A stretch of 64,000 nucleotides of DNA from NCBI RefSeq assembly GCF_901447155.2, contig NZ_LR588414.1:124001-188000 (forward strand), given 5' to 3'. Shown piece by piece: positions 1-64,000 of this stretch; position 1 is the first letter of the stretch, and each line of letters begins with the position of its first letter. Under the pieces are notes generated by a model. It was not told where the DNA came from. It did not search any database and saw nothing but the letters and a program-made list of their open reading frames with translations. This stretch comes from Peptoniphilus catoniae. GTDB lineage: Bacteria > Bacillota > Clostridia > Tissierellales > Peptoniphilaceae. Both the position numbers and the translations under genes were made by a program.

Positions 1-782
1 TAGCTATGCTGCCTTTGTGGGTTAACTTTTCGGATAAATCATACAGGGATTTAATTGATATAGAAAAGGATGAGTTTTATGACTTGCTTGATAAGGAATT
101 TCCTAAGACAAGTACACCATCGCTATCAGAAGTAAGAGAAACAATTGATAAAGAATTTGCATCCGGTGTCGATGAAGTTTTAATCATCACACTATCATCA
201 GATCTAAGCGGTACGAATAATCTTTGCAATCTTGTAGCTGAAGATTATGACGGCAAGGTGAAAGTTTTTGACACAAAAAACATTGCCATAGGCGCAGGTT
301 TTTACGGCTACAGAGCTGCAAGCCTTAGAGATGAAGGTGACAGTGCTGATGATATTATTAAAATAATGACAGATGATAGAGACAATATGAGGTCTAAGAC
401 ATATTTTGCTATACCGGAATTAACTAACTTAATTAATGGCGGCAGGATAGGCAAAGTTCGAGGGGTCATAGGTCAATTTTTAGATATAAAACCAATAATC
501 ACATGCAATATGGACGGCATTTATTACGCTATCGACAAGGTGAGAGGTTTTGTAAAGGCGCAAAAAAAACTTATTGAAAGAGTTAAGAAGGAACTTAGCG
601 GCACCAAAGATTATTACTTAGCTATATGCCATGGATCAAATCCACAAGCATTGATGCTAGCCAAGGAAGCGCTTAAAGATGAGGTTGCGAGAGCAAAGAT
701 TTATGTTGAAGAGCAGATAGCACCGACATTAGCGGTACACACAGGCAGGGGTCTGTTAGGCCTTGCATATTATAAATTATAA
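1..782 (+). CDS. DegV family fatty-acid-binding protein, 5' end outside window
   Basis: DegV proteins bind fatty acids and, in the characterised FakB members, present them to a fatty-acid kinase for phospholipid synthesis. The frame is open from the first bases with no stop before codon 3-5. The first visible residues (LPLWVNFSDKSYRDLID) match a point about 25 residues into the family, so the true start lies upstream and the ATG at 6 is internal. Also visible are a TSTPSLSEV segment (fatty-acid head-group loop), the GTNNLC turn and a C-terminal HTGRGLLGLAYY that matches the conserved family end. About 260 of the usual 280 residues are present. No FakA partner is visible, so which DegV paralogue this is cannot be decided. 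Confidence 0.85.
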   Translation, partial: AMLPLWVNFSDKSYRDLIDIEKDEFYDLLDKEFPKTSTPSLSEVRETIDKEFASGVDEVLIITLSSDLSGTNNLCNLVAEDYDGKVKVFDTKNIAIGAGFYGYRAASLRDEGDSADDIIKIMTDDRDNMRSKTYFAIPELTNLINGGRIGKVRGVIGQFLDIKPIITCNMDGIYYAIDKVRGFVKAQKKLIERVKKELSGTKDYYLAICHGSNPQALMLAKEALKDEVARAKIYVEEQIAPTLAVHTGRGLLGLAYYKL

Positions 783-902
783 GATTATAAGCTTAGGAGA
801 TGGACTCTTAAACTTTTTTTTGGGATTATTGGAGGAGAATATTTGCTTTTTATTAAGCAGTCTTATTTTGCGGGTATAAATTAAAAAAGGAAATTGCGAA
901 CA

Positions 903-1982
903 ATGAAAAATAAATTTATGATTATAATTTTAGTGCTTGCGATTTTATTTGTATCTTGTAGAAGAAATCCGACAGTAAGACAAGAAAAAATGCTGATATA
1001 AAAACCGAATCGACAGGAGCAAAAGAGGATATTAATCCTGAAGACTTGTCTGCAATTTATTTTGATAGCGGGTGTTTCTGGGACATTGAGGCCTTTATTG
1101 AGAAGATATACGGCATTTATGATGCTGTGAGCGGTTATGCAAACGGAAAGACCGCAAACCCGATTTACAAGGAAGTGTGCACTGGTGAGACTGGTCATGC
1201 TGAAACCGTAAAAGTTTTTTATGATCCAAATAAAATTTCCTTGAACAAGCTCATCCGTTATCTGCTGATGGTAATTGATCCTACATCTGTGGATAAACAG
1301 GGCTATGACATTGGCAGCCAATATAGGACTGGGATTTATTATGTAGATGAAAGCGACAGGCAGATTATCGAGGACAGGCTCAAAAAAGAGCAGAAAAAAT
1401 ATAACAAGGAGATTGTAGTCGAGGTTAAAAAATTAAATAATTTTTATGAAGCTGAGGACTACCACCAAGATTATCTGGCAAAAATCCTGGCGGCTATTGT
1501 CATATAGATTTGTCAAAGGCAGACCAAGTTTTAATTGACAAGGAAGATTACAAGAAGCCGTCAAAGGAAGAAATAAAAAAGACCTTGACTGATGAGTAGT
1601 ACAAGGTTACCCAGGAAAGTGCAACTGAGCCGGCTTTTAACAATGAGTTTTGGGATAATTACAAAAAGGGAATTTACGTTGATATTGTTACGGGCGAGCC
1701 ACTTTTTTCTTCCACGGATAAGTTTGATTTTGGTTGCGACTGGCCATCATTTTTAAAACCCATTTCAGAAGGTGTTTTGAAATACAATACTGATACTTCT
1801 TTTAATATGACGAGGACAGAAGTAAAAAGCAGGTCGGGCGATTTCCATTTGGGCCACGTTTTCGAAGATGGCCCAAGGAAAGGGGACTAAAGTATTGTAT
1901 CAACAGTGTGTCTCTGAGATTTATTCCCTATGAAGATATGGACAAGAAAGGCTACGGATATTTAAAACATTCGGTCGAATAA
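903..1982 (+). pseudogene. msrAB: Broken MsrAB methionine sulfoxide reductase lipoprotein
   Basis: This was a secreted fusion of MsrA and MsrB, which reduce methionine-S- and -R-sulfoxide in surface proteins. It opens at ATG 903 with a lipoprotein signal ending LFVSC. One base is missing in the A-run at 985-990. The MsrA domain follows (about 1040-1490) with its catalytic GCFW, Y-NGKTANP and EDYHQDY motifs. A second one-base loss lies in the A-run at 1480-1484. The linker then reaches TAG at 1597-1599, where MsrB proteins have Gln in LTDEQY. The MsrB domain follows (SGEP-like [22 protein letters not shown]), with a third one-base loss in the G-run near 1882-1885, and ends [18 protein letters not shown]. 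Three frameshifts plus one nonsense codon make it non-functional unless the assembly is at fault. Confidence 0.88.
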
Positions 1983-1994
1983 AATTTGTATTAA

Positions 1995-2045
1995 AAAAGC
2001 TATCCCCACGTGTTCCTGTGAGAGCACTGGGAGATAGTTTTTTCG
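1995..2045 (+). terminator. Imperfect rho-independent terminator after msrAB
   Basis: AAAGCTATCCCCA pairs imperfectly with TGGGAGATAGTTTTTT around a loop of about 18 bases and is followed by a T-run. It lies just after the msrB stop at 1982. Confidence 0.55.
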
Positions 2046-2418
2046 TTTTATAAAAAAGTTTGTATAATTTTGGAGCTTATAATAACATCATATATTATAA
2101 AAATTTAATTAGGTGTATAACTAAAGTTTAAATAGGTGGAACCTAGGATATTTTTCTAATCATAGGTAAAATTTCTTTCTATGTTATTATAACAATATAG
2201 ATTGTTGGTGATAGGGTGTATAATTAAATATAAAAATGAATTTGAAATAGAATTTAAAGCTGATATTTAAAATGAATTTGAAGTAGTTTTGAAATTTTTA
2301 TCAGAAATTTTATGCTTTATTAGTGATGGAAATATAATTAAAATAGGATATAAAATAAAGTAGGGTTGGAGTTTTATATCAGACATCTATGAATTATTAT
2401 TGATGGAAAAAAATTTAA
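2044..2418. other. AT-rich decayed stretch with no intact gene
   Basis: Short coding-like pieces are interrupted by stops. A similar string, AATGAATTTGAA, occurs twice within about 50 bases (near 2233 and 2270). I recognise no protein. It lies directly upstream of the recombinase tail and is probably part of the same decayed mobile element. Confidence 0.4.
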
Positions 2419-2814
2419 TATAAAAAATATGGAGTAAATGCTTGTTCATCACACAGAATTGAAACTAGGGATCTATATAATATTGTTCTTGAAGATATAC
2501 AATATCATGGAAGTATGCCACTATCTGCTAAAGAAGACTTTGTAGAAAAGATAATAGAAAAGATTGAAGTAGAAAAAATTGACGAGGAAAACTTCTATGA
2601 TCCACTAGCAAAAGATCTTGATAATGACGGAATACCAGATAGGTATGACAATGATTTTAAAGATAGTGATTACCTTGAATCAACTCATGATGTAGAGGAT
2701 AATCTTCACGCAAGAGAAGAGAAACCATCAATATTGGGACAAATATCAAAATTCAAAGCGGAAGAAGAAAAAGATAAAAATCAAGAAAAAAGTGAAAAAG
2801 GACAAGAACGATAG
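2419..2814 (+). pseudogene. Serine-recombinase C-terminal remnant joined to an Asp-rich mobile-element tail
   Basis: The frame is open from 2419 after TAA 2416. It begins YKKYGVNACSSHRI, then DLYNIVLEDIQYH and AKEDFVEKIIEKI. These are the post-zinc-ribbon segments of large serine recombinases from Firmicute integrative elements. At about residue 50 it passes into FYDPLAKDLDNDGIPDRYDND, an EF-hand-like DxDxDGxxD motif, and ends with KPSILGQISKFKAEEE. The second part has the character of the C-terminal tails of conjugative-element proteins. The catalytic N-terminus is absent. An ATG at 2515 (99 codons) could express the tail alone, but no good ribosome-binding site precedes it. I read it as a deletion junction between two mobile-element genes. 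Confidence 0.6.
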
Positions 2815-2857
2815 AGGAGGGCGAAAGGCTCTCCTTATTTAGTACAAGGAGGAAAAT

Positions 2858-3513
2858 ATGGAGTACAAAGATATTAGAGAAAATTTAGAAGAAATGATGA
2901 ATGATAACTACAAGGATTTTATAAAAGCACTTGTGAGTATAGAAAAAGGTGTCAATGATGAAAAAGCACTTGAAGAAGTCTATGTTTTATATATGAACAA
3001 TGACACAACAGGTTTACTAAGTGATGACTTTGACTATATGATTGATGATATGAAAGAACAAGGTAAGATTGTTGAAAATGCCAGTGATATTGAAGAAAAA
3101 GACGATCTTATAAATCTCGTGGGTAATATAGCTGGCAAAGTAGAAAATCTTGAAAGAGAAAATGCTAATGGAGAAAAGTTTAAAGTAAGCAACTTTTCAA
3201 TTGTGTCAAAAGATGACGATGGAAATAAAGTTTATACCAATTGCTCAACATATGGAGATAAGACAAAAGATATAGAGAGCCTTAAACAAGGATATTTTGT
3301 TAAAATCTTCGGACAAGTAAAAACAAGTATTGATAACAACGGAAAGGAACATAAGAACGTTCGTATTTTGTCTTCTAAGCTCTTAAAAGCAAAAGAACAA
3401 GTAAAGAGTCAAGACAAGGGTAAAAGTCCATATTAGGACAAATAAAAAGCTTTAAGACAGATGACAAAGCTAAGTCAAATAAGAAAGACTATAGCAAAGG
3501 TGCAGAAAGATAA
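2858..3513 (+). CDS. Mobile-element ssDNA-binding-like protein, C-terminus frameshifted
   Basis: An acidic protein of unknown exact function. Residues 1-85 are helical and acidic. From about residue 100 (EKFKVSNFSIVSKDDDGNKVY, then GYFVKIFGQVKTSI and HKNVRIL) the pattern looks like an OB-fold/ssDNA-binding domain. The start has a good site (AGGAGG before ATG 2858). The unshifted frame stops at 3434-3436. Restoring one A in the run at 3422-3425 continues as KSILGQIKSFKTDD to a TAA at 3511-3513, reproducing the SILGQI tail of the gene just upstream. The tail loss is therefore a -1 frameshift. A strong terminator follows at once. The context is a decayed integrative/conjugative element. Confidence 0.55.
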
Positions 3514-3518
3514 ATATC

Positions 3519-3547
3519 GGCAGTCTTCGGACTGCCTTTATTTTTTT
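3519..3547 (+). terminator. Strong TTCG-loop terminator
   Basis: GGCAGTC-TTCG-GACTGCC with a T-rich tail, 6 bases after the restored stop of the upstream gene. A near copy with a TTTG loop lies at 9771. Confidence 0.9.
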
Positions 3548-3548
3548 G

Positions 3549-3643
3549 CTAATTTTTTATCAAATTTATACACACCAACACAAATATCTATGCATATCCA
3601 TTTAAACTAACACAAGATATGGGTGTATAAATAAAAAAATTAG
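3549..3643. repeat. Imperfect long inverted repeat
   Basis: The left arm 3549-3576 (CTAATTTTTTAT ... TTATACACACC) mirrors the right arm 3621-3643 (GGGTGTATAAATAAAAAAATTAG) with small gaps and about 44 bases between. The right arm abuts the stop of the araC gene, so it could be the 3' structure of that transcript or the scar of a small element. Confidence 0.5.
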
Positions 3644-3644
3644 T

Positions 3645-4637
3645 TTAATCACAACAATCACAATTTAAATTGTGGTGCTCGCAAGCTAAACCACGAACCT
3701 CGCTAGGAAGTTTCCCCTTGTACCTTTTGTAATAAATGGAAAATTTGCTATGGGATGTGTACCCAACAGATTCGGCTATTTCCTTTATAGGAAGTTCGGT
3801 ATTTAACAGAAGAGTCTCAGCCACATTCATTCTTTTTCTTTGGGTGTATTCTGTAATGCTTTGACCATATTTTTCTTTGAACAAATTTTTTAATTTTGTG
3901 CCGCTCATTTTAGATATTTTTTCAAGGGTTTCCTGATTTACATTCATGGCGAAATGATCATCTAAAAATCTGGCTACAACTTCAAGTGCTTTACTATCAT
4001 CAGACTCAATTTTATATTTTTTTCTATTCAAGTAGGTATCTATTACTATACTTATCCACTCATTTGCCTTGGCTTTAAAGAAAAAATCAGCGGCAGGAGC
4101 GTCCATCTTACAATTCAATATTTCCATTGCCACTTTTTCTAGGGACTTTGTAAGTATTATTTGATTTGTTTGAAGCAAGACCCTATAAAATGATTCTGAA
4201 TCAATATTAATGTCTAATAGGTGCTTTTCTAAAAGTTCTCTTTTAAATCCAATAGAAACAGTGAGATAGTAACTGTTCTCGTGTAATAAAAAAAGAAAGT
4301 CGTCTCTTATATTGTCGAAATCAAGAGTATATAATGAGTTTGCGGTTAATGTTTGATAAGGATTAAATTTTTCGCCATTTGCACTGACAACATAACTTGA
4401 ATATATTGAAAGGTAGTCCGAGATACTATAAGTACTTTCTTTAATTAATTCTTCTTTTATGTAAAAATCATGGATATCAATAATAAATCCATCTCCCTCA
4501 TAAAACCAGTAAAGTCCCTCTGCTTCTTTTAGATCATTTTTACTCCAACAAAATGTATGACCTGCACTTGAATATTTCTTATTGTTTTTACATTCTTCTA
4601 CCTTCATATATTCTTTTACAAAATCATAATATGTCAT
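3645..4637 (-). CDS. AraC family regulator with Cys/His-rich tail
   Basis: A transcription activator of the AraC/XylS family, 330 residues, divergent from the ABC pair that it probably controls. The C-terminal double helix-turn-helix occupies about residues 220-318 (TLEKISKMSGTKLKNLF, then PIKEIAESVGYTSHSKFSIYY). The N-terminal half is a ligand-binding region I do not recognise. The arrangement (AraC gene divergent from a heterodimeric exporter-fold ABC pair, Fur-like box between) resembles ybtA-ybtPQ and other siderophore-import loci, where the chelate itself is the co-inducer; that role here is inference. The last 13 residues, ACEHHNLNCDCCD, are unusually rich in Cys and His. The start at 4637 is preceded on its strand by AAAGGGATAG. 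Confidence 0.85.
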   Translation of the reverse strand: MTYYDFVKEYMKVEECKNNKKYSSAGHTFCWSKNDLKEAEGLYWFYEGDGFIIDIHDFYIKEELIKESTYSISDYLSIYSSYVVSANGEKFNPYQTLTANSLYTLDFDNIRDDFLFLLHENSYYLTVSIGFKRELLEKHLLDINIDSESFYRVLLQTNQIILTKSLEKVAMEILNCKMDAPAADFFFKAKANEWISIVIDTYLNRKKYKIESDDSKALEVVARFLDDHFAMNVNQETLEKISKMSGTKLKNLFKEKYGQSITEYTQRKRMNVAETLLLNTELPIKEIAESVGYTSHSKFSIYYKRYKGKLPSEVRGLACEHHNLNCDCCD

Positions 4638-4691
4638 AGCACACTATCCCTTTTAGACAATATTCCAATTAGCCTTATTAATTTAAGACCA

Positions 4692-4721
4692 TTGTATTAG
4701 TAATTATGCCAGATATATAAT
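4692..4721 (+). promoter_or_regulatory. Sigma-A-type promoter of the ABC pair
   Basis: TTGTAT, an 18-base gap, TATAAT at 4716-4721. The Fur-type palindrome at 4732 covers the expected transcription start. Confidence 0.6.
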
Positions 4722-4731
4722 AGAAAAGCAA

Positions 4732-4746
4732 TGATAATTATTATCA
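4732..4746. promoter_or_regulatory. Perfect 7-1-7 Fur box
   Basis: TGATAATTATTATCA is an exact match to the B. subtilis 7-1-7 Fur consensus (TGATAATnATTATCA). It lies between araC and the ABC operon just downstream of the -10, where bound repressor would block initiation. Confidence 0.8.
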
Positions 4747-4796
4747 GCTAAGCGAATTTATATCTAAAAGGAACATCAAAGAAAGGAGATATCATT

Positions 4797-6551
4797 ATGA
4801 AGATTTATAAAAAACTATTTGCTTATGTGCAGGATAAAAAATATCTTGGATTTTTCGCTATAGTTTTTTCTGCTATATCTGCTGTACTTACGGTATATGG
4901 ATTTTATTTAATCTACAAATTTCTGGATAATTTAATAATTAATTCAAATTTATCTGGTGCAGAGAGTTTAGCATTAAAATCTGTTATTACACTAACAAGT
5001 GGAGCAATATTTTATTCTGTTTCAGGAACATGTTCTCACATACTAGGTTTTAGGCTTGAAACAAATTTAAGAAAAAGGGGGATTGACGGCTTAGAGAAAG
5101 CAAGTTTTAGGTTCTTTGACTTAAATCCATCTGGTCAAATAAGAAAGATCATAGATGACAACGCCGCGCAAACTCATCAGGTTGTAGCTCACATGATTCC
5201 CGATAGTTCTCAGGCAATAGTTACACCCGTACTTGTACTAGCACTCGGCTTTATAGTAAGTATAAGAGTTGGCATAACTTTGCTTGCTCTTACCATAATC
5301 GGTGGCTTAATTTTAGGTGCAATGATGGGCGAGCAAGAATTTATGAAGATATACCAAGAAGCCTTATCTAAACTAAGTGCTGAAACTGTTGAATACGTAA
5401 GAGGAATGCAAGTTGTAAAAATATTTAGAGCAAATGTCGAGTCATTTAAAAGCTTTTACAAGGCGATAAAAGATTATTCAAAGTATGCTTATGATTATTC
5501 ACTATCTTGTAAAAAACCTTATGTTTTGTATCAATGGTTATTTTTTGGTTTAATTGCAATTTTAATTATTCCTATAGTTTATTTTATGACTAGCTTAGGC
5601 AGCGCCAAGGTGATTTTACTTGAACTTATCATGATTTTATTTTTATCGGGGGTTCTCTTTGTTTCATTCATGAGAATGATGTGGTACTCTATGTACATTT
5701 CTCAAGGCAATTATGCAGTAGATACCTTAGAGGCTCTATACAAGGATATGCAAAAAGACAAATTAGTGCATGGTGATGTCAATAATTTTAAAAACTACAA
5801 TATAGAATTTGACAATGTAAGCTTTGCTTATAACGATAAAGCTGTCATTGAAAATTTATCCTTTAAATTAGAAGAAGGAAAGTCCTATGCGCTAGTCGGT
5901 TCATCGGGATCAGGCAAATCGACTGTAGCAAAACTTATATCGGGTTTTTACAATGTTAATGAAGGAAGGATAAAGATAGGCGGCGTAGCAATAAGCGAAT
6001 ATTCTGACGAAGCCTTAATTAAAGCTATTTCCTTTGTTTTTCAAGATTCGAAATTATTCAAGAAAACTATTTATGATAACGTCGCTTTGGCTAATAAAGA
6101 TGCGACGAAAGATGACGTTATGAGAGCCTTAAAATTAGCAGGATGCGATTTGATACTAGACAAATTCCCAGAAAGAGAAAACACAATCATAGGCTCAAAA
6201 GGAGTTTATTTATCCGGAGGAGAAAAACAAAGAATTGCAATTGCCAGAGCAATTTTAAAGGATTCCAAAATTATTATTATGGATGAAGCGTCAGCATCTA
6301 TTGACCCAGATAACGAGTTTGAACTACAAAAAGCTTTCAAAAATCTTATGAAGGATAAAACAGTTATCATGATTGCTCACAGGCTTTCTACAATTAAAGA
6401 CCTTGATGAAATTCTTGTAATGGATAATGGCAAGATAATAGAAAGAGGATCAGATCAAGAGTTAATATCAAAAGATTCAAATTATAAGAGACTGCAAGAA
6501 CTCTTTAACAGTGCGAATGAATGGAGGGTTTCAAATGAAGGAGTTTTATAA
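4797..6551 (+). CDS. ABC transporter permease/ATPase, first half of a YbtP/YbtQ-like pair
   Basis: A 584-residue half-transporter of exporter fold: six membrane segments in residues 15-300, then an ATPase with Walker A GSSGSGKS (about 368-375), signature LSGGEKQ (about 471) and Walker B IIIMDEAS (about 491). The start at 4797 follows AAGGAG. It overlaps the second half-transporter by 17 bases, so the two are translated together as a heterodimer. The Fur box and AraC gene upstream suggest iron or metallophore traffic. In this fold both importers (YbtPQ, IrtAB) and drug exporters occur, so the direction cannot be read from sequence alone. The MATE gene downstream leaves export of a compound possible. 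Confidence 0.85.
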   Translation: MKIYKKLFAYVQDKKYLGFFAIVFSAISAVLTVYGFYLIYKFLDNLIINSNLSGAESLALKSVITLTSGAIFYSVSGTCSHILGFRLETNLRKRGIDGLEKASFRFFDLNPSGQIRKIIDDNAAQTHQVVAHMIPDSSQAIVTPVLVLALGFIVSIRVGITLLALTIIGGLILGAMMGEQEFMKIYQEALSKLSAETVEYVRGMQVVKIFRANVESFKSFYKAIKDYSKYAYDYSLSCKKPYVLYQWLFFGLIAILIIPIVYFMTSLGSAKVILLELIMILFLSGVLFVSFMRMMWYSMYISQGNYAVDTLEALYKDMQKDKLVHGDVNNFKNYNIEFDNVSFAYNDKAVIENLSFKLEEGKSYALVGSSGSGKSTVAKLISGFYNVNEGRIKIGGVAISEYSDEALIKAISFVFQDSKLFKKTIYDNVALANKDATKDDVMRALKLAGCDLILDKFPERENTIIGSKGVYLSGGEKQRIAIARAILKDSKIIIMDEASASIDPDNEFELQKAFKNLMKDKTVIMIAHRLSTIKDLDEILVMDNGKIIERGSDQELISKDSNYKRLQELFNSANEWRVSNEGVL

Positions 6552-8256
6552 AAAAAGATTTGCTCTTACAGATAAAGGAGCAAGAAATTTAAGTAAAGCA
6601 ACACTGGCTTCATTTTTCGTTTATTGTATAAACATGCTTCCTGCGATATTACTAATGATTTTTGCTCAGGAAGTTTTGGAAAATATTGGTAGAAGCAAGG
6701 GATTTTATATAGCATTCTCAGTTTTTACCTTGATAGTAATGTATATTTTGCTTTCTATCGAATACGATAAATTATATAGCACAACCTATCAAGAAAGTGC
6801 GGACTTAAGAATAAGGACAGCAGAGAATTTATCAAAACTACCTCTATCATACTTTTCTAAACACGATATTTCAGACCTAGCGCAGACAATCATGTCTGAT
6901 ATTGAAGGTATAGAGCATGCAATGAGCCACTCGATACCAAAAGTGGGCGGTATGGCACTCTTCTTCCCACTAATATCCATTATGATGCTAGTGAGCAATG
7001 TCAAGATGGGTTTAGCTGTAATTATTCCATCACTTTTAAGCTTTATATTTATACCTTTATCTAAAAAACATTCAGTTAAGGGACATAAAAGATATTATGA
7101 TATTCTAAGAAAAAACTCAGAAAGTTTTCAGGAAAATATCGAAATGCAAATGGAGATTAAAGCCTATGGCTTATCAGAGGAAATGAAAGAAAAGCTGTAT
7201 GAAAAAATGGATAAAAGTGAAAAAGTCCACTTAAAGACAGAAATAGGACTTATTTTAACTATGTCTATATCTTCAATATTTAGCTTTATTTCCCTTGCTG
7301 TCGTAATATTTGTTGGGGTAAATCTAATTATTAATAAAGAGATAAGCGCCCTCTACCTTATAGGATATTTACTAGCGGCTATGAAGATAAAAGACGCTCT
7401 TGATGCATCTAAAGAGGGAATGATGGAGATATTTTATTTATCGCCTAAAATTGAAAGACTAAAAGAAATTCAAAATCAAGATTTACAAGAAGGCGATGAC
7501 TATAATTTGAAAAAATTTGACATTGATTTAAAAGATGTTGAATTTGCCTACAATAAATACACAAAAGTTTTAAATGGTGTAAGCTTTAAAGCTAAGCAGG
7601 GAGAGGTAACTGCTCTAGTAGGCGCAAGCGGCTGCGGTAAAACAACTATCTTGAAACTTATATCAAGACTTTATGATTATGACCAGGGCCAAATCTTAAT
7701 CGATGGCAAAGATATAAAAGAAATATCAACAGAATCTCTTTTTGACAAGGTGTCTATTGTTTTCCAAGATGTAGTTCTCTTTAATCAAAGCGTTATGGAA
7801 AACATCAGACTCGGTAAGCAAGATGCAAGCGACGAAGAAGTTAAAAGAGCAGCAAAACTTGCAAATTGCACAGACTTTATAGATAACATGGATAAAGGTT
7901 TCGATACAGTTATTGGTGAGAACGGTGCTGAGCTATCAGGAGGAGAAAGACAAAGGTTATCAATAGCCAGAGCCTTCTTAAAAGATGCACCAATACTAAT
8001 ATTAGATGAGATAGCAGCAAGTCTTGATGTTGACAACGAGAAAAAGATTCAAGAGTCTTTAAATAATTTGATTAAAGATAAAACTGTTGTCATCATTTCA
8101 CACAGAATGAAATCCATAGAAAATGCGGATAAGATAGTAGTTCTTGAAAACGGAAAAGTAGAAAGCGAAGGCAAACATGAAGAGCTTTTACAAAAATCAA
8201 AAATTTACAAGAATTTAATAGAAAAAACAAAAATGGCAGAAGAATTTATTTATTGA
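6535..8256 (+). CDS. ABC transporter permease/ATPase, second half of the pair
   Basis: A 573-residue partner with six N-terminal membrane segments and an ATPase with Walker A GASGCGKT (about 362), signature LSGGERQ (about 465) and Walker B LILDEIA (about 488). I chose ATG 6535 because GGAGGG lies 7 bases before it; GTG 6511 has no such site. The start sits inside the end of the previous gene. The last codons, ATGGCAGAAGAATTTATTTAT, belong to a 31-bp sequence repeated after the MATE gene, so the extreme C-terminus may not be original. Confidence 0.85.
   Translation: MKEFYKKRFALTDKGARNLSKATLASFFVYCINMLPAILLMIFAQEVLENIGRSKGFYIAFSVFTLIVMYILLSIEYDKLYSTTYQESADLRIRTAENLSKLPLSYFSKHDISDLAQTIMSDIEGIEHAMSHSIPKVGGMALFFPLISIMMLVSNVKMGLAVIIPSLLSFIFIPLSKKHSVKGHKRYYDILRKNSESFQENIEMQMEIKAYGLSEEMKEKLYEKMDKSEKVHLKTEIGLILTMSISSIFSFISLAVVIFVGVNLIINKEISALYLIGYLLAAMKIKDALDASKEGMMEIFYLSPKIERLKEIQNQDLQEGDDYNLKKFDIDLKDVEFAYNKYTKVLNGVSFKAKQGEVTALVGASGCGKTTILKLISRLYDYDQGQILIDGKDIKEISTESLFDKVSIVFQDVVLFNQSVMENIRLGKQDASDEEVKRAAKLANCTDFIDNMDKGFDTVIGENGAELSGGERQRLSIARAFLKDAPILILDEIAASLDVDNEKKIQESLNNLIKDKTVVIISHRMKSIENADKIVVLENGKVESEGKHEELLQKSKIYKNLIEKTKMAEEFIY
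8223..8253 (+). repeat. Left copy of 31-bp direct repeat flanking the MATE gene
   Basis: AAAAACAAAAATGGCAGAAG and the next 11 bases match 9627-9657 at 30 of 31 positions (G8236 versus A9640). The repeat lies at the end of the second ABC gene. Confidence 0.85.
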
Positions 8257-9611
8257 AGAAATTAAAAATGAAACAAAACATGAAAGAACAGTTATTGACC
8301 AAGAAGCCATTGTCTTTAATGTTTCAATTATCTATACCAGCAGTAATTGGCATGGTGGTTATAGGTCTATATCCACTTATGGATGGAATATTTGCTGGAC
8401 AAATAATTGGTGAGAATGCTATGGCGGCTTGCTCAATAGCTATGCCACTTACATTTTTTAATAATGGGATTGCAACGCTTATAGGGATAGGTTCGGCATC
8501 AATTTTATCAAGAGCCATGGGAAAGGGTGATAAAGATACTATAGACAAGCTTATGGGAAATCTTATCTATTGGATTATATTTTTTTCAACGATCATAACA
8601 ATAGGAGGAATACTTCTAGGACCATATTTTTTAGATTTAATTGGAGCAACAGGAGAAATAAAGGCATTAGGCATAAGGTATTTAAGAATAATATTTCTAG
8701 GCTCAATTTTTGTAAACTTTACCCAGTCAGCCAATATGGTTATGCGTGGTGAAGGACTTATGAAAAGAGCAATGAGTATCATGGGACTTGGTGCCTTTAT
8801 CAATATAGCTCTTGATCCAATACTAATGAAATTAATGGGTGATTATGCCATTGAGGGAGCAGCTATAGCAACTGTAACAGCACAAATAATTCAAGCAGTT
8901 ATTACTCTTTATTATTTTAAGAGTAAAAGTGAAAATGTAAAAATAAAGAAAATAAAAAAAGAAAAAGATATATCAAAGGAAATGTTTGGAGTAGGAGTAT
9001 CAGCTATGATCATGCAAGTATTTTTCATGGTTCAACAAACATTGCTTTATAGACAAGCTTTTAGATATGGAGGAGATCCAAATGCAATATTAATGTCGGC
9101 AACTTTGAGATTTTATGGATTTTCATTTATACCAATTTGGGGAATGAGTCAGGCGTTACAGCCGATTATTGGTACAAACTTTGGAGCAAAACAATACGAT
9201 AGAGTAAAGGAAACTATGAAGATATTTTCTATAGGAGGAACAGTACTTGCAGCAATTTTTTGGTTACCAGCACAAGTATTTTCAAAACAGTTACTTGGTT
9301 TATTTAAAGTAAGTCAGGATATAATTTCAAGTGGAGTTAATAATTTCAGAATGTTCTATTCAGTATTTATTCTTTATGGAATTATGATTATGACAATAAC
9401 TTTTTTCCAAGCGATAGGGGATGGAAAAAAAGCTGGAATGATTGTAATGTTAAGACAGCTAATACTACTTGTTCCAGCCTTACTTATATTTCCAAGAGTA
9501 TTTGGAGCAGGGGCTGTTTGGTGGACAGAACCAGTTGTAGATTTTACTATGATAATGGTAGGTTTAGCAATGCAAGCAAAGGCTCTTTCAAATATGAATG
9601 TAAATAAATAA
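8253..9611 (+). CDS. MATE family multidrug/metabolite exporter
   Basis: A Na+- or H+-coupled exporter of the MATE family with about 12 membrane helices in 452 residues. Family features are the N-terminal PLSLMFQLSIPAVIGMVVIGLYP-type entry helix, the NMVMRGEGLMKRAM loop and the second-half repeat starting near SKEMFGVGVSAMIMQ. Possible starts are TTG 8253 (overlapping the ABC stop), ATG 8268 or ATG 8280; none has a clear ribosome-binding site, which fits translational coupling. The gene lies exactly between two 31-bp direct repeats, suggesting it arrived after the ABC pair. Its substrate is unknown. MATE genes often accompany AraC/ABC clusters of this type in clostridia. Confidence 0.82.
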   Translation: MKKLKMKQNMKEQLLTKKPLSLMFQLSIPAVIGMVVIGLYPLMDGIFAGQIIGENAMAACSIAMPLTFFNNGIATLIGIGSASILSRAMGKGDKDTIDKLMGNLIYWIIFFSTIITIGGILLGPYFLDLIGATGEIKALGIRYLRIIFLGSIFVNFTQSANMVMRGEGLMKRAMSIMGLGAFINIALDPILMKLMGDYAIEGAAIATVTAQIIQAVITLYYFKSKSENVKIKKIKKEKDISKEMFGVGVSAMIMQVFFMVQQTLLYRQAFRYGGDPNAILMSATLRFYGFSFIPIWGMSQALQPIIGTNFGAKQYDRVKETMKIFSIGGTVLAAIFWLPAQVFSKQLLGLFKVSQDIISSGVNNFRMFYSVFILYGIMIMTITFFQAIGDGKKAGMIVMLRQLILLVPALLIFPRVFGAGAVWWTEPVVDFTMIMVGLAMQAKALSNMNVNK

Positions 9612-9626
9612 AAATAAAATAAAGAG

Positions 9627-9657
9627 AAAAACAAAAATGACAGAAGAATTTATTTAT
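9627..9657 (+). repeat. Right copy of 31-bp direct repeat flanking the MATE gene
   Basis: Matches 8223-8253 at 30 of 31 bases. It joins directly to the ABC-ATPase fragment at 9654. Confidence 0.85.
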
Positions 9658-9770
9658 CAGGAGGACAGAAGCAAAGACTTGCAATAGCATCTGTTATGTG
9701 CAAGGATTCTCCATTTAGCTATTTCGAAGAACCTGCAAGTGGTATGGATTATTCCAATATGATAAAAATT
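9654..9770 (+). pseudogene. ABC (ECF-type) ATPase fragment
   Basis: 39 codons encode LSGGQKQRLAIAS, then KDSPF, FEEPASGMDYSNMIKI. This is the signature-to-Walker B stretch of an energy-coupling-factor type ATPase, in which Walker B normally reads DEPTSGxDY. The first Asp has become Glu and nothing remains on either side. It is probably the stub of a third transporter gene deleted from the cluster. The terminator follows at once. Confidence 0.7.
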
Positions 9771-9799
9771 GGCAGTCTTTGGACTGCCTTTATTTTTTA
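9771..9799 (+). terminator. Terminator, near copy of the one at 3519
   Basis: GGCAGTC-TTTG-GACTGCC then TTTATTTTTTA. It differs from 3519-3546 by one loop base over 28 positions. Confidence 0.9.
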
Positions 9800-9826
9800 T
9801 TTACTTTAACACAGCAAATCTTATAG

Positions 9827-9856
9827 TTGAAAAGAATCAACCTTATATGCTATAAC
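9827..9856 (+). promoter_or_regulatory. Promoter of the 9908 operon
   Basis: TTGAAA, 18-base gap, TATAAC at 9851-9856, with the Fur-like palindrome starting 13 bases downstream. Confidence 0.55.
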
Positions 9857-9868
9857 TAAATCAATAAA

Positions 9869-9883
9869 TGATAATTAATATCA
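9869..9883. promoter_or_regulatory. Fur-like box, one half-site mismatch
   Basis: TGATAATTAATATCA: the left half matches the 7-1-7 consensus exactly and the right half has one change (AATATCA for ATTATCA). It sits over the expected transcription start, as at 4732. Confidence 0.65.
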
Positions 9884-9907
9884 TTTAAATGAAAGAGGTG
9901 TTTAATT

Positions 9908-10546
9908 TTGACTTTGTACAAGAGTATATTAATTGGTTTTTTTGGTTCATTCTTAATGTTCTTGGGTGACATGACCTTATATTATGACCCTAATGATTAC
10001 GATGGCAAGGATGCCATAAACAGTGTTATTGGCATAATGAAAAATGTCAGCATAAAAAGATTATACATTGGCGGCCTTTTAGGTCCAATATCTGCCTTTA
10101 TATATTGTCTTGGATTTTATCATATAGTTTTGGCCATGCAAGAAAAGTATTTAACTATCGGATGGTTTATATTTTTAGTGAAAGTTTTTGGCATAATATT
10201 AGGAGGCTCTTTTCACATTCAATGTGCCAACCTAGGTCTTTTGTCAAGGCATGAAAACAAGGGAGCCTTAGATGAGTCTTTAAAATTTTTAAAACTCCAA
10301 GGAAAAATAGTTTTTGTAATTGCGGCTTTAGCAAACCTAGCATTAACTTTGGTAATTTTATCTGGACTTACAGTATTTCCAAAATGGCAAGTCCTATTTA
10401 CACCTATGTTTCTTTTAATTCTCACTCCTCTTACTGAGAGATTGCCAAAGGGACTGCATATGATTATCTGCGGCGGTTGGTTTAACTTAATATATTTTAT
10501 TTACTACTTAACCTTATTGATAAACTATACTAATATGAATTTATAA
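9908..10546 (+). CDS. Integral membrane protein of unknown function
   Basis: 212 residues with about six hydrophobic segments: 5-22, 53-72, 82-103, 136-158, 162-178 and 188-207. I do not recognise a characterised family with certainty; it resembles small uncharacterised six-helix proteins (DUF6796/DUF4386-like). The start is TTG 9908, placed 7 bases after AGAGGTG. It is the first gene behind a Fur-like box and probably leads the methyltransferase and hydrolase genes that follow, although an 81-base gap allows a separate transcript. Confidence 0.55.
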   Translation: MTLYKSILIGFFGSFLMFLGDMTLYYDPNDYDGKDAINSVIGIMKNVSIKRLYIGGLLGPISAFIYCLGFYHIVLAMQEKYLTIGWFIFLVKVFGIILGGSFHIQCANLGLLSRHENKGALDESLKFLKLQGKIVFVIAALANLALTLVILSGLTVFPKWQVLFTPMFLLILTPLTERLPKGLHMIICGGWFNLIYFIYYLTLLINYTNMNL

Positions 10547-10627
10547 GCTTATAAGTCAGAGATTAAAATTATTATTTTTGTAGACAAAGCAAATTTTATA
10601 AAATTAATTATTTACAGGAGAAAATTT

Positions 10628-11455
10628 ATGAAACAATTAAATTTTATAGATGACAAGAAAATAAGAGCTGACTATAAAAACTGGGTTCCTGAAAGCTTGT
10701 TAAAGAATTTAATCTTTGCAAGCCTTGCAGCTTTCATCCTATTTATAGCCTTTGGTGTCAGTGATTTTGTATTTAGTGGAAGAACTCGTCTAATATGTGC
10801 CCTTATTCTTGGGCTTGCAACGTTGATACTTATTTTCTTTGCAAGCTGGATGAGATTTTTATATAGGGCTTTTGATTACAACGGAAAAAGAAAGCTTGCC
10901 AAAGTCATAATAGAGGGGACTGCCGACTATGTAAAGATCCCAGATGGTGGCGTGGGTTTAGATGTAGGATGTGGTAGCGGTGCACTTACAATTGCTTGCG
11001 CAAAGAAAAATCCAAAAGCAACCATGGTGGGCTGCGATATTTGGGGTGGCTCATACAAAAGTGAATTTTCTAAGGAACTCTGTAAAAATAATGCAAAATT
11101 AGAGGGAGTAGAAAATGTTAGATTTGAAAATGGTAATGCAGTGAATCTTCCTTTTGAAGATGAAAGTTTTGATGCAGTAACTAGCAACTATGTTTATCAC
11201 AATATAACGGGGAAAAATAAACAAAAACTTTTACTGGAAACATTTCGTGTACTAAAAAAAGGTGGAGTTTTTGTTATTCATGATTTGATGAGCAAGTCAA
11301 GATACGGTGATATGAATAAATTTATGGAAAAGCTTAAACAAGATGGCTACGAAGATGTGCAATTAATTGATACAACAAAGGGTCTTTTTATGGGTCACAA
11401 AGAAGCTTTATTGTTAGGACTTTACGGCTCAACCCTTCTTATTGGCAAAAAATAA
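10628..11455 (+). CDS. Membrane-anchored class I SAM-dependent methyltransferase
   Basis: Two membrane helices (about residues 25-45 and 53-75) precede a class I methyltransferase fold. Motif I is GLDVGCGSG (about 115), the acidic loop is VGCDIWGG, and the post-motif stretch is NLPFEDESFDAVTSNYVYHN. Its substrate is unknown. The start at 10628 follows ACAGGAG. The small-molecule-type domain and its neighbours (a thiazoline-hydrolase-like protein and an alpha/beta hydrolase) suggest modification of a secondary metabolite or chelator, which is inference. Confidence 0.75.
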   Translation: MKQLNFIDDKKIRADYKNWVPESLLKNLIFASLAAFILFIAFGVSDFVFSGRTRLICALILGLATLILIFFASWMRFLYRAFDYNGKRKLAKVIIEGTADYVKIPDGGVGLDVGCGSGALTIACAKKNPKATMVGCDIWGGSYKSEFSKELCKNNAKLEGVENVRFENGNAVNLPFEDESFDAVTSNYVYHNITGKNKQKLLLETFRVLKKGGVFVIHDLMSKSRYGDMNKFMEKLKQDGYEDVQLIDTTKGLFMGHKEALLLGLYGSTLLIGKK

Positions 11456-11508
11456 AATAGCATATGAATTACTATAAAAAATTTTAGAAAGTTGATGGGG
11501 TGTGCAAG

Positions 11509-12135
11509 ATGAAATACAAAGGTTTTTATTTCTTATTATTTAAAGGTCCAATGAAGAAAGTTCTTATAGAAAAATATAATAAAGCATATGCTTCAGAAAT
11601 TATTAAAAAGAGCAAAAAAGTTTATCGAGAACTTGTAAAAAATATGGACGATATCGGCGAGGATAATCCCATGGCATACAATGAGATGTTCGCCCTTGTT
11701 TTTGTTGCTCCATATATAGCAAGTGAGAAAAAAATTCCGCCGGAGACCGTCCAGGAAATGATGCGTCGATCTCTTTATACTTTCAAATGGTTTTTTTCCT
11801 GGATTAATCTCAATACTAAAAGGGGAAAAGAGGCCAATAAGAAAAATATTCTTAAGTATTACAAGTGGTATACAGAGGAAAAAGAAAAGCTCTATCCCAC
11901 ATCTTTTAAAGTCGACTTCGAAGGTCAGCCCTATGAGGGTGCTTGTTATTATAGAATTACTCGATGCCCAATATGTACCTACACCAAGAAACTTGGCGTG
12001 TTTGAACTGATGCCACTTTTCTGTGAACTTGATGAGCTTATGATAAGCTTTCAACATGGAGTTTTACACAGAAAAGAAACTATCGCCAAGGGAGGAGACT
12101 ATTGTGATTACTTCATCTTGGGAAATAAAGAGTAA
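11509..12135 (+). CDS. L-2-amino-thiazoline-4-carboxylate hydrolase family protein
   Basis: A 208-residue protein resembling the ATC-hydrolase family, named for the enzyme that opens the thiazoline ring of ATC to S- or N-carbamoyl-cysteine in Pseudomonas cysteine formation. The recognisable part is the C-terminal third: RCPICTYTKKLGVFELMPLFC, then LDELMISFQHGVLHR and a closing AKGGDYCDYFILG with conserved Cys, Asp and Gly-Gly. Other members serve unknown substrates, so hydrolysis of ATC itself should not be assumed. I prefer ATG 11509 to GTG 11500. A thiazoline-acting enzyme in a Fur-controlled cluster invites a link with thiazoline-containing siderophores. Confidence 0.65.
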   Translation: MKYKGFYFLLFKGPMKKVLIEKYNKAYASEIIKKSKKVYRELVKNMDDIGEDNPMAYNEMFALVFVAPYIASEKKIPPETVQEMMRRSLYTFKWFFSWINLNTKRGKEANKKNILKYYKWYTEEKEKLYPTSFKVDFEGQPYEGACYYRITRCPICTYTKKLGVFELMPLFCELDELMISFQHGVLHRKETIAKGGDYCDYFILGNKE

Positions 12136-12204
12136 GAGATAATTTTATTATTAGAGAGGATATTTTTACTTGCTTTTGAAAAAAATTAAATAATGAGGAA
12201 TTAA

Positions 12205-12951
12205 ATGAAATTTATTAGCTACGGAAATAGAAATAATAAGACAATATTATTTATCCATGGGCTTGCCTCTACTGCAGACCTATGTTTCAAAGCTCTTCTT
12301 CCTTATTTGCAAGACTATTTTGTAATTTTCTGCGAATTGGACGAACATTATGGGACTAATCCCAAAGATTTAACTTCAATGAAAGAAACCATAAATTCCA
12401 TCGAAAGCTATATATTAAATGAAATGGGCGGGAGTGTGTATGGAATATGCGGATTTTCTATGGGAGCGACTATAGGAGTTGAACTAATTGGAAGAGGAAA
12501 TATTTCTGCTTCGAAAGTCCTCTTAGATGCGGCGATTACTGCCGAGTTGGGTTTGATGGCAGCGCCTCTTACTTTTGCTTTTATCATTGGGACAAGAAGG
12601 ATTAAAAATAAAAAACCCATTCCTAAATTTTTATTAGATAAGATTATGGGCAAGGATAATCTAAGCATAATAGAAATGATGTATCCGCAAATTTCAAAAA
12701 ATACGATTAAAAACGCCTGCAAGTTTATCTATCATTACAAGCCTCCAAAAAATTTAAACAAGTTTTCAAATCCAGTAAGATTTTGGAGGGGAAGCGAAGA
12801 GCCTATCCCTGCAAAAAGTGAAAAGATATTAAGAGAGTATCTTCCACAAATGAAAACAGAAGTATTTGAAGGAATGGGTCATGGACAATTTCTCCACGAT
12901 CATCCCAAAGAATACGCGGAGAAACTAAAAATCTTTTTGGAAAATAAATAA
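12205..12951 (+). CDS. Alpha/beta hydrolase
   Basis: 248 residues with the alpha/beta-hydrolase layout: oxyanion HGLAS near residue 19, nucleophile elbow GFSMG near residues 83-87 (Ser about 85), a late Asp/Glu region near 200 and the catalytic His in GMGHGQFLHDHP (about 230). An inserted cap region (about 115-170) is basic. Substrate unknown; esterase, thioesterase and lactonase activities are all possible. It sits between the ATC-hydrolase-like gene and a membrane protein in the same orientation, with a 9-base gap to the latter. Confidence 0.75.
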   Translation: MKFISYGNRNNKTILFIHGLASTADLCFKALLPYLQDYFVIFCELDEHYGTNPKDLTSMKETINSIESYILNEMGGSVYGICGFSMGATIGVELIGRGNISASKVLLDAAITAELGLMAAPLTFAFIIGTRRIKNKKPIPKFLLDKIMGKDNLSIIEMMYPQISKNTIKNACKFIYHYKPPKNLNKFSNPVRFWRGSEEPIPAKSEKILREYLPQMKTEVFEGMGHGQFLHDHPKEYAEKLKIFLENK

Positions 12952-12961
12952 GGAGAATATT

Positions 12962-13468
12962 ATGGATATAACAAGAGCAATATTAGATGGAATTGCAATG
13001 GCCGCTATCTTTAACGGTGCAGTGGCAGCTTTTGTACTGATTAACCCGAGATTTTTCTTTGATTCCTATCCAAAGAAAATACAAAATTCGGCTCCAGAAA
13101 AGATGACAAAAAAAGAGAAAAGAATAAATTTAATACTTACATTTATAATTTCAGGAATCGTATTTATATATGGAATGACCTCTCTTTTACATACGGGAAT
13201 AAGAGGACTTAGAGATCTTTTCTGGATGAGCTATATTCAGTGGATAATATTAAACTTGGGAGATTTCCTTCTATTGGATGTACTTTTGTTCCAAGGAAAG
13301 TACAAGGATAAGATAGTAATACCAGGTACAGAAGGACATGAGGACTACGAATTTAGAAATTGGATGAAGCATTTGGCTATTAAAGAACATTTTATCTTGA
13401 TGCCATTTTTACTAATTCCAATAGTATCCATAGTCCAAGCCTGGCTAGTGCTGCTACTGGGATTATAA
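12962..13468 (+). CDS. Four-helix membrane protein of unknown function
   Basis: 168 residues with hydrophobic segments at about 8-28, 55-75, 92-113 and 142-166. I recognise no family. The start follows AAGGAG with good spacing, and only 10 bases separate it from the alpha/beta hydrolase, so it is the last gene of that operon. Role unknown. Confidence 0.55.
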   Translation: MDITRAILDGIAMAAIFNGAVAAFVLINPRFFFDSYPKKIQNSAPEKMTKKEKRINLILTFIISGIVFIYGMTSLLHTGIRGLRDLFWMSYIQWIILNLGDFLLLDVLLFQGKYKDKIVIPGTEGHEDYEFRNWMKHLAIKEHFILMPFLLIPIVSIVQAWLVLLLGL

Positions 13469-13598
13469 AATAAAATTGATATATGGCAAAAGTTGTGACA
13501 CATAAGAAGTGCGAGAAAAATCCTTTAAAAAAATGCAACTAATATAAGATAATAATTTAGAACCAGATAAATTTAAGCAAAAACACGAGGAAAATAAT

Positions 13599-14038
13599 TT
13601 GATAGTTAGAAACATATCAAAATCAGATTTAGAAGACTTAGCAAGACTAATGGTGGATGTCTATAATGCTCCACCTTGGAATGATAAGTAGACAGCAGAG
13701 ACAGCCCTGGAATCCTTAACCGATATTTCAGATTTTCCAAATTTTTTTTGGCAATGTAATTGTTTATGGAAATAAAATAATTGGTGCAATAATTGATCAT
13801 ATAAGAAGATATGCTACTGAATCAACTTTTTATATAGATGAGTTTTTTATTTTTGAAGACTATAGGGGGACTGGTCTAGCAAAAAAATTTTTACCAAACA
13901 AGTATAAAACAATCACAGCAAAGAGGTATAAGTGGAGTATTTTTTACTACTTTAAAAAACTCTCAAGCCTATAATTTTTATGTAAAACAAGGTACTTGGG
14001 ATTTGGAAGATTCTGCATGCTTCTACCATAAATTTTAG
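13599..14038 (+). pseudogene. GNAT acetyltransferase remnant
   Basis: The frame opens at TTG 13599 behind a GAGG site with IVRNISKSDLEDLARLMVDVYNAPPWN. An in-frame TAG then falls where Trp is expected (NDxWTAETA). A +1 change in a T-run near 13742-13749 restores FGNVIVYGNKIIGAIIDH and FFIFEDYRGTGLAKKF, the GNAT acetyl-CoA loop region, though the usual R/Q-x-x-G-x-G loop is degraded to YRGTGL. A further shift near 13926 precedes GISGVFFTTLKNSQAYNFY and FYHKF at the end. Substrate unknown; not functional. Confidence 0.75.
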
Positions 14039-14128
14039 TAGCTTTCCATCAAGTCGATAGGTATTTTTCTTTAAAAAATTCTTAGATAAGAGTATTATTG
14101 TAATTATTAATTTAAAACGAGGAAGTAA

Positions 14129-14526
14129 ATGAAAAAATTTAATTGTTAAAGTACAGTGTGATATCTATATCTGGATTTCTATTTTTAATTGCTTGGTGTG
14201 TTTGTTATGGAATAGGAGAGGGAAAAGACAATATTGTTTTGGTGGTATGCCTAATAACATTTTTAGATTGCTTGGTAATTAGTTCAGTTATGCCATTAAA
14301 TATAGCTACACAAGTATTTTTTCAAAAAACATTAAAAATGAATTTAGAAGTAGAATTATGTCAGTTTTTAGCATGTTTGCATTATCATCAATACCTTTAG
14401 GAAATATGTTTTATGGATTTTTGGCAAATATTATGCCAGCATATATATATATTTATTGCAAGGTTAGCTGTACTAATCACCCACCCACTTATTTTGTATA
14501 TATCGAAAGATAAAAGTGTTAGGTAA
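14129..14526 (+). pseudogene. MFS transporter C-terminal remnant
   Basis: ATG 14129 behind GAGG gives only six codons before a stop. In another frame (from 14143) there are two membrane helices (ISGFLFLIAWCVCYGIG, NIVLVVCLITFLDCLVI), then VFFQKTLKN. After a one-A loss near 14334-14338 comes EFRSRIMSVFSMFALSSIPLG, the typical loop and helix 10 of major-facilitator exporters, and after a slip in the TA repeat at 14441-14450, FIARLAVLITHPLILYISKD to TAA. Only the last third of a transporter is present. Confidence 0.6.
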
Positions 14527-14545
14527 TTCAAAAAATATAGATAGA

Positions 14546-14728
14546 TAATTTAAGTTAAGAGACAAATCTAAAGACGTGGAGAGGATATCTTCATCGTCTT
14601 TTTTATTTGCGAAAACAATAGATGGCAGAAATGTCGACGAATTTACTACCATCCAAATGACAGCAGTTTGTTCATGTGTTAGAGTTTTTGTTGAAACCTT
14701 GGCAGGACTTCCCATTTATTTATATAAA
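14546..14728 (+). pseudogene. Phage portal protein N-terminal fragment
   Basis: The reading KLRDKSKDVERISSSSFLFA, then DEFTTIQMTAVCSCVRVFVE and TLAGLPIYLYK, matches the start of HK97-type portal proteins (the SAVYACVRxLAExIASLPxxLY block). The rest of the roughly 400-residue protein is missing and no other phage gene is nearby. It is a prophage or element scar. Confidence 0.55.
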
Positions 14729-15235
14729 ATAGGTTTATTATTTAAATTAGATAGGATAATAAAGGATGAAAATTATTCTAAATATTCCCATATGCGAGAT
14801 TTTTGGAAAAAATCAAACATTATCTATACTTAGCAATTCAAGTTTAATTTTTATTTATTACTTGTGTCCATTTTATTTTATAGCCTATTATAAAAATAAA
14901 ATATAGAGCCTTTGTACAAATACATCATCTTATAACATTACAAAAAAGAGCTATTTGAAAGGCTTTGAAAGTTAAGCCTGGAGTTTTAAAATGGGGAAAA
15001 TCTAGCATTTATAATAATTTTAGATCAGAAACTTAAGGATATTGAAATCAAAAAGTTAAAGACAGAAGAAAATTTTTAAGGGTAAAAGTCTAGGATAAAA
15101 AAACCAATGCAATATGGAGATTTGTTTATTGAAGAGCTAAAGATATCATTTGAGTTTAAAATGGGACCCGTATTCTCTTAGAACTGATTTTTTGTAATTT
15201 TTATTTATATTTAGTCAGTCCTATGAGTAATACTT
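14729..15235. other. Decayed stretch without a recognisable gene
   Basis: Short open pieces of up to about 30 codons, for example around 15000-15080 and 15107-15180, all broken by stops. No RNA gene or clear terminator is visible. It separates the phage scar from the Crp-type regulator. Confidence 0.4.
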
Positions 15236-15829
15236 TTATATTAATCCCTCTTTTTTCATAAGGGATAACTCTCTTGAAAGGGCAGGCCTATTACAAGCTA
15301 AAAATTTCGCCAAATCCTCCCTAGATAATTTATTGGAAAATAAGTAGTATTTACCATATTTATCTATGCATTTATTAATTTTTTCCCTAATCTTAGGCTT
15401 AGAATATATATCTAATTTGTAGGTTAAGTATGAAATTTGCTCATTATACAATTTTATAATATTTTCCATAAAAATCGGTCTACTTGAACAGGACCTTTTA
15501 TTTTTTTTAAAGATTTTGCTAACATCAAGGGACAAAACTTTAGAATCTTTTTTTGCAACCATAAATCTATCAGTTAGGGAGGAAAAATTTAAAGAAAAAG
15601 AATCTGAGGCCTCGTAAATTCTATCTATAATTTCCTTATCATCATCTACTGCAGATAGATCAATTCTTCCCTTCAAAACTATACCTGCCTTAAAGCCCTT
15701 AGAAAAATCATATAGATATTCGCCTTTACTAAAAATTAAGGTTTTATGATCAATACAAGAAAGTATGTGACGTATAGTGCTTTCGTCTAAACCATAAAAT
15801 AATTTACTTTTCACAATAATTTCTTCCAT
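15236..15829 (-). CDS. Crp/Fnr family regulator
   Basis: A 197-residue protein with an N-terminal cyclic-nucleotide-like beta-roll (IFSKGEYLYDF, GIVLKGRIDLS), a dimerisation helix (about 115-150) and a C-terminal helix-turn-helix, LSREDLAKFLACNRPALSREL (about 165-185). It ends at KKEGLI, a little earlier than most relatives, losing the wing. No cysteine cluster of Fnr type is evident, so the ligand is unknown. It diverges from the methyltransferase/FecBCDE operon, and the perfect palindrome between them is a likely operator. The start is preceded by GAGGGGAT on its own strand. Confidence 0.8.
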   Translation of the reverse strand: MEEIIVKSKLFYGLDESTIRHILSCIDHKTLIFSKGEYLYDFSKGFKAGIVLKGRIDLSAVDDDKEIIDRIYEASDSFSLNFSSLTDRFMVAKKDSKVLSLDVSKIFKKNKRSCSSRPIFMENIIKLYNEQISYLTYKLDIYSKPKIREKINKCIDKYGKYYLFSNKLSREDLAKFLACNRPALSRELSLMKKEGLI

Positions 15830-15842
15830 AAAATCCCCTCTT

Positions 15843-15856
15843 GTTGCTTTTGCAAC
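15843..15856. promoter_or_regulatory. Perfect GTTGC-N4-GCAAC palindrome, probable Crp-type operator
   Basis: GTTGCTTTTGCAAC has 5-4-5 geometry, the spacing used by Crp/Fnr proteins. It lies 14 bases before the start of the Crp-family gene and overlaps the -35 (15850) of the opposing operon. Confidence 0.6.
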
Positions 15857-15878
15857 TGCAATAAAAATTATCTATACT
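15850..15878 (+). promoter_or_regulatory. Promoter of the chelate-uptake operon
   Basis: TTGCAA, 17-base gap, TATACT at 15873-15878. The -35 lies in the GTTGC/GCAAC palindrome and the Fur box starts 17 bases after the -10. Confidence 0.55.
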
Positions 15879-15894
15879 ATAATTATAAACGTAA

Positions 15895-15909
15895 TGATAA
15901 TTATTATCA
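15895..15909. promoter_or_regulatory. Perfect 7-1-7 Fur box
   Basis: TGATAATTATTATCA, identical to the box at 4732. It touches the AAGGAGG ribosome-binding site of the methyltransferase gene. Confidence 0.8.
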
Positions 15910-15923
15910 AGGAGGAAGAGAAA

Positions 15924-16682
15924 ATGGAAAAAAGTAAAATTATTTTTGGACATGATTTTTTAAAGATGCTTGGAAGAACAAGACTCAGACCAGGCGGCGG
16001 TCTTATGACCGATTGGTTGTTTGATCAGGTAGAGATTGATAAAGATATGCAAGTTTTGGAAGTTGCTTGCAATAGAGGAGATAATCTTATAAGAGTTTAT
16101 ACTAAATATAAATGCAAAATAATAGGTATAGACAATGACCAAGTTGTCATAGACCAAGCCCTAGAGAATATAAAGCTTTTAGGCTTAGACAAAGAAATTG
16201 AAGTTATGAATATGGATGCCTTAAAGTTGGATTTTGAGGATGAAACATTTGATTTAATAATTAATGAGGCAATGCTCACCATGCTTCCAAATGAAGAAAA
16301 AGCAAAGGCTCTTAAAAATTATCACAGGGTTTTAAAAAAAAGCGGCTATTTATTAACTCATGATGTGGCAGTGGAAAATGAAAGTGAAGATATAAGAAGG
16401 CAACTTTCAAAATTTACAAACATGGATGTGTATCCTCTAACCGTAGAAAATTGGAACAAACTGTTTATAGAAAATTCTTTTAGACCTTTTTCACAAAGGA
16501 CTGGTAGGATGATTCTCTTAGACAGGGATACAATCATAAAAGATGAGGGCCCAGTAGGGGCTGCAAATTTTTATAAAAATGCTTATTCACAAGAAAATAG
16601 AGCAAGGTTTACAAAAATGCTAGAAAGGTCTAAAAGTTCAAGCATTTCTTATATAGTTTTAGCGAGTATAAAGGAGAGTTAG
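15924..16682 (+). CDS. SAM-dependent methyltransferase heading a chelate-uptake operon
   Basis: A class I methyltransferase of 252 residues. Motif I is the variant LEVACNRGDNL, the acidic residue follows in IGIDND (about 75), and the catalytic-face stretch is DLIINEAMLTMLP. I chose ATG 15924 because AAGGAGG precedes it by 8 bases; the ATG at 15894 lies inside the Fur-box region. It stops just before the substrate-binding protein gene. Methyltransferases at the head of FecBCDE operons are not a standard transport component, so it probably modifies the transported chelate or its precursor (inference). Confidence 0.75.
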   Translation: MEKSKIIFGHDFLKMLGRTRLRPGGGLMTDWLFDQVEIDKDMQVLEVACNRGDNLIRVYTKYKCKIIGIDNDQVVIDQALENIKLLGLDKEIEVMNMDALKLDFEDETFDLIINEAMLTMLPNEEKAKALKNYHRVLKKSGYLLTHDVAVENESEDIRRQLSKFTNMDVYPLTVENWNKLFIENSFRPFSQRTGRMILLDRDTIIKDEGPVGAANFYKNAYSQENRARFTKMLERSKSSSISYIVLASIKES

Positions 16683-17850
16683 ATGAAAGCTATAAAAAAT
16701 ATCATTAATTTCATGTCTACTAGTACTTGTCCTGGCAAGCATAACTGCTTGTGGCCACTTAAAAAGCAATCAAAAGCCAGAAGGTAAGGAAGTGGCTCAA
16801 ACTGAGACAAAAGAAGAAAAGCCAGAAGAAAGTAAGGATAAAAGTAAAAAAACAAGGACCATTACAGACCATGCAGGTAATGAGGTAGAAGTTCCAGAGA
16901 AAGTTGAAAGAATAGTAATAGATCAGATACCTATCTTATCTACTTATATGGCTTATCACCACGGAAAGGCACCGTATATAGTGGGATATGCCGGTTCACT
17001 TAAGCAAGTAATTTCAAATACAGTATTAAAGGATATAGCTCCAGAGCTTCTTGATAGCCAAAATACAGTCCAAGGTCAATCTGACCTAAATATTGAGGAA
17101 ATAATGAAACTTAAACCAGATGTTATTTTCTATAATGCCTCAAATAAAGAACACTATGAAGCCTTATCTAAAACTGGCATACCATGTGTAGGTTTTGCTA
17201 CAGTTGGTACAAATGGACCTGCTGACCCAATAGATAGATATACACAATGGTTAAAACTCTTAGAAGATGTATTTGGTGAAAGCGGAAAGACAGATGATTT
17301 CATAAAAGCAGGTCAAGACATTGTAAAAGATGTTGAAGATAGAATAGCAAAAATAGATGATAGTAAAAAACCAACCGGTATGATTTTGTGGAAGTATGTT
17401 CAAGGTGTACCAATGGTTGCTGGGAAAGGTGTTTTTGGAGATTTCTGGCTAAAGAGAATTGGTGTCAAAAATCTAGCTGATGAAACAAAAGGTTTTGCCA
17501 AAGTTTCTATTGAACAATTTTATCAATGGGATCCAGATATACTTTATCTTGATGGACCTGGTCTTCTTGATATTACAACAAAAGATGTATTTGCAAATTC
17601 TGTAGAAGGTATCGATTTTTCAAATATGAAAGCAGTAAAGGATAAGAAAGTTTATAATACTAAGCTTGGTATGTGGAATTGGTTTACACCAAATCCAGAC
17701 GGCCCACTCGTATTGGCTTGGCTTGCAAAATCAACCTACCCAGATGAATTTAAAGACTATGACTTAAAAACAATGATTAAAGATTATTATAAAACTTGGT
17801 ATAGTTATGAATTAACCGATGAACAAATTGAGGATATGTTTGATATATGA
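16683..17850 (+). CDS. FecB/FepB-type chelate-binding lipoprotein, signal peptide frameshifted
   Basis: A periplasmic-binding-fold lipoprotein for iron-siderophore or corrinoid type chelates. ATG 16683 begins a signal peptide, but between 16715 and 16720 the frame changes by +1; only then do LVLVLASITACG (lipobox ending in Cys) and the mature protein follow. Beyond a Glu/Lys-rich linker come TRTITDHAGNEVEVPEKVERIV, LNIEEIMKLKPDVIFYNAS and QFYQWDPDILYLDGPG, all family blocks. As sequenced, translation must start at GTG 16792, giving a 352-residue protein without signal peptide that could not be anchored. Either this is a recent lesion or an assembly error. ATGA coupling to the permease follows. 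Confidence 0.8.
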
Positions 17851-18875
17851 TTAAAGGAATCTTTATCAAAGATAAAAAAATAAAATTAAGCTCATATATA
17901 ATACTTATAAGTCTACCCATATTGATTAGTGTTTTGGCGCTTGCCATTGGTAGGATGCCTCTTAGTATAGGAGAGATTATCGATTTTTTCAACACTTATC
18001 TATGTGGGAGAGACTTTGATCCTATGCTTGAATCGGTAATAATAAATGTAAGACTGCCAAGAATTATTACAGGTCTAATAGTAGGATCTGGTCTTTCCAC
18101 AACTGGTCTTGCCTTTCAAGGGGTTTTTTCAAACCCCTTGGCAACTCCAGATATACTAGGCGTAAGCTCAGCTGCAAGTCTTGGAGCTGTAATTGGAATA
18201 CTTTTATCACTTTCAGCTCTATCTATTCAAGTTTTTGCTTTAGCTTTTGGATTAATTGGCGTAGTTTTGACCTTATATATTGGAAAGATTAGGACTAGGT
18301 CATCAACTATAATGCTTATATTAGCAGGTCTTGTAGTTTCCTCATTATCCAACGCCTTGGCATCTTTATTAAAATACACAGCTGATCCTACAGACAAGTT
18401 GCCAGCAATCAGCTATTGGCTTATGGGTTCTTTTGCAAGATCATCCTACAAAAACTTGATGCTTTCAGCACCCCTAATAATTTTTGGCATAATTTTAATA
18501 AGACTTTTGATATTTAGACTAAATATTATGAGCCTATCGGAAGATGAAGCAAAAAGTTTAGGAGTTAATGTCAAAAAAACCAGACTCGTTTTTATATTTG
18601 CTTCAACACTTATTACAGCATCATCCATATCAATGTGTGGCCAAGTTGGCTGGATTGGTTTGATAATTCCTCACATGGCAAGGATGATGGTGGGAGCTAA
18701 CAATACCCACACCCTACCCTTTAGTATATCTTTAGGAGCAAGTTTAATGGTATTAATAGAAGCCTTATCAAGAACAGTTTCTGTAATAGAACTACCTATT
18801 TCAGTTCTTACGGCAATTATAGGTGCCCCAATTTTTATAAGCTTAATTAGGAAAACTGGGGGTGGTTTCAATTAA
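17847..18875 (+). CDS. FecCD-type ABC permease
   Basis: A 342-residue BtuC/FecCD permease with about ten membrane helices and the family blocks RLPRIITGLIVGSGLSTTGL, NPLATPDILGVSSAASLGA, and QVGWIGLIIPHMARMMVG near residue 260, the ATPase-contacting loop. The ATG overlaps the binding-protein stop. One permease gene is present, so it should act as a homodimer. The cargo is a metal chelate by family; the exact one is unknown. Confidence 0.9.
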   Translation: MIKGIFIKDKKIKLSSYIILISLPILISVLALAIGRMPLSIGEIIDFFNTYLCGRDFDPMLESVIINVRLPRIITGLIVGSGLSTTGLAFQGVFSNPLATPDILGVSSAASLGAVIGILLSLSALSIQVFALAFGLIGVVLTLYIGKIRTRSSTIMLILAGLVVSSLSNALASLLKYTADPTDKLPAISYWLMGSFARSSYKNLMLSAPLIIFGIILIRLLIFRLNIMSLSEDEAKSLGVNVKKTRLVFIFASTLITASSISMCGQVGWIGLIIPHMARMMVGANNTHTLPFSISLGASLMVLIEALSRTVSVIELPISVLTAIIGAPIFISLIRKTGGGFN

Positions 18876-19665
18876 ATTAGAAGTCAAAAATGCAGGGTTT
18901 TATCATGATGAAAATCATGTATTATTTAAAAATCTATCTTTTTGCCTTGATCAAGGCCAGGTATTATCTATTTTAGGACCTAATGGAGTTGGCAAGACAA
19001 GCCTTATAAGATGTATATGTGATTTTGAAAAATGGAAATCTGGTAAAAGTCATTTGGATGGTAAAGATATTGCAAGCTTTAACCGAAGAGAATTATGGTC
19101 TAATATATCATATGTTCCACAAAAAAGGTCGTTTTCTTTTGAATATTCTGGCATAGATATGGTAGTCTTAGGCCTTGCTAGCAAGCTTGGTCCTTTTGCA
19201 AAACCAGGCCCAAAAGAGTATGAAAAGGCAGAAAATCTCATGAAAAGCTTAGCTATAGAAAATCTTAAAGATAAGTCATGTTCTGTGATGAGTGGAGGAG
19301 AACTTCAGATGGTTCTCATAGCCAGAGCCTTAATTTCAGATCCAAGCTTAATCATATTAGATGAGCCGGAAAGTGGTCTTGATTTTAAAAATCAGCTTAA
19401 AATAATTTCATTAATCAAAAAACTATCCAAGGTAGACAATATTAGTGTTATTATAAATACTCATTACCCGGCCCACGCTCTTGAAATAGCAGATAAATGT
19501 TTGATGTTAATGCACAATGCTAGACATAAAATAGGCGAAACATCTGATATTATCTGTAAGGAAAATATGAAGGAAGCCTTTGGGGTAGAGGTTATACTTG
19601 AAAAAATAAAAAAAGATAAGAAAGAATATAATACTATAATACCCATTAGCATAGCAGGAGATTAA
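18862..19665 (+). CDS. FecE-type ABC ATPase
   Basis: The ATPase of the FecBCDE importer, 267 residues. Walker A is GPNGVGKT (about 35-42), the signature is the variant MSGGELQ rather than LSGGERQ, and Walker B is LIILDEPESGLD. The start GTG 18862 overlaps the permease end; no ATG is available near the family start. The C-terminal part after residue 220 is basic. Confidence 0.88.
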   Translation: MVSIKLEVKNAGFYHDENHVLFKNLSFCLDQGQVLSILGPNGVGKTSLIRCICDFEKWKSGKSHLDGKDIASFNRRELWSNISYVPQKRSFSFEYSGIDMVVLGLASKLGPFAKPGPKEYEKAENLMKSLAIENLKDKSCSVMSGGELQMVLIARALISDPSLIILDEPESGLDFKNQLKIISLIKKLSKVDNISVIINTHYPAHALEIADKCLMLMHNARHKIGETSDIICKENMKEAFGVEVILEKIKKDKKEYNTIIPISIAGD

Positions 19666-19666
19666 A

Positions 19667-20314
19667 ATGAAAAATATCAGCAAAGGAAAAATATTGACAC
19701 TAGAAGAAGTCATACCAATAAAAGATAATCAAACTATAAGCAAGAAACTCATAGATTTATGTGATCGTCATATTTTGCTTATGAGCCTTGATCAAAACAC
19801 CAGCATTTCCCCTGAATTTTATGCTGAAGAAAGAATATATTTTGTTTTAAAAGGTGAGCTTAAATTTAATAATGAAAGACTTATAAATAATGAACTAATA
19901 CTTTTTGAAAAAAATAGACTTTTTGGCATAGAGGCAAGGGAAAAAAGTATATTTTTAGAAATCGCAATTAACCTAGAGGAGGAAGAAATGAAAAACATTG
20001 ACAAGGGGAAAAAAATTAAACTAGTTGACTATTTAGATTATGTAGATGGAGGAATCGCAAACATTGACCTTGTATCAAAAGACGGGTTTAGGCTTGTTCT
20101 AATGGCCTTTGATGCAGGGGAAGGGCTAAAGCCACATAAGGCTCCTGGAGATGCTCTAGTTCTAGCATTTGAAGGTAAAGCAAAGCTTCTTGTTGGAGAC
20201 AAAGAGGTTGAGATTGAATCTGGAGAACAAATAGTATTTCCGGCGAATGTAATCCATAATGTAACTGCAATTACAAGATTTAAAATGTTATTAATCTTAT
20301 CTATAGATAAATAA
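19667..20314 (+). CDS. Double cupin protein with an in-frame internal start
   Basis: Two small cupin barrels in 215 residues. The first (1-107) starts MKNISKGKILTLEEV and has ERIYFVLKGELKF. The second starts at Met 108, MKNIDKGKKIKLVDY, and contains GLKPHKAPGDALVLAFEG and VFPANVIHNVTA, the two cupin motifs. The second copy has one clear His in each motif; the first is degraded. An excellent GAGGAGG site lies before ATG 19988, in frame, so the second barrel may also be made alone. Role unknown; the place at the end of a chelate-uptake operon suggests metal or chelate binding. Confidence 0.75.
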   Translation: MKNISKGKILTLEEVIPIKDNQTISKKLIDLCDRHILLMSLDQNTSISPEFYAEERIYFVLKGELKFNNERLINNELILFEKNRLFGIEAREKSIFLEIAINLEEEEMKNIDKGKKIKLVDYLDYVDGGIANIDLVSKDGFRLVLMAFDAGEGLKPHKAPGDALVLAFEGKAKLLVGDKEVEIESGEQIVFPANVIHNVTAITRFKMLLILSIDK

Positions 20315-20369
20315 AAAAAGATCTTGAATAATTTTTCAATCATAAATCTGAAACCTAAAAATTGGACTC

Positions 20370-20412
20370 AATACCAGAGTTTTGGCATTAAAGCTTACTC
20401 TGGTATTTATTT
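20370..20412 (+). terminator. Terminator of the chelate-uptake operon
   Basis: AATACCAGAGT pairs with ACTCTGGTATT across a 16-base loop, followed by TATTTATTTG. Confidence 0.7.
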
Positions 20413-20908
20413 GTTATAAAGATATTCTTATTTCCATATCAGATTCTTGGAAGTATTTGAAAATGCAACTTGCAAGTACAACTTTTGATTTTAATAAATA
20501 GAATAACGTTTATTACCATGATGCAGACAAAGGTTATAGCCCATATGCTCATTTAGGACTATACAAACAAAAGAGCTTAAGATTAATAGCAAGGTGTGTG
20601 CAATAATTACTGGCGTAAAAAAGGTTGAGAGATTGAATATAAGGCTGAATTAGGTTATGTAACCAATGAACGTAATGATACTATTGCTAAAGAAATAGGA
20701 GATGTTTTTTACTATGGTCATGATTTAAAAAATTATAAGCATAAATATTTTTTATTGATAAATTTTATAAAACAGTCCTTGAAAAGGTATCCAAAGGAAG
20801 TTCAATGGGTCCAAAAATATTCGATTTAACAGAAATATTAAAAAGCGACAGCTTACCAGAAGTTAACTAAATAACAAAAATTTTAAAGGATAAGACATGG
20901 GAACAATT
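20413..20908 (+). other. Decayed gene stretch, unrecognised
   Basis: Interrupted coding-like segments: NNVYYHDADKGYSPYAHLG (about 20490-20550), ELGYVTNERNDTIAKEIGD (about 20646-20720) and GSSMGPKIFDLTEILKSD near the end. They are in changing frames with stops between. They look like one old gene, but I cannot name the family. Confidence 0.4.
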
Positions 20909-20937
20909 AAAAGCACCTACAAAAGTAGGTGCTTTTC
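20909..20937 (+). terminator. Strong terminator after the decayed gene
   Basis: AAAAGCACCTAC-AAAA-GTAGGTGCTTTT, a 12-bp perfect stem counting the A/T ends. Confidence 0.85.
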
Positions 20938-20949
20938 TTGTAATTAGAA

Positions 20950-21425
20950 TACCCCAATTGGACCGGGGGTTCAATTTAGCTTTATCGATGAAAAACAAAC
21001 AATAAAAAGACCTCCATGTTAAAATAAATTTGTGGTTTACCAGAACACAAAAATAACACGAGGTTTTTTATGAATTTAAATCATACACATAGGCTACCAC
21101 ACACAAAATGGAATTGTAAATACCATGTGGTGTTTGCTCCGAAATATAGAAGAAAAGTATTTTACGGAAGTAAAAGATTATGGGTTCGCCATTAAGAGAA
21201 TTATGCAATTTGAAAAGAAATGATATAATAGGAGCAGAAATATGTTCGGATTATGTGCATATATTACGGAAATTGTATGAGTAAATCTATAAAAAACATA
21301 AGTTGAAAACTTGGAAAAGAGCTCTAACATACAGAGCAATCTCTTATGAATCAAAAATTCTTCGGCTTTATAAAAAAGTATTGAAAGAATTTTGGATTGA
21401 AGATATCGTTAAAATAAAGGGCTGG
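20950..21425 (+). mobile_element. IS200/IS605-type element remnant
   Basis: Left-end-like hairpins (CCCC/GGGG near 20953-20969; AAAAAGACCTC near 21004 against GAGGTTTTTT near 21058) precede ATG 21070, as in IS200 leaders. The reading frame gives NHTHRLPHTKWNCKYHVVFA and PKYRRKVFYGSK, the TnpA start, then stops. RELCNLKRNDIIGAEICSD and YVHILRKL follow in another frame. The remaining catalytic Tyr region is gone, and no TnpB is seen. The element is inactive. The 3' boundary is uncertain. Confidence 0.65.
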
Positions 21426-21644
21426 TAAGGATATTTACAAAACAGAAAGAAAATATGGTTATAAAATGGGAACAGTAGGTTAAAAAGACAAAAAATATTA
21501 TTAGGTATAAATATAGCAAGAAATTCAGATTTTGATTATATGAAAAATATTTGTAATATATGAAAAATATTTGTAAATAGAAGAAATGAAGCAAAGCTAT
21601 GAAATAATAAAATGTTTGAACACATGATTTAAGAAGAGATATAT
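21426..21644. repeat. AT-rich spacer with exact 20-bp tandem duplication
   Basis: TATATGAAAAATATTTGTAA occurs at 21537-21556 and again at 21557-21576. Otherwise there is no recognisable gene between the IS remnant and the DUF262 gene. Confidence 0.8.
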
Positions 21645-23473
21645 ATGGCGAAAAACATTGATCCGGAATTAAAAAAGATTGGTAATTATTTAGACTTAGA
21701 AGATACATCTATATTTTCAATTCCTGAATATCAAAGAGCATATTCATGGGAGATTAAACAATGTGATAAGTTATGGTAAGATATAGAAAATTTTATTGAT
21801 AGCGGTGGTACTGATTCTTACTTTTTTGGCACTATTATTATTAATTGTCAAGACAATGATACAAAACTAAGCTTAATTGATGGTCAGCAAAGAACAACGA
21901 CTTTTATTCTTTTGTGCAAAGCTCTTTTATTAAGAATAATTCAAGCAATAAAGGAGACTAAAAAAGATGAAGAATCAGAAGATCTTACTTATGGACTTAT
22001 GAAAAGAAGAGACAGGATTATACAAATTCTTTACAAAGTAAGCGATAGTCAGATTTTATCTGTATTAAAGGATCTTAATAGCGCTCCAATAGGACAAGTT
22101 TTAGAGAATAATTCTATAAATGAACTCTATAAGAATGAATTACAAACGATAATTGAGAGTCCGGATTTTGATCTAGCAGAACAAAGGGTTGAAAAAATTA
22201 AATATAAGCAAAAAGACAATAAATATACTAATTTCTTTAAAAATTTCAAGTTTTTCCATACAAAGCTTGAGGAATTATCTCCCTCTGAAGCAAATGTGTT
22301 TTCAGAATATATTTTAGATAAATCGAGATTATTGAAATACGAAGTTGGAATGTTGAACAGGCTATAACTATGTTTAACTCTCTGAATTCTGATGAAATGC
22401 CACTGTTAGATTCAGATATTATTTCTGCAAAGCTTTACTCTAACTCTGGAGAAGATCGAGAGGATTTTAATACAAAATGGTCTGAATTCAAGAAAATTAT
22501 TTTGAAACTTGAAGAAAGTAAAATTACGGACATTGACAGTGTTTTAAAGCAGTACATGTATATTAAAAGATCACAAACCAAAGAATATATTTCAGAAAAA
22601 GGCTCTGTTAATGTTACAACTCCAGGTCTAAGAAGATATTATACAGAAACTAACCAACAACTTCTTCAAAGTCCACTAAAGCTTACAGCTCAACTATTAA
22701 AAGTTGCCAAAATATGGCTTGCAATAAAAGACTATTCAATTATCGAATTGTGCTCTAAATTTAATGAGAATATAAATCTTTACTTGATATCCTATTTATT
22801 TAGGTTCGATGTGGATGAAATTACAGAAAGTCTTGTAACAGATTATGTGGAGAATTTACTAAGATTGTTTTCGATTTTAGAATTAGTTGACATAGGTTAT
22901 TCAAGTTCTAAGTTTAAAACTTTCTTATTTGGTTTAAACATAAAGCTTGTAGATAAAAATATAAGTTTATCTGAAATAAAAGAAGAAATAAGTCGTCATA
23001 TAAATAAAGAATGGGATAAAGAAGAAATTGAAATAGAAGCTAGAAATTATACTAAAAATCCACTAGTATTCTTAAATGAATATTTAGCTTGTAAAGAAAG
23101 TGAGCAAAAATTTATTCTCCCTGCAAAATATGAAATTGAACATATTATGCCTAGAAGTGGGAAAAATATTGATCGAATAAGAGAAGATGCTGGAATTATT
23201 GACAAGGAAGAGTTCTCGGAAATTGTTAATAAACTTGGAAATAAAATTTTACTTGAAGAGGATATAAATCGTTCAATAGGAAATGCATGGTTTAGAAGCA
23301 AAATTCAAAACTCAGTTAAGGAAAGAAAAGGATATAAAGATAGCAATTTTACCTTAGCAAAACAAATTATTTCGGATTTTGGAAATCAAGAAAATCCACT
23401 TTGGACTGTTGAAAATATAGAAGAAAGGACTAATAGAGAAGCTAAGAGGATTACTGATTTTATTTTTGGATAA
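21645..23473 (+). pseudogene. GmrSD-type DUF262/DUF1524 nuclease, broken
   Basis: GmrSD/BrxU-type proteins are anti-phage NTP-dependent endonucleases that attack modified DNA. DUF262 starts at ATG 21645: FSIPEYQRAYSWE, then LIDGQQRTTTFILL (the DGQQR motif near residue 80). TAA 21777 replaces a Gln codon in KLWxDIENF. At about 22343-22346 one base is missing, after which VEQAITMFNSLNSDEMPLLD continues. The C-terminal DUF1524 HNH domain is intact in sequence: YEIEHIMPRSG, KLGNKILLE, and NxxIGNAWFRSK. About 610 codons in total. Next to an IS200 remnant, it is probably a horizontally acquired defence gene now lost. Confidence 0.82.
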
Positions 23474-23554
23474 TTGGTGATTGTAATCAGTGTTTGATAC
23501 ATCCGTATCGGGATCGAGGCGGAACTAAAAATCGACTGGATTATGCTACAAAAT

Positions 23555-23587
23555 AAAACAGAGCCATTATATTTGACTCTGTTTTTT
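23555..23587. terminator. Bidirectional terminator
   Basis: AAAACAGAG/CTCTGTTTTTT with a 13-base loop, between the converging DUF262 and aminotransferase genes. Confidence 0.8.
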
Positions 23588-23601
23588 AATTTCTTAAATT
23601 T

Positions 23602-24777
23602 TTATTTCATTAGTTTATCGATTGCTTTTAGAAGTATGTCGCAGCCTTCTACTATATTTTCGTAGCTGCTGGCATAGCTCATTCTTATATAGCCTTCTCC
23701 TGATTCACCGAAACAATTTCCGGGGACAAGGGCGATTTTAGCTTCATCAAGTAGATAATCAACTACTTCTTGAGAGCTTTTTCCAGTCTTTTTTATATTT
23801 ATATAAACGTAGAAAGCACCACCTGGCGTTTTGCAGCTTAGGTAGTCTGATGAATTAATTGTTTTAACTATATAGTCTCTGCGTCTTCTATATTCCTTAA
23901 CCATATCTTCAACTTCATTTTGTTCATCTCTTAGGGCTATATAGCCTGCGTGTTGAACAAATGATGTTGCACAGGAAGTATTGTGTTGGTGGATTTTGTT
24001 AAAGCCCTTAATAAGCTCTTCCGGTGCCGCTATATATCCAAGTCTCCAACCTGTCATTGAATATGCCTTGGAAAAGCCGTTAAGGGTAATAGTTCTTTCT
24101 CTCATACCGGGAAGGGATCCTATACTTAGATGTTTTTCATCATAGATGATTCTTTCATAGATCTCGTCTGATATTATATAAAAGTCTTTTTCTTTTGCAA
24201 GCTCTGCAATTTCTTTAATGGTATTTTCTTTTAAAACGCTGCCTGTAGGGTTGTTAGGAGAAATAATAAGCATGGCTTTAGTTTTGTCTGTTATTTTTGA
24301 CTTTAAGTCTTCTATATCGATTTGAAAGTCATTTTCTTCTGCCAGCTTATAGTTTTTTATATTTGCCTTTAGAAGCTTTGTCACATTTAAGTAGTTTGCC
24401 CAAACAGGATCAGGAAGAATTATTTCATCTCCTTCATCAATAATTGAATAGAGTATATCGAAAACCGCTTCGGACAAACCTGCTGTTACCAGAATTTCGC
24501 TTTCCTTATAGTCCAGGTTATTGTCTTTTTTTAATTTTTTTGCAATTTCTTGTCTAAGTACAGGAATACCGAAATTAGATGTGTAAAAAACATCTCCATT
24601 GTTAATGGAATCTATACAGGCTTTTTTTATATATTCAGGGGTATCAAAATCAGGTCTGCCTATTTCAAAGTGAAAGATTTTTTCTCCTTTACGCTCCATG
24701 GCAAGAGCCTTTTCATTCACCTTTCTTATTCCTGAAGGAGCAAGTTGATTAACTTTTTCGGACAGTAGTTTTTTCAT
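23602..24777 (-). CDS. Class I/II pyridoxal-phosphate aminotransferase
   Basis: A 391-residue fold-type I aminotransferase of the aspartate/aromatic branch (PatA/AspC-like). Motifs are GRPDFDTP near residue 40, the tyrosine-containing DPVWANYL, SPNNPTGS (about 172), DEIYERIIYD and the Schiff-base Lys in NGFSKAYSMTGWRLGY (about 237). The end GEGYIRMSYASS has the substrate-carboxylate Arg. The amino donor cannot be read from sequence. The gene stands alone between two mobile-element scars. Confidence 0.88.
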   Translation of the reverse strand: MKKLLSEKVNQLAPSGIRKVNEKALAMERKGEKIFHFEIGRPDFDTPEYIKKACIDSINNGDVFYTSNFGIPVLRQEIAKKLKKDNNLDYKESEILVTAGLSEAVFDILYSIIDEGDEIILPDPVWANYLNVTKLLKANIKNYKLAEENDFQIDIEDLKSKITDKTKAMLIISPNNPTGSVLKENTIKEIAELAKEKDFYIISDEIYERIIYDEKHLSIGSLPGMRERTITLNGFSKAYSMTGWRLGYIAAPEELIKGFNKIHQHNTSCATSFVQHAGYIALRDEQNEVEDMVKEYRRRRDYIVKTINSSDYLSCKTPGGAFYVYINIKKTGKSSQEVVDYLLDEAKIALVPGNCFGESGEGYIRMSYASSYENIVEGCDILLKAIDKLMK

Positions 24778-25065
24778 AAGTCACCTCTTGTATTTATAAA
24801 TTCTTAAGTCATATATGCATCTAGAACCTAAAGGCTTATTTAATAAAGCGCTTTGGTAATTTTTGCAAATAATTATACTACCACCAGTATAAGACAGCTT
24901 ACCATCATAGTCAAAGATTTAGTTTATATTCTTATTTATTTTAACAAGATAAATAATTTAATTGGGAATATAGGCTTTTATAAAGTATAATAAATTTAAT
25001 AAATAAAGTGCTTTTTAACAAAACATTTTATGAGGTTGATAAGAAGGGAGAAAGAATTTCGGGGG
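24778..25065. other. AT-rich intergenic stretch
   Basis: No gene. A possible promoter, TTGGGA (24962), 18-base gap and TATAAT (24986-24991), faces the wall-protein remnant and the HutD-like gene. Confidence 0.4.
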
Positions 25066-25300
25066 GACCTTGATGCTAAAGAACCTAATGACCCTAAAAA
25101 CCCTGGAGGCAACGGAATAAGAGACAGGGAAAATAATGAGCATTGGTCAAGTAACATTCAATCTATGGGAGTGGACTGATTTTTCCTTTAAGAGAAGCAA
25201 ACGGTCTTTTGGATCCTGATTGCAAAATAAACTGGGATGAAGAAAAAAGGCTTGTAACTATAGAATTTAATTATGAGGTGAATTATGAGAAAAATTGAAA
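25066..25300 (+). pseudogene. C-terminal remnant of a stalk-domain surface protein
   Basis: DLDAKEPNDPKNPGGNGI and NNEHWSSNIQSMGVD end in a stop. After a one-base shift come FPLREANGLLDPDCKINWDE and KRLVTIEFN. The PLRE...WD....VTI layout is that of copper-amine-oxidase-N-like stalk domains of clostridial surface proteins. Only the end of the protein remains. The beginning of the next gene lies inside it. Confidence 0.5.
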
Positions 25301-25818
25301 GAAAAGATTTTAAAACATCAGATTGGGCAGGAGGACAAACAGACGAAATAATAATAAATCCTCAAGGGGTAGACTTTAAAGAAAGAAATTTCAACTACAG
25401 AATATCAAGTGCAACTTGTAATCTTGACAGCAGTGAGTTTAGTCCTTATGGTGGTTTTACAAGATTTATCACTCCTCTTGATTATGAGCTTAAGCTAATC
25501 CACAAGGGGGAAAAGGTAAACCTTAAACCTTTTGAAGTTTATAAATTTAGCGGTAGCGACCAAATGAGCTCCTACAGCAAGGTAAGGGATTTTAATCTTA
25601 TAGTGAAAGATGGATTGAAAGCCGACTTATATAGCAAAGAAGTTAAGGGAAGCTTAAAAATAAAAAATGAAGCTGAAAAGCTTTTAATATTTAATTACAA
25701 TTTTGATTTAACTGTAAACAGTGAAGAGTTCTTAAAAATGAGCTTAATTGAGCTTGATCATGGAGAGAGTATTGAAATAAAAGGTGAAGGGAAACTTCTT
25801 ATATCAGAAATTAAGTAA
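25285..25818 (+). CDS. HutD/Ves family cupin
   Basis: A bicupin-like protein of 177 residues with the family opening DFKTSDWAGGQTDEI, the RISSATCNLDSSEFSPYGG block and TPLDYELKLIHKG. HutD family members are linked to histidine utilisation in Pseudomonas, and Ves is a cold-stress protein in E. coli; the function is not settled. No hut gene is nearby. GAGGTGAATT precedes the ATG. Confidence 0.75.
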   Translation: MRKIERKDFKTSDWAGGQTDEIIINPQGVDFKERNFNYRISSATCNLDSSEFSPYGGFTRFITPLDYELKLIHKGEKVNLKPFEVYKFSGSDQMSSYSKVRDFNLIVKDGLKADLYSKEVKGSLKIKNEAEKLLIFNYNFDLTVNSEEFLKMSLIELDHGESIEIKGEGKLLISEIK

Positions 25819-25838
25819 TTTTTATATAGAGGTGGACT

Positions 25839-26333
25839 ATGAAGGAATATGAAATAGTATATGATCTTTTAAAGTCTTTAAATATAGATTACAAGGTAGT
25901 GGAACACCCTGCAACCTACACCGTTGAAGAGGCTGACAAATACATTGAGGATTATGAGGGTACAAGGACTAAGACTTTATTTTTAACTAATAAGAAAAAA
26001 ACTTCCTTTTATCTTCTTGTTATGAGAGGAGAAGATAGACTTGATATAAAGGCCTTAGGAGAAAAGTTAGGGGCTAAGGGTCTGAAATTTGTTTCAGAGG
26101 ATCTTCTTATGGACACGCTTGGACTTAAACCTGGATTTGTATCTATCTTTGGACTTATTAATAATAAGGATAAGGATGTAAAGGTTCTCTTTGATGATAG
26201 AGCCTTGGAAAATAATATTATTACCTTTCATCCTAATGATAATACAAGAACAATGTTTATAGCTATAGAGGATATATTTAAGTACCTGGCTTATTTAGGT
26301 TATGAATATGAAGTAGTGGATATAAAAAAGTAG
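25839..26333 (+). CDS. Prolyl-tRNA synthetase-associated editing protein (ProX/YbaK family)
   Basis: A free-standing INS-like domain of 164 residues that hydrolyses mischarged aminoacyl-tRNA, commonly Ala-tRNA-Pro. Family marks are VEHPATYTVEEADKY, KTLFLTNKKKTSFYLLVMRG (with the conserved Lys), and FGLINNKD and FHPNDNTRTMFI near the end. AGAGGTGG precedes the ATG. It follows HutD closely. Confidence 0.82.
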   Translation: MKEYEIVYDLLKSLNIDYKVVEHPATYTVEEADKYIEDYEGTRTKTLFLTNKKKTSFYLLVMRGEDRLDIKALGEKLGAKGLKFVSEDLLMDTLGLKPGFVSIFGLINNKDKDVKVLFDDRALENNIITFHPNDNTRTMFIAIEDIFKYLAYLGYEYEVVDIKK

Positions 26334-26354
26334 ACCTTTTAGGGTCTACTTTTT
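26325..26354. terminator. Bidirectional terminator overlapping two stop codons
   Basis: AAAAAGTAGACC and GGTCTACTTTTT with a short loop between converging genes. The stops of both genes lie in the stem. Confidence 0.88.
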
Positions 26355-26582
26355 ATTTTCTTTTAGATATTCAATAATGTCATCTGATTCGTACATAATT
26401 TTGTCATCAATTAAAAGAGCAGGGACTTGCTTTTTACCACCCTTTTTAATAAGGTCCTCTGCATTTTTTTCATCTTTTTTTATATCCAACAAGTTAAATT
26501 CAATGCCGTTTTCCCCGGCGTATTTAAGAACCTTTTGACAAAAAGGACACTCAGGGAAATAGTATAAAGTTAAATCTTTCAT
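26346..26582 (-). CDS. Glutaredoxin-like protein (CPFC)
   Basis: A 78-residue thioredoxin-fold protein with active site ECPFCQK near residues 11-17 and the cis-Pro loop KQVPALLID. It reduces disulfides or glutathione/thiol adducts by family. Very similar to its neighbour, ending YESDDIIEYLKEN. Confidence 0.82.
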   Translation of the reverse strand: MKDLTLYYFPECPFCQKVLKYAGENGIEFNLLDIKKDEKNAEDLIKKGGKKQVPALLIDDKIMYESDDIIEYLKENKK

Positions 26583-26590
26583 AATTCACC

Positions 26591-26827
26591 TCAATTATTT
26601 TCTTTTAAATATTTAATAATATCATTTGATTCGTAAAGGGCTTTGTCATCTATAAAAAGACAAGGAACTTGTTTTTTGCCGCCCTTTTCCACTAAATAAT
26701 TCCTATCTTCTGGACTTTTATCTATGTTTACTATGTCTATATTTTGGATTTTATTTTCATCTATAAACCTTTCAACTTTTTTGCAATAGGGGCAAAAGGT
26801 TCCTACGAATAATTTTAAATTGCTCAT
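26591..26827 (-). CDS. Glutaredoxin-like protein (CPYC)
   Basis: 78 residues, active site TFCPYCKK near 10-17 and cis-Pro loop KQVPCLFID, where a Cys replaces the Ala of the neighbour. The shared GGKKQVP and ESNDIIKYLKEN segments show a tandem duplication. It is the upstream gene of the pair, with an 8-base gap to the second. Confidence 0.82.
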   Translation of the reverse strand: MSNLKLFVGTFCPYCKKVERFIDENKIQNIDIVNIDKSPEDRNYLVEKGGKKQVPCLFIDDKALYESNDIIKYLKENN

Positions 26828-26899
26828 GCAATCACCTCACATTAACTTATTTACCCTTAAGAATAGTCTTCAATCATTTAAAAGTGAATCTATATTTGA

Positions 26900-26905
26900 T
26901 ATAAT
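26900..26905 (+). promoter_or_regulatory. TATAAT -10 box ahead of the 26927 gene
   Basis: TATAAT 22 bases before the ATG; the -35 is not distinct. Confidence 0.4.
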
Positions 26906-26926
26906 ACACCTGTTAGAGGTGATTAT

Positions 26927-27301
26927 ATGAGTTTATTTGATGATCTTACAGACAATTTAAAGGACCTTAAAAGCAATATAGATGTAATTACTAAAAAGAT
27001 AAAAGAAAACTCACAGGAGATAAAAAATCAAACTTCACTTAAATTGGAAATAGCTTCTGAAAAAAGAAAACTTTCCAAAACTTACCAAGAGCTTGGCAGC
27101 AAGCTGTATGAAAACTATAAAGAAGGAAAGATTGCAGATTACAATGATTATGTAAGTGAAATTGATAAAATGCTTTCAAGGATTGAGGGGCTGAATCTTA
27201 AGCTTCGAAATCAAAGCTACAATAGAGAATTTAACAAGGAAGAAACCCTTGATAATAATCAAGATATTATCTACATAAACGAAGAGGATTTAAACAAATA
27301 A
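26927..27301 (+). CDS. Coiled-coil protein of unknown function
   Basis: A 124-residue, highly charged and almost wholly helical protein. Residues 5-90 show heptad-like spacing (LTDNLKDLKSNIDVI, KRKLSKTYQELGSKLYENYK). No membrane segment or signal. RBS AGAGGTGAT. The stop overlaps the next ATG, suggesting coupling to the alpha/beta hydrolase. I do not recognise a family. Confidence 0.65.
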   Translation: MSLFDDLTDNLKDLKSNIDVITKKIKENSQEIKNQTSLKLEIASEKRKLSKTYQELGSKLYENYKEGKIADYNDYVSEIDKMLSRIEGLNLKLRNQSYNREFNKEETLDNNQDIIYINEEDLNK

Positions 27302-28068
27302 TGGAAAAGAAGCATCTTAATATCTTATCTACAAAAATTGCTTATCTGGAGCAAGGTGAGGGAGACCCGGTAGTTATTCTTCACGGCTGGGGTGCAAATA
27401 TAGAGTCGGTAATGCCTATAGTTAACCTTCTGTCTGAAAGCCATAAGGTCTATGCCTATGATGCACCAGGCTTTGGAGAAAGCGATGATCCTAAAGAAGT
27501 CCTTTCTACTGAAGACTATTCTTCTTACCTTGAAGAATTTTTAAAGGCAAAGGAAATAGACAGAGCTGTATTTATGGGGCACTCCTTTGGAGGCAAGACT
27601 CTTGGAATATTTGCAGCAAAAAACCCCGACCTTGTGGAAAAACTTGTTTTAATAGATGCCTCAGGAGTAAAGCCTAAAAGAGGACTTAATTATTATTTAA
27701 AGGTTTATTCTTTTAAGCTTTTAAGATTTATTTATACAAGGCTTAATTTTTTAAAAGGTAAGGAAAAGGCTCTGGAAAATTTTTATAAGAAGTTTGGCTC
27801 AGAGGACTATCAAAATGCACAGGGTATTATGAGAAAGACCTTTGTAAAGGTGGTAAATGAAAACACAGATAAGTACTTTTCAAAAATCAAGGCGCCGACG
27901 CTTTTAGTCTGGGGAGAAAACGACGAAGATACTCCCTTGTATATGGCTAAAGTCCATGAAGAAAAAATTAAGGATAGCGGTCTTGTTATTTTAAAAGGGG
28001 CAGGGCACTATAGTTATCTTGATGATTACTACACATTTTCAGCAGTTATAAAATCATTTTTAGGTTAG
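27301..28068 (+). CDS. Alpha/beta hydrolase
   Basis: 255 residues. The oxyanion loop is LHGWGAN (about 28), the nucleophile elbow MGHSFGGKT (Ser about 94), the acid Asp in VWGENDEDTP (about 206) and His in KGAGHYSYLDD (about 233). Close to the MhpC/BioH class; substrate unknown. Starts one base into the previous stop and precedes the MurF-like gene by 9 bases. Confidence 0.82.
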   Translation: MEKKHLNILSTKIAYLEQGEGDPVVILHGWGANIESVMPIVNLLSESHKVYAYDAPGFGESDDPKEVLSTEDYSSYLEEFLKAKEIDRAVFMGHSFGGKTLGIFAAKNPDLVEKLVLIDASGVKPKRGLNYYLKVYSFKLLRFIYTRLNFLKGKEKALENFYKKFGSEDYQNAQGIMRKTFVKVVNENTDKYFSKIKAPTLLVWGENDEDTPLYMAKVHEEKIKDSGLVILKGAGHYSYLDDYYTFSAVIKSFLG

Positions 28069-28077
28069 GAGTAATAT

Positions 28078-29610
28078 ATGTTTTTTTATATTTTTGCATT
28101 AATTTTAGGTTATTTAATATTTACATTTTGTTCAAAAAGGGTGGAATATCCTTTAAATATGCTTCAACTTTCTGAATATAAAAATGATAAATACAAGGAA
28201 TGGATTCAAAAAAACAAGTCCAAGGTAAAAAGTTTAAATTATTATCAAAAAGAAGAAGAAAAGACTCCTCTTGTTTGGACAGACAGGGTAAAAAGGCTAA
28301 AAAAGAAACATGACAGTGTAAATATAGTTCTTTTTCTTTTGGTGGTTTTTGCATCAGGACGGATTATTTATCTAAGCGGAAACAGAATTCTTGCCTTTTT
28401 AGCTTTGATTCTGATGTACTTTTTGATTTATTACTTTCAGTATCTGATTTTAATTTTATCAAACAAGTTTGCACTTCCTGAAGAGGTTAAAATAAACCAA
28501 GGCTTTTACAGTCAGGCTCAAGCTAAAATAAGAGATAATAAGGAAAAATTCGGACTTAAAGTTTTAGGAATAACGGGATCTTTCGGCAAGACTTCAGTTA
28601 AATTCATATCAAATACTATACTTAAAGAATCACTTAGAGTTAAAAACACCCCTTCATCCTACAATACACCTATGGGTTTATCTAAGGTTATAAATAATGA
28701 CCTTGAAGATGATGTTGAAGTTTTTATTGCAGAGCTTGGGGCTTATAAACCGGGAGAGATTAAAGAGGTGGCAGACCTTGTACAACCGGATATAGGTATA
28801 ATTACAGCTATAGGTCCAACCCATATGCAAATGTATAAAACTATAGAAAATATTATGAAAACCAAGTATGAGCTTATTGAATCCTTACCTAAAGATGGAA
28901 GGGCTATTTTTAATTATGACAATGATTATGTAAAAAAGCTTTCAGATAAAACCGACTTAAAAAAGATAAATTATGGCTTAGAAGATATAGAAAAGCTTGA
29001 TGTTTATGCTAAAGACCTTGAAGTAAATGAAAGAGGATCAAAGTTTACCTTGGGAATAAAAGATCTTGGAGAAGTCCACTGCAAAACCGTCCTTTTGGGA
29101 AGACATAATATTTCAAATTTATTGGCAGGGGCATCAGCAGCCTATGCTTTAGGCATGGGCCTTGAAGAAATAGCAAGGGGAATCTCAAAGGTAGAGGCTG
29201 TTGAACATAGACTTAATTTAATAGATCCGGGAACCGGAGTCTTAGTAATAGATGATGCTTTTAACTCAAATCCTGTAGGATTTAAAGCTGCACTTAGCGT
29301 TATAGATGAATTTAAAGACTATAGGAAGTTTATAGTTACTCCGGGCATGGTAGAGCTTGGAGATATGGAAGAGGAAGAAAACTACAAAATAGGCAAGGAA
29401 ATAGCCAAGACCTGCGACAAGGTTCTATTGGTGGGAAGTCATAGAACAGAGCCTATTTATAAAGGACTTAAAGATGCAGGCTATAATATGGATAATGTTT
29501 ACCAGCTTAAAAATTTAAAAGAGGCGACTGAACTCTTGGGGCAATTAAATAGACCGGGAGATGTAGTGCTTTTTGAAAATGATTTGCCGGATAGCTATAG
29601 TGAGGACTAG
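28078..29610 (+). CDS. MurF-like UDP-MurNAc-tripeptide:D-Ala-D-Ala ligase with N-terminal membrane domain
   Basis: The last cytoplasmic step of peptidoglycan precursor assembly, in its usual form, joins D-Ala-D-Ala to UDP-MurNAc-tripeptide. This 510-residue version begins with a membrane helix (about 1-18) and two more (about 82-125) that ordinary MurF lacks. The Mur-ligase domains follow: GITGSFGKTSVKF P-loop (about 164-176), ELGAYKPGEI, HNISNLLAGASAAY, and C-terminal VIDDAFNSNPVGFKAAL. The next gene is ddl, which makes the D-Ala-D-Ala substrate; 9 bases separate them. A relative acting on another Mur-type substrate is possible. Confidence 0.8.
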   Translation: MFFYIFALILGYLIFTFCSKRVEYPLNMLQLSEYKNDKYKEWIQKNKSKVKSLNYYQKEEEKTPLVWTDRVKRLKKKHDSVNIVLFLLVVFASGRIIYLSGNRILAFLALILMYFLIYYFQYLILILSNKFALPEEVKINQGFYSQAQAKIRDNKEKFGLKVLGITGSFGKTSVKFISNTILKESLRVKNTPSSYNTPMGLSKVINNDLEDDVEVFIAELGAYKPGEIKEVADLVQPDIGIITAIGPTHMQMYKTIENIMKTKYELIESLPKDGRAIFNYDNDYVKKLSDKTDLKKINYGLEDIEKLDVYAKDLEVNERGSKFTLGIKDLGEVHCKTVLLGRHNISNLLAGASAAYALGMGLEEIARGISKVEAVEHRLNLIDPGTGVLVIDDAFNSNPVGFKAALSVIDEFKDYRKFIVTPGMVELGDMEEEENYKIGKEIAKTCDKVLLVGSHRTEPIYKGLKDAGYNMDNVYQLKNLKEATELLGQLNRPGDVVLFENDLPDSYSED

Positions 29611-29619
29611 GGGGAAAAG

Positions 29620-30798
29620 ATGAAAAATATTGCAGTAATATTTGGTGGAAGAAGTGTAGAGCACGAAGTATCTATTATAACAGGAATGCAAATTATAGAG
29701 AATATGGACAAGACAAAATATAATCCCATACCGGTTTACATAACGAAAGATGGAAGATTTTTGTCAGGAGAGTCTATTAAAACTATAGTTGCCTTTAAAA
29801 ACAGCGATTTTTCTCAGGCTGAGGAAGTATTTTTTAAACCTTATGCAGGAGATCACAACCTTTACACCATAAGATCAAAAAAAGCTTCTATTTTATCTAA
29901 AGAGTCAGATCAAGTTGAAATATTTGCAAAAATTGATGCAGTTTTTCCGGCAGTTCATGGAACAAATGGAGAGGACGGAACTCTTCAGGGACTTCTTGAG
30001 ATGGTTGGTATACCCTATGTAGGTTGTGGGGTAATGAGTGCCGCAGTTGGAATGGATAAGGTTACTATGAAGGATGTTTATAAATCCCATGGGATACCTA
30101 TGACTCAATACACTTATTTTTATAGATCAGATTGGCAAAACAATAGAGAAGAGATTTTAAAAGAAGCTGAAAAAATAGGCTACAATTTATTTGTAAAGCC
30201 TGCAAATTTAGGTTCTTCAATTGGAATATCCAAGGCTTGCAATAGAGAAGAGCTGATTTCAGCAATAGATATAGCAGTTAGTTATGACAGCAAGGTTGTA
30301 ATTGAAAAAGCAGTTGAAAATCCAAGAGAAATAAATATTTCCGTTTTAGGCTATGAAGACAATCTTTCAGTATCCGCCTGTGAAGAACCTGTAAGTATAG
30401 AAAAGCTCTTAACCTATGACGAAAAATATATTTCCGGCTCAAAGGGCGGATCAAAGGGCATGAAGGGACAAAAAAGAAAACTCCCTGCAGATTTAAAAGA
30501 GGAGGTTGAAGAAGAAATAGAAAGACTTGCCAAGGAAGGTTTTAAGTCTATAGGAGCTTCAGGAGTTGCAAGAATTGACTTTCTTCTTGATAAAGACAAG
30601 GTTTACTTAAATGAAATCAACACTCTGCCTGGATCAATTTCCTTTTATTTGTGGGAGCCCACAGGATTAAAATTCAGCGACTTAATTACAAGACTAATTG
30701 AAATTGCAGAGAAAAAATATGAAGCAAGAAAGAAAAATATTACATCCTATGATTCTCAACTTTTAAATAAAACAAGTTATGGAGCAAAATTACAATGA
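29620..30798 (+). CDS. ddl: D-alanine--D-alanine ligase
   Basis: An ATP-grasp enzyme of 392 residues. The N-terminus IAVIFGGRSVEHEVSI contains the catalytic Glu of Ddl, followed by PAVHGTNGEDGTLQGLLE, the ATP-grasp Lys in FVKPANLGSSIG, and the magnesium-binding RIDFLLDKD and LNEINTLPG near the end. A C-terminal extension of about 20 residues follows. It overlaps the RNase R start (ATGA). Confidence 0.93.
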   Translation: MKNIAVIFGGRSVEHEVSIITGMQIIENMDKTKYNPIPVYITKDGRFLSGESIKTIVAFKNSDFSQAEEVFFKPYAGDHNLYTIRSKKASILSKESDQVEIFAKIDAVFPAVHGTNGEDGTLQGLLEMVGIPYVGCGVMSAAVGMDKVTMKDVYKSHGIPMTQYTYFYRSDWQNNREEILKEAEKIGYNLFVKPANLGSSIGISKACNREELISAIDIAVSYDSKVVIEKAVENPREINISVLGYEDNLSVSACEEPVSIEKLLTYDEKYISGSKGGSKGMKGQKRKLPADLKEEVEEEIERLAKEGFKSIGASGVARIDFLLDKDKVYLNEINTLPGSISFYLWEPTGLKFSDLITRLIEIAEKKYEARKKNITSYDSQLLNKTSYGAKLQ

Positions 30799-32885
30799 TT
30801 AGGGAAAAAATACTGGAAGCTCTAAGGGGCAGAGCTCCCATGAAAAAAGAGGCAATAGCCCAAAAATTTGATATTAAGCCAAAGGAAAAGAAAGACTTTT
30901 ATAAGGTCTTAGATAAGCTTGTTAAAGAAGGAGACTTATATGAGCATAAGTCCAAGTATCTTGTAATAGATGGAGAAAGATACAGAAGAGGAATTTTTCA
31001 GGGCAATGAAAAAGGTTTCGGCTTTTTACTCCAAGAAGGCGAAGACGTTTTTATACCGGCTCAAGGAACATCAGGTGCTATAAATGAAGATGAAGTTCTT
31101 GTTAAGGTATCTGAGGAAAGTTCAGGACACAGCCTTGAAGGAAAGGTTATAGAAATAATAAAAAGGGGCAGGGATAGACTTGTAGGCACTTACCAAGCTA
31201 ACAAAAAGTTCGGTTTTGTTATCTCCGATGATAAAAAATTTGCCTATGATATATATGTAGCAAAAGAAGATTCCCTTGAAGCCAAGGACGGACAAAAGGT
31301 AGTAGTAAAAATTACCAAGTGGCCCAAAAAAGACAAAAAGCCTGAAGGAAAGATTATAAAAATTCTGGGCTTTCCTAAAGAAAAGGGCGTAGATATATTA
31401 AGTATAGCCGCTCAATTAGATATTCCTATGGAGTTCAGCAAGGGGGTACTTTCCCTTGCAGCAAAAATACCTCAGGAGGTCGAAGAAAAGGATCTTGAAG
31501 GAAGACTTGATTTAAGAGATAAGACAATTTTCACTATAGACGGACCGGACTCCAAGGACTTTGACGATGCAGTATCTATAGAGATATTAGATGACGGAGA
31601 CTACCTTTTAGGCGTTCATATAGCAGATGTTGCTCATTATGTAAAAGACAGAGACCTTATAGACAAAGAGGCTTATAAGAGAGGCAACTCAGTTTATTTA
31701 GTGGATAAGGTTATACCTATGCTTCCTGTAGAACTGTCAAATGGTATTTGCTCCTTAAACGAAGGAGTTGATAGACTTTGCTTGTCCGTACTTATGACAA
31801 TAAACAAAAAAGGAAAGGTTAAATCCCATAAAATTGCAGAAACTGTTATAAGATCATCAAAAAGATTAGTTTATGGAAATGTTTCAGACCTTTACGAGAA
31901 AAATATTGTAGATGAAAGCTTAAAGGGTTTGGAGAAAGACCTTTTAAATATGTTTGATTTGGCAAAAAAGCTTAGAGAAAACAGAATGACAAGGGGAGCA
32001 ATTGACTTTGACTTTCCTGAAAGCCATATAGATCTTGATGAAAACGGCAGGCCTATAAATGTAACAAGGGAAGAAAGAAGAAGTGGCAATAAGCTTATAG
32101 AAGAATTTATGATTATCTGCAACGAAACTGTTGCCGAGCAGTTTTACTGGATGGAGGTTCCTTTCCTTTATAGAGTACACGAAGAGCCGGATGAAGAAAA
32201 AATCGAGTCTTTAAATAAAATGATTAGACCTCTTGACTTGAAGTTGCCTACGCAAAATCTAAGTCCAAGATCTGTACAGGAGCTTATAAACAAGGTAAAA
32301 GGAAAGGACTATGAACTTTTTGTTTCATCTTTAGCATTAAGAAGTTTAAAAAAAGCCAGATACTCAGAGGTAAATTCAATTCACTTCGGTCTTTGTTCAA
32401 AGTACTATTCACACTTTACCTCACCTATAAGGAGATACTCCGACCTTGCCATACATAGAGTTATAAAAGATTCTTTAAACAACTCCTTAACAGCTAAAAG
32501 GTTGGGCTATTACGAAGGTATTATGCCAGAAATTGCAAAGCAAACATCAAGAACAGAAAGACTTTCACAAGAAGCCGAAAGACAAGTTGAATCAGTTAAA
32601 TTTGCAGAATATATGGAAAGTAAAATTGGAGAAGAATACCTGGGTATTATTTCATCCATTACAAGCTTCGGCATATTTGTGCAGCTTTACAATACAATTG
32701 AAGGCTTAGTATCCTATGTTAGCTTAAAGGAATACTTTGAATTTAACGAAGATGAGCTTACAGCACAAAGCAGAGACAGCAACAAGACCTATCATATAGG
32801 CGACAAGGTAAAAATAAAAGTAGTTGGAGCAGACAGTATTAGAGGAAACATAGATTTTGAGATTGTAGGAGATATTAATGGCTAA
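30795..32885 (+). CDS. rnr: Ribonuclease R
   Basis: A 3'-5' exoribonuclease that degrades structured RNA and, with SmpB-tmRNA, non-stop messages. In 696 residues: N-terminal winged helix ([12 protein letters not shown]), two cold-shock domains ([23 protein letters not shown]), the RNB catalytic core with [13 protein letters not shown] (metal-binding Asp) and [20 protein letters not shown], and a C-terminal S1 domain ([13 protein letters not shown]). The end overlaps smpB by 8 bases, a common pairing. Confidence 0.95.
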
Positions 32886-33342
32886 AGGTAAGGATAACTC
32901 CCTTGCCACAAATAGAAAGGCAAGGCATGATTACTTTATAGAAAGTACTATAGAAGCGGGAATAGAGCTTAGAGGAACAGAAGTAAAGTCTCTAAGACAG
33001 GGCAAAGCAAATATTTCAGATGCCTATGCCGAGATTGTCGGTGGAGAGGTTTATGTAGAAAATATGCACATATCCCCCTATAAGCAGGGGAATATATTTA
33101 ACATGGACCCCCTTAGAAAAAGAAAACTCCTTCTTCACAAATCTGAAATAAGAAAGCTTGACAGGGATCTAACTCTAAAGGGCTACACTTTGATTCCTCT
33201 TAGACTCTATTTAAACAGAGGTAGAGTGAAGGTTGAGCTTGCACTTGCAAGAGGTAAAAAACTTTACGACAAAAGGCAAAGCCTTGCTCAAAAAGATGCA
33301 AACAGAAAAATTGAGCAAGCTATGAAAGAAAGATATATCTAA
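32878..33342 (+). CDS. smpB: SsrA-binding protein SmpB
   Basis: The partner of tmRNA in ribosome rescue, 154 residues. Marks are [33 protein letters not shown], the HISPYKQGN loop and the basic tail [19 protein letters not shown]. The start lies inside the rnr end. No tmRNA gene is seen within the next several hundred bases. Confidence 0.95.
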
Positions 33343-33404
33343 AAAATAAAAACTTTTGTAAAAAAATATTGACATTGCAGAAATTTAATAGTAAAATATT
33401 CAAT

Positions 33405-33433
33405 TTGACTTATGGGCATTAATATTGTATAAT
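33405..33433 (+). promoter_or_regulatory. Near-consensus sigma-A promoter of veg
   Basis: TTGACT, exactly 17 bases, TATAAT at 33428-33433. This is one of the strongest promoters in the window, as expected for veg. Confidence 0.88.
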
Positions 33434-33472
33434 AACAAATGTAATTGTTTATTCTCATAAGAGGTGATGTCC

Positions 33473-33739
33473 ATGGATCAAATGAATTTAATTAAAAATG
33501 AGTTAGAAGAGAATCTAGGCAAGAAAGTAATAGTCAAGGCCAACAAGGGAAGGAAAAAGTACGTTACAAGAAGGGGAATACTAAAATCAGTTTATCCCAG
33601 TATTTTTTCTGTGGACGTGGAAAACGGAGACGAGCTTACAACTTCCACTTATACCTACTCCGATGTTCTAACCCATACCGTGAGGATTACTATTCTTGAT
33701 GATGAAGTGGAATTTGCTGATGTAGAAAAAATATCATAA
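33473..33739 (+). CDS. veg: Veg protein (DUF1021)
   Basis: A small protein linked to biofilm formation and matrix-gene expression in B. subtilis. It has the family core LGKKVIVKANKGRKKYVTRR, GILKSVYPSIFSVDV and TYTYSDVLTHTVRI. I chose ATG 33473, 6 bases after AAGAGGTG; the earlier GTG/ATG at 33464/33467 lie inside that site. 88 residues. Confidence 0.9.
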   Translation: MDQMNLIKNELEENLGKKVIVKANKGRKKYVTRRGILKSVYPSIFSVDVENGDELTTSTYTYSDVLTHTVRITILDDEVEFADVEKIS

Positions 33740-33748
33740 GCGGAAATA

Positions 33749-33773
33749 GTGAGAGTGAAAGCTCTCTTTTTTT
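33749..33773 (+). terminator. Terminator after veg
   Basis: GAGAG-6-CTCTC followed by seven T. Confidence 0.7.
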
Positions 33774-33829
33774 CTGCCTTAAAAAGTAAATAAATAGATT
33801 CAATTAATAAGCATATATTAAAATAACAC

Positions 33830-33870
33830 AAAAGCACAGGAAAAAGAGCTTAACCCAATCTGTGCTTTTT
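33830..33870. terminator. Terminator of the tRNA-Pro gene
   Basis: AAAAGCACAG pairs with CTGTGCTTTT across about 20 bases. On the minus strand, just after the tRNA 3' end, it ends CTGTGCTTTTGTGTT. Confidence 0.65.
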
Positions 33871-33880
33871 ATTTTAAAAG

Positions 33881-33957
<77 letters not shown>

Positions 33958-33968
33958 ATTACTAAACA

Positions 33969-33997
33969 ATAATACCCCAAAGGCATGTATTATTCAA
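33969..33997 (-). promoter_or_regulatory. Promoter of tRNA-Pro
   Basis: On the minus strand TTGAAT, 17 bases, TATTAT; the predicted start is about 5 bases before the mature tRNA end. Confidence 0.7.
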
Positions 33998-34010
33998 GTT
34001 AAATTTACAT

Positions 34011-34067
34011 GGAGAGATCTCGATTTTATAATAGAGATTTCTCCGCTCACTTCGTTCGGTCGAAATG
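34011..34067. repeat. REP-like hairpin with conserved-looking flank
   Basis: GGAGAGATCTC and GAGATTTCTCC form an 11-bp arm pair with one mismatch around a 12-base loop. The adjacent GCTCACTTCGTTCGGTCGAA and ATGAC form the second part. Strings of this kind recur as dispersed intergenic repeats in several Firmicutes genomes; there is only one copy in this window. Confidence 0.45.
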
Positions 34068-34137
34068 ACTGGGAGAAAGATTGTATTCGCCCCAGTAGAA
34101 ATTAAGAAAAGTTATATAAGCTTTAAAATATAAAATT

Positions 34138-34168
34138 AACCATCTATAATCTTATTATAACCACCTAT
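34138..34168 (+). promoter_or_regulatory. Direct repeats 21 bp apart, possible LytTR sites
   Basis: AACCATCTAT at 34138 and AACCACCTAT at 34159 differ at one position and are spaced two helical turns apart. They lie upstream of TATAAT at 34202-34207, which has no good -35, as is usual for activated promoters. Confidence 0.45.
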
Positions 34169-34235
34169 CGAGAATTGGTAGAAATCAGTTTTCGATTTTT
34201 CTATAATAAAATTGTAGAAGGGAGTATGTGGATAA

Positions 34236-34676
34236 ATGCAAATTGAAATAAAGATGGATGAAAAATATACAGAACCTAAAATCATAATTATGACTGATAA
34301 AATGACTGATCAAGTCAATAACATTATAAAAAAACTATCAGATGAACAGCCACAAGTAATTGCCGGCTTTAAGGAAGATTGTGTTGAAATTATTGAACCT
34401 TCAAGTATTTATAGAGTCTTTGCCCAATCGGGCAAGGTGATTGCTGAAACAAATCACGGAAATTATACCCTTCGTCTCAGGCTTTATGAGTTGGAAGAAA
34501 GACTTGAAAAGTTATCCTTTGTGAGGATATCAAATTCAGACATTATCAATCTGAAGAGAGTAAAAAGCTTTGATTTGAGTTTTACTGGAACAATTTGCAT
34601 TACACTTTCAAACGGGACCGTTACTTACGTTTCAAGGCGAACAGTTGCTAAAGTCAAAAAAATGTTAGGAATATGA
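34236..34676 (+). CDS. LytTR-domain transcription regulator
   Basis: 146 residues without a receiver domain. The C-terminal LytTR DNA-binding domain spans about residues 50-146 with the typical VRISNSDIINLKRVKSFDL and YVSRRTVAKVKKML. LytTR proteins of this size paired with a DUF3021 membrane protein form a widespread two-gene unit in Firmicutes, in which the membrane protein restrains the regulator. The ATG is preceded by GGGAG at a rather long distance. Confidence 0.88.
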   Translation: MQIEIKMDEKYTEPKIIIMTDKMTDQVNNIIKKLSDEQPQVIAGFKEDCVEIIEPSSIYRVFAQSGKVIAETNHGNYTLRLRLYELEERLEKLSFVRISNSDIINLKRVKSFDLSFTGTICITLSNGTVTYVSRRTVAKVKKMLGI

Positions 34677-34686
34677 GGTGGTAAAA

Positions 34687-35145
34687 ATGAAGAAAAAATT
34701 AATTCAACGTGGACTTTTAGGTTTTCCTCTAGGTATTGCAATTGGATATATTATAACAATTATTATTTCAATTTGTATTGGAGATGGATTCTTTTATCCT
34801 GTTAATCCTGAGCTTATCAACACAAGTGGAAACGAATTGAAGGCTATTCTGATTCAAACGGCATTGTGTGGATTAATGGGTACGGGCTTTGCAATGGCTT
34901 CTGTGATTTGGGATATTGATTCCTGGAGCTTGGCAAAACAAAGTGGGGTTTACTTTGCAATTGCTTGCTTAGTTATGTTTCCAATCTCTTATTTTGCAGA
35001 TTGGATGCCTCATTCAATCGTCGGAGTTTTGTCATATATAGGCATCTTTTTACTTATATTTGTTGTTGTTTGGCTTATTGAATATTTTGTGTGGAAAATT
35101 AAAGTCAAAAAGATGAATGAAAAGATTAAAGATAGTGAAAATTAA
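34687..35145 (+). CDS. DUF3021 membrane protein, LytTR partner
   Basis: 152 residues with four membrane helices (about 8-30, 54-75, 92-110, 118-142) and a basic C-terminus. I chose ATG 34687, 5 bases after GAGGTGG. It overlaps nothing but starts 11 bases after the regulator stop. By family it is the inhibitory or sensory partner of the upstream LytTR protein. Confidence 0.82.
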   Translation: MKKKLIQRGLLGFPLGIAIGYIITIIISICIGDGFFYPVNPELINTSGNELKAILIQTALCGLMGTGFAMASVIWDIDSWSLAKQSGVYFAIACLVMFPISYFADWMPHSIVGVLSYIGIFLLIFVVVWLIEYFVWKIKVKKMNEKIKDSEN

Positions 35146-35184
35146 GGTCGAGTAAAACAAGAAAGCTGAATACTAAAGATTTAA

Positions 35185-35217
35185 GGAGATAGAAATAAAA
35201 AATCTATCGCCTTTTTT
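35185..35217 (+). terminator. Terminator after the LytTR operon
   Basis: GGAGATAGA pairs with TCTATCGCC (one mismatch) followed by TTTTTT. Confidence 0.7.
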
Positions 35218-35247
35218 ATTTAATAGGTATTTTTTATTTAATAGGTA
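35212..35247 (+). repeat. Exact 18-bp tandem duplication
   Basis: TTTTTTATTTAATAGGTA occurs at 35212-35229 and 35230-35247. The first copy supplies the T-run of the terminator. Confidence 0.9.
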
Positions 35248-35263
35248 AAAAGGAAGGGATAGC

Positions 35264-35546
35264 ATGAATCAAGCTACTTGTCTCCTGAATACTTGAATCT
35301 TTTTATTCTTTTGCTAAAATTGAAAAAGAGAAGAATATTAGAAGTCTGATGGAAGAGGAAGAGCTTAAGGAAAATTCTAGAAGGTTTATAGAGAAGGCTA
35401 TAGGCAAAGGATATGTTGAATATGCAGGGGATGAGCTTGACGGCATTATCCCTCCTACATCAAGAAGACATGGAGCCAGAGAAAAGAAAAAGGAATCTGT
35501 TTTAGATAAGATAAGAAAAATAGTGGAGGTTTTTGTCGGGGTTTAA
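35264..35546 (+). pseudogene. Small unrecognised gene with two probable frameshifts
   Basis: ATG 35264 has a good AGGAAGG site and reads MNQAT, then stops after 10 codons. Two successive -1 shifts (before 35281 and before 35295) give SPEYL and ESFYSFAKIEKEKNIRSLM, leading into the open frame EEEELKENSRRFIEKAIGKG to 35546. Residues near the end are basic (SRRHGAREKKKESVLDKIRK). As sequenced only the last 65 codons (from ATG 35349) could be made. It precedes the DUF853 gene by 36 bases and may once have been its partner. Confidence 0.45.
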
Positions 35547-35582
35547 GGATCTCGACTAAGGTCTATGTAAATGGAGGTAGCT

Positions 35583-37079
35583 ATGGATATATTTTTAGGT
35601 AAGGGTGATAATAAATTTTACTTAAAGGCAAGTAAGCTTAATCAACACGGAGTTATAGCTGGAGCCACAGGCAGCGGTAAAACCGTAACCCTAAAGGTGA
35701 TTTGTGAAGAACTTTCGCAAATTGGGGTTCCAACCTTTTTGGCGGATGTTAAGGGAGATCTTGTTAACCTTTCAAAACCGGGAAGCCCTAATGAAAATAT
35801 TAATGAAAGGCTTTCTAATATAGGCATAGAGGATTTTGAATATACAAGCTATCCTGTAAATCTTTGGGACGTATATGGAGAGGCAGGGCTTAATTTAAGG
35901 GTTTCAATTTCTGAAATGGGTCCCTTGCTTTTGTCACAGGTTTTGGAGCTTAATGACACTCAAGAAGGAATTTTAAATATAGTTTTTAGGCTAGCTGACG
36001 AAAAAGGACTTTTGCTTTTGGATTTAAAGGATTTAAAGTCTATGCTTACTTATCTTTATGACAATAGGAGTGAAGTGTCAAAGAACTACGGAAATATATC
36101 AGCAGCATCTGTAAGTGCTATTCAGAGAAAGCTTTTAGTTTTAGAAGAGGAAGGTGGAGATGATTTCTTCGGGGAACCTTCAATTGATATAAGGGATTTT
36201 TTAGATATTGATCAATCTGGAAGAGGATATATAAATATATTAAATAGTAAAAAACTTATTAATAAGCCGAGACTTTATTCTATATTTTTGCTTTATCTTT
36301 TTTCTGAACTTTTTGAAAATCTGCCTGAGATTGGCAACCCTGAAAAACCTGTAATGGTATTTTTCTTTGATGAAGCACATTTACTTTTTGATAATATTTC
36401 CAAGGCTTTATTGGAAAAGCTTACTATGGTAGTCAGACTTATAAGGTCAAAGGGAGTAGGGATTTTCTTTATCAGCCAAAACCCTTTGGATATACCGGAT
36501 GTAATTTCCTCTCAACTTGCAACTAAAATTATTCATCAGTTAAGAGCCTTTTCACCTAAGGAAACAGCCCTTGTAAAAGAAATAGCATCAGGGCTAAGAG
36601 AAAATGAAAGCCTAAATACTTATGAAGAAATTTTAAACCTGGCAACGGGACAAGCTCTTATTCAAACTTTAGAGGAGAAAAATATTCCTACAAAGGTGGA
36701 AAAAGTTTTAATCAGACCGCCTCACTCTTCCTTTGACGCTTTAAATAGTTCTGATTTTGATTATCTTGTTAAAGGCAACAGGTCTTACAAAAAGTATGTG
36801 GACCTAATAGACAGAGAGTCAGCCTATGAAGTTCTTAAAGAAAAGTTTGAAGAGGAAGAACTTGAAAAAAAGAAGAAGGAAATGGAAGAAGAACTTTTAA
36901 AGAAGAAAATGGAAGAGGAAAAGGAAAGAAAAAAGAGAGAAAAGGAAGAAGAGAAAAGAATAAAAGAGGATAGGAAGTACTTGGACAAGGGTATTGATTC
37001 CGTTTTCGGAACAATCACCAGAACTATAGGTAGAGAAATAGCAAGAGGAATTTTAGGTTCCATTAAAAAACATAGATAA
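35583..37079 (+). CDS. HerA-like/DUF853 ATPase
   Basis: A 498-residue hexameric-type ATPase of the HerA/FtsK superclass. The start DIFLGKGDNKFYLKASKLNQ leads to Walker A GATGSGKTVTLK (about 28-38), then FLADVKGDL and Walker B VMVFFFDEAHLLF (about 260), with an arginine-finger-like VVRLIRSKGVGIFFISQNP. Residues about 410-470 are almost only Glu and Lys, a long charged helix, followed by a Gly/Arg end. Exact function unknown; DNA translocation or processing is suggested. I chose ATG 35583, after GGAGGT, not ATG 35571. Confidence 0.85.
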   Translation: MDIFLGKGDNKFYLKASKLNQHGVIAGATGSGKTVTLKVICEELSQIGVPTFLADVKGDLVNLSKPGSPNENINERLSNIGIEDFEYTSYPVNLWDVYGEAGLNLRVSISEMGPLLLSQVLELNDTQEGILNIVFRLADEKGLLLLDLKDLKSMLTYLYDNRSEVSKNYGNISAASVSAIQRKLLVLEEEGGDDFFGEPSIDIRDFLDIDQSGRGYINILNSKKLINKPRLYSIFLLYLFSELFENLPEIGNPEKPVMVFFFDEAHLLFDNISKALLEKLTMVVRLIRSKGVGIFFISQNPLDIPDVISSQLATKIIHQLRAFSPKETALVKEIASGLRENESLNTYEEILNLATGQALIQTLEEKNIPTKVEKVLIRPPHSSFDALNSSDFDYLVKGNRSYKKYVDLIDRESAYEVLKEKFEEEELEKKKKEMEEELLKKKMEEEKERKKREKEEEKRIKEDRKYLDKGIDSVFGTITRTIGREIARGILGSIKKHR

Positions 37080-37103
37080 TACCGGAGAGATCCGGTATTT
37101 TTT
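37078..37103 (+). terminator. Terminator after the DUF853 gene
   Basis: AATACCGGA-GAGA-TCCGGTATT followed by T. Confidence 0.88.
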
Positions 37104-37325
37104 ATTGCAAGCTATAGATATAAATCAGCTAAAGATTTCTTAAAGCTTTTTTAGCCCTTTTATGGGTATATAAACATCAGGAGCTTGCAGTGGAAAAATC
37201 AGCTATTTTCCACTCCTAGGAATTGTATAAATTTTATTAAAAATTTTCAATAAAAGTTAAAAAATACTCTTTAAAAAAATTTATTTAGTGCTAATATAGG
37301 GTGTATCTTTGAAAGAAGGGATAGT
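37104..37325 (+). promoter_or_regulatory. V-ATPase upstream region with hairpins
   Basis: TGCAAGCT (37106) and AGCTTGCA (37182) are complementary; AGTGGAAAA-8-TTTTCCACT at 37189-37214 is a perfect 9-bp stem. An extended -10 (TGCTAATAT, 37289-37297) lies before the first ATPase gene. No known riboswitch is recognised. Confidence 0.4.
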
Positions 37326-37640
37326 ATGAAAGACAGTATAGACAGAGTTTTAGATATAGATGAAAAAACCTCTGAATTGGTTAAGAAGAACGAAGAGGAA
37401 ATTGAAAGTTTAAAGAATAAGCTTAGAGATGAACTTGACCTTATGGAGAAGTCTGCAAGAGAAAAAGCAAAGGAAATCTCCGACAATAAGTATGACGAAA
37501 TTATTAATCAGGCGGAGAAAGATAAAAAAGCAGGAGAAGAGGATATTGCAAGAAGACTTAAAAGCATAGATGAAGAATTTGAAAAGCAAAAGGCAGATCT
37601 TATTAACAAGGCCTTTAATAAATTTGTTTTAGGTGAGTAA
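37326..37640 (+). CDS. V-type ATPase subunit G/H (peripheral stalk)
   Basis: 104 residues, almost wholly charged coiled coil (DELDLMEKSAREKAKEISD). It forms the peripheral stalk with subunit E. First gene of the nine-gene ATPase operon; RBS AGAAGGG. It stops at 37640 immediately before the ATG of subunit C. Confidence 0.8.
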   Translation: MKDSIDRVLDIDEKTSELVKKNEEEIESLKNKLRDELDLMEKSAREKAKEISDNKYDEIINQAEKDKKAGEEDIARRLKSIDEEFEKQKADLINKAFNKFVLGE

Positions 37641-38667
37641 TATGAGCTTTACAAGTAAGTTTGATGCTATAGATGCAAAGCTTAGTGCAATGAATGCAAA
37701 GCTTCTTAAGGATGAGGACTTTATAGAGCTTGCTCATAAGGACAATCTTCAAGAAATTTTAAATTATTTGAAGGATAAAGATTATTATAAGGAACTTAAC
37801 AGTTTTGATAGCATTTATGAAGCTGAAGAAAAACTTAACCTTTCAAGAATAAGTAAAATAAAAAAACTAATTCATTATTTATCGGGTCCCTATAAGGATT
37901 TTGCCAAAGCCTTGCTAAGGGAGTTTGAAATACGTGATTTGAAAAAAATTATAAGGACCATATACTTAAATGAAGATATAAAGGATTTAAAGAATAGACT
38001 TTTAATTTTAGAACCTGGAGACCTTTCGGAACTTAAAGGCGGAAGCCTTGAAAGTTTTGTAAATTCTCTCAATGACAGTCTTTATTACAAGACTCTTAAT
38101 CCCTACAAGGATATTAAGGAAGATGTGGTTCTTTTTTATATGGAAATGAATTTAGATAGACTATTTTATAGTGAGCTTTACAATATATCTAAGGATTTTT
38201 CAAAAAGAGATAGGGAAAACTTCAGCTTAATTTATGGACAGAGGATAGATCTTTTAAATATAAGATGGATTTATAGAGGTCTTAAATATTATGATCTTTA
38301 CAGGGAGGAATTAATAAATTTCTCCATGCTTGGTGGCTACTATTATAACTATGACGATTTAAGAGAACTTTGTTATAAGGAAACTACTGAAGATTTTATA
38401 AATGAAGTAAAAAAATCTCCTTACGGTTTTTTATTTGAAGGAGATAAGGTGGACATCTATATGGATAGAAGAGCAGGTAGGTATCTTTACTACCTGGCAA
38501 AAAGCAATTTTACAAAAAAAGAGGGCTTTATCAAGTTTATGACCTTTGTATTTTTGCTTGAGTATGAGGTAAAGGACATAGAGGCCATAATGGAGAGCAT
38601 AAGATTTAACTTAACCTTTGCGCAAACTCTTCAATATCTTTTCAGAAGTTATAAGGAAGTGAAATAA
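37641..38667 (+). CDS. ntpC: V-type ATPase subunit C (d)
   Basis: The central-stalk cap that joins the rotor axle to the membrane ring, 341 residues. The typical soluble helical protein with repeated AKLSAMNAKLL and FEIRDLKKIIR segments. I start it at ATG 37641 with GGTGAG just before, rather than GTG 37633. The stop overlaps the next ATG (TAATG). Confidence 0.88.
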
Positions 38668-40598
38668 TGGCAGTTGAAAAAATGAAAGCGGTTGACCTTA
38701 TTGGTGACCTTTCGGTAATGGACCAGGTAATAATAGATATATTAAAAACCGGCAGCATGGAGTTTGTCGATGCTCAAAGACAAATTGACAACAATGCCTT
38801 TAACTTTAACCTGGAGGATGAGGAAAATTTACAGAGAACCATAGAGCTTAACTATGTAGAAGGCTTTGAAAAGGACAAGAACAAGGCAGAAAACCCTGAA
38901 AAGGCGGAAGAGATCATGGATTTCTTCGGGATTAATAAGGTAGATAACAGATATCTTAATAATATCTCAAATGTTGACGGTTTTAAGGATTTGTTTGTTA
39001 AGGTTCAGGACCTTATTTCCCAGTCAAAGGAAGTTTCTCAAAACCTAAAAATGATAAAAAGCCTTAAGGAAAATTACCTAATGTTTAAAGATGTAAATGT
39101 AGATTTTGAAAAGCTTAGCAACTTGGAATATTTTGATGTACGTTTCGGAATTTTAGATAAGGAAGCAAGGTATAAATTAAGAAAGAATTATGAAAATATT
39201 CTGGCGGTAATATTTCACACCGGAACTATAGATAAAAATGAAATTTATTTGGCAATCTTTCCTAAAGAGGTTGCAAATGAAATTAACACTATTTTAAGAT
39301 CCTTAAACTGGCAAGATGTAAATATTAAAGGTAAATATAAGGGAACAGGTCAGGAAATTATAGAAAAAATATCCCTTGAAGAAAAGGAGCTTGAAGAAAA
39401 AGCCAAGAGTATAGGAGAGGAAAAAGAAGAGCTATACAAAAATAAAAAATCTGAAATAGAAACCATGATTTTAAAAATGCTTTTGTCTGAAAAGGTAGAT
39501 GAAGCTAAAGAAAAAATGGTAAAATCTAAAAATTATTTTTATCTTTCAGGCTTTATAGCTAAAAGGGACGAGGAAAATTTAAAGGAAGTCTTATCAAAAT
39601 ATAAGGGCTTAGGAATTAATTTTAAAGATTTAAAGGATGCCAGGCAAAGCATACCGACAAAACTTAAAAATGGAAGGCTTTTTAAACCATTTGAAACCCT
39701 TGTAAAAATGTACGGAGTTCCCTCCTATAATGAAATAGATCCGACACCTTTATTTGCTATATCTTATATGATTTTATTTGGATCCATGTTCGGGGACTTA
39801 GGTCAGGGAGCGGTATTTTTCCTTGGAGGCCTTTATCTTTCCAAGAAGACGAATCCGGACTTTGGAGGACTTCTTACAAGACTTGGAATTTCTTCTATGA
39901 TTTTCGGACTACTTTACGGTTCAGTCTTTGGATCGGAAGAAATTATACCTGCACTGTTTTTAAGACCCTTTGACAATATTAACAAGGTACTGGTAATAGC
40001 TGTAGGCTTCGGAGTAATTTTAGTAAGTATATCCTTTGTCCTGGGGCTTATAAATAAATTTAAAAATAAAGAATATGAAGAAGCCTATTTCGGGAAGGAG
40101 GGATTGGCGGGTTTTCTTATTTATCTGTCAATGCTTATTTTAGGTCTGTCAGCTATGGCAAATATTAACATAATAAACAAGAAGATTATAGCTGCAGTAA
40201 TGATAGCTTCCCTTATTTGCTTAGTTTTTAAGGGACCTCTTGGAAAGCTTGTAGATGAAAATTCAAAGAATAGAGAAATAGATGCTTCCTATTATATTGA
40301 GTCTGCGGCGTCCCTTCTTGAAGCATTAATGAGTCTTTTATCAAACCTTATCTCTTTTATAAGGGTTGGAGCTTTTGCAATTAATCATGTGGGCTTATTT
40401 ATGGCTTTTCAGACTTTAGGAGCAATGATGACCAGCAAGGGGGCAAATATCCTTGTGCTTATAGTAGGTAACCTGGTAATTATAGGCCTTGAAGGGTTGA
40501 TAGTTTTTATTCAAAGCTTAAGACTTGAATATTATGAAATGTTCAGCAAATTTTACACCGGTGACGGCTACGAATTTAAACCGTTGAAATTAAACTAA
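38667..40598 (+). CDS. ntpI: V-type ATPase subunit I (a)
   Basis: The stator subunit forming the ion half-channels, 643 residues. The N-terminal cytoplasmic half (1-350) has coiled coils (KISLEEKELEEKAKSIG); the C-terminal half has about seven helices. SYMILFGSMFGDLGQGAVF and the Arg-bearing LISFIRVGAFAINHVGLF helix (the ion-channel arginine) are clear. ATG overlaps the stop of subunit C. Confidence 0.93.
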   Translation: MAVEKMKAVDLIGDLSVMDQVIIDILKTGSMEFVDAQRQIDNNAFNFNLEDEENLQRTIELNYVEGFEKDKNKAENPEKAEEIMDFFGINKVDNRYLNNISNVDGFKDLFVKVQDLISQSKEVSQNLKMIKSLKENYLMFKDVNVDFEKLSNLEYFDVRFGILDKEARYKLRKNYENILAVIFHTGTIDKNEIYLAIFPKEVANEINTILRSLNWQDVNIKGKYKGTGQEIIEKISLEEKELEEKAKSIGEEKEELYKNKKSEIETMILKMLLSEKVDEAKEKMVKSKNYFYLSGFIAKRDEENLKEVLSKYKGLGINFKDLKDARQSIPTKLKNGRLFKPFETLVKMYGVPSYNEIDPTPLFAISYMILFGSMFGDLGQGAVFFLGGLYLSKKTNPDFGGLLTRLGISSMIFGLLYGSVFGSEEIIPALFLRPFDNINKVLVIAVGFGVILVSISFVLGLINKFKNKEYEEAYFGKEGLAGFLIYLSMLILGLSAMANINIINKKIIAAVMIASLICLVFKGPLGKLVDENSKNREIDASYYIESAASLLEALMSLLSNLISFIRVGAFAINHVGLFMAFQTLGAMMTSKGANILVLIVGNLVIIGLEGLIVFIQSLRLEYYEMFSKFYTGDGYEFKPLKLN

Positions 40599-40617
40599 AA
40601 TATAAAGGAGATTAAAA

Positions 40618-41037
40618 ATGGAAAAAGTATTAATAGCATCAATTATAGTAGTTGCAACGACGATATTTTCAGGAGCTTATTTTTATCTTAAGGGCACTGA
40701 AGCAACAGAAGGAAAACTTAGAAAATTTATAAAGATTAATTTAGCGTTTTTTATTCCTATAATGACCTTTTTCGCCATAAGTCTTACAGGTCAAACTGTA
40801 GAAGCTGCATCAGCCGGCGGTGACGGTTCAGGCTTAGGATTTATAGCTGCAGGAATTTCAACCGGCCTTGCAGCCCTAGGAGCAGGTATTGCAGTTTCAT
40901 CTGTAGGATCTTCAGCAATAGGAGCCGTATCTGAAGACCCTAAGATTCTAGGAAAGTCCATGATATTTTTAGGCTTGGCTGAAGGAATTGCAATTTATGG
41001 TCTTATTATCTCCATAATGATTTTAGGTAGATTATAA
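40618..41037 (+). CDS. ntpK: V-type ATPase subunit K (c ring)
   Basis: The proteolipid of the rotor ring, 139 residues with four helices. The second hairpin is canonical: GISTGLAALGAGIAVSSVG, SEDPK and the ion-binding Glu in FLGLAEGIAIYGLIISI. The first hairpin (1-60) has no carboxylate and an unusual charged loop, EATEGKLRKFIK. One Glu per four helices is the pattern of V-type pumps such as Enterococcus NtpK. The Gln residues of the E. hirae sodium site are not seen, so the ion cannot be assigned. Confidence 0.92.
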   Translation: MEKVLIASIIVVATTIFSGAYFYLKGTEATEGKLRKFIKINLAFFIPIMTFFAISLTGQTVEAASAGGDGSGLGFIAAGISTGLAALGAGIAVSSVGSSAIGAVSEDPKILGKSMIFLGLAEGIAIYGLIISIMILGRL

Positions 41038-41345
41038 TGAGGTCTCTTTTACTTTCAAGGAGCCTTGATGTCCTTGCAGGTTTAAGACTTGCAGGTATAG
41101 AGGGAATTTTTTGCAAGGATGAGGATATGCTTTATGAAAACTTTATAAGCGCCAAGAAAAGGTCTGATTTAGGAATTATTATTCTAACGGAGGACGACTT
41201 TAATTTAATTAAAGAAGAGGTCATAAAGCAAAAGCTTTCTTCAGAGCTTCCTCTAGTGGTAACCATACCGGGCAGAGGTGGACTAAAGGACAAAAATTTG
41301 ATTTTAAAATATGTAAAGGAATCTGTAGGAATAAAAATTGATTAG
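41037..41345 (+). CDS. V-type ATPase subunit F
   Basis: A small central-stalk subunit (102 residues) with the Rossmann-like LAGLRLAGIEG, GIIILTEDDF and LPLVVTIPGRGG. It starts inside the stop of subunit K and is followed by subunit E after 9 bases. Confidence 0.85.
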   Translation: MRSLLLSRSLDVLAGLRLAGIEGIFCKDEDMLYENFISAKKRSDLGIIILTEDDFNLIKEEVIKQKLSSELPLVVTIPGRGGLKDKNLILKYVKESVGIKID

Positions 41346-41354
41346 AGGGATACT

Positions 41355-41990
41355 ATGATATTACTTGAAGATAAACTTGCAATCTTTAATAAAATGGTTT
41401 ATCAAAAGAAAAAGCAGGAGTGCGATGAAAGGCTTGAAAGGGCAAAAGAAAAGTATTCTCAGGATATAGAAAAGAAAAAAATAGAGCTTGAGGAGATGGA
41501 AAGAGACCTGGTAGAGAGAAGGATCGCTTTGGCTAAAAAGAAATCATTTGAAATGGAAGCAAGTATTAATGAAAACAGAAGGGTTTTAGGACTAAAAAAA
41601 GACAGGGAATTTTTACAAAAGCTTATTGAAGACTTATATAAGAGGGCAAAAGACTTTACCGATACTGATGAATATAAGGATTTCATGATTAAAAATTTTA
41701 AGGAAGTTATTGAGGAATTAGAGGGAGATTATTATCTTGCCCTTACTGAAAAAGACAGGCATTTTAAAGATGATTTTCTTAAAATAGCAAAGGATAAAAA
41801 GATAAACTTAGATTTTATAGAACTGGACAAGGAATTTATAGGAGGCTTTAATATTTACGACAAGGACAAAACTTATAGAATAAACAGTTCTTTAAAGGCT
41901 AAAATTGATAATGCTGAATATGAAATAGGCAAACTCCTACACTTTACCCTTAGAAAAGAGGAATATAAAATTGAGCAAGGCGAAAATTAA
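41355..41990 (+). CDS. ntpE: V-type ATPase subunit E (peripheral stalk)
   Basis: 211 residues: a long N-terminal charged coiled coil (about 10-90) and a C-terminal globular part ending IDNAEYEIGKLLHFTLRK. Partner of the G/H subunit. It overlaps the catalytic subunit gene by 20 bases. Confidence 0.82.
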   Translation: MILLEDKLAIFNKMVYQKKKQECDERLERAKEKYSQDIEKKKIELEEMERDLVERRIALAKKKSFEMEASINENRRVLGLKKDREFLQKLIEDLYKRAKDFTDTDEYKDFMIKNFKEVIEELEGDYYLALTEKDRHFKDDFLKIAKDKKINLDFIELDKEFIGGFNIYDKDKTYRINSSLKAKIDNAEYEIGKLLHFTLRKEEYKIEQGEN

Positions 41991-43743
41991 ATCTATAAAC
42001 GGCCCTGTAGTGGAAGGGCTTGGCATGTCACAATTTAAAATGAGGGAAATGGTAGTTGTAGGAGATAAGAAGCTAATAGGGGAAATAGTAAAAATAGAAG
42101 GAGACTTGGGCACAATCCAAGTTTATGAAGAAACTACCGGTTTAAAAGAAGGAGAAGATATTATATCTACCGGAAGACCTCTTAGTGTTAAACTTGGTCC
42201 CGGCATGATATCAAATATATTTGACGGTATCCAAAGACCTCTTGAAAAAATAAGGGAGGACTATGGAAACTTTATGCCTGAAGGAATAGGGCTTATATCA
42301 ATTGATAAAGATAAACTTTGGGATGTAAAGATAAAGGTAAAGCCCGGAGATGAAATTAAAGAAGGCCAAATAGTAGCCGAGGTAAAGGAAACTGAAATTA
42401 TTACCCACAAAATTTTAGCTCCTATAGGAATAAATGGAAGGGTTAAATCAAGACTTGATGACGGAAACTACAACATAGAAACTGAAATTATAAAGGTGGA
42501 AACTGAAGAGGGAGATGTGGGCATTAAGCTTTATCAAGAGTGGCCGGTAAGGATTCCAAGGCCTGTTAGAGAAAGAATGCCTATAAGCAAGTTGTTGGTT
42601 AGCGGTCAAAGAGTTTTTGATGTGTTTTTCCCTATTGCCAAGGGTGGCACTGCTGCAATTCCTGGAGGATTTGGAACCGGAAAGACCATGACCCAGCATC
42701 AAATCGCCAAGTATTGTGATGCCGACATAATAGTTTATATAGGATGCGGTGAGCGTGGAAATGAAATGACGGAAGTTTTGGAAGACTTTCCTAAACTTAT
42801 AGATCCTAACACCGACAAACCTTTAATGGACAGAACTATACTAATAGCCAATACGTCAAATATGCCTGTAGCAGCTCGTGAAGCCTCAATATATACAGGA
42901 GTAACTATAGCCGAGTACTTTAGAGATCAAGGATACCACGTTGCTTTAATGGCTGACTCTACATCAAGATGGGCGGAAGCTCTTAGAGAGATTTCAGGAA
43001 GGCTTGAAGAAATGCCTGCAGAAGAAGGCTATCCTGCTTATTTGCCATCAAGAATAGCACAATTCTATGAAAGAGCAGGTTATGTAAAAAATTTTGCCGA
43101 CACAGAAGGATCAGTTACTCTTATTGGAGCCGTATCACCTGCAGGCGGAGACTTCTCAGAGCCTGTTACTGAAAATACAAAAAGATTTGTAAATGTCTTT
43201 TTGGCATTGGATAAAGACCTCGCCTATGCAAGACACTACCCCGCAATAAACTGGATAAATTCTTATTCAGGTTATGTAAGTATGCTTAAAAACTATTATG
43301 ATATGAATCTTGACGGAGATCTTATTGCTCTTAGAAGTAAGTTTTTAGATCTACTTAATAAGGAAGCCAAGCTTAATGAAATAGTAATGCTTGTTGGAGA
43401 GGACGTTCTTCCTGATTCTGAAAGGTTAATACTTGAAATAGCCAAGGTAGTAAAGGTGGGATTTTTGCAACAAAATGCTTTTAACCCTGTGGACACCTTT
43501 GTACCTTTAAAAAAACAATATGAAATGTTAAAGACTATAGATCTTTTATATACCTGTGGTAAAGCTGCAGTGGAAATGCAAATACCTATTTCTAAAATAA
43601 AGGATCAGGACCTTTATCAAGAGGTTGTAAATATGAAATATAGTATAGAAAACAATGATCTTTCAAAGTTTGTAAGCTTAAATAATAAAATTAAGAGTTA
43701 TTATCTTGAGTTGGAAGACAGTTTTAAGGATGATGAAAAATGA
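41971..43743 (+). CDS. ntpA: V-type ATPase catalytic subunit A
   Basis: 590 residues, the catalytic subunit. [15 protein letters not shown] opens the barrel domain. The P-loop is [13 protein letters not shown] (about 231), followed by [40 protein letters not shown] and [19 protein letters not shown], all diagnostic. It starts with TTG 41971, 7 bases after AGAGGAA, inside the end of subunit E. It overlaps subunit B by 4 bases. Confidence 0.96.
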
Positions 43744-45122
43744 AAAAAGAATATTTAAAGCTTGATAAAATTGATGGATCTTTAATTGAACTTTCAAACC
43801 TTAAAGACGTTGCCTTTGAAGAAGTGGTAAATATAAAAATTCCGGGCAAGAAGGAAATGGTAGGCCAGGTAGTAAAAATAGATGAAGATAGAGTCACTAT
43901 ACAAGTTTTCGGAGAAAGCTTAGGCCTGTCTCTTGAAAACACCAAGGTAAGTTTTAGAGCGCAACCTTTTGAGATTCCTCTATCAGTAGAAATATTGGGT
44001 AGGGTATTTAACGGACTGGCAAGACCTATAGATAAGGGTGGAGAAATTTACAGCAATAAATTTTACAATATAAACGGTAGACCCATTAACCCGGCTACAA
44101 GAAAGTACCCTAGAGATTTTATTCAAACAGGTATATCTTCAATAGATACCCTGATGACCTTAATCAGAGGACAAAAGCTTCCTATATTTTCAGGCTCAGG
44201 TCTTCCCCACAATGAACTTGCTGCTCAAATAGTTCGCCAGGCAAAACTTAAAAATGCAAGGGAAGAGGACTTTGCCATAGTTTTTGCGGCAATAGGTGTA
44301 AAACATGACGAGGCTGACTATTTTATAAATTCTTTTAGGGAAACAGGGGTCCTTGACAAGGTAGCCATGTATATAAATTATGCTGATGATCCCATTATGG
44401 AAAGATTAATTACTCCTAAGTGTGCTCTTACGGCAGCAGAGTATCTGGCCTATGAAGAGCACAAGGAGGTTCTTGTAATAATGACGGATATTACAAGCTA
44501 TGGTGAAGCCTTAAGAGAGGTATCATCTTCAAGGGAAGAGGTACCTTCAAGAAAGGGCTACCCCGGACACTTATATTCCGATTTGGCAGGCCTTTATGAA
44601 AGAGCCGGTATGATTAAAGACCTTAAGGGATCAGTTACCTTAATACCTATACTGACTATGCCTAATGACGACATTACCCACCCTATAGCGGACTTAACGG
44701 GATTCATTACAGAGGGTCAAATAGTTTTGTCAAGGGATTTGGATCAAAAGGGAACCTATCCGCCTATAAATGTTTTGCCCTCTCTTTCAAGACTTATGAA
44801 GGACGGTATAGGAGAAGGTTATACCAGGGAAGATCACGGAGATCTTTCATCTCAGCTTTTCGCTTCCTACTCCCATGTAGAAGAAGTTAGAGCTTTGTCG
44901 CAAATTATCGGCTCAGAGGACCTTTCAGAAGTTGAAAGAGAATATTTAAAATTCGGTGATGAATTTGAAAATAAATTTTTAAAACAAGGTTTTGATGAAA
45001 ATAGGAGTATTGAGCAGAGTCTTGATTTAGGTTGGGAACTGTTAAGGTTACTTCCGGAAACTGAACTTGACAGAATAGATCCTAAGTTAAAAGAAAAATA
45101 TTTAAAAGATTCAAGGAGTTGA
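43740..45122 (+). CDS. ntpB: V-type ATPase subunit B
   Basis: The non-catalytic nucleotide-interface subunit, 460 residues. It lacks a full P-loop ([15 protein letters not shown] at that place), as the family does, and has [60 protein letters not shown] and [22 protein letters not shown] overlaps the stop of subunit A. Confidence 0.96.
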
Positions 45123-45126
45123 TTAA

Positions 45127-45747
45127 ATGCCTAGCAAACTTGCACCGACAAAGGCAAATCTTATTTGGGCAAAGTCATCTCTTAAAAGGGCCAAGAAAGG
45201 CTATGAACTTTTAGACAAAAAAAGGACTATCCTTATAAAGGAAATGATGGACCTAAATAAAAGAGCCGGAGAACTTCAAAAGGAGATAGAAGATTCTTTT
45301 AAGGAGTCTTATGAAGCCTTGGAGGAAGCAACAATTACCATGGGTTCAGAAACCATATATGAAATTGCTAAAACTGCCAAGAGGGAGGAGCCTTATAAGA
45401 TACAATTCAGATCTGTAATGGGAGTTGAGCTTCCTGAAATAAAATACTATCAAAATAGGTTGAAGGTTGACCATTCAATTCACAAAACAACAACAGCCTT
45501 TGACTTAGCTGAGGCTGATATGCACAAGCTAAAGGAATTAATCTATGAACTTGCCGAAGTGGAAACTTCAGTTTTTAAACTTGCAAGGGAAATTAAAAAG
45601 ACAGGTAAAAGAGCAAATGCTTTGGATAAGATCCAAATTCCAAAATTTGAAAGCATAAAGACCGAGATAGACAATACTCTTCAGGAAAAGGAAAGGGAAG
45701 ACTTCTTCAGGTTAAAAAAGGTAAAAGATAAAAAAAGTAAAGACTAA
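45127..45747 (+). CDS. ntpD: V-type ATPase subunit D (rotor axle)
   Basis: 206 residues, mostly two long antiparallel helices. APTKANLIWAKSSLKRAKKG opens the protein and KTGKRANALDKIQIPKFES closes the second helix, both family marks. Last gene of the operon, followed by a terminator. Confidence 0.93.
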   Translation: MPSKLAPTKANLIWAKSSLKRAKKGYELLDKKRTILIKEMMDLNKRAGELQKEIEDSFKESYEALEEATITMGSETIYEIAKTAKREEPYKIQFRSVMGVELPEIKYYQNRLKVDHSIHKTTTAFDLAEADMHKLKELIYELAEVETSVFKLAREIKKTGKRANALDKIQIPKFESIKTEIDNTLQEKEREDFFRLKKVKDKKSKD

Positions 45748-45750
45748 ATT

Positions 45751-45783
45751 AAGCCCCGAGTCTATAAGACAAGGGGCTTTTTA
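45751..45783 (+). terminator. Terminator of the V-ATPase operon
   Basis: AAGCCCC/GGGGCTTTTT, with GTC/GAC inside the loop. Confidence 0.88.
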
Positions 45784-45803
45784 TATTGTAGAATTAATTT
45801 TAA

Positions 45804-45832
45804 TTGTTATGATTTTTTATCAATGGTATAAT
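45804..45832 (+). promoter_or_regulatory. Promoter of the opine-dehydrogenase-like gene
   Basis: TTGTTA, 17 bases, TATAAT with a TGG just before (extended -10). Confidence 0.65.
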
Positions 45833-45900
45833 TTTAATGTATAGTGTTAATAGGGTGTACTTGATAAATTATTTTATAAGCAAAAAGAAAGGGGCAGATT

Positions 45901-46950
45901 ATGAAAATAACAGTAATCGGTGCAGGCAACACAGGAAAGGCCATGGCTATATTTTTAACTACTAAAGGCTATGATGTTTGCCTTTATGATAGAAAACAGG
46001 ACAAGGTGGATTTAATTAATAAGGAAGGAATTAAAGATTCAGGCTCCTTTAATACTGAATGTAAGGTTAAAGCAAGTTCAGATTTAAAGGAAGCTGTAAG
46101 TGGAAGCGAAATGATTTTTGTAACTACTACATCAGACGGACACCTCGACGTTGCAAAAAATCTAAGGGACTTATTGGAAAAGGATCAATCTATAGTTATC
46201 TTTAATGGAAATTGGGGAGCTTATGAATTCTACGAAGTTTTAAAGGATAAGATTGAAGAATTAAATCTTGGACTTGCTGAGACAGGAGGTATGATTTTTA
46301 CCTCTAAGTATATTTCTGAGAGAGAGGTTCTTGCTGCAAAGAAAGAATCTGTTGATCTTGGTATTTTAAATGGAAACAATACTGAAAAAATCTTAAACTT
46401 TTTTAATGATAACATGAACAATGTAACTGTTTTTGAAAATCTTGTTGCAGCTTCTTTAAATGCTTCTAATCCGGTGATTCACGTACCTATTGTAGCTTTT
46501 AACCTGGCAAGAATTGAAGCAGGTGAGGACTTTGCTTTCTATGGTCCTGCAGCATCACCTCTTGCTATAGATTATGTTTTAAACATTGATAAGGAAAGAT
46601 TGGCACTTTGCGATAAGCTTGGAATTAAAGCTAAGGGAATTTTAGATATAATTAACGGATCATGGAAGATTAAACATGAAAATCTTTATGATGCTCTACA
46701 TTTAAATGAATCCTATAAGCTTGCCAAAGGACCTAAGAACCTGCATCATAGATATGTTTTTGAAGACATACCCTATGGAATTTATCCGGTGAAGGTTTTA
46801 TCCAACCAAATGGGTCTAAAGACACCTTATCTTGATGGTATTATAGGCTTTATGGGCAAGGCTGTAGATTGGCTTAATCTTGAAGAAGAAGGAGTTTATA
46901 ACCTGGACTATAAAAAAGTTTTAAATCACGTGTCAGGTTTAGATAAGTAA
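45901..46950 (+). CDS. NAD/NADP octopine/nopaline dehydrogenase family protein
   Basis: 349 residues: N-terminal Rossmann fold ITVIGAGNTGKAMAIFLTTK with DRKQDK after beta-2, and a C-terminal all-helical domain with SNPVIHVPIVAFNLAR, the conserved Asn/His pair of opine dehydrogenases, and FYGPAASPLAIDYVL. Opine dehydrogenases reductively condense an amino acid with a keto acid or cleave such products; opine-type metallophore synthases (CntM-like) belong to the broader group. The substrate is unknown. RidA follows 24 bases later. Confidence 0.8.
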   Translation: MKITVIGAGNTGKAMAIFLTTKGYDVCLYDRKQDKVDLINKEGIKDSGSFNTECKVKASSDLKEAVSGSEMIFVTTTSDGHLDVAKNLRDLLEKDQSIVIFNGNWGAYEFYEVLKDKIEELNLGLAETGGMIFTSKYISEREVLAAKKESVDLGILNGNNTEKILNFFNDNMNNVTVFENLVAASLNASNPVIHVPIVAFNLARIEAGEDFAFYGPAASPLAIDYVLNIDKERLALCDKLGIKAKGILDIINGSWKIKHENLYDALHLNESYKLAKGPKNLHHRYVFEDIPYGIYPVKVLSNQMGLKTPYLDGIIGFMGKAVDWLNLEEEGVYNLDYKKVLNHVSGLDK

Positions 46951-46974
46951 AATTTTAATTTATAAGGAGGAGCA

Positions 46975-47397
46975 ATGAAAAAAGAAAATCCTATACCTCA
47001 AGGTAAATATATACCTGCAAAAAGAATAGGAGATATGATTTATACTGCCGGTATGACTCCAAGAGACAAGGGAGTTTTGATAAAAACAGGTAAGGTAATG
47101 ATTAATGATCCTATAGAGGATTACAAGGAGTGTGTAACACTTGCTGCAAGTAATGCCTTAACAGCTGCTGAAAATACAATTAATGATGGAGAGAGCCTTG
47201 AGGTCTTATCTATTTATGTATTTGTAAATGCTGAAAGAGGTTTTACTAAACATGCAAAAATAGGAGACTTTGTATCTGATTACCTTTATGAAAACTTAAA
47301 GGAGAGAGGAATTGCTTCAAGGGCTGCAGTAGGTGTTGAAAGTTTACCGGGAGATGCACCTGTGGAAGTTCAACTTGTACTTGCAGTTGTTAAATAA
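46975..47397 (+). CDS. RidA family enamine/imine deaminase
   Basis: 140 residues of the YjgF/RidA fold: IPQGKYIPAKRIGDMIYTAG, then SNALTAAENTI and the C-terminal SRAAVGVESLPGDAPVEVQL, containing the Arg and Glu that bind substrate. It removes reactive imines. Its place behind an amino-acid-type dehydrogenase suggests it clears or processes that enzyme's imine intermediate. RBS AAGGAGG. Confidence 0.88.
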   Translation: MKKENPIPQGKYIPAKRIGDMIYTAGMTPRDKGVLIKTGKVMINDPIEDYKECVTLAASNALTAAENTINDGESLEVLSIYVFVNAERGFTKHAKIGDFVSDYLYENLKERGIASRAAVGVESLPGDAPVEVQLVLAVVK

Positions 47398-47414
47398 TAA
47401 AATTAAGTAAAATA

Positions 47415-47450
47415 AAAGCTCCGCCTTAAAAAGCGGAGTTTATTTTATTT
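47415..47450. terminator. Bidirectional terminator between ridA and folD
   Basis: CTCCGC-8-GCGGAG with A- and T-rich flanks on both sides. Confidence 0.85.
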
Positions 47451-47475
47451 AAAACCACTATGAAAAGATAGGTTT

Positions 47476-48309
47476 TTATTTTTTATAGAAATTCAAAGCG
47501 CCTTGTAAAAGCAAAAGGTTTGTGGTTCTACCTACACCACCGGGAACCGGAGAGTATGCTTCTATTTTTCCTTCAACAGATTTTTCGTTAAGGTCGCCGC
47601 ACATTTTTCCTTCCTTGTTTTTAGAAAGGCCTATATCTATTACTGTTGCCTTTTCACTAAAGTAGGAATCATCAAGCATTTCGGGAACACCCATAGCTGT
47701 AAATACTATATCAGCATTTTTGGTGTAGGACCTTAAGTCCTTGGTTTCTATATGGCAAAGACTTACTGTAGCCCACTTGGCAAGAAGTATCATAGATAAA
47801 GGTTTGCCCACTACATCTGAGTGGTTAATTATAACACAATCCTTACCCTTAAGATCATATCCGTGATGTTCAAGAAGCATTACTGCAGATTTAGGAGCAA
47901 GAGGTATAAAACCGTCAATATTTCCGGAATATACCTTTGCACGATTAACCGGGTTCATACAATCTATGTCCTTTAAAGGGTTTATGGCATTGTTTATTTT
48001 GTCCGGGTCAATGTGTTGGGGGAGGGGTCTAAAAATAAGTATACCGCCTACTGTATCGTCATTATTAAGCTTGTCAATAAGACTTAAAACTTCTTCCTCT
48101 GAAGCCTTTATGTCAAGCTCGTTAATATTAAGATCAAAGCCTAAAAGGGAAGCTGTTTTTTTAATACCTTTTTCATAGGCAAGGGCGGGAGCATCTTCTC
48201 CAAGCCTTACAATGGCAAGCTTGGGAGTAATGCCTAAATTTTTAATTTCTTTTTTAACATCTTCAATTAGTTTTTCATATAAACTTTTTGATTCTAGTAT
48301 TTTAGTCAC
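47476..48309 (-). CDS. folD: Bifunctional methylene-THF dehydrogenase/cyclohydrolase
   Basis: The one-carbon enzyme that interconverts methylene-, methenyl- and formyl-tetrahydrofolate with NADP. 277 residues. The catalytic Lys region is usually YxxxK (here LAYEKGIKKTASLLG); then GGILIFRPLPQHID, GDLN-type and the NADP site VINHSDVVGKPLSMILL, and PVPGGVGRTTNLLLLQ at the end. The start is GTG, 5 bases after AGAGGTG on its strand. Confidence 0.93.
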   Translation of the reverse strand: MTKILESKSLYEKLIEDVKKEIKNLGITPKLAIVRLGEDAPALAYEKGIKKTASLLGFDLNINELDIKASEEEVLSLIDKLNNDDTVGGILIFRPLPQHIDPDKINNAINPLKDIDCMNPVNRAKVYSGNIDGFIPLAPKSAVMLLEHHGYDLKGKDCVIINHSDVVGKPLSMILLAKWATVSLCHIETKDLRSYTKNADIVFTAMGVPEMLDDSYFSEKATVIDIGLSKNKEGKMCGDLNEKSVEGKIEAYSPVPGGVGRTTNLLLLQGALNFYKK

Positions 48310-48434
48310 TATATCACCTCTTAAATAAAGTTTTACTAAACTTATAATATTACATTAACATTTTACCATGGAATTACATAAATTTTAATACTATAAATTT
48401 TATGAGTTGTGAAAAAGATGTGTATTTATAAAAC

Positions 48435-48464
48435 TTGTAAACAAACTATGCTTTATAATATAAT
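48435..48464 (+). promoter_or_regulatory. Promoter of the DUF2254 gene
   Basis: TTGTAA, 18 bases, TATAAT at 48459-48464 (an overlapping TATAAT at 48454 is too close). Confidence 0.6.
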
Positions 48465-48487
48465 GATCCAAAGATAAGGAGGTTAAT

Positions 48488-49825
48488 ATGACAGCGAGAT
48501 TAAAATTATGGTATGCAAATCACAAAAATGTTATTAGTATGACTAAGTTCACCTTGGTTTCATTTATTCTTTTATTTATAGTATGGCTAGTTGATGTAAA
48601 ATACCCTTTTGTAAAGAAACACATTCCTGAGTTCTTTTTACTATCTTCTGACTTATCCAATTCTTTTTTATCATCTCTTTCCGGAGTTTTCTTAACGGTC
48701 ACTACTTTTACTTTCTCAACAATTTTAACTGTAATGACTACTCACATGTCTAATCTTGCCTCAAGTATAATTCAAAAATTTATTAATAAAAGGCATGTTT
48801 TAAGTCTAATTGGGATATTCATTGGAGGATTTTTTTATACAGTTCTAAGTCTTTTTATACTTGGAGATATAAAGTTTGAACAAAAGGTTTTGGCAGGATC
48901 TTTGGGAATAGTCTACGCTATGGCAAGTATGATTCACTTTATGATATTTATTATGGTGGTAATCAGATATATCAAGGCGTCTAATGTTATTCAGGATATT
49001 TATGATGAAGGTATTGAGCTTGTAAAAGAAGAAGCTAAACGTAGAAAGGAATCTACTAGAATGTTTGATAAGGGTAAGGGAGAACTTATCCAAATATATT
49101 CAAATCAAACAGGCTATTTTTATGGAGTAGATTACGCGGGACTTTTTAATATTTTAAAAGACTTTAAGGGAACTATAGTTATAAAGAGACAAATAGGTGA
49201 GTTTATATCAAAGGGAATTTATCTTGCCGATTTAAGTCTTGTAGGGGATAGACAACTTAGCTCTTTAGATAAGGAAGAGAAGGTTGAATATTTAAAATCA
49301 ATGTCTGAGTGTTTTTTGTTTAATGACGAAAAAAATGAAGACTTGGATTATCACAATGAAATTACAAATCTTGTTGAAATTGCAACAACAGCCTTAAGTA
49401 GCGGTGTCAAGTCTCCCAATGATGCTATAAGCTGCATTGAAAAGGTATCTAATATGATAGGGCAGCTTTTTTCAACTGAAAATCATTATATAATTATGGA
49501 GCAAAATGAAAATATACAGATAATTTATACATCTTATTCTATTGAGCAGGAAATGTATCTGGCCTTTAATCAACTTATACCTAAAGCAAAGGCTGATCCT
49601 TCAGTTTATAATGCAATACTTGAAGGCATATCTCTTATAAGAATGATAGCTGATGACTCTGTAAGAGGCGAAGTGGAAAATTTCTTTGATTACGCCTATG
49701 ATATTTTCCATAAGGGTATAGATAATAACTACGATAAGAAGCTAATTGAAAACATAAGAAGCAATTTTTACTTTAGTAAAAATACTGAAGCTGATGAGGA
49801 AGCCATGAGAGAGGAAGAAGAATAA
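48488..49825 (+). CDS. DUF2254 membrane protein
   Basis: 445 residues with about four N-terminal membrane helices (about 18-38, 55-75, 95-125, 130-160) and a large cytoplasmic C-terminal domain. Family marks are FLTVTTFTFSTILTVMTTHM near residue 75 and SSGVKSPNDAISCIE near 310. The molecular function of DUF2254 proteins is not established. RBS AAGGAGG. The tail is acidic (EADEEAMREEEE). Confidence 0.82.
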   Translation: MTARLKLWYANHKNVISMTKFTLVSFILLFIVWLVDVKYPFVKKHIPEFFLLSSDLSNSFLSSLSGVFLTVTTFTFSTILTVMTTHMSNLASSIIQKFINKRHVLSLIGIFIGGFFYTVLSLFILGDIKFEQKVLAGSLGIVYAMASMIHFMIFIMVVIRYIKASNVIQDIYDEGIELVKEEAKRRKESTRMFDKGKGELIQIYSNQTGYFYGVDYAGLFNILKDFKGTIVIKRQIGEFISKGIYLADLSLVGDRQLSSLDKEEKVEYLKSMSECFLFNDEKNEDLDYHNEITNLVEIATTALSSGVKSPNDAISCIEKVSNMIGQLFSTENHYIIMEQNENIQIIYTSYSIEQEMYLAFNQLIPKAKADPSVYNAILEGISLIRMIADDSVRGEVENFFDYAYDIFHKGIDNNYDKKLIENIRSNFYFSKNTEADEEAMREEEE

Positions 49826-49919
49826 ACTAAAAGACTTAATAAAAGCTCATTGAATTTTTAAAAAAGATGTGTTACCATTTTAAGGATAAAAAATTGCACT
49901 TATAAAAAAGGAGAAAAAA

Positions 49920-51203
49920 ATGGAAAAATATCTATTGTATGACGTACATGAAAGACCAGCTTTTATTAAGTCCATGTTTTTAAGCTTTCAACATGTTTTT
50001 GCAATGTTTGGGGCGACGATTTTAGTTCCTCTTGTAGTGGGCTTGCCGGTTTCCGTTGCTTTGTTTTGTAGCGGTATAGGCACTATAATTTATCTTTTAA
50101 TTACAGGATTTAATGTACCTGTTTATTTAGGTTCATCCTTTGCTTATATAGCTGCCATGCAATATGCCATAAAGGCTATGGATGGAGATGTCAGCGCCTC
50201 TCAAACAGGATTGATCCTTATAGGTTTAGTATATGTAACTGTTGCGATTATTTTAAAATTTACCGGTACCTGGTGGTTGGATAAAATTTTACCTCCCATT
50301 GTAATAGGACCTATGATTATTGTTATAGGACTTGGACTTTCTTCTACCGCAGTAAGTCAGGCGGGCTTTGTAGAAGGAGGCGACATGGTAAATATGTTAG
50401 TTGCGACGGTTACTTTTTTAATTACATCCTTTATATCCGCCAGGGCAAAGGGAGTATTTAAAATAATTCCCTTCCTTGTAGGAATAGCAGGGGGTTATAT
50501 TCTATCAATGGCTTTGGGTATTGTAGAATATTCAGGAATTATAGAGTCAGTAAAAGGTGGAATATTTCATGTTCCTGAGTTTTATCTGCCCTTTAAAACA
50601 GAGCACTTTAACAGTTACAGATTTTACTTTGGTCCTGAAACTCTTGCCATACTTCCTGTAGCCTTTGTAACCTTATCTGAACATATAGGAGACCACACCG
50701 CCTTAAGTAAAATATGCGGCAGGAACTTTTTAAAAGATCCGGGACTTCCAAGAACTATAACAGGCGATGGAGTTGCAACTTTAGTGTCAGCCCTTCTAGG
50801 AGGACCGGCAAATACAACCTATGGAGAGAATACAGGGGTAGTTGCACTTACAAGAATTGCCAGTACCAGCGTTATTTTCGGTGCGGCTGTTATAGCAATA
50901 ATACTTAGTTTCTTGGCTCCGGTTCAGGCAGTTATTATGTCAATACCGGCTCCTGTACTTGGAGGTATGAGTCTACTTTTATACGGAGTTATAGCAAGTA
51001 ACGGTTTAAGTGTACTTGTTGATAACAAGGTAAACTTTAGAGAACAGAGAAATTTAATTATAGCATCAGCTATGATGGTACTCGGTCTTGGCGGAGCTGT
51101 CTTTCCAATAAGTCAAATTGCAAATTTGTCAGGTACTGCACTTTCAGCAGTAGTGGGAATTGCACTTAACCTTATACTTCCTAAAAGCCAGACTGAAAAA
51201 TAA
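49920..51203 (+). CDS. uraA: Uracil/xanthine permease (NCS2 family)
   Basis: A nucleobase:proton symporter with about 14 helices, 427 residues. The marks are QHVFAMFGATILVPLVVGLP, VYLGSSFAYIAA, the conserved VTLSEHIGDHTALSKICG (carboxylate-bearing helix) and GPANTTYGENTGVVALTRIA. Closest to UraA/PyrP uracil permeases. No pyr genes or recognisable PyrR hairpin precede it. Confidence 0.9.
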   Translation: MEKYLLYDVHERPAFIKSMFLSFQHVFAMFGATILVPLVVGLPVSVALFCSGIGTIIYLLITGFNVPVYLGSSFAYIAAMQYAIKAMDGDVSASQTGLILIGLVYVTVAIILKFTGTWWLDKILPPIVIGPMIIVIGLGLSSTAVSQAGFVEGGDMVNMLVATVTFLITSFISARAKGVFKIIPFLVGIAGGYILSMALGIVEYSGIIESVKGGIFHVPEFYLPFKTEHFNSYRFYFGPETLAILPVAFVTLSEHIGDHTALSKICGRNFLKDPGLPRTITGDGVATLVSALLGGPANTTYGENTGVVALTRIASTSVIFGAAVIAIILSFLAPVQAVIMSIPAPVLGGMSLLLYGVIASNGLSVLVDNKVNFREQRNLIIASAMMVLGLGGAVFPISQIANLSGTALSAVVGIALNLILPKSQTEK

Positions 51204-51216
51204 AAAATCAATTATT

Positions 51217-51256
51217 AAAAGGGATATGATTCTTTTATAACCATATCCCTTTTTTA
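51217..51256. terminator. Terminator after the uracil permease
   Basis: AAAAGGGATATG pairs with CATATCCCTTTTTT across 13 bases. Confidence 0.88.
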
Positions 51257-51314
51257 TTTTAAAAAAATTCAAGATCTTAACAAAATCATCTTAAGATAAT
51301 ATTTTTTATGAGCT

Positions 51315-52148
51315 TTATTCATCTATTTTATCTTTAATAAAGCTTCCATCACGAAGTTCTCTAAAGGCTAATTGCAATTCTTCTTCAGTATTCATAACTA
51401 TAGGTCCACCCCAGGCTACAGGCTCCTTAAGAGGCTTTGATGCCATCCAGACAAGCTCGCAATCAGATAAAGCCTCTATAGTAAGAGAGCCTGAGGATAA
51501 AAGCGCGTCTGTCTTTTCAGAAATGGTGTCTTCATTTACCTTAACCTCTCCCAAAAGAGTAAATAGATGGCTGGTGTAGCCCACCTTTGATTCAAATTGA
51601 AGCTTTTCGCCCTTCTTCATCTCTATAACAAAATAGTCAAGGGGATTATATTTAGGCTTAAAGCCTTCTTTGTCAGCAAGACTTCCGCTGTAGATTTTGA
51701 TTTTTGTACTGCCCTCTTCTAAAATAGGTATGTCCTTATCGGATACCTCCTTGTAAAAGGGGTGAGTCATTTTGTTTTCTTTTGGAAGATTTAACCAAAG
51801 CTGAAGTCCCAGCAGCCTATCTTCTTCAGCAAACATTTCTGAATGCATAATACCAGAGCCTGCAGTCATCCACTGAATCATCTTAGGGCCTATGGTCTTT
51901 TCGTTGCCCATGGAATCCTTATGTGTTACCTGACCCTTTGACAGGTAGGTAATAGTTTCTATACCTCTATGAGGATGAGTGGGAAATCCAGCTTTATAGT
52001 CCTCGTAATTTGTCGAATCGAAGCTGTCAAGCATTAAGAAGGGGTCATGACTTTCTATAGTTGATGTGTTTAAAATTCTTATAAGCTTTACACCTGCACC
52101 GTCTTTTGTTTCCTGTCCCTTTAATTTTTTTAATATTTTAGCTTTCAT
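51315..52148 (-). CDS. Pirin family protein
   Basis: A cupin-superfamily pirin of 277 residues. The metal-binding N-terminal motif is FPTHPHRGIETITYLSKGQV, followed by GPKMIQWMTAGSGIMHSEMF and LQLWLNLPKENKM. Bacterial pirins can have quercetinase activity or regulate partners; the role here is unknown. Divergent from the antiporter gene, RBS GGAGAG. Confidence 0.9.
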   Translation of the reverse strand: MKAKILKKLKGQETKDGAGVKLIRILNTSTIESHDPFLMLDSFDSTNYEDYKAGFPTHPHRGIETITYLSKGQVTHKDSMGNEKTIGPKMIQWMTAGSGIMHSEMFAEEDRLLGLQLWLNLPKENKMTHPFYKEVSDKDIPILEEGSTKIKIYSGSLADKEGFKPKYNPLDYFVIEMKKGEKLQFESKVGYTSHLFTLLGEVKVNEDTISEKTDALLSSGSLTIEALSDCELVWMASKPLKEPVAWGGPIVMNTEEELQLAFRELRDGSFIKDKIDE

Positions 52149-52254
52149 AATCTCTCCTTTTTATATTTGTTATATTTATACCCTATTGGTGAATTATTTT
52201 ATATGCTTTTTATGGTACAATATCCATAATAAAAAAAGAAAAAGAGAGGCTACA

Positions 52255-53850
52255 ATGGGACTTTTATTTATTGCAATTATATTAATAATGGCACTTTTCG
52301 CCATTAACTTATCAGATAAATCGGGAATACCCTCATTACTTTTATTTTTAACACTGGGCATTATATGTAAGCTTTTAGGAATCAGTTTTGATAATTACGA
52401 ACTTGCAGAAGGTGTTTCCACCTTTGCCCTAGTTGTAATTATGTTTTATGGGGGCTTTGGTACCAATTGGAAAATGGGTAAGCCTGTTGTAAGGGAGGCC
52501 GTGGTTTTAGCATCTTTAGGTGTAGTTTCAACTGCCCTTCTTACGGGAGCCTTTGTGCATTTTTTCTTTAAGCTGCCTTTAATTGAAAGTATGCTTTTAG
52601 GTTCAATAGTAGGCTCTACTGACTATGCCTCAGTTTCAAATATACTGGCTTCAAAAAACCTTAACCTTAAATATAATTCAGCATCTCTTCTTGAGCTTGA
52701 AAGTGGTTCCAATGACCCTACAGCTTATACAATGACAATGCTGTTTTTGTCCCTTGAAGCAGGCAGTGATGTTTCAGTACCTCTACTTATTCTTAAGCAG
52801 TTTATTTTAGGAGCGCTTATAGGATTTGCCTTTGCCTATATAGTTTCAAAAATTGTTCTTAAAATTAATATGCAAAAGGACGGTCTTGCAATAGTATTTA
52901 TGGCATCGGTGGCACTTTTAACCTATTCCTTTACTAATGTAATAGGAGGTAACGGATTTCTTGCAGCCTATATTTTTGGCATCTTTATAGGCAACAAGCC
53001 TTTTGTGGGCAAAAAGGATATAGTATTTTTCTTTGACGGTTTTACAGAGCTTATGAGTATAGGACTTTTCTTTACCCTTGGACTTTTGGCAAATCCCGAA
53101 AATATTTTATTAACTCTTCCCATAGCCTTTATTATTATGATTTTTATGACCTTTGTAGCAAGACCTTTGTCAGTTGTAGCCTTGATGCTTCCCTTTAAAC
53201 TTAAAAGGAATCAATTGACAGTTATATCATGGGCAGGACTTAGAGGAGCTGCAGCAATTGCCTTTGCTATTATGGCGGTAAACAGCACAAGTAATTTGAC
53301 TATCGATATTTATCATATAGTTTTTGGAATATGCTTCCTGTCCTGTCTTGCACAAGGATCCTTTATGGCCTATGTGTCTAAAAAAACCGATATGATCGAT
53401 CCTAATGATACAGTTCTTAAAACCTTTAACTTTTATGTAGATAAAAGCGATATTTCCTTTATGCAAACCTTAGTTACTGAGGGCAGCAGCCTTATAGGTA
53501 AGAAGGTAAAGGATCTTGATATGGCCTTAGGCTTTATCGTTGCAAAAATTGAAAGGGATGGAAATACTATTGTTCCCAAGGGTAATACGGAATTTAAAGA
53601 GGGAGATGTTGTAATAGTTGCAGGAGAGGAATACTTTGACTATCAGGGAGAAGAGATAGTTGAATTTTCAGCAACGGGTCTGCATCCATGGATAGGTAAG
53701 AGAATAGTAGACCTAAATCTTAAACATAACAAACTTATTTTAACTATAAACAGAAAGGGCAAGTTTATAAGAGCCTCAGGAGATACTGTAATAAGTGATG
53801 GAGACAGAATTCTTTTAATGACTGATGATCATATAAACTTTGATAAGTAA
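52255..53850 (+). CDS. CPA1-type cation/proton antiporter with C-terminal RCK/TrkA-C domain
   Basis: 531 residues. Residues 1-385 hold about 12 helices with the ion-exchange core GSIVGSTDYASVSNILASKN and LLELESGSNDPTAYTMTMLF (the Asp pair), closest to NhaP2/CvrA potassium-proton antiporters. The C-terminal two TrkA-C-like pieces (LVTEGSSLIGKKVKDLDM; GLHPWIGKRIVDLNL) are probable ligand-binding regulators. I chose ATG 52255; the frame is open much further upstream but over the divergent pirin promoter region. Confidence 0.88.
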   Translation: MGLLFIAIILIMALFAINLSDKSGIPSLLLFLTLGIICKLLGISFDNYELAEGVSTFALVVIMFYGGFGTNWKMGKPVVREAVVLASLGVVSTALLTGAFVHFFFKLPLIESMLLGSIVGSTDYASVSNILASKNLNLKYNSASLLELESGSNDPTAYTMTMLFLSLEAGSDVSVPLLILKQFILGALIGFAFAYIVSKIVLKINMQKDGLAIVFMASVALLTYSFTNVIGGNGFLAAYIFGIFIGNKPFVGKKDIVFFFDGFTELMSIGLFFTLGLLANPENILLTLPIAFIIMIFMTFVARPLSVVALMLPFKLKRNQLTVISWAGLRGAAAIAFAIMAVNSTSNLTIDIYHIVFGICFLSCLAQGSFMAYVSKKTDMIDPNDTVLKTFNFYVDKSDISFMQTLVTEGSSLIGKKVKDLDMALGFIVAKIERDGNTIVPKGNTEFKEGDVVIVAGEEYFDYQGEEIVEFSATGLHPWIGKRIVDLNLKHNKLILTINRKGKFIRASGDTVISDGDRILLMTDDHINFDK

Positions 53851-53884
53851 GTGATTAATGAGGAGAATAATTTATAATTTTTTG

Positions 53885-53912
53885 TTGACAAGTTTTAAAG
53901 ATGTAGTATACT
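53885..53912 (+). promoter_or_regulatory. Promoter of the T-box leader
   Basis: TTGACA, 16 bases, TATACT at 53907-53912. Confidence 0.75.
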
Positions 53913-53924
53913 AGCTAGTATAAA

Positions 53925-54180
53925 CCGAAAACGAAGAATAGTAGGCGGAGATGGAAGTGCTAAGAGAGTGATACATTTAGGTGTGAGTATCTGCATTTCT
54001 TCCGGTGAATGGACTTCAGAGGGTGGGAAGAAATTTTTTATAAAGAGTAATGCCCAACGGAACCCTACCGTTATATTGGGACCAATATGATAGTATTGAT
54101 GAGAGTGCTTAAAGCAAATTTGGGTGGTACCGCAGAAGTTACGACTTTTGTCCCATAGGGGATGGAAGTCTTTTTTTTAT
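53925..54180 (+). promoter_or_regulatory. T-box riboswitch, probable tryptophan specifier UGG
   Basis: The conserved T-box GGGTGGTACCGC lies at 54122-54133. Stem I is readable: GAAG...CTTC at the base, an AGTA-containing 5' loop strand near 53940, GGAAG/CTTCC above it, and a GATAC/GTATC apical stem enclosing a GGTG loop. Just before the closing CTTC the 3' strand reads GTGAATGGACTTC, placing codon TGG (Trp) in the specifier position after GAA. A terminator follows (GACTT ... AAGTCTTTTTTT near 54139-54178). Uncharged tRNA would allow readthrough into the transporter genes. Confidence 0.85.
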
Positions 54181-54235
54181 TCCATCCTTCTCATTCTATT
54201 TGTCTATTAGGAGAAAAATAAAAGGAGAGAAGAAA

Positions 54236-55282
54236 ATGAAATTTAGAAAGTTATTGTTGGTATTAGCGATTTTTGCCCTTGTTTTTACAGCTTGCGGCAA
54301 GAAAGAAAGTCAAGAAAGTAAAGAAAACTCAGAAACTGCTTCAACAGAGGCTACTAAAAATGTGAAGATAGGTATTTTACAGTTTGCTCAACATGGATCC
54401 CTTGATAATTGCAGAACAGGTTTTATAAAGGGACTTGCTGATAACGGTTTTGTAGAAGGAGAAAACCTTACTATAGACTATCAAAACGCTGAAGCTGATA
54501 TGGGTATTACAAGTCAAATTGCAAATTCCTTTGTAGCTAATAAGTATGACATGATAGTTGCAATAGCAACTCCTGCAGCTATGAGTGCCTACAATGCCGC
54601 AAACGGTACAGACATTCCTGTAATTTATACTGCAATAAGCGACCCTGTTGCCGCTCAGCTTGCCAATGAAGATGGAAGCTCAGTAGGTAACATTACAGGA
54701 ACTAGCGACAAGCTTCCAATAGATGCACAGCTTAAAATGATTAGAGAGGTTTTACCTGATGCTAAGAAAATAGGTGTACTTTATACAACAAGTGAAGCTA
54801 ATTCAATTTCCATGATAGAAACCTATAAGGAGCTTGCACCTAAGTATGATTTTGAACTTGTAACTGAAAGTGTAACAACAACTGCTGATATACCTCTTGC
54901 AACTGACAGTATCTTATCCAAGGTAGATGCTCTTACTAACCTAACAGATAATACTGTTGTAAATTCACTTCCTACTATAATGGATAAGGCAAAGGCTAAA
55001 AATATTCCAATTTTCGGTTCTGAAATAGAACAGGTAAAAATAGGTTGCCTTGCATCAGAAGGTATAGAGTATGTTTCCTTGGGAGAACAAACAGGAGCCA
55101 TGGCGGCAAAGGTATTAAAAGGTGAAGCGAAAGCTCAAGATATGCCTTTTGAACTTATAAGCAATTCAAGCTTGTACTTAAACAAGGAAGTTGCAAAGGA
55201 GCTAGGTATTGAATTTAGCGACTCTCTTATTAATAGAGCCAGCGAAGTATTTGAAACTATAGAAGAACCTAAGCAAAAATAA
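54236..55282 (+). CDS. trpX: TrpX-type ABC substrate-binding lipoprotein
   Basis: A lipoprotein of 348 residues with signal and lipobox LVFTACGKKE, then the COG2984-type binding fold: QFAQHGSLDNCRTGFIKGL, ANSFVANKYDMIVAIATPAA, ISDPVAAQLA and TVVNSLPTIMDKAKAKNIPI. This family, with the two following genes, forms the TrpXYZ tryptophan transporter known from T-box regulons of Gram-positive bacteria. The specifier upstream supports tryptophan. I chose ATG 54236 after AAGGAGAG rather than TTG 54200. Confidence 0.85.
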   Translation: MKFRKLLLVLAIFALVFTACGKKESQESKENSETASTEATKNVKIGILQFAQHGSLDNCRTGFIKGLADNGFVEGENLTIDYQNAEADMGITSQIANSFVANKYDMIVAIATPAAMSAYNAANGTDIPVIYTAISDPVAAQLANEDGSSVGNITGTSDKLPIDAQLKMIREVLPDAKKIGVLYTTSEANSISMIETYKELAPKYDFELVTESVTTTADIPLATDSILSKVDALTNLTDNTVVNSLPTIMDKAKAKNIPIFGSEIEQVKIGCLASEGIEYVSLGEQTGAMAAKVLKGEAKAQDMPFELISNSSLYLNKEVAKELGIEFSDSLINRASEVFETIEEPKQK

Positions 55283-55291
55283 GGTGGTTAA

Positions 55292-56179
55292 ATGGATATA
55301 ATTATTGGAATTTTTGAACAGGGCATGACCTATGTCTTCCTTGCCTTGGGACTATATATTGCTTATATAATTTTAGATTTTCCGGACCTTACAGTAGACG
55401 GCAGCTTTCCTTTAGGAGCGGCGGTAAGTGTCTTTTTAATAGTAAGGGGAGTGGATCCCTTAGCGGTTTTATTTATAAGCTTCTTTGCTGGAGCTATGGC
55501 AGGTATGATTACAGGCCTTATTCATATAAAGCTTGGAGTTAAGGACCTGCTTTCAGGTCTTATTATGCAAACTGCCCTTTATACAATTAATTTATTTGTA
55601 GCAGGCAAGGCCAATGTGCCTATATTTAATAACGACACTATCTTTTCCAATAAGTTTATAAATGGGATTATTCCGGAATCTTTGGTTAAATACAAGGTTT
55701 TGATTATAATGATTCCAATAGTTTTAATACTTAAATTTGCCCTTGATGCCTTTTTAAAAACTAAGGCCGGTTTTCTTTTAAGAGCCACAGGGGACAATCC
55801 CGTTCTTGTAAGAACCATGGCTAAGGATCCGGGCATGATAAAAATTCAAGGCCTTGCCATATCCAACGGACTCGTTGCCTTAAGTGGTGCTCTAGTTGCT
55901 CAAGAGCAGAAGTTTTTTGAAATATCTATGGGTACAGGTTCAATGGTAATGGGCCTTGCCAGTGTGGTACTGGGAATGAAGCTTCTTGAAAGAGTTACCT
56001 ATCTTAGAGGGACAAGTAAGGTTGTAATAGGGTCCATACTTTATAAGGCAAGTATTGCCCTTGCCATTAGCATAGGACTTACGGCAAATTCCATGAAGCT
56101 TATAACAGCTCTTATATTCCTTGCTATACTTGTACTTGGAGATGGGGGACTTAGAAGAAAGAGGGTTAAAAATGCTTGA
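55292..56179 (+). CDS. trpY: TrpY-type ABC permease
   Basis: A 295-residue permease of the COG4120 class with about nine helices and the blocks DFPDLTVDGSFPLGAAVS and KAGFLLRATGDNPVLVRTMA. It ends KRVKNA, overlapping the ATPase start by 8 bases. RBS AAGGTGG. Confidence 0.85.
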   Translation: MDIIIGIFEQGMTYVFLALGLYIAYIILDFPDLTVDGSFPLGAAVSVFLIVRGVDPLAVLFISFFAGAMAGMITGLIHIKLGVKDLLSGLIMQTALYTINLFVAGKANVPIFNNDTIFSNKFINGIIPESLVKYKVLIIMIPIVLILKFALDAFLKTKAGFLLRATGDNPVLVRTMAKDPGMIKIQGLAISNGLVALSGALVAQEQKFFEISMGTGSMVMGLASVVLGMKLLERVTYLRGTSKVVIGSILYKASIALAISIGLTANSMKLITALIFLAILVLGDGGLRRKRVKNA

Positions 56180-56951
56180 ACTTAAAAATATAAATAAATA
56201 TTACAACTTCGGGACCATTAACCAATTTCAAATTTTTAATAACTTTAATTTAAAAATAGATGACGGAGACTTTGTAAGCATAGTTGGAAGTAACGGTTCA
56301 GGTAAAACCACCATGCTTAACTTAATTTGCGGGTCTTTACCTATAGATTCAGGCATTGTTGAAATAGACGGGGAAGACATAAGTCTTAGAAGGGAACATT
56401 TAAGGTATAAGGAAATGGGAAGAGTTTTCCAAAATCCCGCCATGGGAACATCACCCTCCATGACCCTCCTTGAAAATATGTCCATGGCAGACAACAAGGG
56501 CAAGCCTTGGAACCTAACCTGGGGCATTAACAAAAAGAGAAGAGATTACTACAGATCTCTACTGGCACCTATAGGTCTTGGACTTGAAAACAAACTTGAT
56601 GAAAAGGTAAATTCTCTTTCAGGAGGACAAAGACAGGCTGTGGCACTTTTAATGGCCACTATGACACCTATTAAGTTTTTAATCCTAGATGAACATACTG
56701 CAGCCCTTGACCCTAAAACTGCAGATATAATAATGGACATTACAGAAAAGATAGTAAGGGAGAAAAACCTTACAGCCCTTATGGTAACTCACAATTTAAG
56801 ATACAGTTTAAAATACGGAAACAGACTTCTTATGATGCATGAAGGAAAGGTCCTTATAGATAAAAAAAATGAGGAGAAAGCAAATCTTAACATAGATGAT
56901 ATCCTTGACAGATTTAATCAAATAAGTATTGAAGTTGGAAATTCCGTTTAA
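56172..56951 (+). CDS. trpZ: TrpZ-type ABC ATPase
   Basis: 259 residues: Walker A GSNGSGKTT (about 41-48), the Q-loop VFQNPAMGTSPSMTLLENM typical of the COG1101 class, signature LSGGQRQ and Walker B LILDEHTAALDP (His in place of the usual Pro). I start it at ATG 56172, which begins MLELKNINKYY; the frame extends into the permease but lacks a site there. Confidence 0.88.
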   Translation: MLELKNINKYYNFGTINQFQIFNNFNLKIDDGDFVSIVGSNGSGKTTMLNLICGSLPIDSGIVEIDGEDISLRREHLRYKEMGRVFQNPAMGTSPSMTLLENMSMADNKGKPWNLTWGINKKRRDYYRSLLAPIGLGLENKLDEKVNSLSGGQRQAVALLMATMTPIKFLILDEHTAALDPKTADIIMDITEKIVREKNLTALMVTHNLRYSLKYGNRLLMMHEGKVLIDKKNEEKANLNIDDILDRFNQISIEVGNSV

Positions 56952-56977
56952 GTCGGTGCTTAGGCATCGGCTTTTTT
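56951..56977 (+). terminator. Terminator of the trpXYZ operon
   Basis: GTCGGTGC-TTAG-GCATCGGC (one G-T pair) followed by TTTTTT. Confidence 0.88.
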
Positions 56978-57075
56978 ATTTGCCTTCCAGATATAATATA
57001 AGACTTTTAAGAAAAGATGACTTAATGTAAAATATTTATAAAGTTTAAAATAAAGATAAAATTTGAGAGGTCTAT

Positions 57076-57711
57076 ATGAATAGAGAAGCTATAAGCAGAA
57101 AAGAAATGATTGACGCTGATAAAAGAGCTATAAATTTTTATAAAATTCCTTCTATAGTTCTAATGGAAAATGCAGCTATGGCGTTTTTTAGTGAAGTTAA
57201 AGATATGTATCATAAATTCGTAGTTGTATCTTCTTGCGGCAACAATGGAGGCGATGGACTTGCCATTGCAAGACATCTTTACATAAGCGGAAGAGAGGTT
57301 AAGGTCTATATAGCAGGAAACCCTGACAAAATGACTGAGGACTGCAGGATTAATTATGAAATATTAAAGAATTTGGAAGTGCCTATAAACTTTTTAGAAG
57401 AAGATAAATTGGATAAATTTTCGGAAGCTATAAGAGATTATTTCCTTGTAGATGCAATTTTCGGCACAGGACTGTCAAGAGAGGTTCAAGGCTTTTATAA
57501 AGAGCTTATAGAAAAAATCAACCTTTGCTCCAAGGCAACCCTATCTGTAGATATACCTTCAGGGATAAATGCCGATACGGGAGAAGTAATGGGAGCAGCT
57601 ATTAAAGCTTCCGAAACAATAACCTTTCATAAAATAAAAAAGGGACTTCTTAAAGCTCCAAGATACACAGGTGTCCTTAAAGTAAAGTATATAGGAATAC
57701 CTAATAAGTAG
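57076..57711 (+). CDS. nnrE: NAD(P)H-hydrate epimerase (YjeF N-terminal domain)
   Basis: A metabolite-repair enzyme converting R-NAD(P)HX to the S form. 211 residues, only the N-terminal YjeF domain: VLMENAAMAFF, VVSSCGNNGGDGLAIARHL (nucleotide-binding glycine loop), DAIFGTGLSR (catalytic Asp) and SVDIPSGINADTGEV. The partner dehydratase (NnrD) is not seen nearby, so it must lie elsewhere. Confidence 0.9.
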   Translation: MNREAISRKEMIDADKRAINFYKIPSIVLMENAAMAFFSEVKDMYHKFVVVSSCGNNGGDGLAIARHLYISGREVKVYIAGNPDKMTEDCRINYEILKNLEVPINFLEEDKLDKFSEAIRDYFLVDAIFGTGLSREVQGFYKELIEKINLCSKATLSVDIPSGINADTGEVMGAAIKASETITFHKIKKGLLKAPRYTGVLKVKYIGIPNK

Positions 57712-57779
57712 CTGAAGTCGCAGAAGGAAAATATTTTTTAGAAGACCTTATTGTGATATAATCCTTTAGAGAGGTTGAC

Positions 57780-58502
57780 ATGGAAGAATTTATAAAAATC
57801 AAAAATTTAAGCAGAATTTACAAAATGGGCAAGGAAAAGATATATGCCTTAAACGGTATAAACCTTGACATTTACAAGGGAGAGATTCTGTGCCTTTTAG
57901 GAACTTCAGGAAGCGGAAAATCCACTCTTCTTAATATGATGGCAGGACTTGACAAGCCAAGCTCCGGAGAAATAATTATAGGAGGAGTACATATTGAAAA
58001 GTTAAATGAAGTTCAGGTTACAAAGTTCAGACAATTAAATGTTGGATTCGTCTTTCAATCCTACAATCTTATTTCATCTCTAAATGCTCTTGACAATGTA
58101 AGTCTTGGGCTTATCTTTAAGGGGCTTAAAAAGAAGGAGAGGGATGAAATGAGTAAAAACATACTTGAAAAGGTAGGGTTAGGTGAGCGTATTTATCATA
58201 AGCCGTCGGAAATGAGTGGAGGTCAGCAGCAAAGGGTGTCAATAGCAAGAGCCTTTGTAGATGCTCCAAAAATAGTTTTTGCCGATGAGCCTACGGGAAA
58301 CCTTGACACCAAAACCTCCATGGAGGTAATGGACTTAATGTGTTCCATGGCAAGAAGGAATAACCAAACACTTATAATTGTAACCCACGATATTGAAACC
58401 TCTGTTTATGCTGACAGAATTGTAGATATGAGGGATGGAAAAATTACAGGGATAGAAAATAACAAATCAAAAATCCTGCTTTCAGGAGAGGAGACTATAT
58501 GA
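57780..58502 (+). CDS. MacB/LolD-type ABC ATPase
   Basis: 240 residues: Walker A GTSGSGKSTLLNMM (about 42-50), Q-loop FVFQSYNLISSLNAL, signature MSGGQQQ and Walker B IVFADEPTGNLDTKT, all of the MacB/LolD class. RBS GAGAGGTTG. It overlaps the CARDB protein by 4 bases (ATGA), starting a three-gene unit with an FtsX-like permease. MacB-class systems work by mechanotransmission on extracytoplasmic partners rather than transport through the membrane. Confidence 0.9.
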   Translation: MEEFIKIKNLSRIYKMGKEKIYALNGINLDIYKGEILCLLGTSGSGKSTLLNMMAGLDKPSSGEIIIGGVHIEKLNEVQVTKFRQLNVGFVFQSYNLISSLNALDNVSLGLIFKGLKKKERDEMSKNILEKVGLGERIYHKPSEMSGGQQQRVSIARAFVDAPKIVFADEPTGNLDTKTSMEVMDLMCSMARRNNQTLIIVTHDIETSVYADRIVDMRDGKITGIENNKSKILLSGEETI

Positions 58503-60607
58503 AGAAACTATATTTACTATTAGCATTTTTATTATTACTGCCCTTTAGTGCAAGAGTAGAAGCTGGAGGTGAAGGGGAAACATTTAATATGAAGCTTGCC
58601 GTTTCGGCGCCCCAAACCATTACCATAGGCGAGGGAGGGGGAGCTGTTGTAAAAGTAGGTATTACTAACAACTCCCCAAATTCAATAAATAGACTTACAG
58701 CTACCGCCAAAATAAAGGATCCCGATAAGGTTTACATAGACGGTAAGGGTGAAATAATACCTCCTGAAAATAATTCTATATCAAGTAACGAAACAAAATC
58801 AGGGTATTTTAAAATAAGAACTGACGCGGACTTTACTTCCAAAACCATAGCAGTTGAAATTAATATGAGATACTATATTAAGGACGAACGGTTTATGGAG
58901 CAGAGTGAAACTATCTATGTAAGAGTGGAAGCACCGGATAAGCCGATTAATCCGTCAATTGAAATAAAGAAAATGCAGCTTGGCTGGATAGATTCAATAG
59001 AAGCCGGAAAAACCTTTCAAGTTCCCTTTGAAGTTATTAATACAGGGGATGCTCCAGCAAAAAATATAAAGCTGTCCCTTGATGGACTTGAAAACAAGGG
59101 GATAACTTTAGCATCAGGTCTTTCCACTATAGATATTACAAGACTTGGACCGGGAGAAAGAGAGTATGTAATTTTCAACTTAAAAACCGACAGATCAACT
59201 GGAGCCGGATCCCATATGCTTAATTTAAAATACACCTTTGTAGGGGAAAAGGAGACCTCAGCGCCTATTGAAGGCTCTTACCAGTTTACCATTGATATTT
59301 TAAAATCAAATGAAACATTATCAATGCTTCAGTTTGAAAATATAACCTTTCCCACAGGCTCCATAGGCAGAAACAAAACTGCAAGTATATCCTTTGACCT
59401 TATAAATACAGGAAAGTATAAGGCTGAAAATATAATTGTAACTGCAGATAGTCAAGACCAATCAGGACTTGCATCAAAGTCTGTTTCCAAGGTAATGGCA
59501 AAGCCTTTGGCACCGGGAGAAAGCTCTCACTTTACCTTTGACTTTATTACAACTCCTGCAGCTGAAACAAAAAATTATCCTGTAGAAATTAAAGCAACCT
59601 ATACTGATGAAACTACAACAGACGCTTCCAAGGAGGCTAGCCAAATAGTAGGGGTCTTTGTAAAGGCACCTAAGGAGAAGGATCCTAATGCGAAGCCTGA
59701 TGAAGGACCTGTACCTAAGCTTATTATAGAAGAATATTCTTTTTCACCGGAAATAATTGAGGCGGGTAAGCCCTTTAATATGTATTTAACCTTCTATAAT
59801 ACCAATGCCAACAAGGCGGTAAAAAATATTAAGATATTTCTAACATCAGACACTCAGGAATCAGCAACGGGAAATGGCGAACAAAGTTCTCAAGGATCTC
59901 AGTCTACAGCATCAGTATTTACTCCTAAGGGTAGCTCCAATACTTTTTATGTAGCAAATATTAATCCGGGAGAAAGAATAGAAAAAGAAATTACCCTTAC
60001 TACAGTACCTGATACTGCAGCTAAGACTTATACAATAGTGGCAAATTTTGAATATGAGGATGCCCAGGCAAATAAGTACACCGCAACGGAACAAATAGGA
60101 GTTCCCGTAGTGCAACAGGCAAAGCTTGATGTAGGGGAGATAATTCCTCAAGGCGATTTTATGATGGGTATGGAAACTCCTTTGTCAGTTGAATTTTATA
60201 ACACAGGCAAGGCCACCCTATATAATGTAATGGTTAAAATTGCAGGAGAGGGACTTAAATTTGATACTCCCACCTACTTTAAGGGAAACTTTTCTCCAGG
60301 CAGCTCCGATCAGTTTTCAGTTAATATAACACCTGAAAGTGAAGGTAAAAAGAAAATAAGTATAACCTTCAGCTTTGAAGACTCTACAGGAGAAAGTAAG
60401 GAGGAAGTAAGAGAATATGAATTTGAAATAATGGATCAAGGACCTACGGATGCCGACATGCCTTCCGAAGAACCGGGGCCAGGAACAAGTCCCATTGTTA
60501 AAATTCTTGGAGCTCTTATAGCCTTACTTGGTATTATAGCTGCAGCCATAATTCTTATAAGAAGAAAGAGAAGGAAAAATGAAGAAGATGAGGATATGAA
60601 ATTATAA
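58499..60607 (+). CDS. Extracytoplasmic CARDB/NEW3-repeat protein with C-terminal anchor
   Basis: 702 residues. Signal peptide about 1-22 (KKLYLLLAFLLLLPFSARVEA). Then about five Ig-like repeats of the NEW3/CARDB type, each with an NTGxxxxxN turn: INTGDAPAKNIKLSL (about 180), LINTGKYKAENIIVT (about 300), NTNANKAVKNI (about 435) and FYNTGKATLYNVMVKI (about 565). A single membrane helix at about 662-684 is followed by RRKRRK and an acidic tail. Such proteins between a MacB ATPase and an FtsX permease occur in Clostridia, and their role is unknown. It could be the periplasmic-adaptor equivalent for a cell-surface substrate. It ends in the first base of the permease start. Confidence 0.75.
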   Translation: MKKLYLLLAFLLLLPFSARVEAGGEGETFNMKLAVSAPQTITIGEGGGAVVKVGITNNSPNSINRLTATAKIKDPDKVYIDGKGEIIPPENNSISSNETKSGYFKIRTDADFTSKTIAVEINMRYYIKDERFMEQSETIYVRVEAPDKPINPSIEIKKMQLGWIDSIEAGKTFQVPFEVINTGDAPAKNIKLSLDGLENKGITLASGLSTIDITRLGPGEREYVIFNLKTDRSTGAGSHMLNLKYTFVGEKETSAPIEGSYQFTIDILKSNETLSMLQFENITFPTGSIGRNKTASISFDLINTGKYKAENIIVTADSQDQSGLASKSVSKVMAKPLAPGESSHFTFDFITTPAAETKNYPVEIKATYTDETTTDASKEASQIVGVFVKAPKEKDPNAKPDEGPVPKLIIEEYSFSPEIIEAGKPFNMYLTFYNTNANKAVKNIKIFLTSDTQESATGNGEQSSQGSQSTASVFTPKGSSNTFYVANINPGERIEKEITLTTVPDTAAKTYTIVANFEYEDAQANKYTATEQIGVPVVQQAKLDVGEIIPQGDFMMGMETPLSVEFYNTGKATLYNVMVKIAGEGLKFDTPTYFKGNFSPGSSDQFSVNITPESEGKKKISITFSFEDSTGESKEEVREYEFEIMDQGPTDADMPSEEPGPGTSPIVKILGALIALLGIIAAAIILIRRKRRKNEEDEDMKL

Positions 60608-61965
60608 TGAGGTCTAAAGATTTAATTCAAATGGCCTTTAGAAACCTAAGCAACAGAAAAACCAGAACCTTCCTAACAGTTTTAGGAGTAATAATAGGTA
60701 CCAGCTCCATTATAGTTATGCTTTCCATAGGATTCGGATTTTCGAGAATTAACAGGGCCCTTTTGGGAAATGTAAATCTGAATGTGCTTAATTTGCAGCT
60801 CTATGATTATGGTAATGTGGAAGGAGACTCAAATGCCCTACCGAAAAAATCAAAACCGAGAAATGATACTGCTGTCTCTGAGGTGAAAAAGGTCCCTCAT
60901 GTTAAGGCGGTAATGCCTATGTATTCAGGAGACCTGCAATTAGTAAGTGGAAGGCTCTCCGGGGGAGCTCAGTTTAAGTCAGTTGATCCGTCAGCTATGG
61001 AGGACTTCGGATACGAGGTTGAAGAGGGAAGACTTTTAACAAATCAAGATAACAAGTCAGGTATGGTCTTAGGCTCCTATGTAACCAAGGGTTTTTACGA
61101 TCCTAAAAGGGCAAATGTGGATTCAAGCAATAAGGTAAAGCCTATGACCAGTAGAATTGAAGTTAAGGGTATGCAGGTTTATGATGAATCAGAAATGCGT
61201 TACGGACCATCTTCTCAAGAATCGGAAAGCCCTGTGGAGGAGCAGAAGGAATATAAGGAAAAAATTAAGGTTGTTGGAGTTCTAAAAGAGGATCAAGGGG
61301 ACTGGGAAAATTCAAATACGATTTTTATAACCAATGACTATTTAAAAAATCTTTATAAAAACTATGCCAAGCCCGGAAAAAGTATAAAGGATATGCTACC
61401 AAAGGAATACAATGAGATAAAGGTCTTGGTAGATAAGGTTGAAAATGTTGAACAGGTTCAAGAGGACATAAGTAATTTAGGATACTGTCCAATAAACTAC
61501 AGGGCCGAAAGTATGAAGGCACAAAATCAACAGCTTATTGTAGTGCAATTAGTTTTCGGTGCAATAGGGGGAATAGCCTTTTTAGTAGCGGCAATAGGCA
61601 TATCCAATACCATGATAATGTCCATTTATGAAAGGACTAAGGAAATAGGAGTAATGAAGGTTATAGGGGCCTCCATAAAAGATATAAAAAAACTTTTCCT
61701 TGTAGAGGCGGGCTTTATAGGTCTTATTGGAGGAACGGCGGGTATTATTTTATCCCTTATCATTTCTTTTGGAATTAACTTTTTTACCAAGGGTTACTTC
61801 AGTTATATGGAAGAGATGCATATAAACCCTAAGCTTTCTTACATACCTTGGTGGTTAATATTTATAGCCCTTATATTTTCAACTATGATAGGAGTTTTGT
61901 CAGGATACCTTCCTGCAAGAAAGGCCATGAAAATATCAGCTCTTGATGCCATAAGAAGCGAGTAA
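60607..61965 (+). CDS. MacB/FtsX-type ABC permease
   Basis: 452 residues with the four-helix MacB topology: helix 1 (about 20-42, FLTVLGVIIGTSSIIVMLSI), a large extracytoplasmic domain (45-300), then three helices with IGISNTMIMSIYERTKEIGV MKVIGA-type coupling loop and GYLPARKAMKISALDAI at the end. Partner of the two upstream genes. The external domain is variable and gives no substrate. Confidence 0.9.
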   Translation: MRSKDLIQMAFRNLSNRKTRTFLTVLGVIIGTSSIIVMLSIGFGFSRINRALLGNVNLNVLNLQLYDYGNVEGDSNALPKKSKPRNDTAVSEVKKVPHVKAVMPMYSGDLQLVSGRLSGGAQFKSVDPSAMEDFGYEVEEGRLLTNQDNKSGMVLGSYVTKGFYDPKRANVDSSNKVKPMTSRIEVKGMQVYDESEMRYGPSSQESESPVEEQKEYKEKIKVVGVLKEDQGDWENSNTIFITNDYLKNLYKNYAKPGKSIKDMLPKEYNEIKVLVDKVENVEQVQEDISNLGYCPINYRAESMKAQNQQLIVVQLVFGAIGGIAFLVAAIGISNTMIMSIYERTKEIGVMKVIGASIKDIKKLFLVEAGFIGLIGGTAGIILSLIISFGINFFTKGYFSYMEEMHINPKLSYIPWWLIFIALIFSTMIGVLSGYLPARKAMKISALDAIRSE

Positions 61966-62004
61966 GAAAAAAGCTAAGTCTTAATTTGACTTAGCTTCTT
62001 TTTT
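61966..62004. terminator. Bidirectional terminator
   Basis: AAGCTAAGTC-7-GACTTAGCTT with flanking A and T runs between converging genes; the murJ stop lies in the loop. Confidence 0.88.
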
Positions 62005-63576
62005 ATTATTAATTTTTCTTCTTAGAATCCTTATAACATCTCTAATTTCTCTAACACCAAGAAGGTACATACATACTATATAAACTATCATAGCCAGACT
62101 AACTACAAGAATAAGAATTAAAAGCTTTATGACCTTGCCGGGTAGATAGCTTGATAAAAATCCCAGAAGTAAAATTTCTAAAGGATAGTAGCAAAAGGCC
62201 ACAAGACCCATGGCGACAGAAGCCATTAAAGTTTTAATAAGGGCTTTAATGTAAGACCTTGCTCCGAAATGACCGATTTTCTTTCTAAGAAGTACAAAGG
62301 AAGCAAGAACGGCAATGGTAGTTGCTATACTTACTGAAGCAGCAAGTCCTCTTGTTCCGAATCTATGTGCCACTGACAGGTTAAGCCCCACATTAATAAG
62401 GACGTTAATAAGTCCTATATAAAAAGGAGTTTTAGTGTCGGATATTGAGTAATAGACCCTGTTTAAAACATTGCTTAAGGACATGGAGATTAAGGCTATA
62501 GAATAAAACCTTAAGGTTGCCGTTGTGTCTATGGCATTTTGAGCGGTAAATCTTCCATGGAAGAAAGCTATATCAACTATAGGCTCCGCTAAAATAAGCA
62601 TACCTATAGTAGCCGGCACAGTTAGAAAAAGCACTGTTTTAACAGAGGCATTCATAACTCTTTTGCCTTGGATAATATTTCCTGTACCAAAGGCTCTTGA
62701 CATAGCGGGAAATATTATTGCAGTAATTGCTGTAATAAATACTCCCAAAACCATAATATTCATTTTACTTGCATAGTCTATAACAGATGTAGAGCTTACC
62801 TCCATACCCATGGCAAGTCTTTTGTTGACTATTATATTTATATCGTTAATGGCGGTACTTAATAAAATAGGCAGAGCAAGTACCATAGCTTCCTTAACAT
62901 AAGAGTCTTTAAAATTTATAACAGGCATAAATTTAAAGCCGGCTTTAAAAGAATCAGGCAGCAAAAATATTACCTGAGTAACAACGGCAAGCACTGATAC
63001 AATTGAAAGTCCTACTATCCCGCCTTTTTCACTAAAGAAGTTAAGATAGATAATGTAGGTAATATTAAGAGGGATGGCAATTGCTCCTGCTGCAGCAAAT
63101 CTACCTTCATATTGCAAAAATCCGGTAAAGACACCGGCCATAGCTGAAAAAATAATTACCGGAAGACCTACCTTAATAAGCTTGGCAATAAGGTCAAGCA
63201 TTTCAGGAGTTAGTTTGTTTTTAGGTGCCACAAGAGCAGCCAAGTATTCCGAAAAGAACATTCCCAATCCCACTACAAGAGTGGATATAAGGATTACTAT
63301 AAAAAGCATATTATTGGTAAATTTGAGCTTCTCCTCATGACCTAAATCCCTTTCAGCCTTTTGAAGGGCAGGTATAAAAGTAGTGGCAATAGCTGCCGTA
63401 ATAAGCATTGATATAATTGATGTGGCAGATTGACTGGCAACATAGGCATCCATTTCAGCAGTTGCTCCAAAACGAGCGGCCCTTAATATTTCTCTATATA
63501 AACCCAGTAATTTTCCAATTAAAGAAAAAATAACAATGGCCAAGGTTGACCTGGCGATTTTTTTAGTAGTTTCCAT
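61981..63576 (-). CDS. murJ: MurJ lipid II flippase
   Basis: A MOP-superfamily membrane protein of 531 residues with 14 helices that flips lipid II for peptidoglycan synthesis. The start KIARSTLAIVIFSLIGKLLG, then LREILRAARFGATAEMDAYVASQ with the conserved Arg/Asp region, and FYSISDTKTPFYIGLINVLI near the middle are family blocks. The basic cytoplasmic tail ends KKEAKSN. AGGGAGGAG precedes the start on its strand. Confidence 0.9.
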   Translation of the reverse strand: METTKKIARSTLAIVIFSLIGKLLGLYREILRAARFGATAEMDAYVASQSATSIISMLITAAIATTFIPALQKAERDLGHEEKLKFTNNMLFIVILISTLVVGLGMFFSEYLAALVAPKNKLTPEMLDLIAKLIKVGLPVIIFSAMAGVFTGFLQYEGRFAAAGAIAIPLNITYIIYLNFFSEKGGIVGLSIVSVLAVVTQVIFLLPDSFKAGFKFMPVINFKDSYVKEAMVLALPILLSTAINDINIIVNKRLAMGMEVSSTSVIDYASKMNIMVLGVFITAITAIIFPAMSRAFGTGNIIQGKRVMNASVKTVLFLTVPATIGMLILAEPIVDIAFFHGRFTAQNAIDTTATLRFYSIALISMSLSNVLNRVYYSISDTKTPFYIGLINVLINVGLNLSVAHRFGTRGLAASVSIATTIAVLASFVLLRKKIGHFGARSYIKALIKTLMASVAMGLVAFCYYPLEILLLGFLSSYLPGKVIKLLILILVVSLAMIVYIVCMYLLGVREIRDVIRILRRKINNKKEAKSN

Positions 63577-63708
63577 GATCTCCTCCCTGTAGAAGTATAT
63601 ATTTATTAAATTTTAAAGTCAATAAAATATCTTTAAACTCTTTTTAAGTTAAGGATTCTTAAACTTGCCTGTAATTTTATTTTAATATAAAATTAAATCG
63701 GTGATTAA

Positions 63709-64000
63709 ATGAAAAATCTTGACCTTATAAAAAGAGTAATGCCCTATTTTAAAAGGTATAAAAATATTTTATTTATAGATTTAATATGTGCAGCCTTTAC
63801 AACTGCAGCTGAAATGATTCTTCCCTTAATTTTAAGGACTCTTACCAACAAGGGGCTTTACGATTATGAAGGTCTAACAGGCTCCTTTGTAGTAAAGCTT
63901 GCAGCCTTGTTTGCATTATTAAAGGTTATAGAGATTATTGCCTACTACTATATGGCAAATATAGGACACATGATGGGAGCAAAAATAGAAACGGACATGA
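63709..64000 (+). CDS. ABC transporter permease/ATPase, 3' end outside window
   Basis: The first 97 codons of an exporter-fold half-transporter. It opens with DLIKRVMPYFKRYKNILFID, the amphipathic elbow and first helix of type-1 exporters, and has a second helix at about 60-82. GGTGA lies before the ATG. The ATPase half lies beyond the window. Confidence 0.75.
   Translation, partial: MKNLDLIKRVMPYFKRYKNILFIDLICAAFTTAAEMILPLILRTLTNKGLYDYEGLTGSFVVKLAALFALLKVIEIIAYYYMANIGHMMGAKIETDM

Follow-up and report, generated by a model that had tools for sequence, protein, structure and literature searches.

Three predicted operons of the window, by which the whole 64-kb stretch of DNA analysed is meant, are each preceded by a Fur-type palindrome. 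The first box, TGATAATTATTATCA (4732..4746), lies between the divergent genes of an AraC-type regulator (3645..4637, minus strand; Pfam HTH_18) and ABC1 (4797..6551, plus strand). By their Pfam matches, ABC1 and the following ABC2 (6511..8256, plus) are fused permease-ATPases; they are succeeded by a MATE transporter (8253..9611, plus) with 72% identity to the MATE protein near a siderophore cluster of A. degeneri, and by a remnant of an ECF ATPase gene (9654..9779, plus; tblastn, 81% over 42 aa), at whose place the ECF genes S, T and A stand intact in the relative L039. The second box, TGATAATTAATATCA, with one mismatch (9869..9883), stands before five plus-strand genes coding for a DUF6796 membrane protein (9908..10546; Pfam PF20599), the class I methyltransferase MTa (10628..11455; Pfam), a PF14196 'ATC_hydrolase' protein (11500..12135; Pfam), an alpha/beta hydrolase (12205..12951; Pfam) and a small protein, membrane-type by eye and without a Pfam match (12962..13468). 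It is the DUF6796 gene, not a methyltransferase gene as the earlier note had it, that heads this operon. The third box, again TGATAATTATTATCA (15895..15909), separates the gene of a Crp/Fnr-like regulator (15236..15829, minus) from the divergent gene of the class I methyltransferase MTb (15924..16682, plus); an ORF listed from 15894 overlaps this box, and the likely start of MTb is ATG 15924 behind AGGAGG (by eye). Downstream, on the plus strand, are genes for a FecB-type substrate-binding protein (Peripla_BP_2; 16792..17850), a FecCD-type permease (17847..18875), a FecE-type ATPase (18862..19665) and a cupin protein (19667..20314). Since a single FecCD-type permease is present, the transporter is FecB-FecCD-FecE and not FecBCDE as previously described. 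PADLOC gave no match on three side ORFs.

All three boxes had been placed just downstream of a -10 element, and by eye each begins 11-13 positions past the end of a -10-like hexamer. Box 1 follows TATAAT (4716..4721, plus) with a -35-like TTGTAT at 4692-4697; box 2 follows TATAAC (9851..9856, plus) with TTGAAA at 9827-9832; and box 3 is situated between TATAAT at 15878-15883 and the ribosome-binding site. The promoter hexamers were judged by eye, and the overlap of operator and promoter rests on these predicted elements. The TATAAT at 4716-4721 is preserved in most rows of the alignment of AraC fronts.

Box sequence and distribution in the genome

The palindrome had been reported as exact at 4732 and 15895 and with one mismatch at 9869; it occurs at 4732-4746 and 15895-15909, and the variant at 9869-9883. 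Its claimed agreement with the B. subtilis 7-1-7 Fur consensus, given as TGATAATNATTATCA in PMC5467902, was borne out, two boxes fitting exactly and one at one mismatch. In this 7-1-7 reading the 64-kb window contains 2 exact matches and 3 at no more than one mismatch, whereas the respective expectations under a first-order Markov model are 0.0017 and 0.069, and among 140 half-site permutations, the true one included, the true one alone scores 3 in the window. When three mismatches are allowed, the window has 18 matches against 10.8 expected, a number that is not unusual, being reached in 9 of 100 shuffles. The signal is confined to tight matches, and scans at two or three mismatches are uninformative. 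These loose counts, not clearly above the controls, would suit an explanation of the three matches as chance palindromes in AT-rich DNA, but the tight matches lie far above expectation and the boxes are held in position across genera, a conservation that already contradicts chance; the probability of this explanation is negligible.

In a scan of the whole genome, which had been proposed as a check, most tight boxes stand before fitting genes; at two mismatches the 29 places found do not exceed the 39 of a backwards control. Exact palindromes number three in the genome and span 24.7 kb, the third lying 8.8 kb upstream of the window, in front of a znuA/mnt-like operon (znuA-ABC-DtxR). Two other operons of the genome also have such boxes in front, one containing a second PF14196 gene and the other being DUF3793-flavodoxin. 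With up to one mismatch there are 8 places, 6 of which precede fitting genes, while one falls within an ORF and one at an ORF's end. The exact palindrome was not found in the same-genus genomes G001-G003; of the four genomes of the genus compared, that of the window alone contains it. Judged from sequence, the Fur gene and the retention of the box in relatives support a Fur reading of the three operons, but the earlier term of a local regulon is too narrow.

Conservation in relatives and the candidate regulators

Fourteen of the 15 AraC|ABC fronts carry a box within two mismatches, placed at -109/-110 relative to AraC; a box within the same limit is in place in 9/9 fronts of the MTb-FecB operon and in 19/26 of the PF14196 operon, the remaining 7 having none in the region tested. 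The best of the 139 other half-site permutations reached 9 (AraC), 9 (MTb) and 8 (PF14196) fronts, and the one scoring 9/9 at MTb, TAATGAT, is the same box read 3 bases shifted. The sequences are related and therefore the fronts are not independent. The AraC rows were limited to matches whose alignment begins at residue 1-2 of the query (14 of the 19 listed), leaving out four without the N-terminal part and one 42% paralogue; MTb was sought in 11 genomes, namely G001-G003 and the 8 with a close Crp homologue. Throughout the genomes of 22 relatives, the palindrome with up to one mismatch was counted at 140 places, island sites included, versus 37 for the backwards control. Individual boxed sites were taken from 10 of these 22 genomes, and among the sites listed are genes not named for iron (phosphoglucose isomerase, D-Ala ligase and subtilase). 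In A. lactolyticus, a long box-preceded gene has a start that by eye resembles a secreted surface protein.

Sequence comparison also reveals horizontal spread of the island among relatives. The best matches of the island proteins have 81-99% identity, and the Fur-family protein is 30-53% identical to that of the window's genome in 9 of 10 relatives compared (out of the 22, with a single Fur-family gene taken from each). E. coagulans has a divergent protein as its sole Fur-family member (30% identity to that of the window's genome), and there the AraC|ABC1 box has decayed with a -10-like TATAAT retained (n=1).

A Fur homologue, on whose presence the earlier note had made its reading depend, exists as one Fur-family gene in the genome (E 9.3e-37), and Fur-family genes were found in 22/22 relatives' genomes. 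The boxes of PerR and Zur are close variants of the Fur box, and a DtxR-type site is a TTAGG-N4-CCTAA-like palindrome. It is very improbable that another metalloregulator binds here, be it that the Fur-family protein is really of PerR or Zur type or that the znuA operon's DtxR/MntR-type protein is the binder. Such a reading could draw on the closeness of PerR and Zur boxes to the Fur box, on the DtxR-type gene in the same genome, on rubrerythrin and AhpC among the boxed genes of relatives (sites listed from 10/22 genomes), and on EqbA, a DtxR-like protein which governs equibactin (PMC3672683). But the Fur-family gene is the genome's sole PF01475 gene, and its product is most like Fur, scoring 133.9 bits with the best solved relative, named Fur, and 74.6 with the first peroxide-regulator entry. 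Moreover, the outer TGAT/ATCA is of Fur form, and the znuA promoter has a TTAGG-N4-CCTAA box apart from the palindrome in 4/4 aligned promoters; this motif occurs once in the genome's own znuA promoter and nowhere in the window.

Crp/Fnr sites are also TGAT...ATCA-type palindromes, with the core TGAT-N4-ATCA. A rival proposal therefore has the Crp/Fnr-like protein, as a local regulator moving with the island, use the palindrome as its operator. The gene of this protein and MTb diverge on either side of box 3, both in the window and in the 8 relatives possessing the two genes. The half-site spacing is 7-1-7, unlike the Crp/Fnr core, and a homologue of at least 79% identity occurs in only 8 of 22 genomes; the box is near the PF14196 operon in 13 of the 14 genomes without a close one. 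One of these 14, G014, lacks any match at E 1e-5; the other 13 have distant relatives of 24-35% identity, which might conceivably bind the box. Control by the Crp-like gene is judged unlikely, and the proposal as a whole deserves very little credence.

Through the comparison with relatives the case for Fur is strong, and the three palindromes are very probably operators of the cell's single Fur, their operons forming a horizontally shared iron-acquisition island: AraC, the ABC pair and MATE; DUF6796, methyltransferase, PF14196 and hydrolase; methyltransferase, FecB-FecCD-FecE and cupin. Iron-loaded Fur would sit on the boxes just downstream of the -10 elements and block the three operons; when iron is scarce, Fur would leave and the operons would be expressed. 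Since the island brings its own Fur boxes, it would fall under the Fur of each new host. A regulator of an ordinary kind thus seems to be in charge of an unusual iron island that is shared horizontally, and the island's spread across hosts whose Fur proteins differ considerably is a clear example of an operator moving together with the genes it precedes. Fur control suggests that a gene serves iron supply, and the box retained by many Peptoniphilaceae before genes for PF14196, DUF6796 and class I methyltransferases assigns a function open to test to genes that are little understood. The present organism is one in which FeoB_C, sought in the genome, gave no match, and which has no NRPS Condensation domain.

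Island cargo and comparison with known systems

The cargo would take up and process an iron chelate, either a siderophore or a tetrapyrrole. The PF14196 protein matches the profile of the L-2-amino-thiazoline-4-carboxylate hydrolase family at 123.2 bits (cut-off 28.1; E 1.9e-35). In a fold search its predicted fold resembles H-NOX/V4R/Bet3, a weak match, so the name 'thiazoline hydrolase' may mislead; a search of solved structures with the PF14196 profile gave no hit at E 0.1. A second copy in the genome is 82% identical to it, and the hydrolase and small membrane-type protein of that second operon have no significant similarity to their window counterparts. No paper linking PF14196 with Fur, siderophores or methyltransferases, or DUF3793 with Fur, was found in the open-licence PMC literature; as only this literature was searched, the absence proves little. 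It is proposed tentatively, at somewhat short of even confidence, that PF14196, methyltransferases, DUF6796 and hydrolases constitute an undescribed iron-acquisition or iron-release pathway of anaerobes, which has spread horizontally in Peptoniphilaceae and related groups and is connected by its boxes to the Fur of each host; the PF14196 protein would then bind a ligand or a metal, in the manner of H-NOX/V4R/Bet3 proteins, rather than hydrolyse amino-thiazolines.

Siderophore piracy, in which a neighbour's thiazoline siderophore is imported and opened by the PF14196 protein, is possible though on the improbable side. The A. degeneri NRPS cluster, which includes a thioesterase, a phosphopantetheinyl transferase and an AMP ligase and seems thiazoline-type from its Irp3-like reductase, carries a box by its thioesterase gene and comes with a related ABC-ABC-ECF-MATE set; the window's own genome has no Condensation domain (0 PF00668 matches), and 10 of 22 relatives have one. 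For equibactin, PMC3672683 describes the transporters eqbHIJ and eqbKL. Yet the ABC proteins are only 31-34% identical to those of the A. degeneri cluster, the cluster with which both the ABC and MATE identities were calculated; the PF14196 fold has no clear match to a known hydrolase; and the window has lost its ECF genes, whereas eqbHIJ, presumably of ECF type, is the import part in S. equi (PMC3672683). That the island handles haem or another tetrapyrrole is doubtful: the H-NOX-like fold is matched weakly, the genes annotated include no haem-degrading enzyme, and the substrate-binding protein scores 34.1 bits with IsdE, whose cut-off is 298.65.

The island transporters seem distantly to resemble equibactin-type siderophore modules. 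With the equibactin locus of ICESe2 (PMC3672683), the island may have in common the fused ABC pair and a likely mobile context, and intact relatives such as L039 have ECF importer genes next to the pair; it differs in lying in a genome without an NRPS Condensation domain, in the loss of its ECF genes, and in its Fur-type boxes where S. equi has a DtxR-like regulator. LhaSTA of Staphylococcus lugdunensis (PMC7299338) is comparable in being an iron-regulated ECF importer with a Fur box; the window's ECF gene is only a remnant. The B. subtilis Fur regulon resembles the predicted one here in its consensus TGATAATNATTATCA (PMC5467902), in boxes by metal-transport and flavodoxin genes, and in a Fur homologue, but among the predicted targets here are class I methyltransferase genes and those of PF14196 and DUF6796.

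Distribution of the Fur-type palindromes

An earlier note had described three promoters sharing a Fur-type 7-1-7 palindrome, and a sequence scan bore out the sites, with exact copies at 4732-4746 (box 1) and 15895-15909 (box 3) and a one-mismatch copy at 9869-9883 (box 2). At one mismatch or fewer the window holds 3 such palindromes against 0.069 expected, and only the true half-site among 140 permutations yields 3. In the organism's own genome (1.73 Mb in 15 contigs, 99.97% complete), three exact copies were found, two of them in the window and the third 8.8 kb upstream of its start; together with the copy at 9869, all four lie within 24.7 kb, a clustering with a Poisson P of about 2e-8 under the same model, which ignores that the region was picked after the sites were known. 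Three mismatches gave 18 matches in the window against 10.8 expected, a number reached by 9 of 100 shuffles and thus little or no signal, and two mismatches gave 29 places genome-wide versus 39 for the control, with no excess.

Box 1 separates a divergent AraC-type gene from ABC1-ABC2-MATE. Box 2 stands ahead of genes that encode, in order, a DUF6796 protein, a class I methyltransferase, a member of the PF14196 ('ATC_hydrolase') family, an alpha/beta hydrolase and a small protein of membrane type; box 3 is flanked by a divergent Crp-like gene (15236-15829, minus strand) and, on the other side, by a second methyltransferase (MTb) followed by FecB-FecCD-FecE and a cupin. Inspection by eye placed the start of each box 11-13 positions past the end of a -10-like hexamer, so that the site would suit a repressor. 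Between the second and third operons, a short ORF (14576-14833) resembles, by eye, a phage portal protein fragment.

Genome-wide, 8 palindromes have at most one mismatch; six precede genes, namely the three of the window, a znuA operon, a second PF14196 operon and a DUF3793-flavodoxin pair, and the other two lie within an ORF and at an ORF end. The promoter of the znuA-ABC-permease-permease-DtxR operon lies from C2:115189 on (L024:9189-9262), and the second PF14196 operon (C6:61391; L027 around 6392) encodes a methyltransferase, a PF14196 protein 82% identical to that of the window, and an alpha/beta hydrolase. The znuA promoter carries an exact box upstream of the -35 and a TTAGG-N4-CCTAA box downstream of the -10. 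Both were present in 4/4 aligned znuA promoters, from this genome and three Anaerococcus genomes, a count that supports the second box rather than the first, since the relatives' promoters were picked via their palindrome. Judging from these motifs, the znuA/mnt-like promoter is likely under dual metal input. FeoB_C had no match in this nearly complete genome.

Conservation of the boxes in relatives

A contig scan with both PF14196 proteins gave 37 loci, of which 23 were used: Anaerococcus, Peptoniphilus, Finegoldia and Aedoeadaptatus (Peptoniphilaceae), plus one Ezakiella and one Mediannikoviicoccus, both placed outside the family by NCBI. The remaining 14 loci, from Oscillospiraceae, Lachnospiraceae and other Clostridia-type genomes, have no such box ahead of the PF14196 gene. 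Among 26 regions upstream of PF14196 operons (24 from the 23 loci and two own), the box was found within two mismatches in 19 and within one in 15, against 8 and 1 for the best of 139 other permutations. Regions lacking it within two mismatches in the tested stretch belong to L033, L034, L044 (two), L045, L046 and L047; L034 and L045 have a two-mismatch box farther upstream. Upstream of AraC, the box sits at -109/-110 in 14/15 (best other permutation, 9 within two mismatches and 0 within one), and upstream of MTb it sits at -26 to -30 in 9/9, where the permutation TAATGAT, the same box shifted three bases, also scores 9 within two mismatches and 6 within one. The outer TGAT and ATCA are mostly kept among these boxes and the inner positions vary. 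Position 10 in the 19 boxed PF14196-operon regions, including 9869-9883, is always a purine (A or G) in place of the consensus T.

Across 22 relatives' genomes, 140 palindromes with at most one mismatch were found versus 37 for the backwards pattern. Among the matches listed, 72 stretches from 10 of these genomes were read, in which the palindrome recurs before ABC1/AraC, flavodoxins, MTc, znuA, MTb, DUF6796 and the hydrolase abh3, and some palindromes fall inside coding sequence. Twenty downstream proteins, profiled at E 1e-15, form a mixed set including pyruvate:ferredoxin oxidoreductase, rubrerythrin, AhpC, ABC ATPases, thioesterase, phosphoglucose isomerase, D-Ala ligase and subtilase; 6/20 had no match at that threshold.

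Mobility of the island and its ECF remnant

Island proteins reach best identities of 81% (DUF6796) to 99% (MATE) to the relatives' loci examined. With one Fur-family protein compared per relative, nine of the ten show 30-53% identity to that of the window's genome; the tenth, P. obesi, shows 74% and appears to belong to the same genus as the window's organism, because the Condensation-domain search gave the same coordinates in G014 (P. obesi) as in the same-genus genome G001. MTb had no match at E 1e-60 in three same-genus genomes. An ECF ATPase remnant at 9654-9779, the sole ECF leftover in the window, lies between MATE and DUF6796, the place where L039 has three intact ECF genes (S, T, A: Trep_Strep, CbiQ, double ATPase). 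A second, intact ECF-ABC-ABC-MATE cassette on contig C3 (L169:8548-16424) has no Fur-type box within two mismatches; by eye its surroundings resemble a conjugative element, with relaxase-like and integrase-like genes. The ORF at 2858-3436 is 90% identical to a C3 ORF 8 kb before that cassette, which suggests that the island of the window also sits by conjugative-element genes. In A. degeneri, an Anaerococcus, L164-L165 contain an NRPS siderophore-type cluster that includes an Irp3-like reductase, together with a Fur-type box and a set of ABC-ABC-ECF-MATE genes.

The candidate regulator and its known counterparts

A profile search found one PF01475 gene in the genome, close to what is by eye a ruvX-like gene. 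Its product has as best solved relative a protein named ferric uptake regulation protein (133.9 bits), versus 74.6 bits for the highest-ranked entry under the name peroxide operon regulator, and Fur-family genes are present in 22/22 relatives' genomes. The palindrome could instead be owned by the Crp-like protein, whose gene adjoins box 3; yet a close homologue (79% or more) occurs in only 8/22 genomes, the other 14 having distant relatives at 24-35% (13 genomes) or no match at E 1e-5 (G014), and in 13 of these 14 the box is nevertheless found near the PF14196 operon, the exception being Finegoldia locus L046. In E. coagulans (n=1), the sole Fur-family protein is divergent (30% identity to that of the present genome), the box between AraC and ABC1 has decayed beside a TATAAT, and the PF14196 operon retains a two-mismatch box. 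With a Fur homologue present and the boxes conserved in place, the Fur reading of the earlier note is right with high probability, and the window's boxes are read as predicted Fur sites.

Searches of open-licence PMC literature yielded no paper on the Fur-type boxes or spread of PF14196/DUF6796/methyltransferase operons. The part worth following is the conserved Fur-type boxes of these operons together with their horizontal spread. The regulator type itself is ordinary. In B. subtilis, the high-affinity Fur site is TGATAATNATTATCA (Fuangthong et al., as quoted in PMC5467902).
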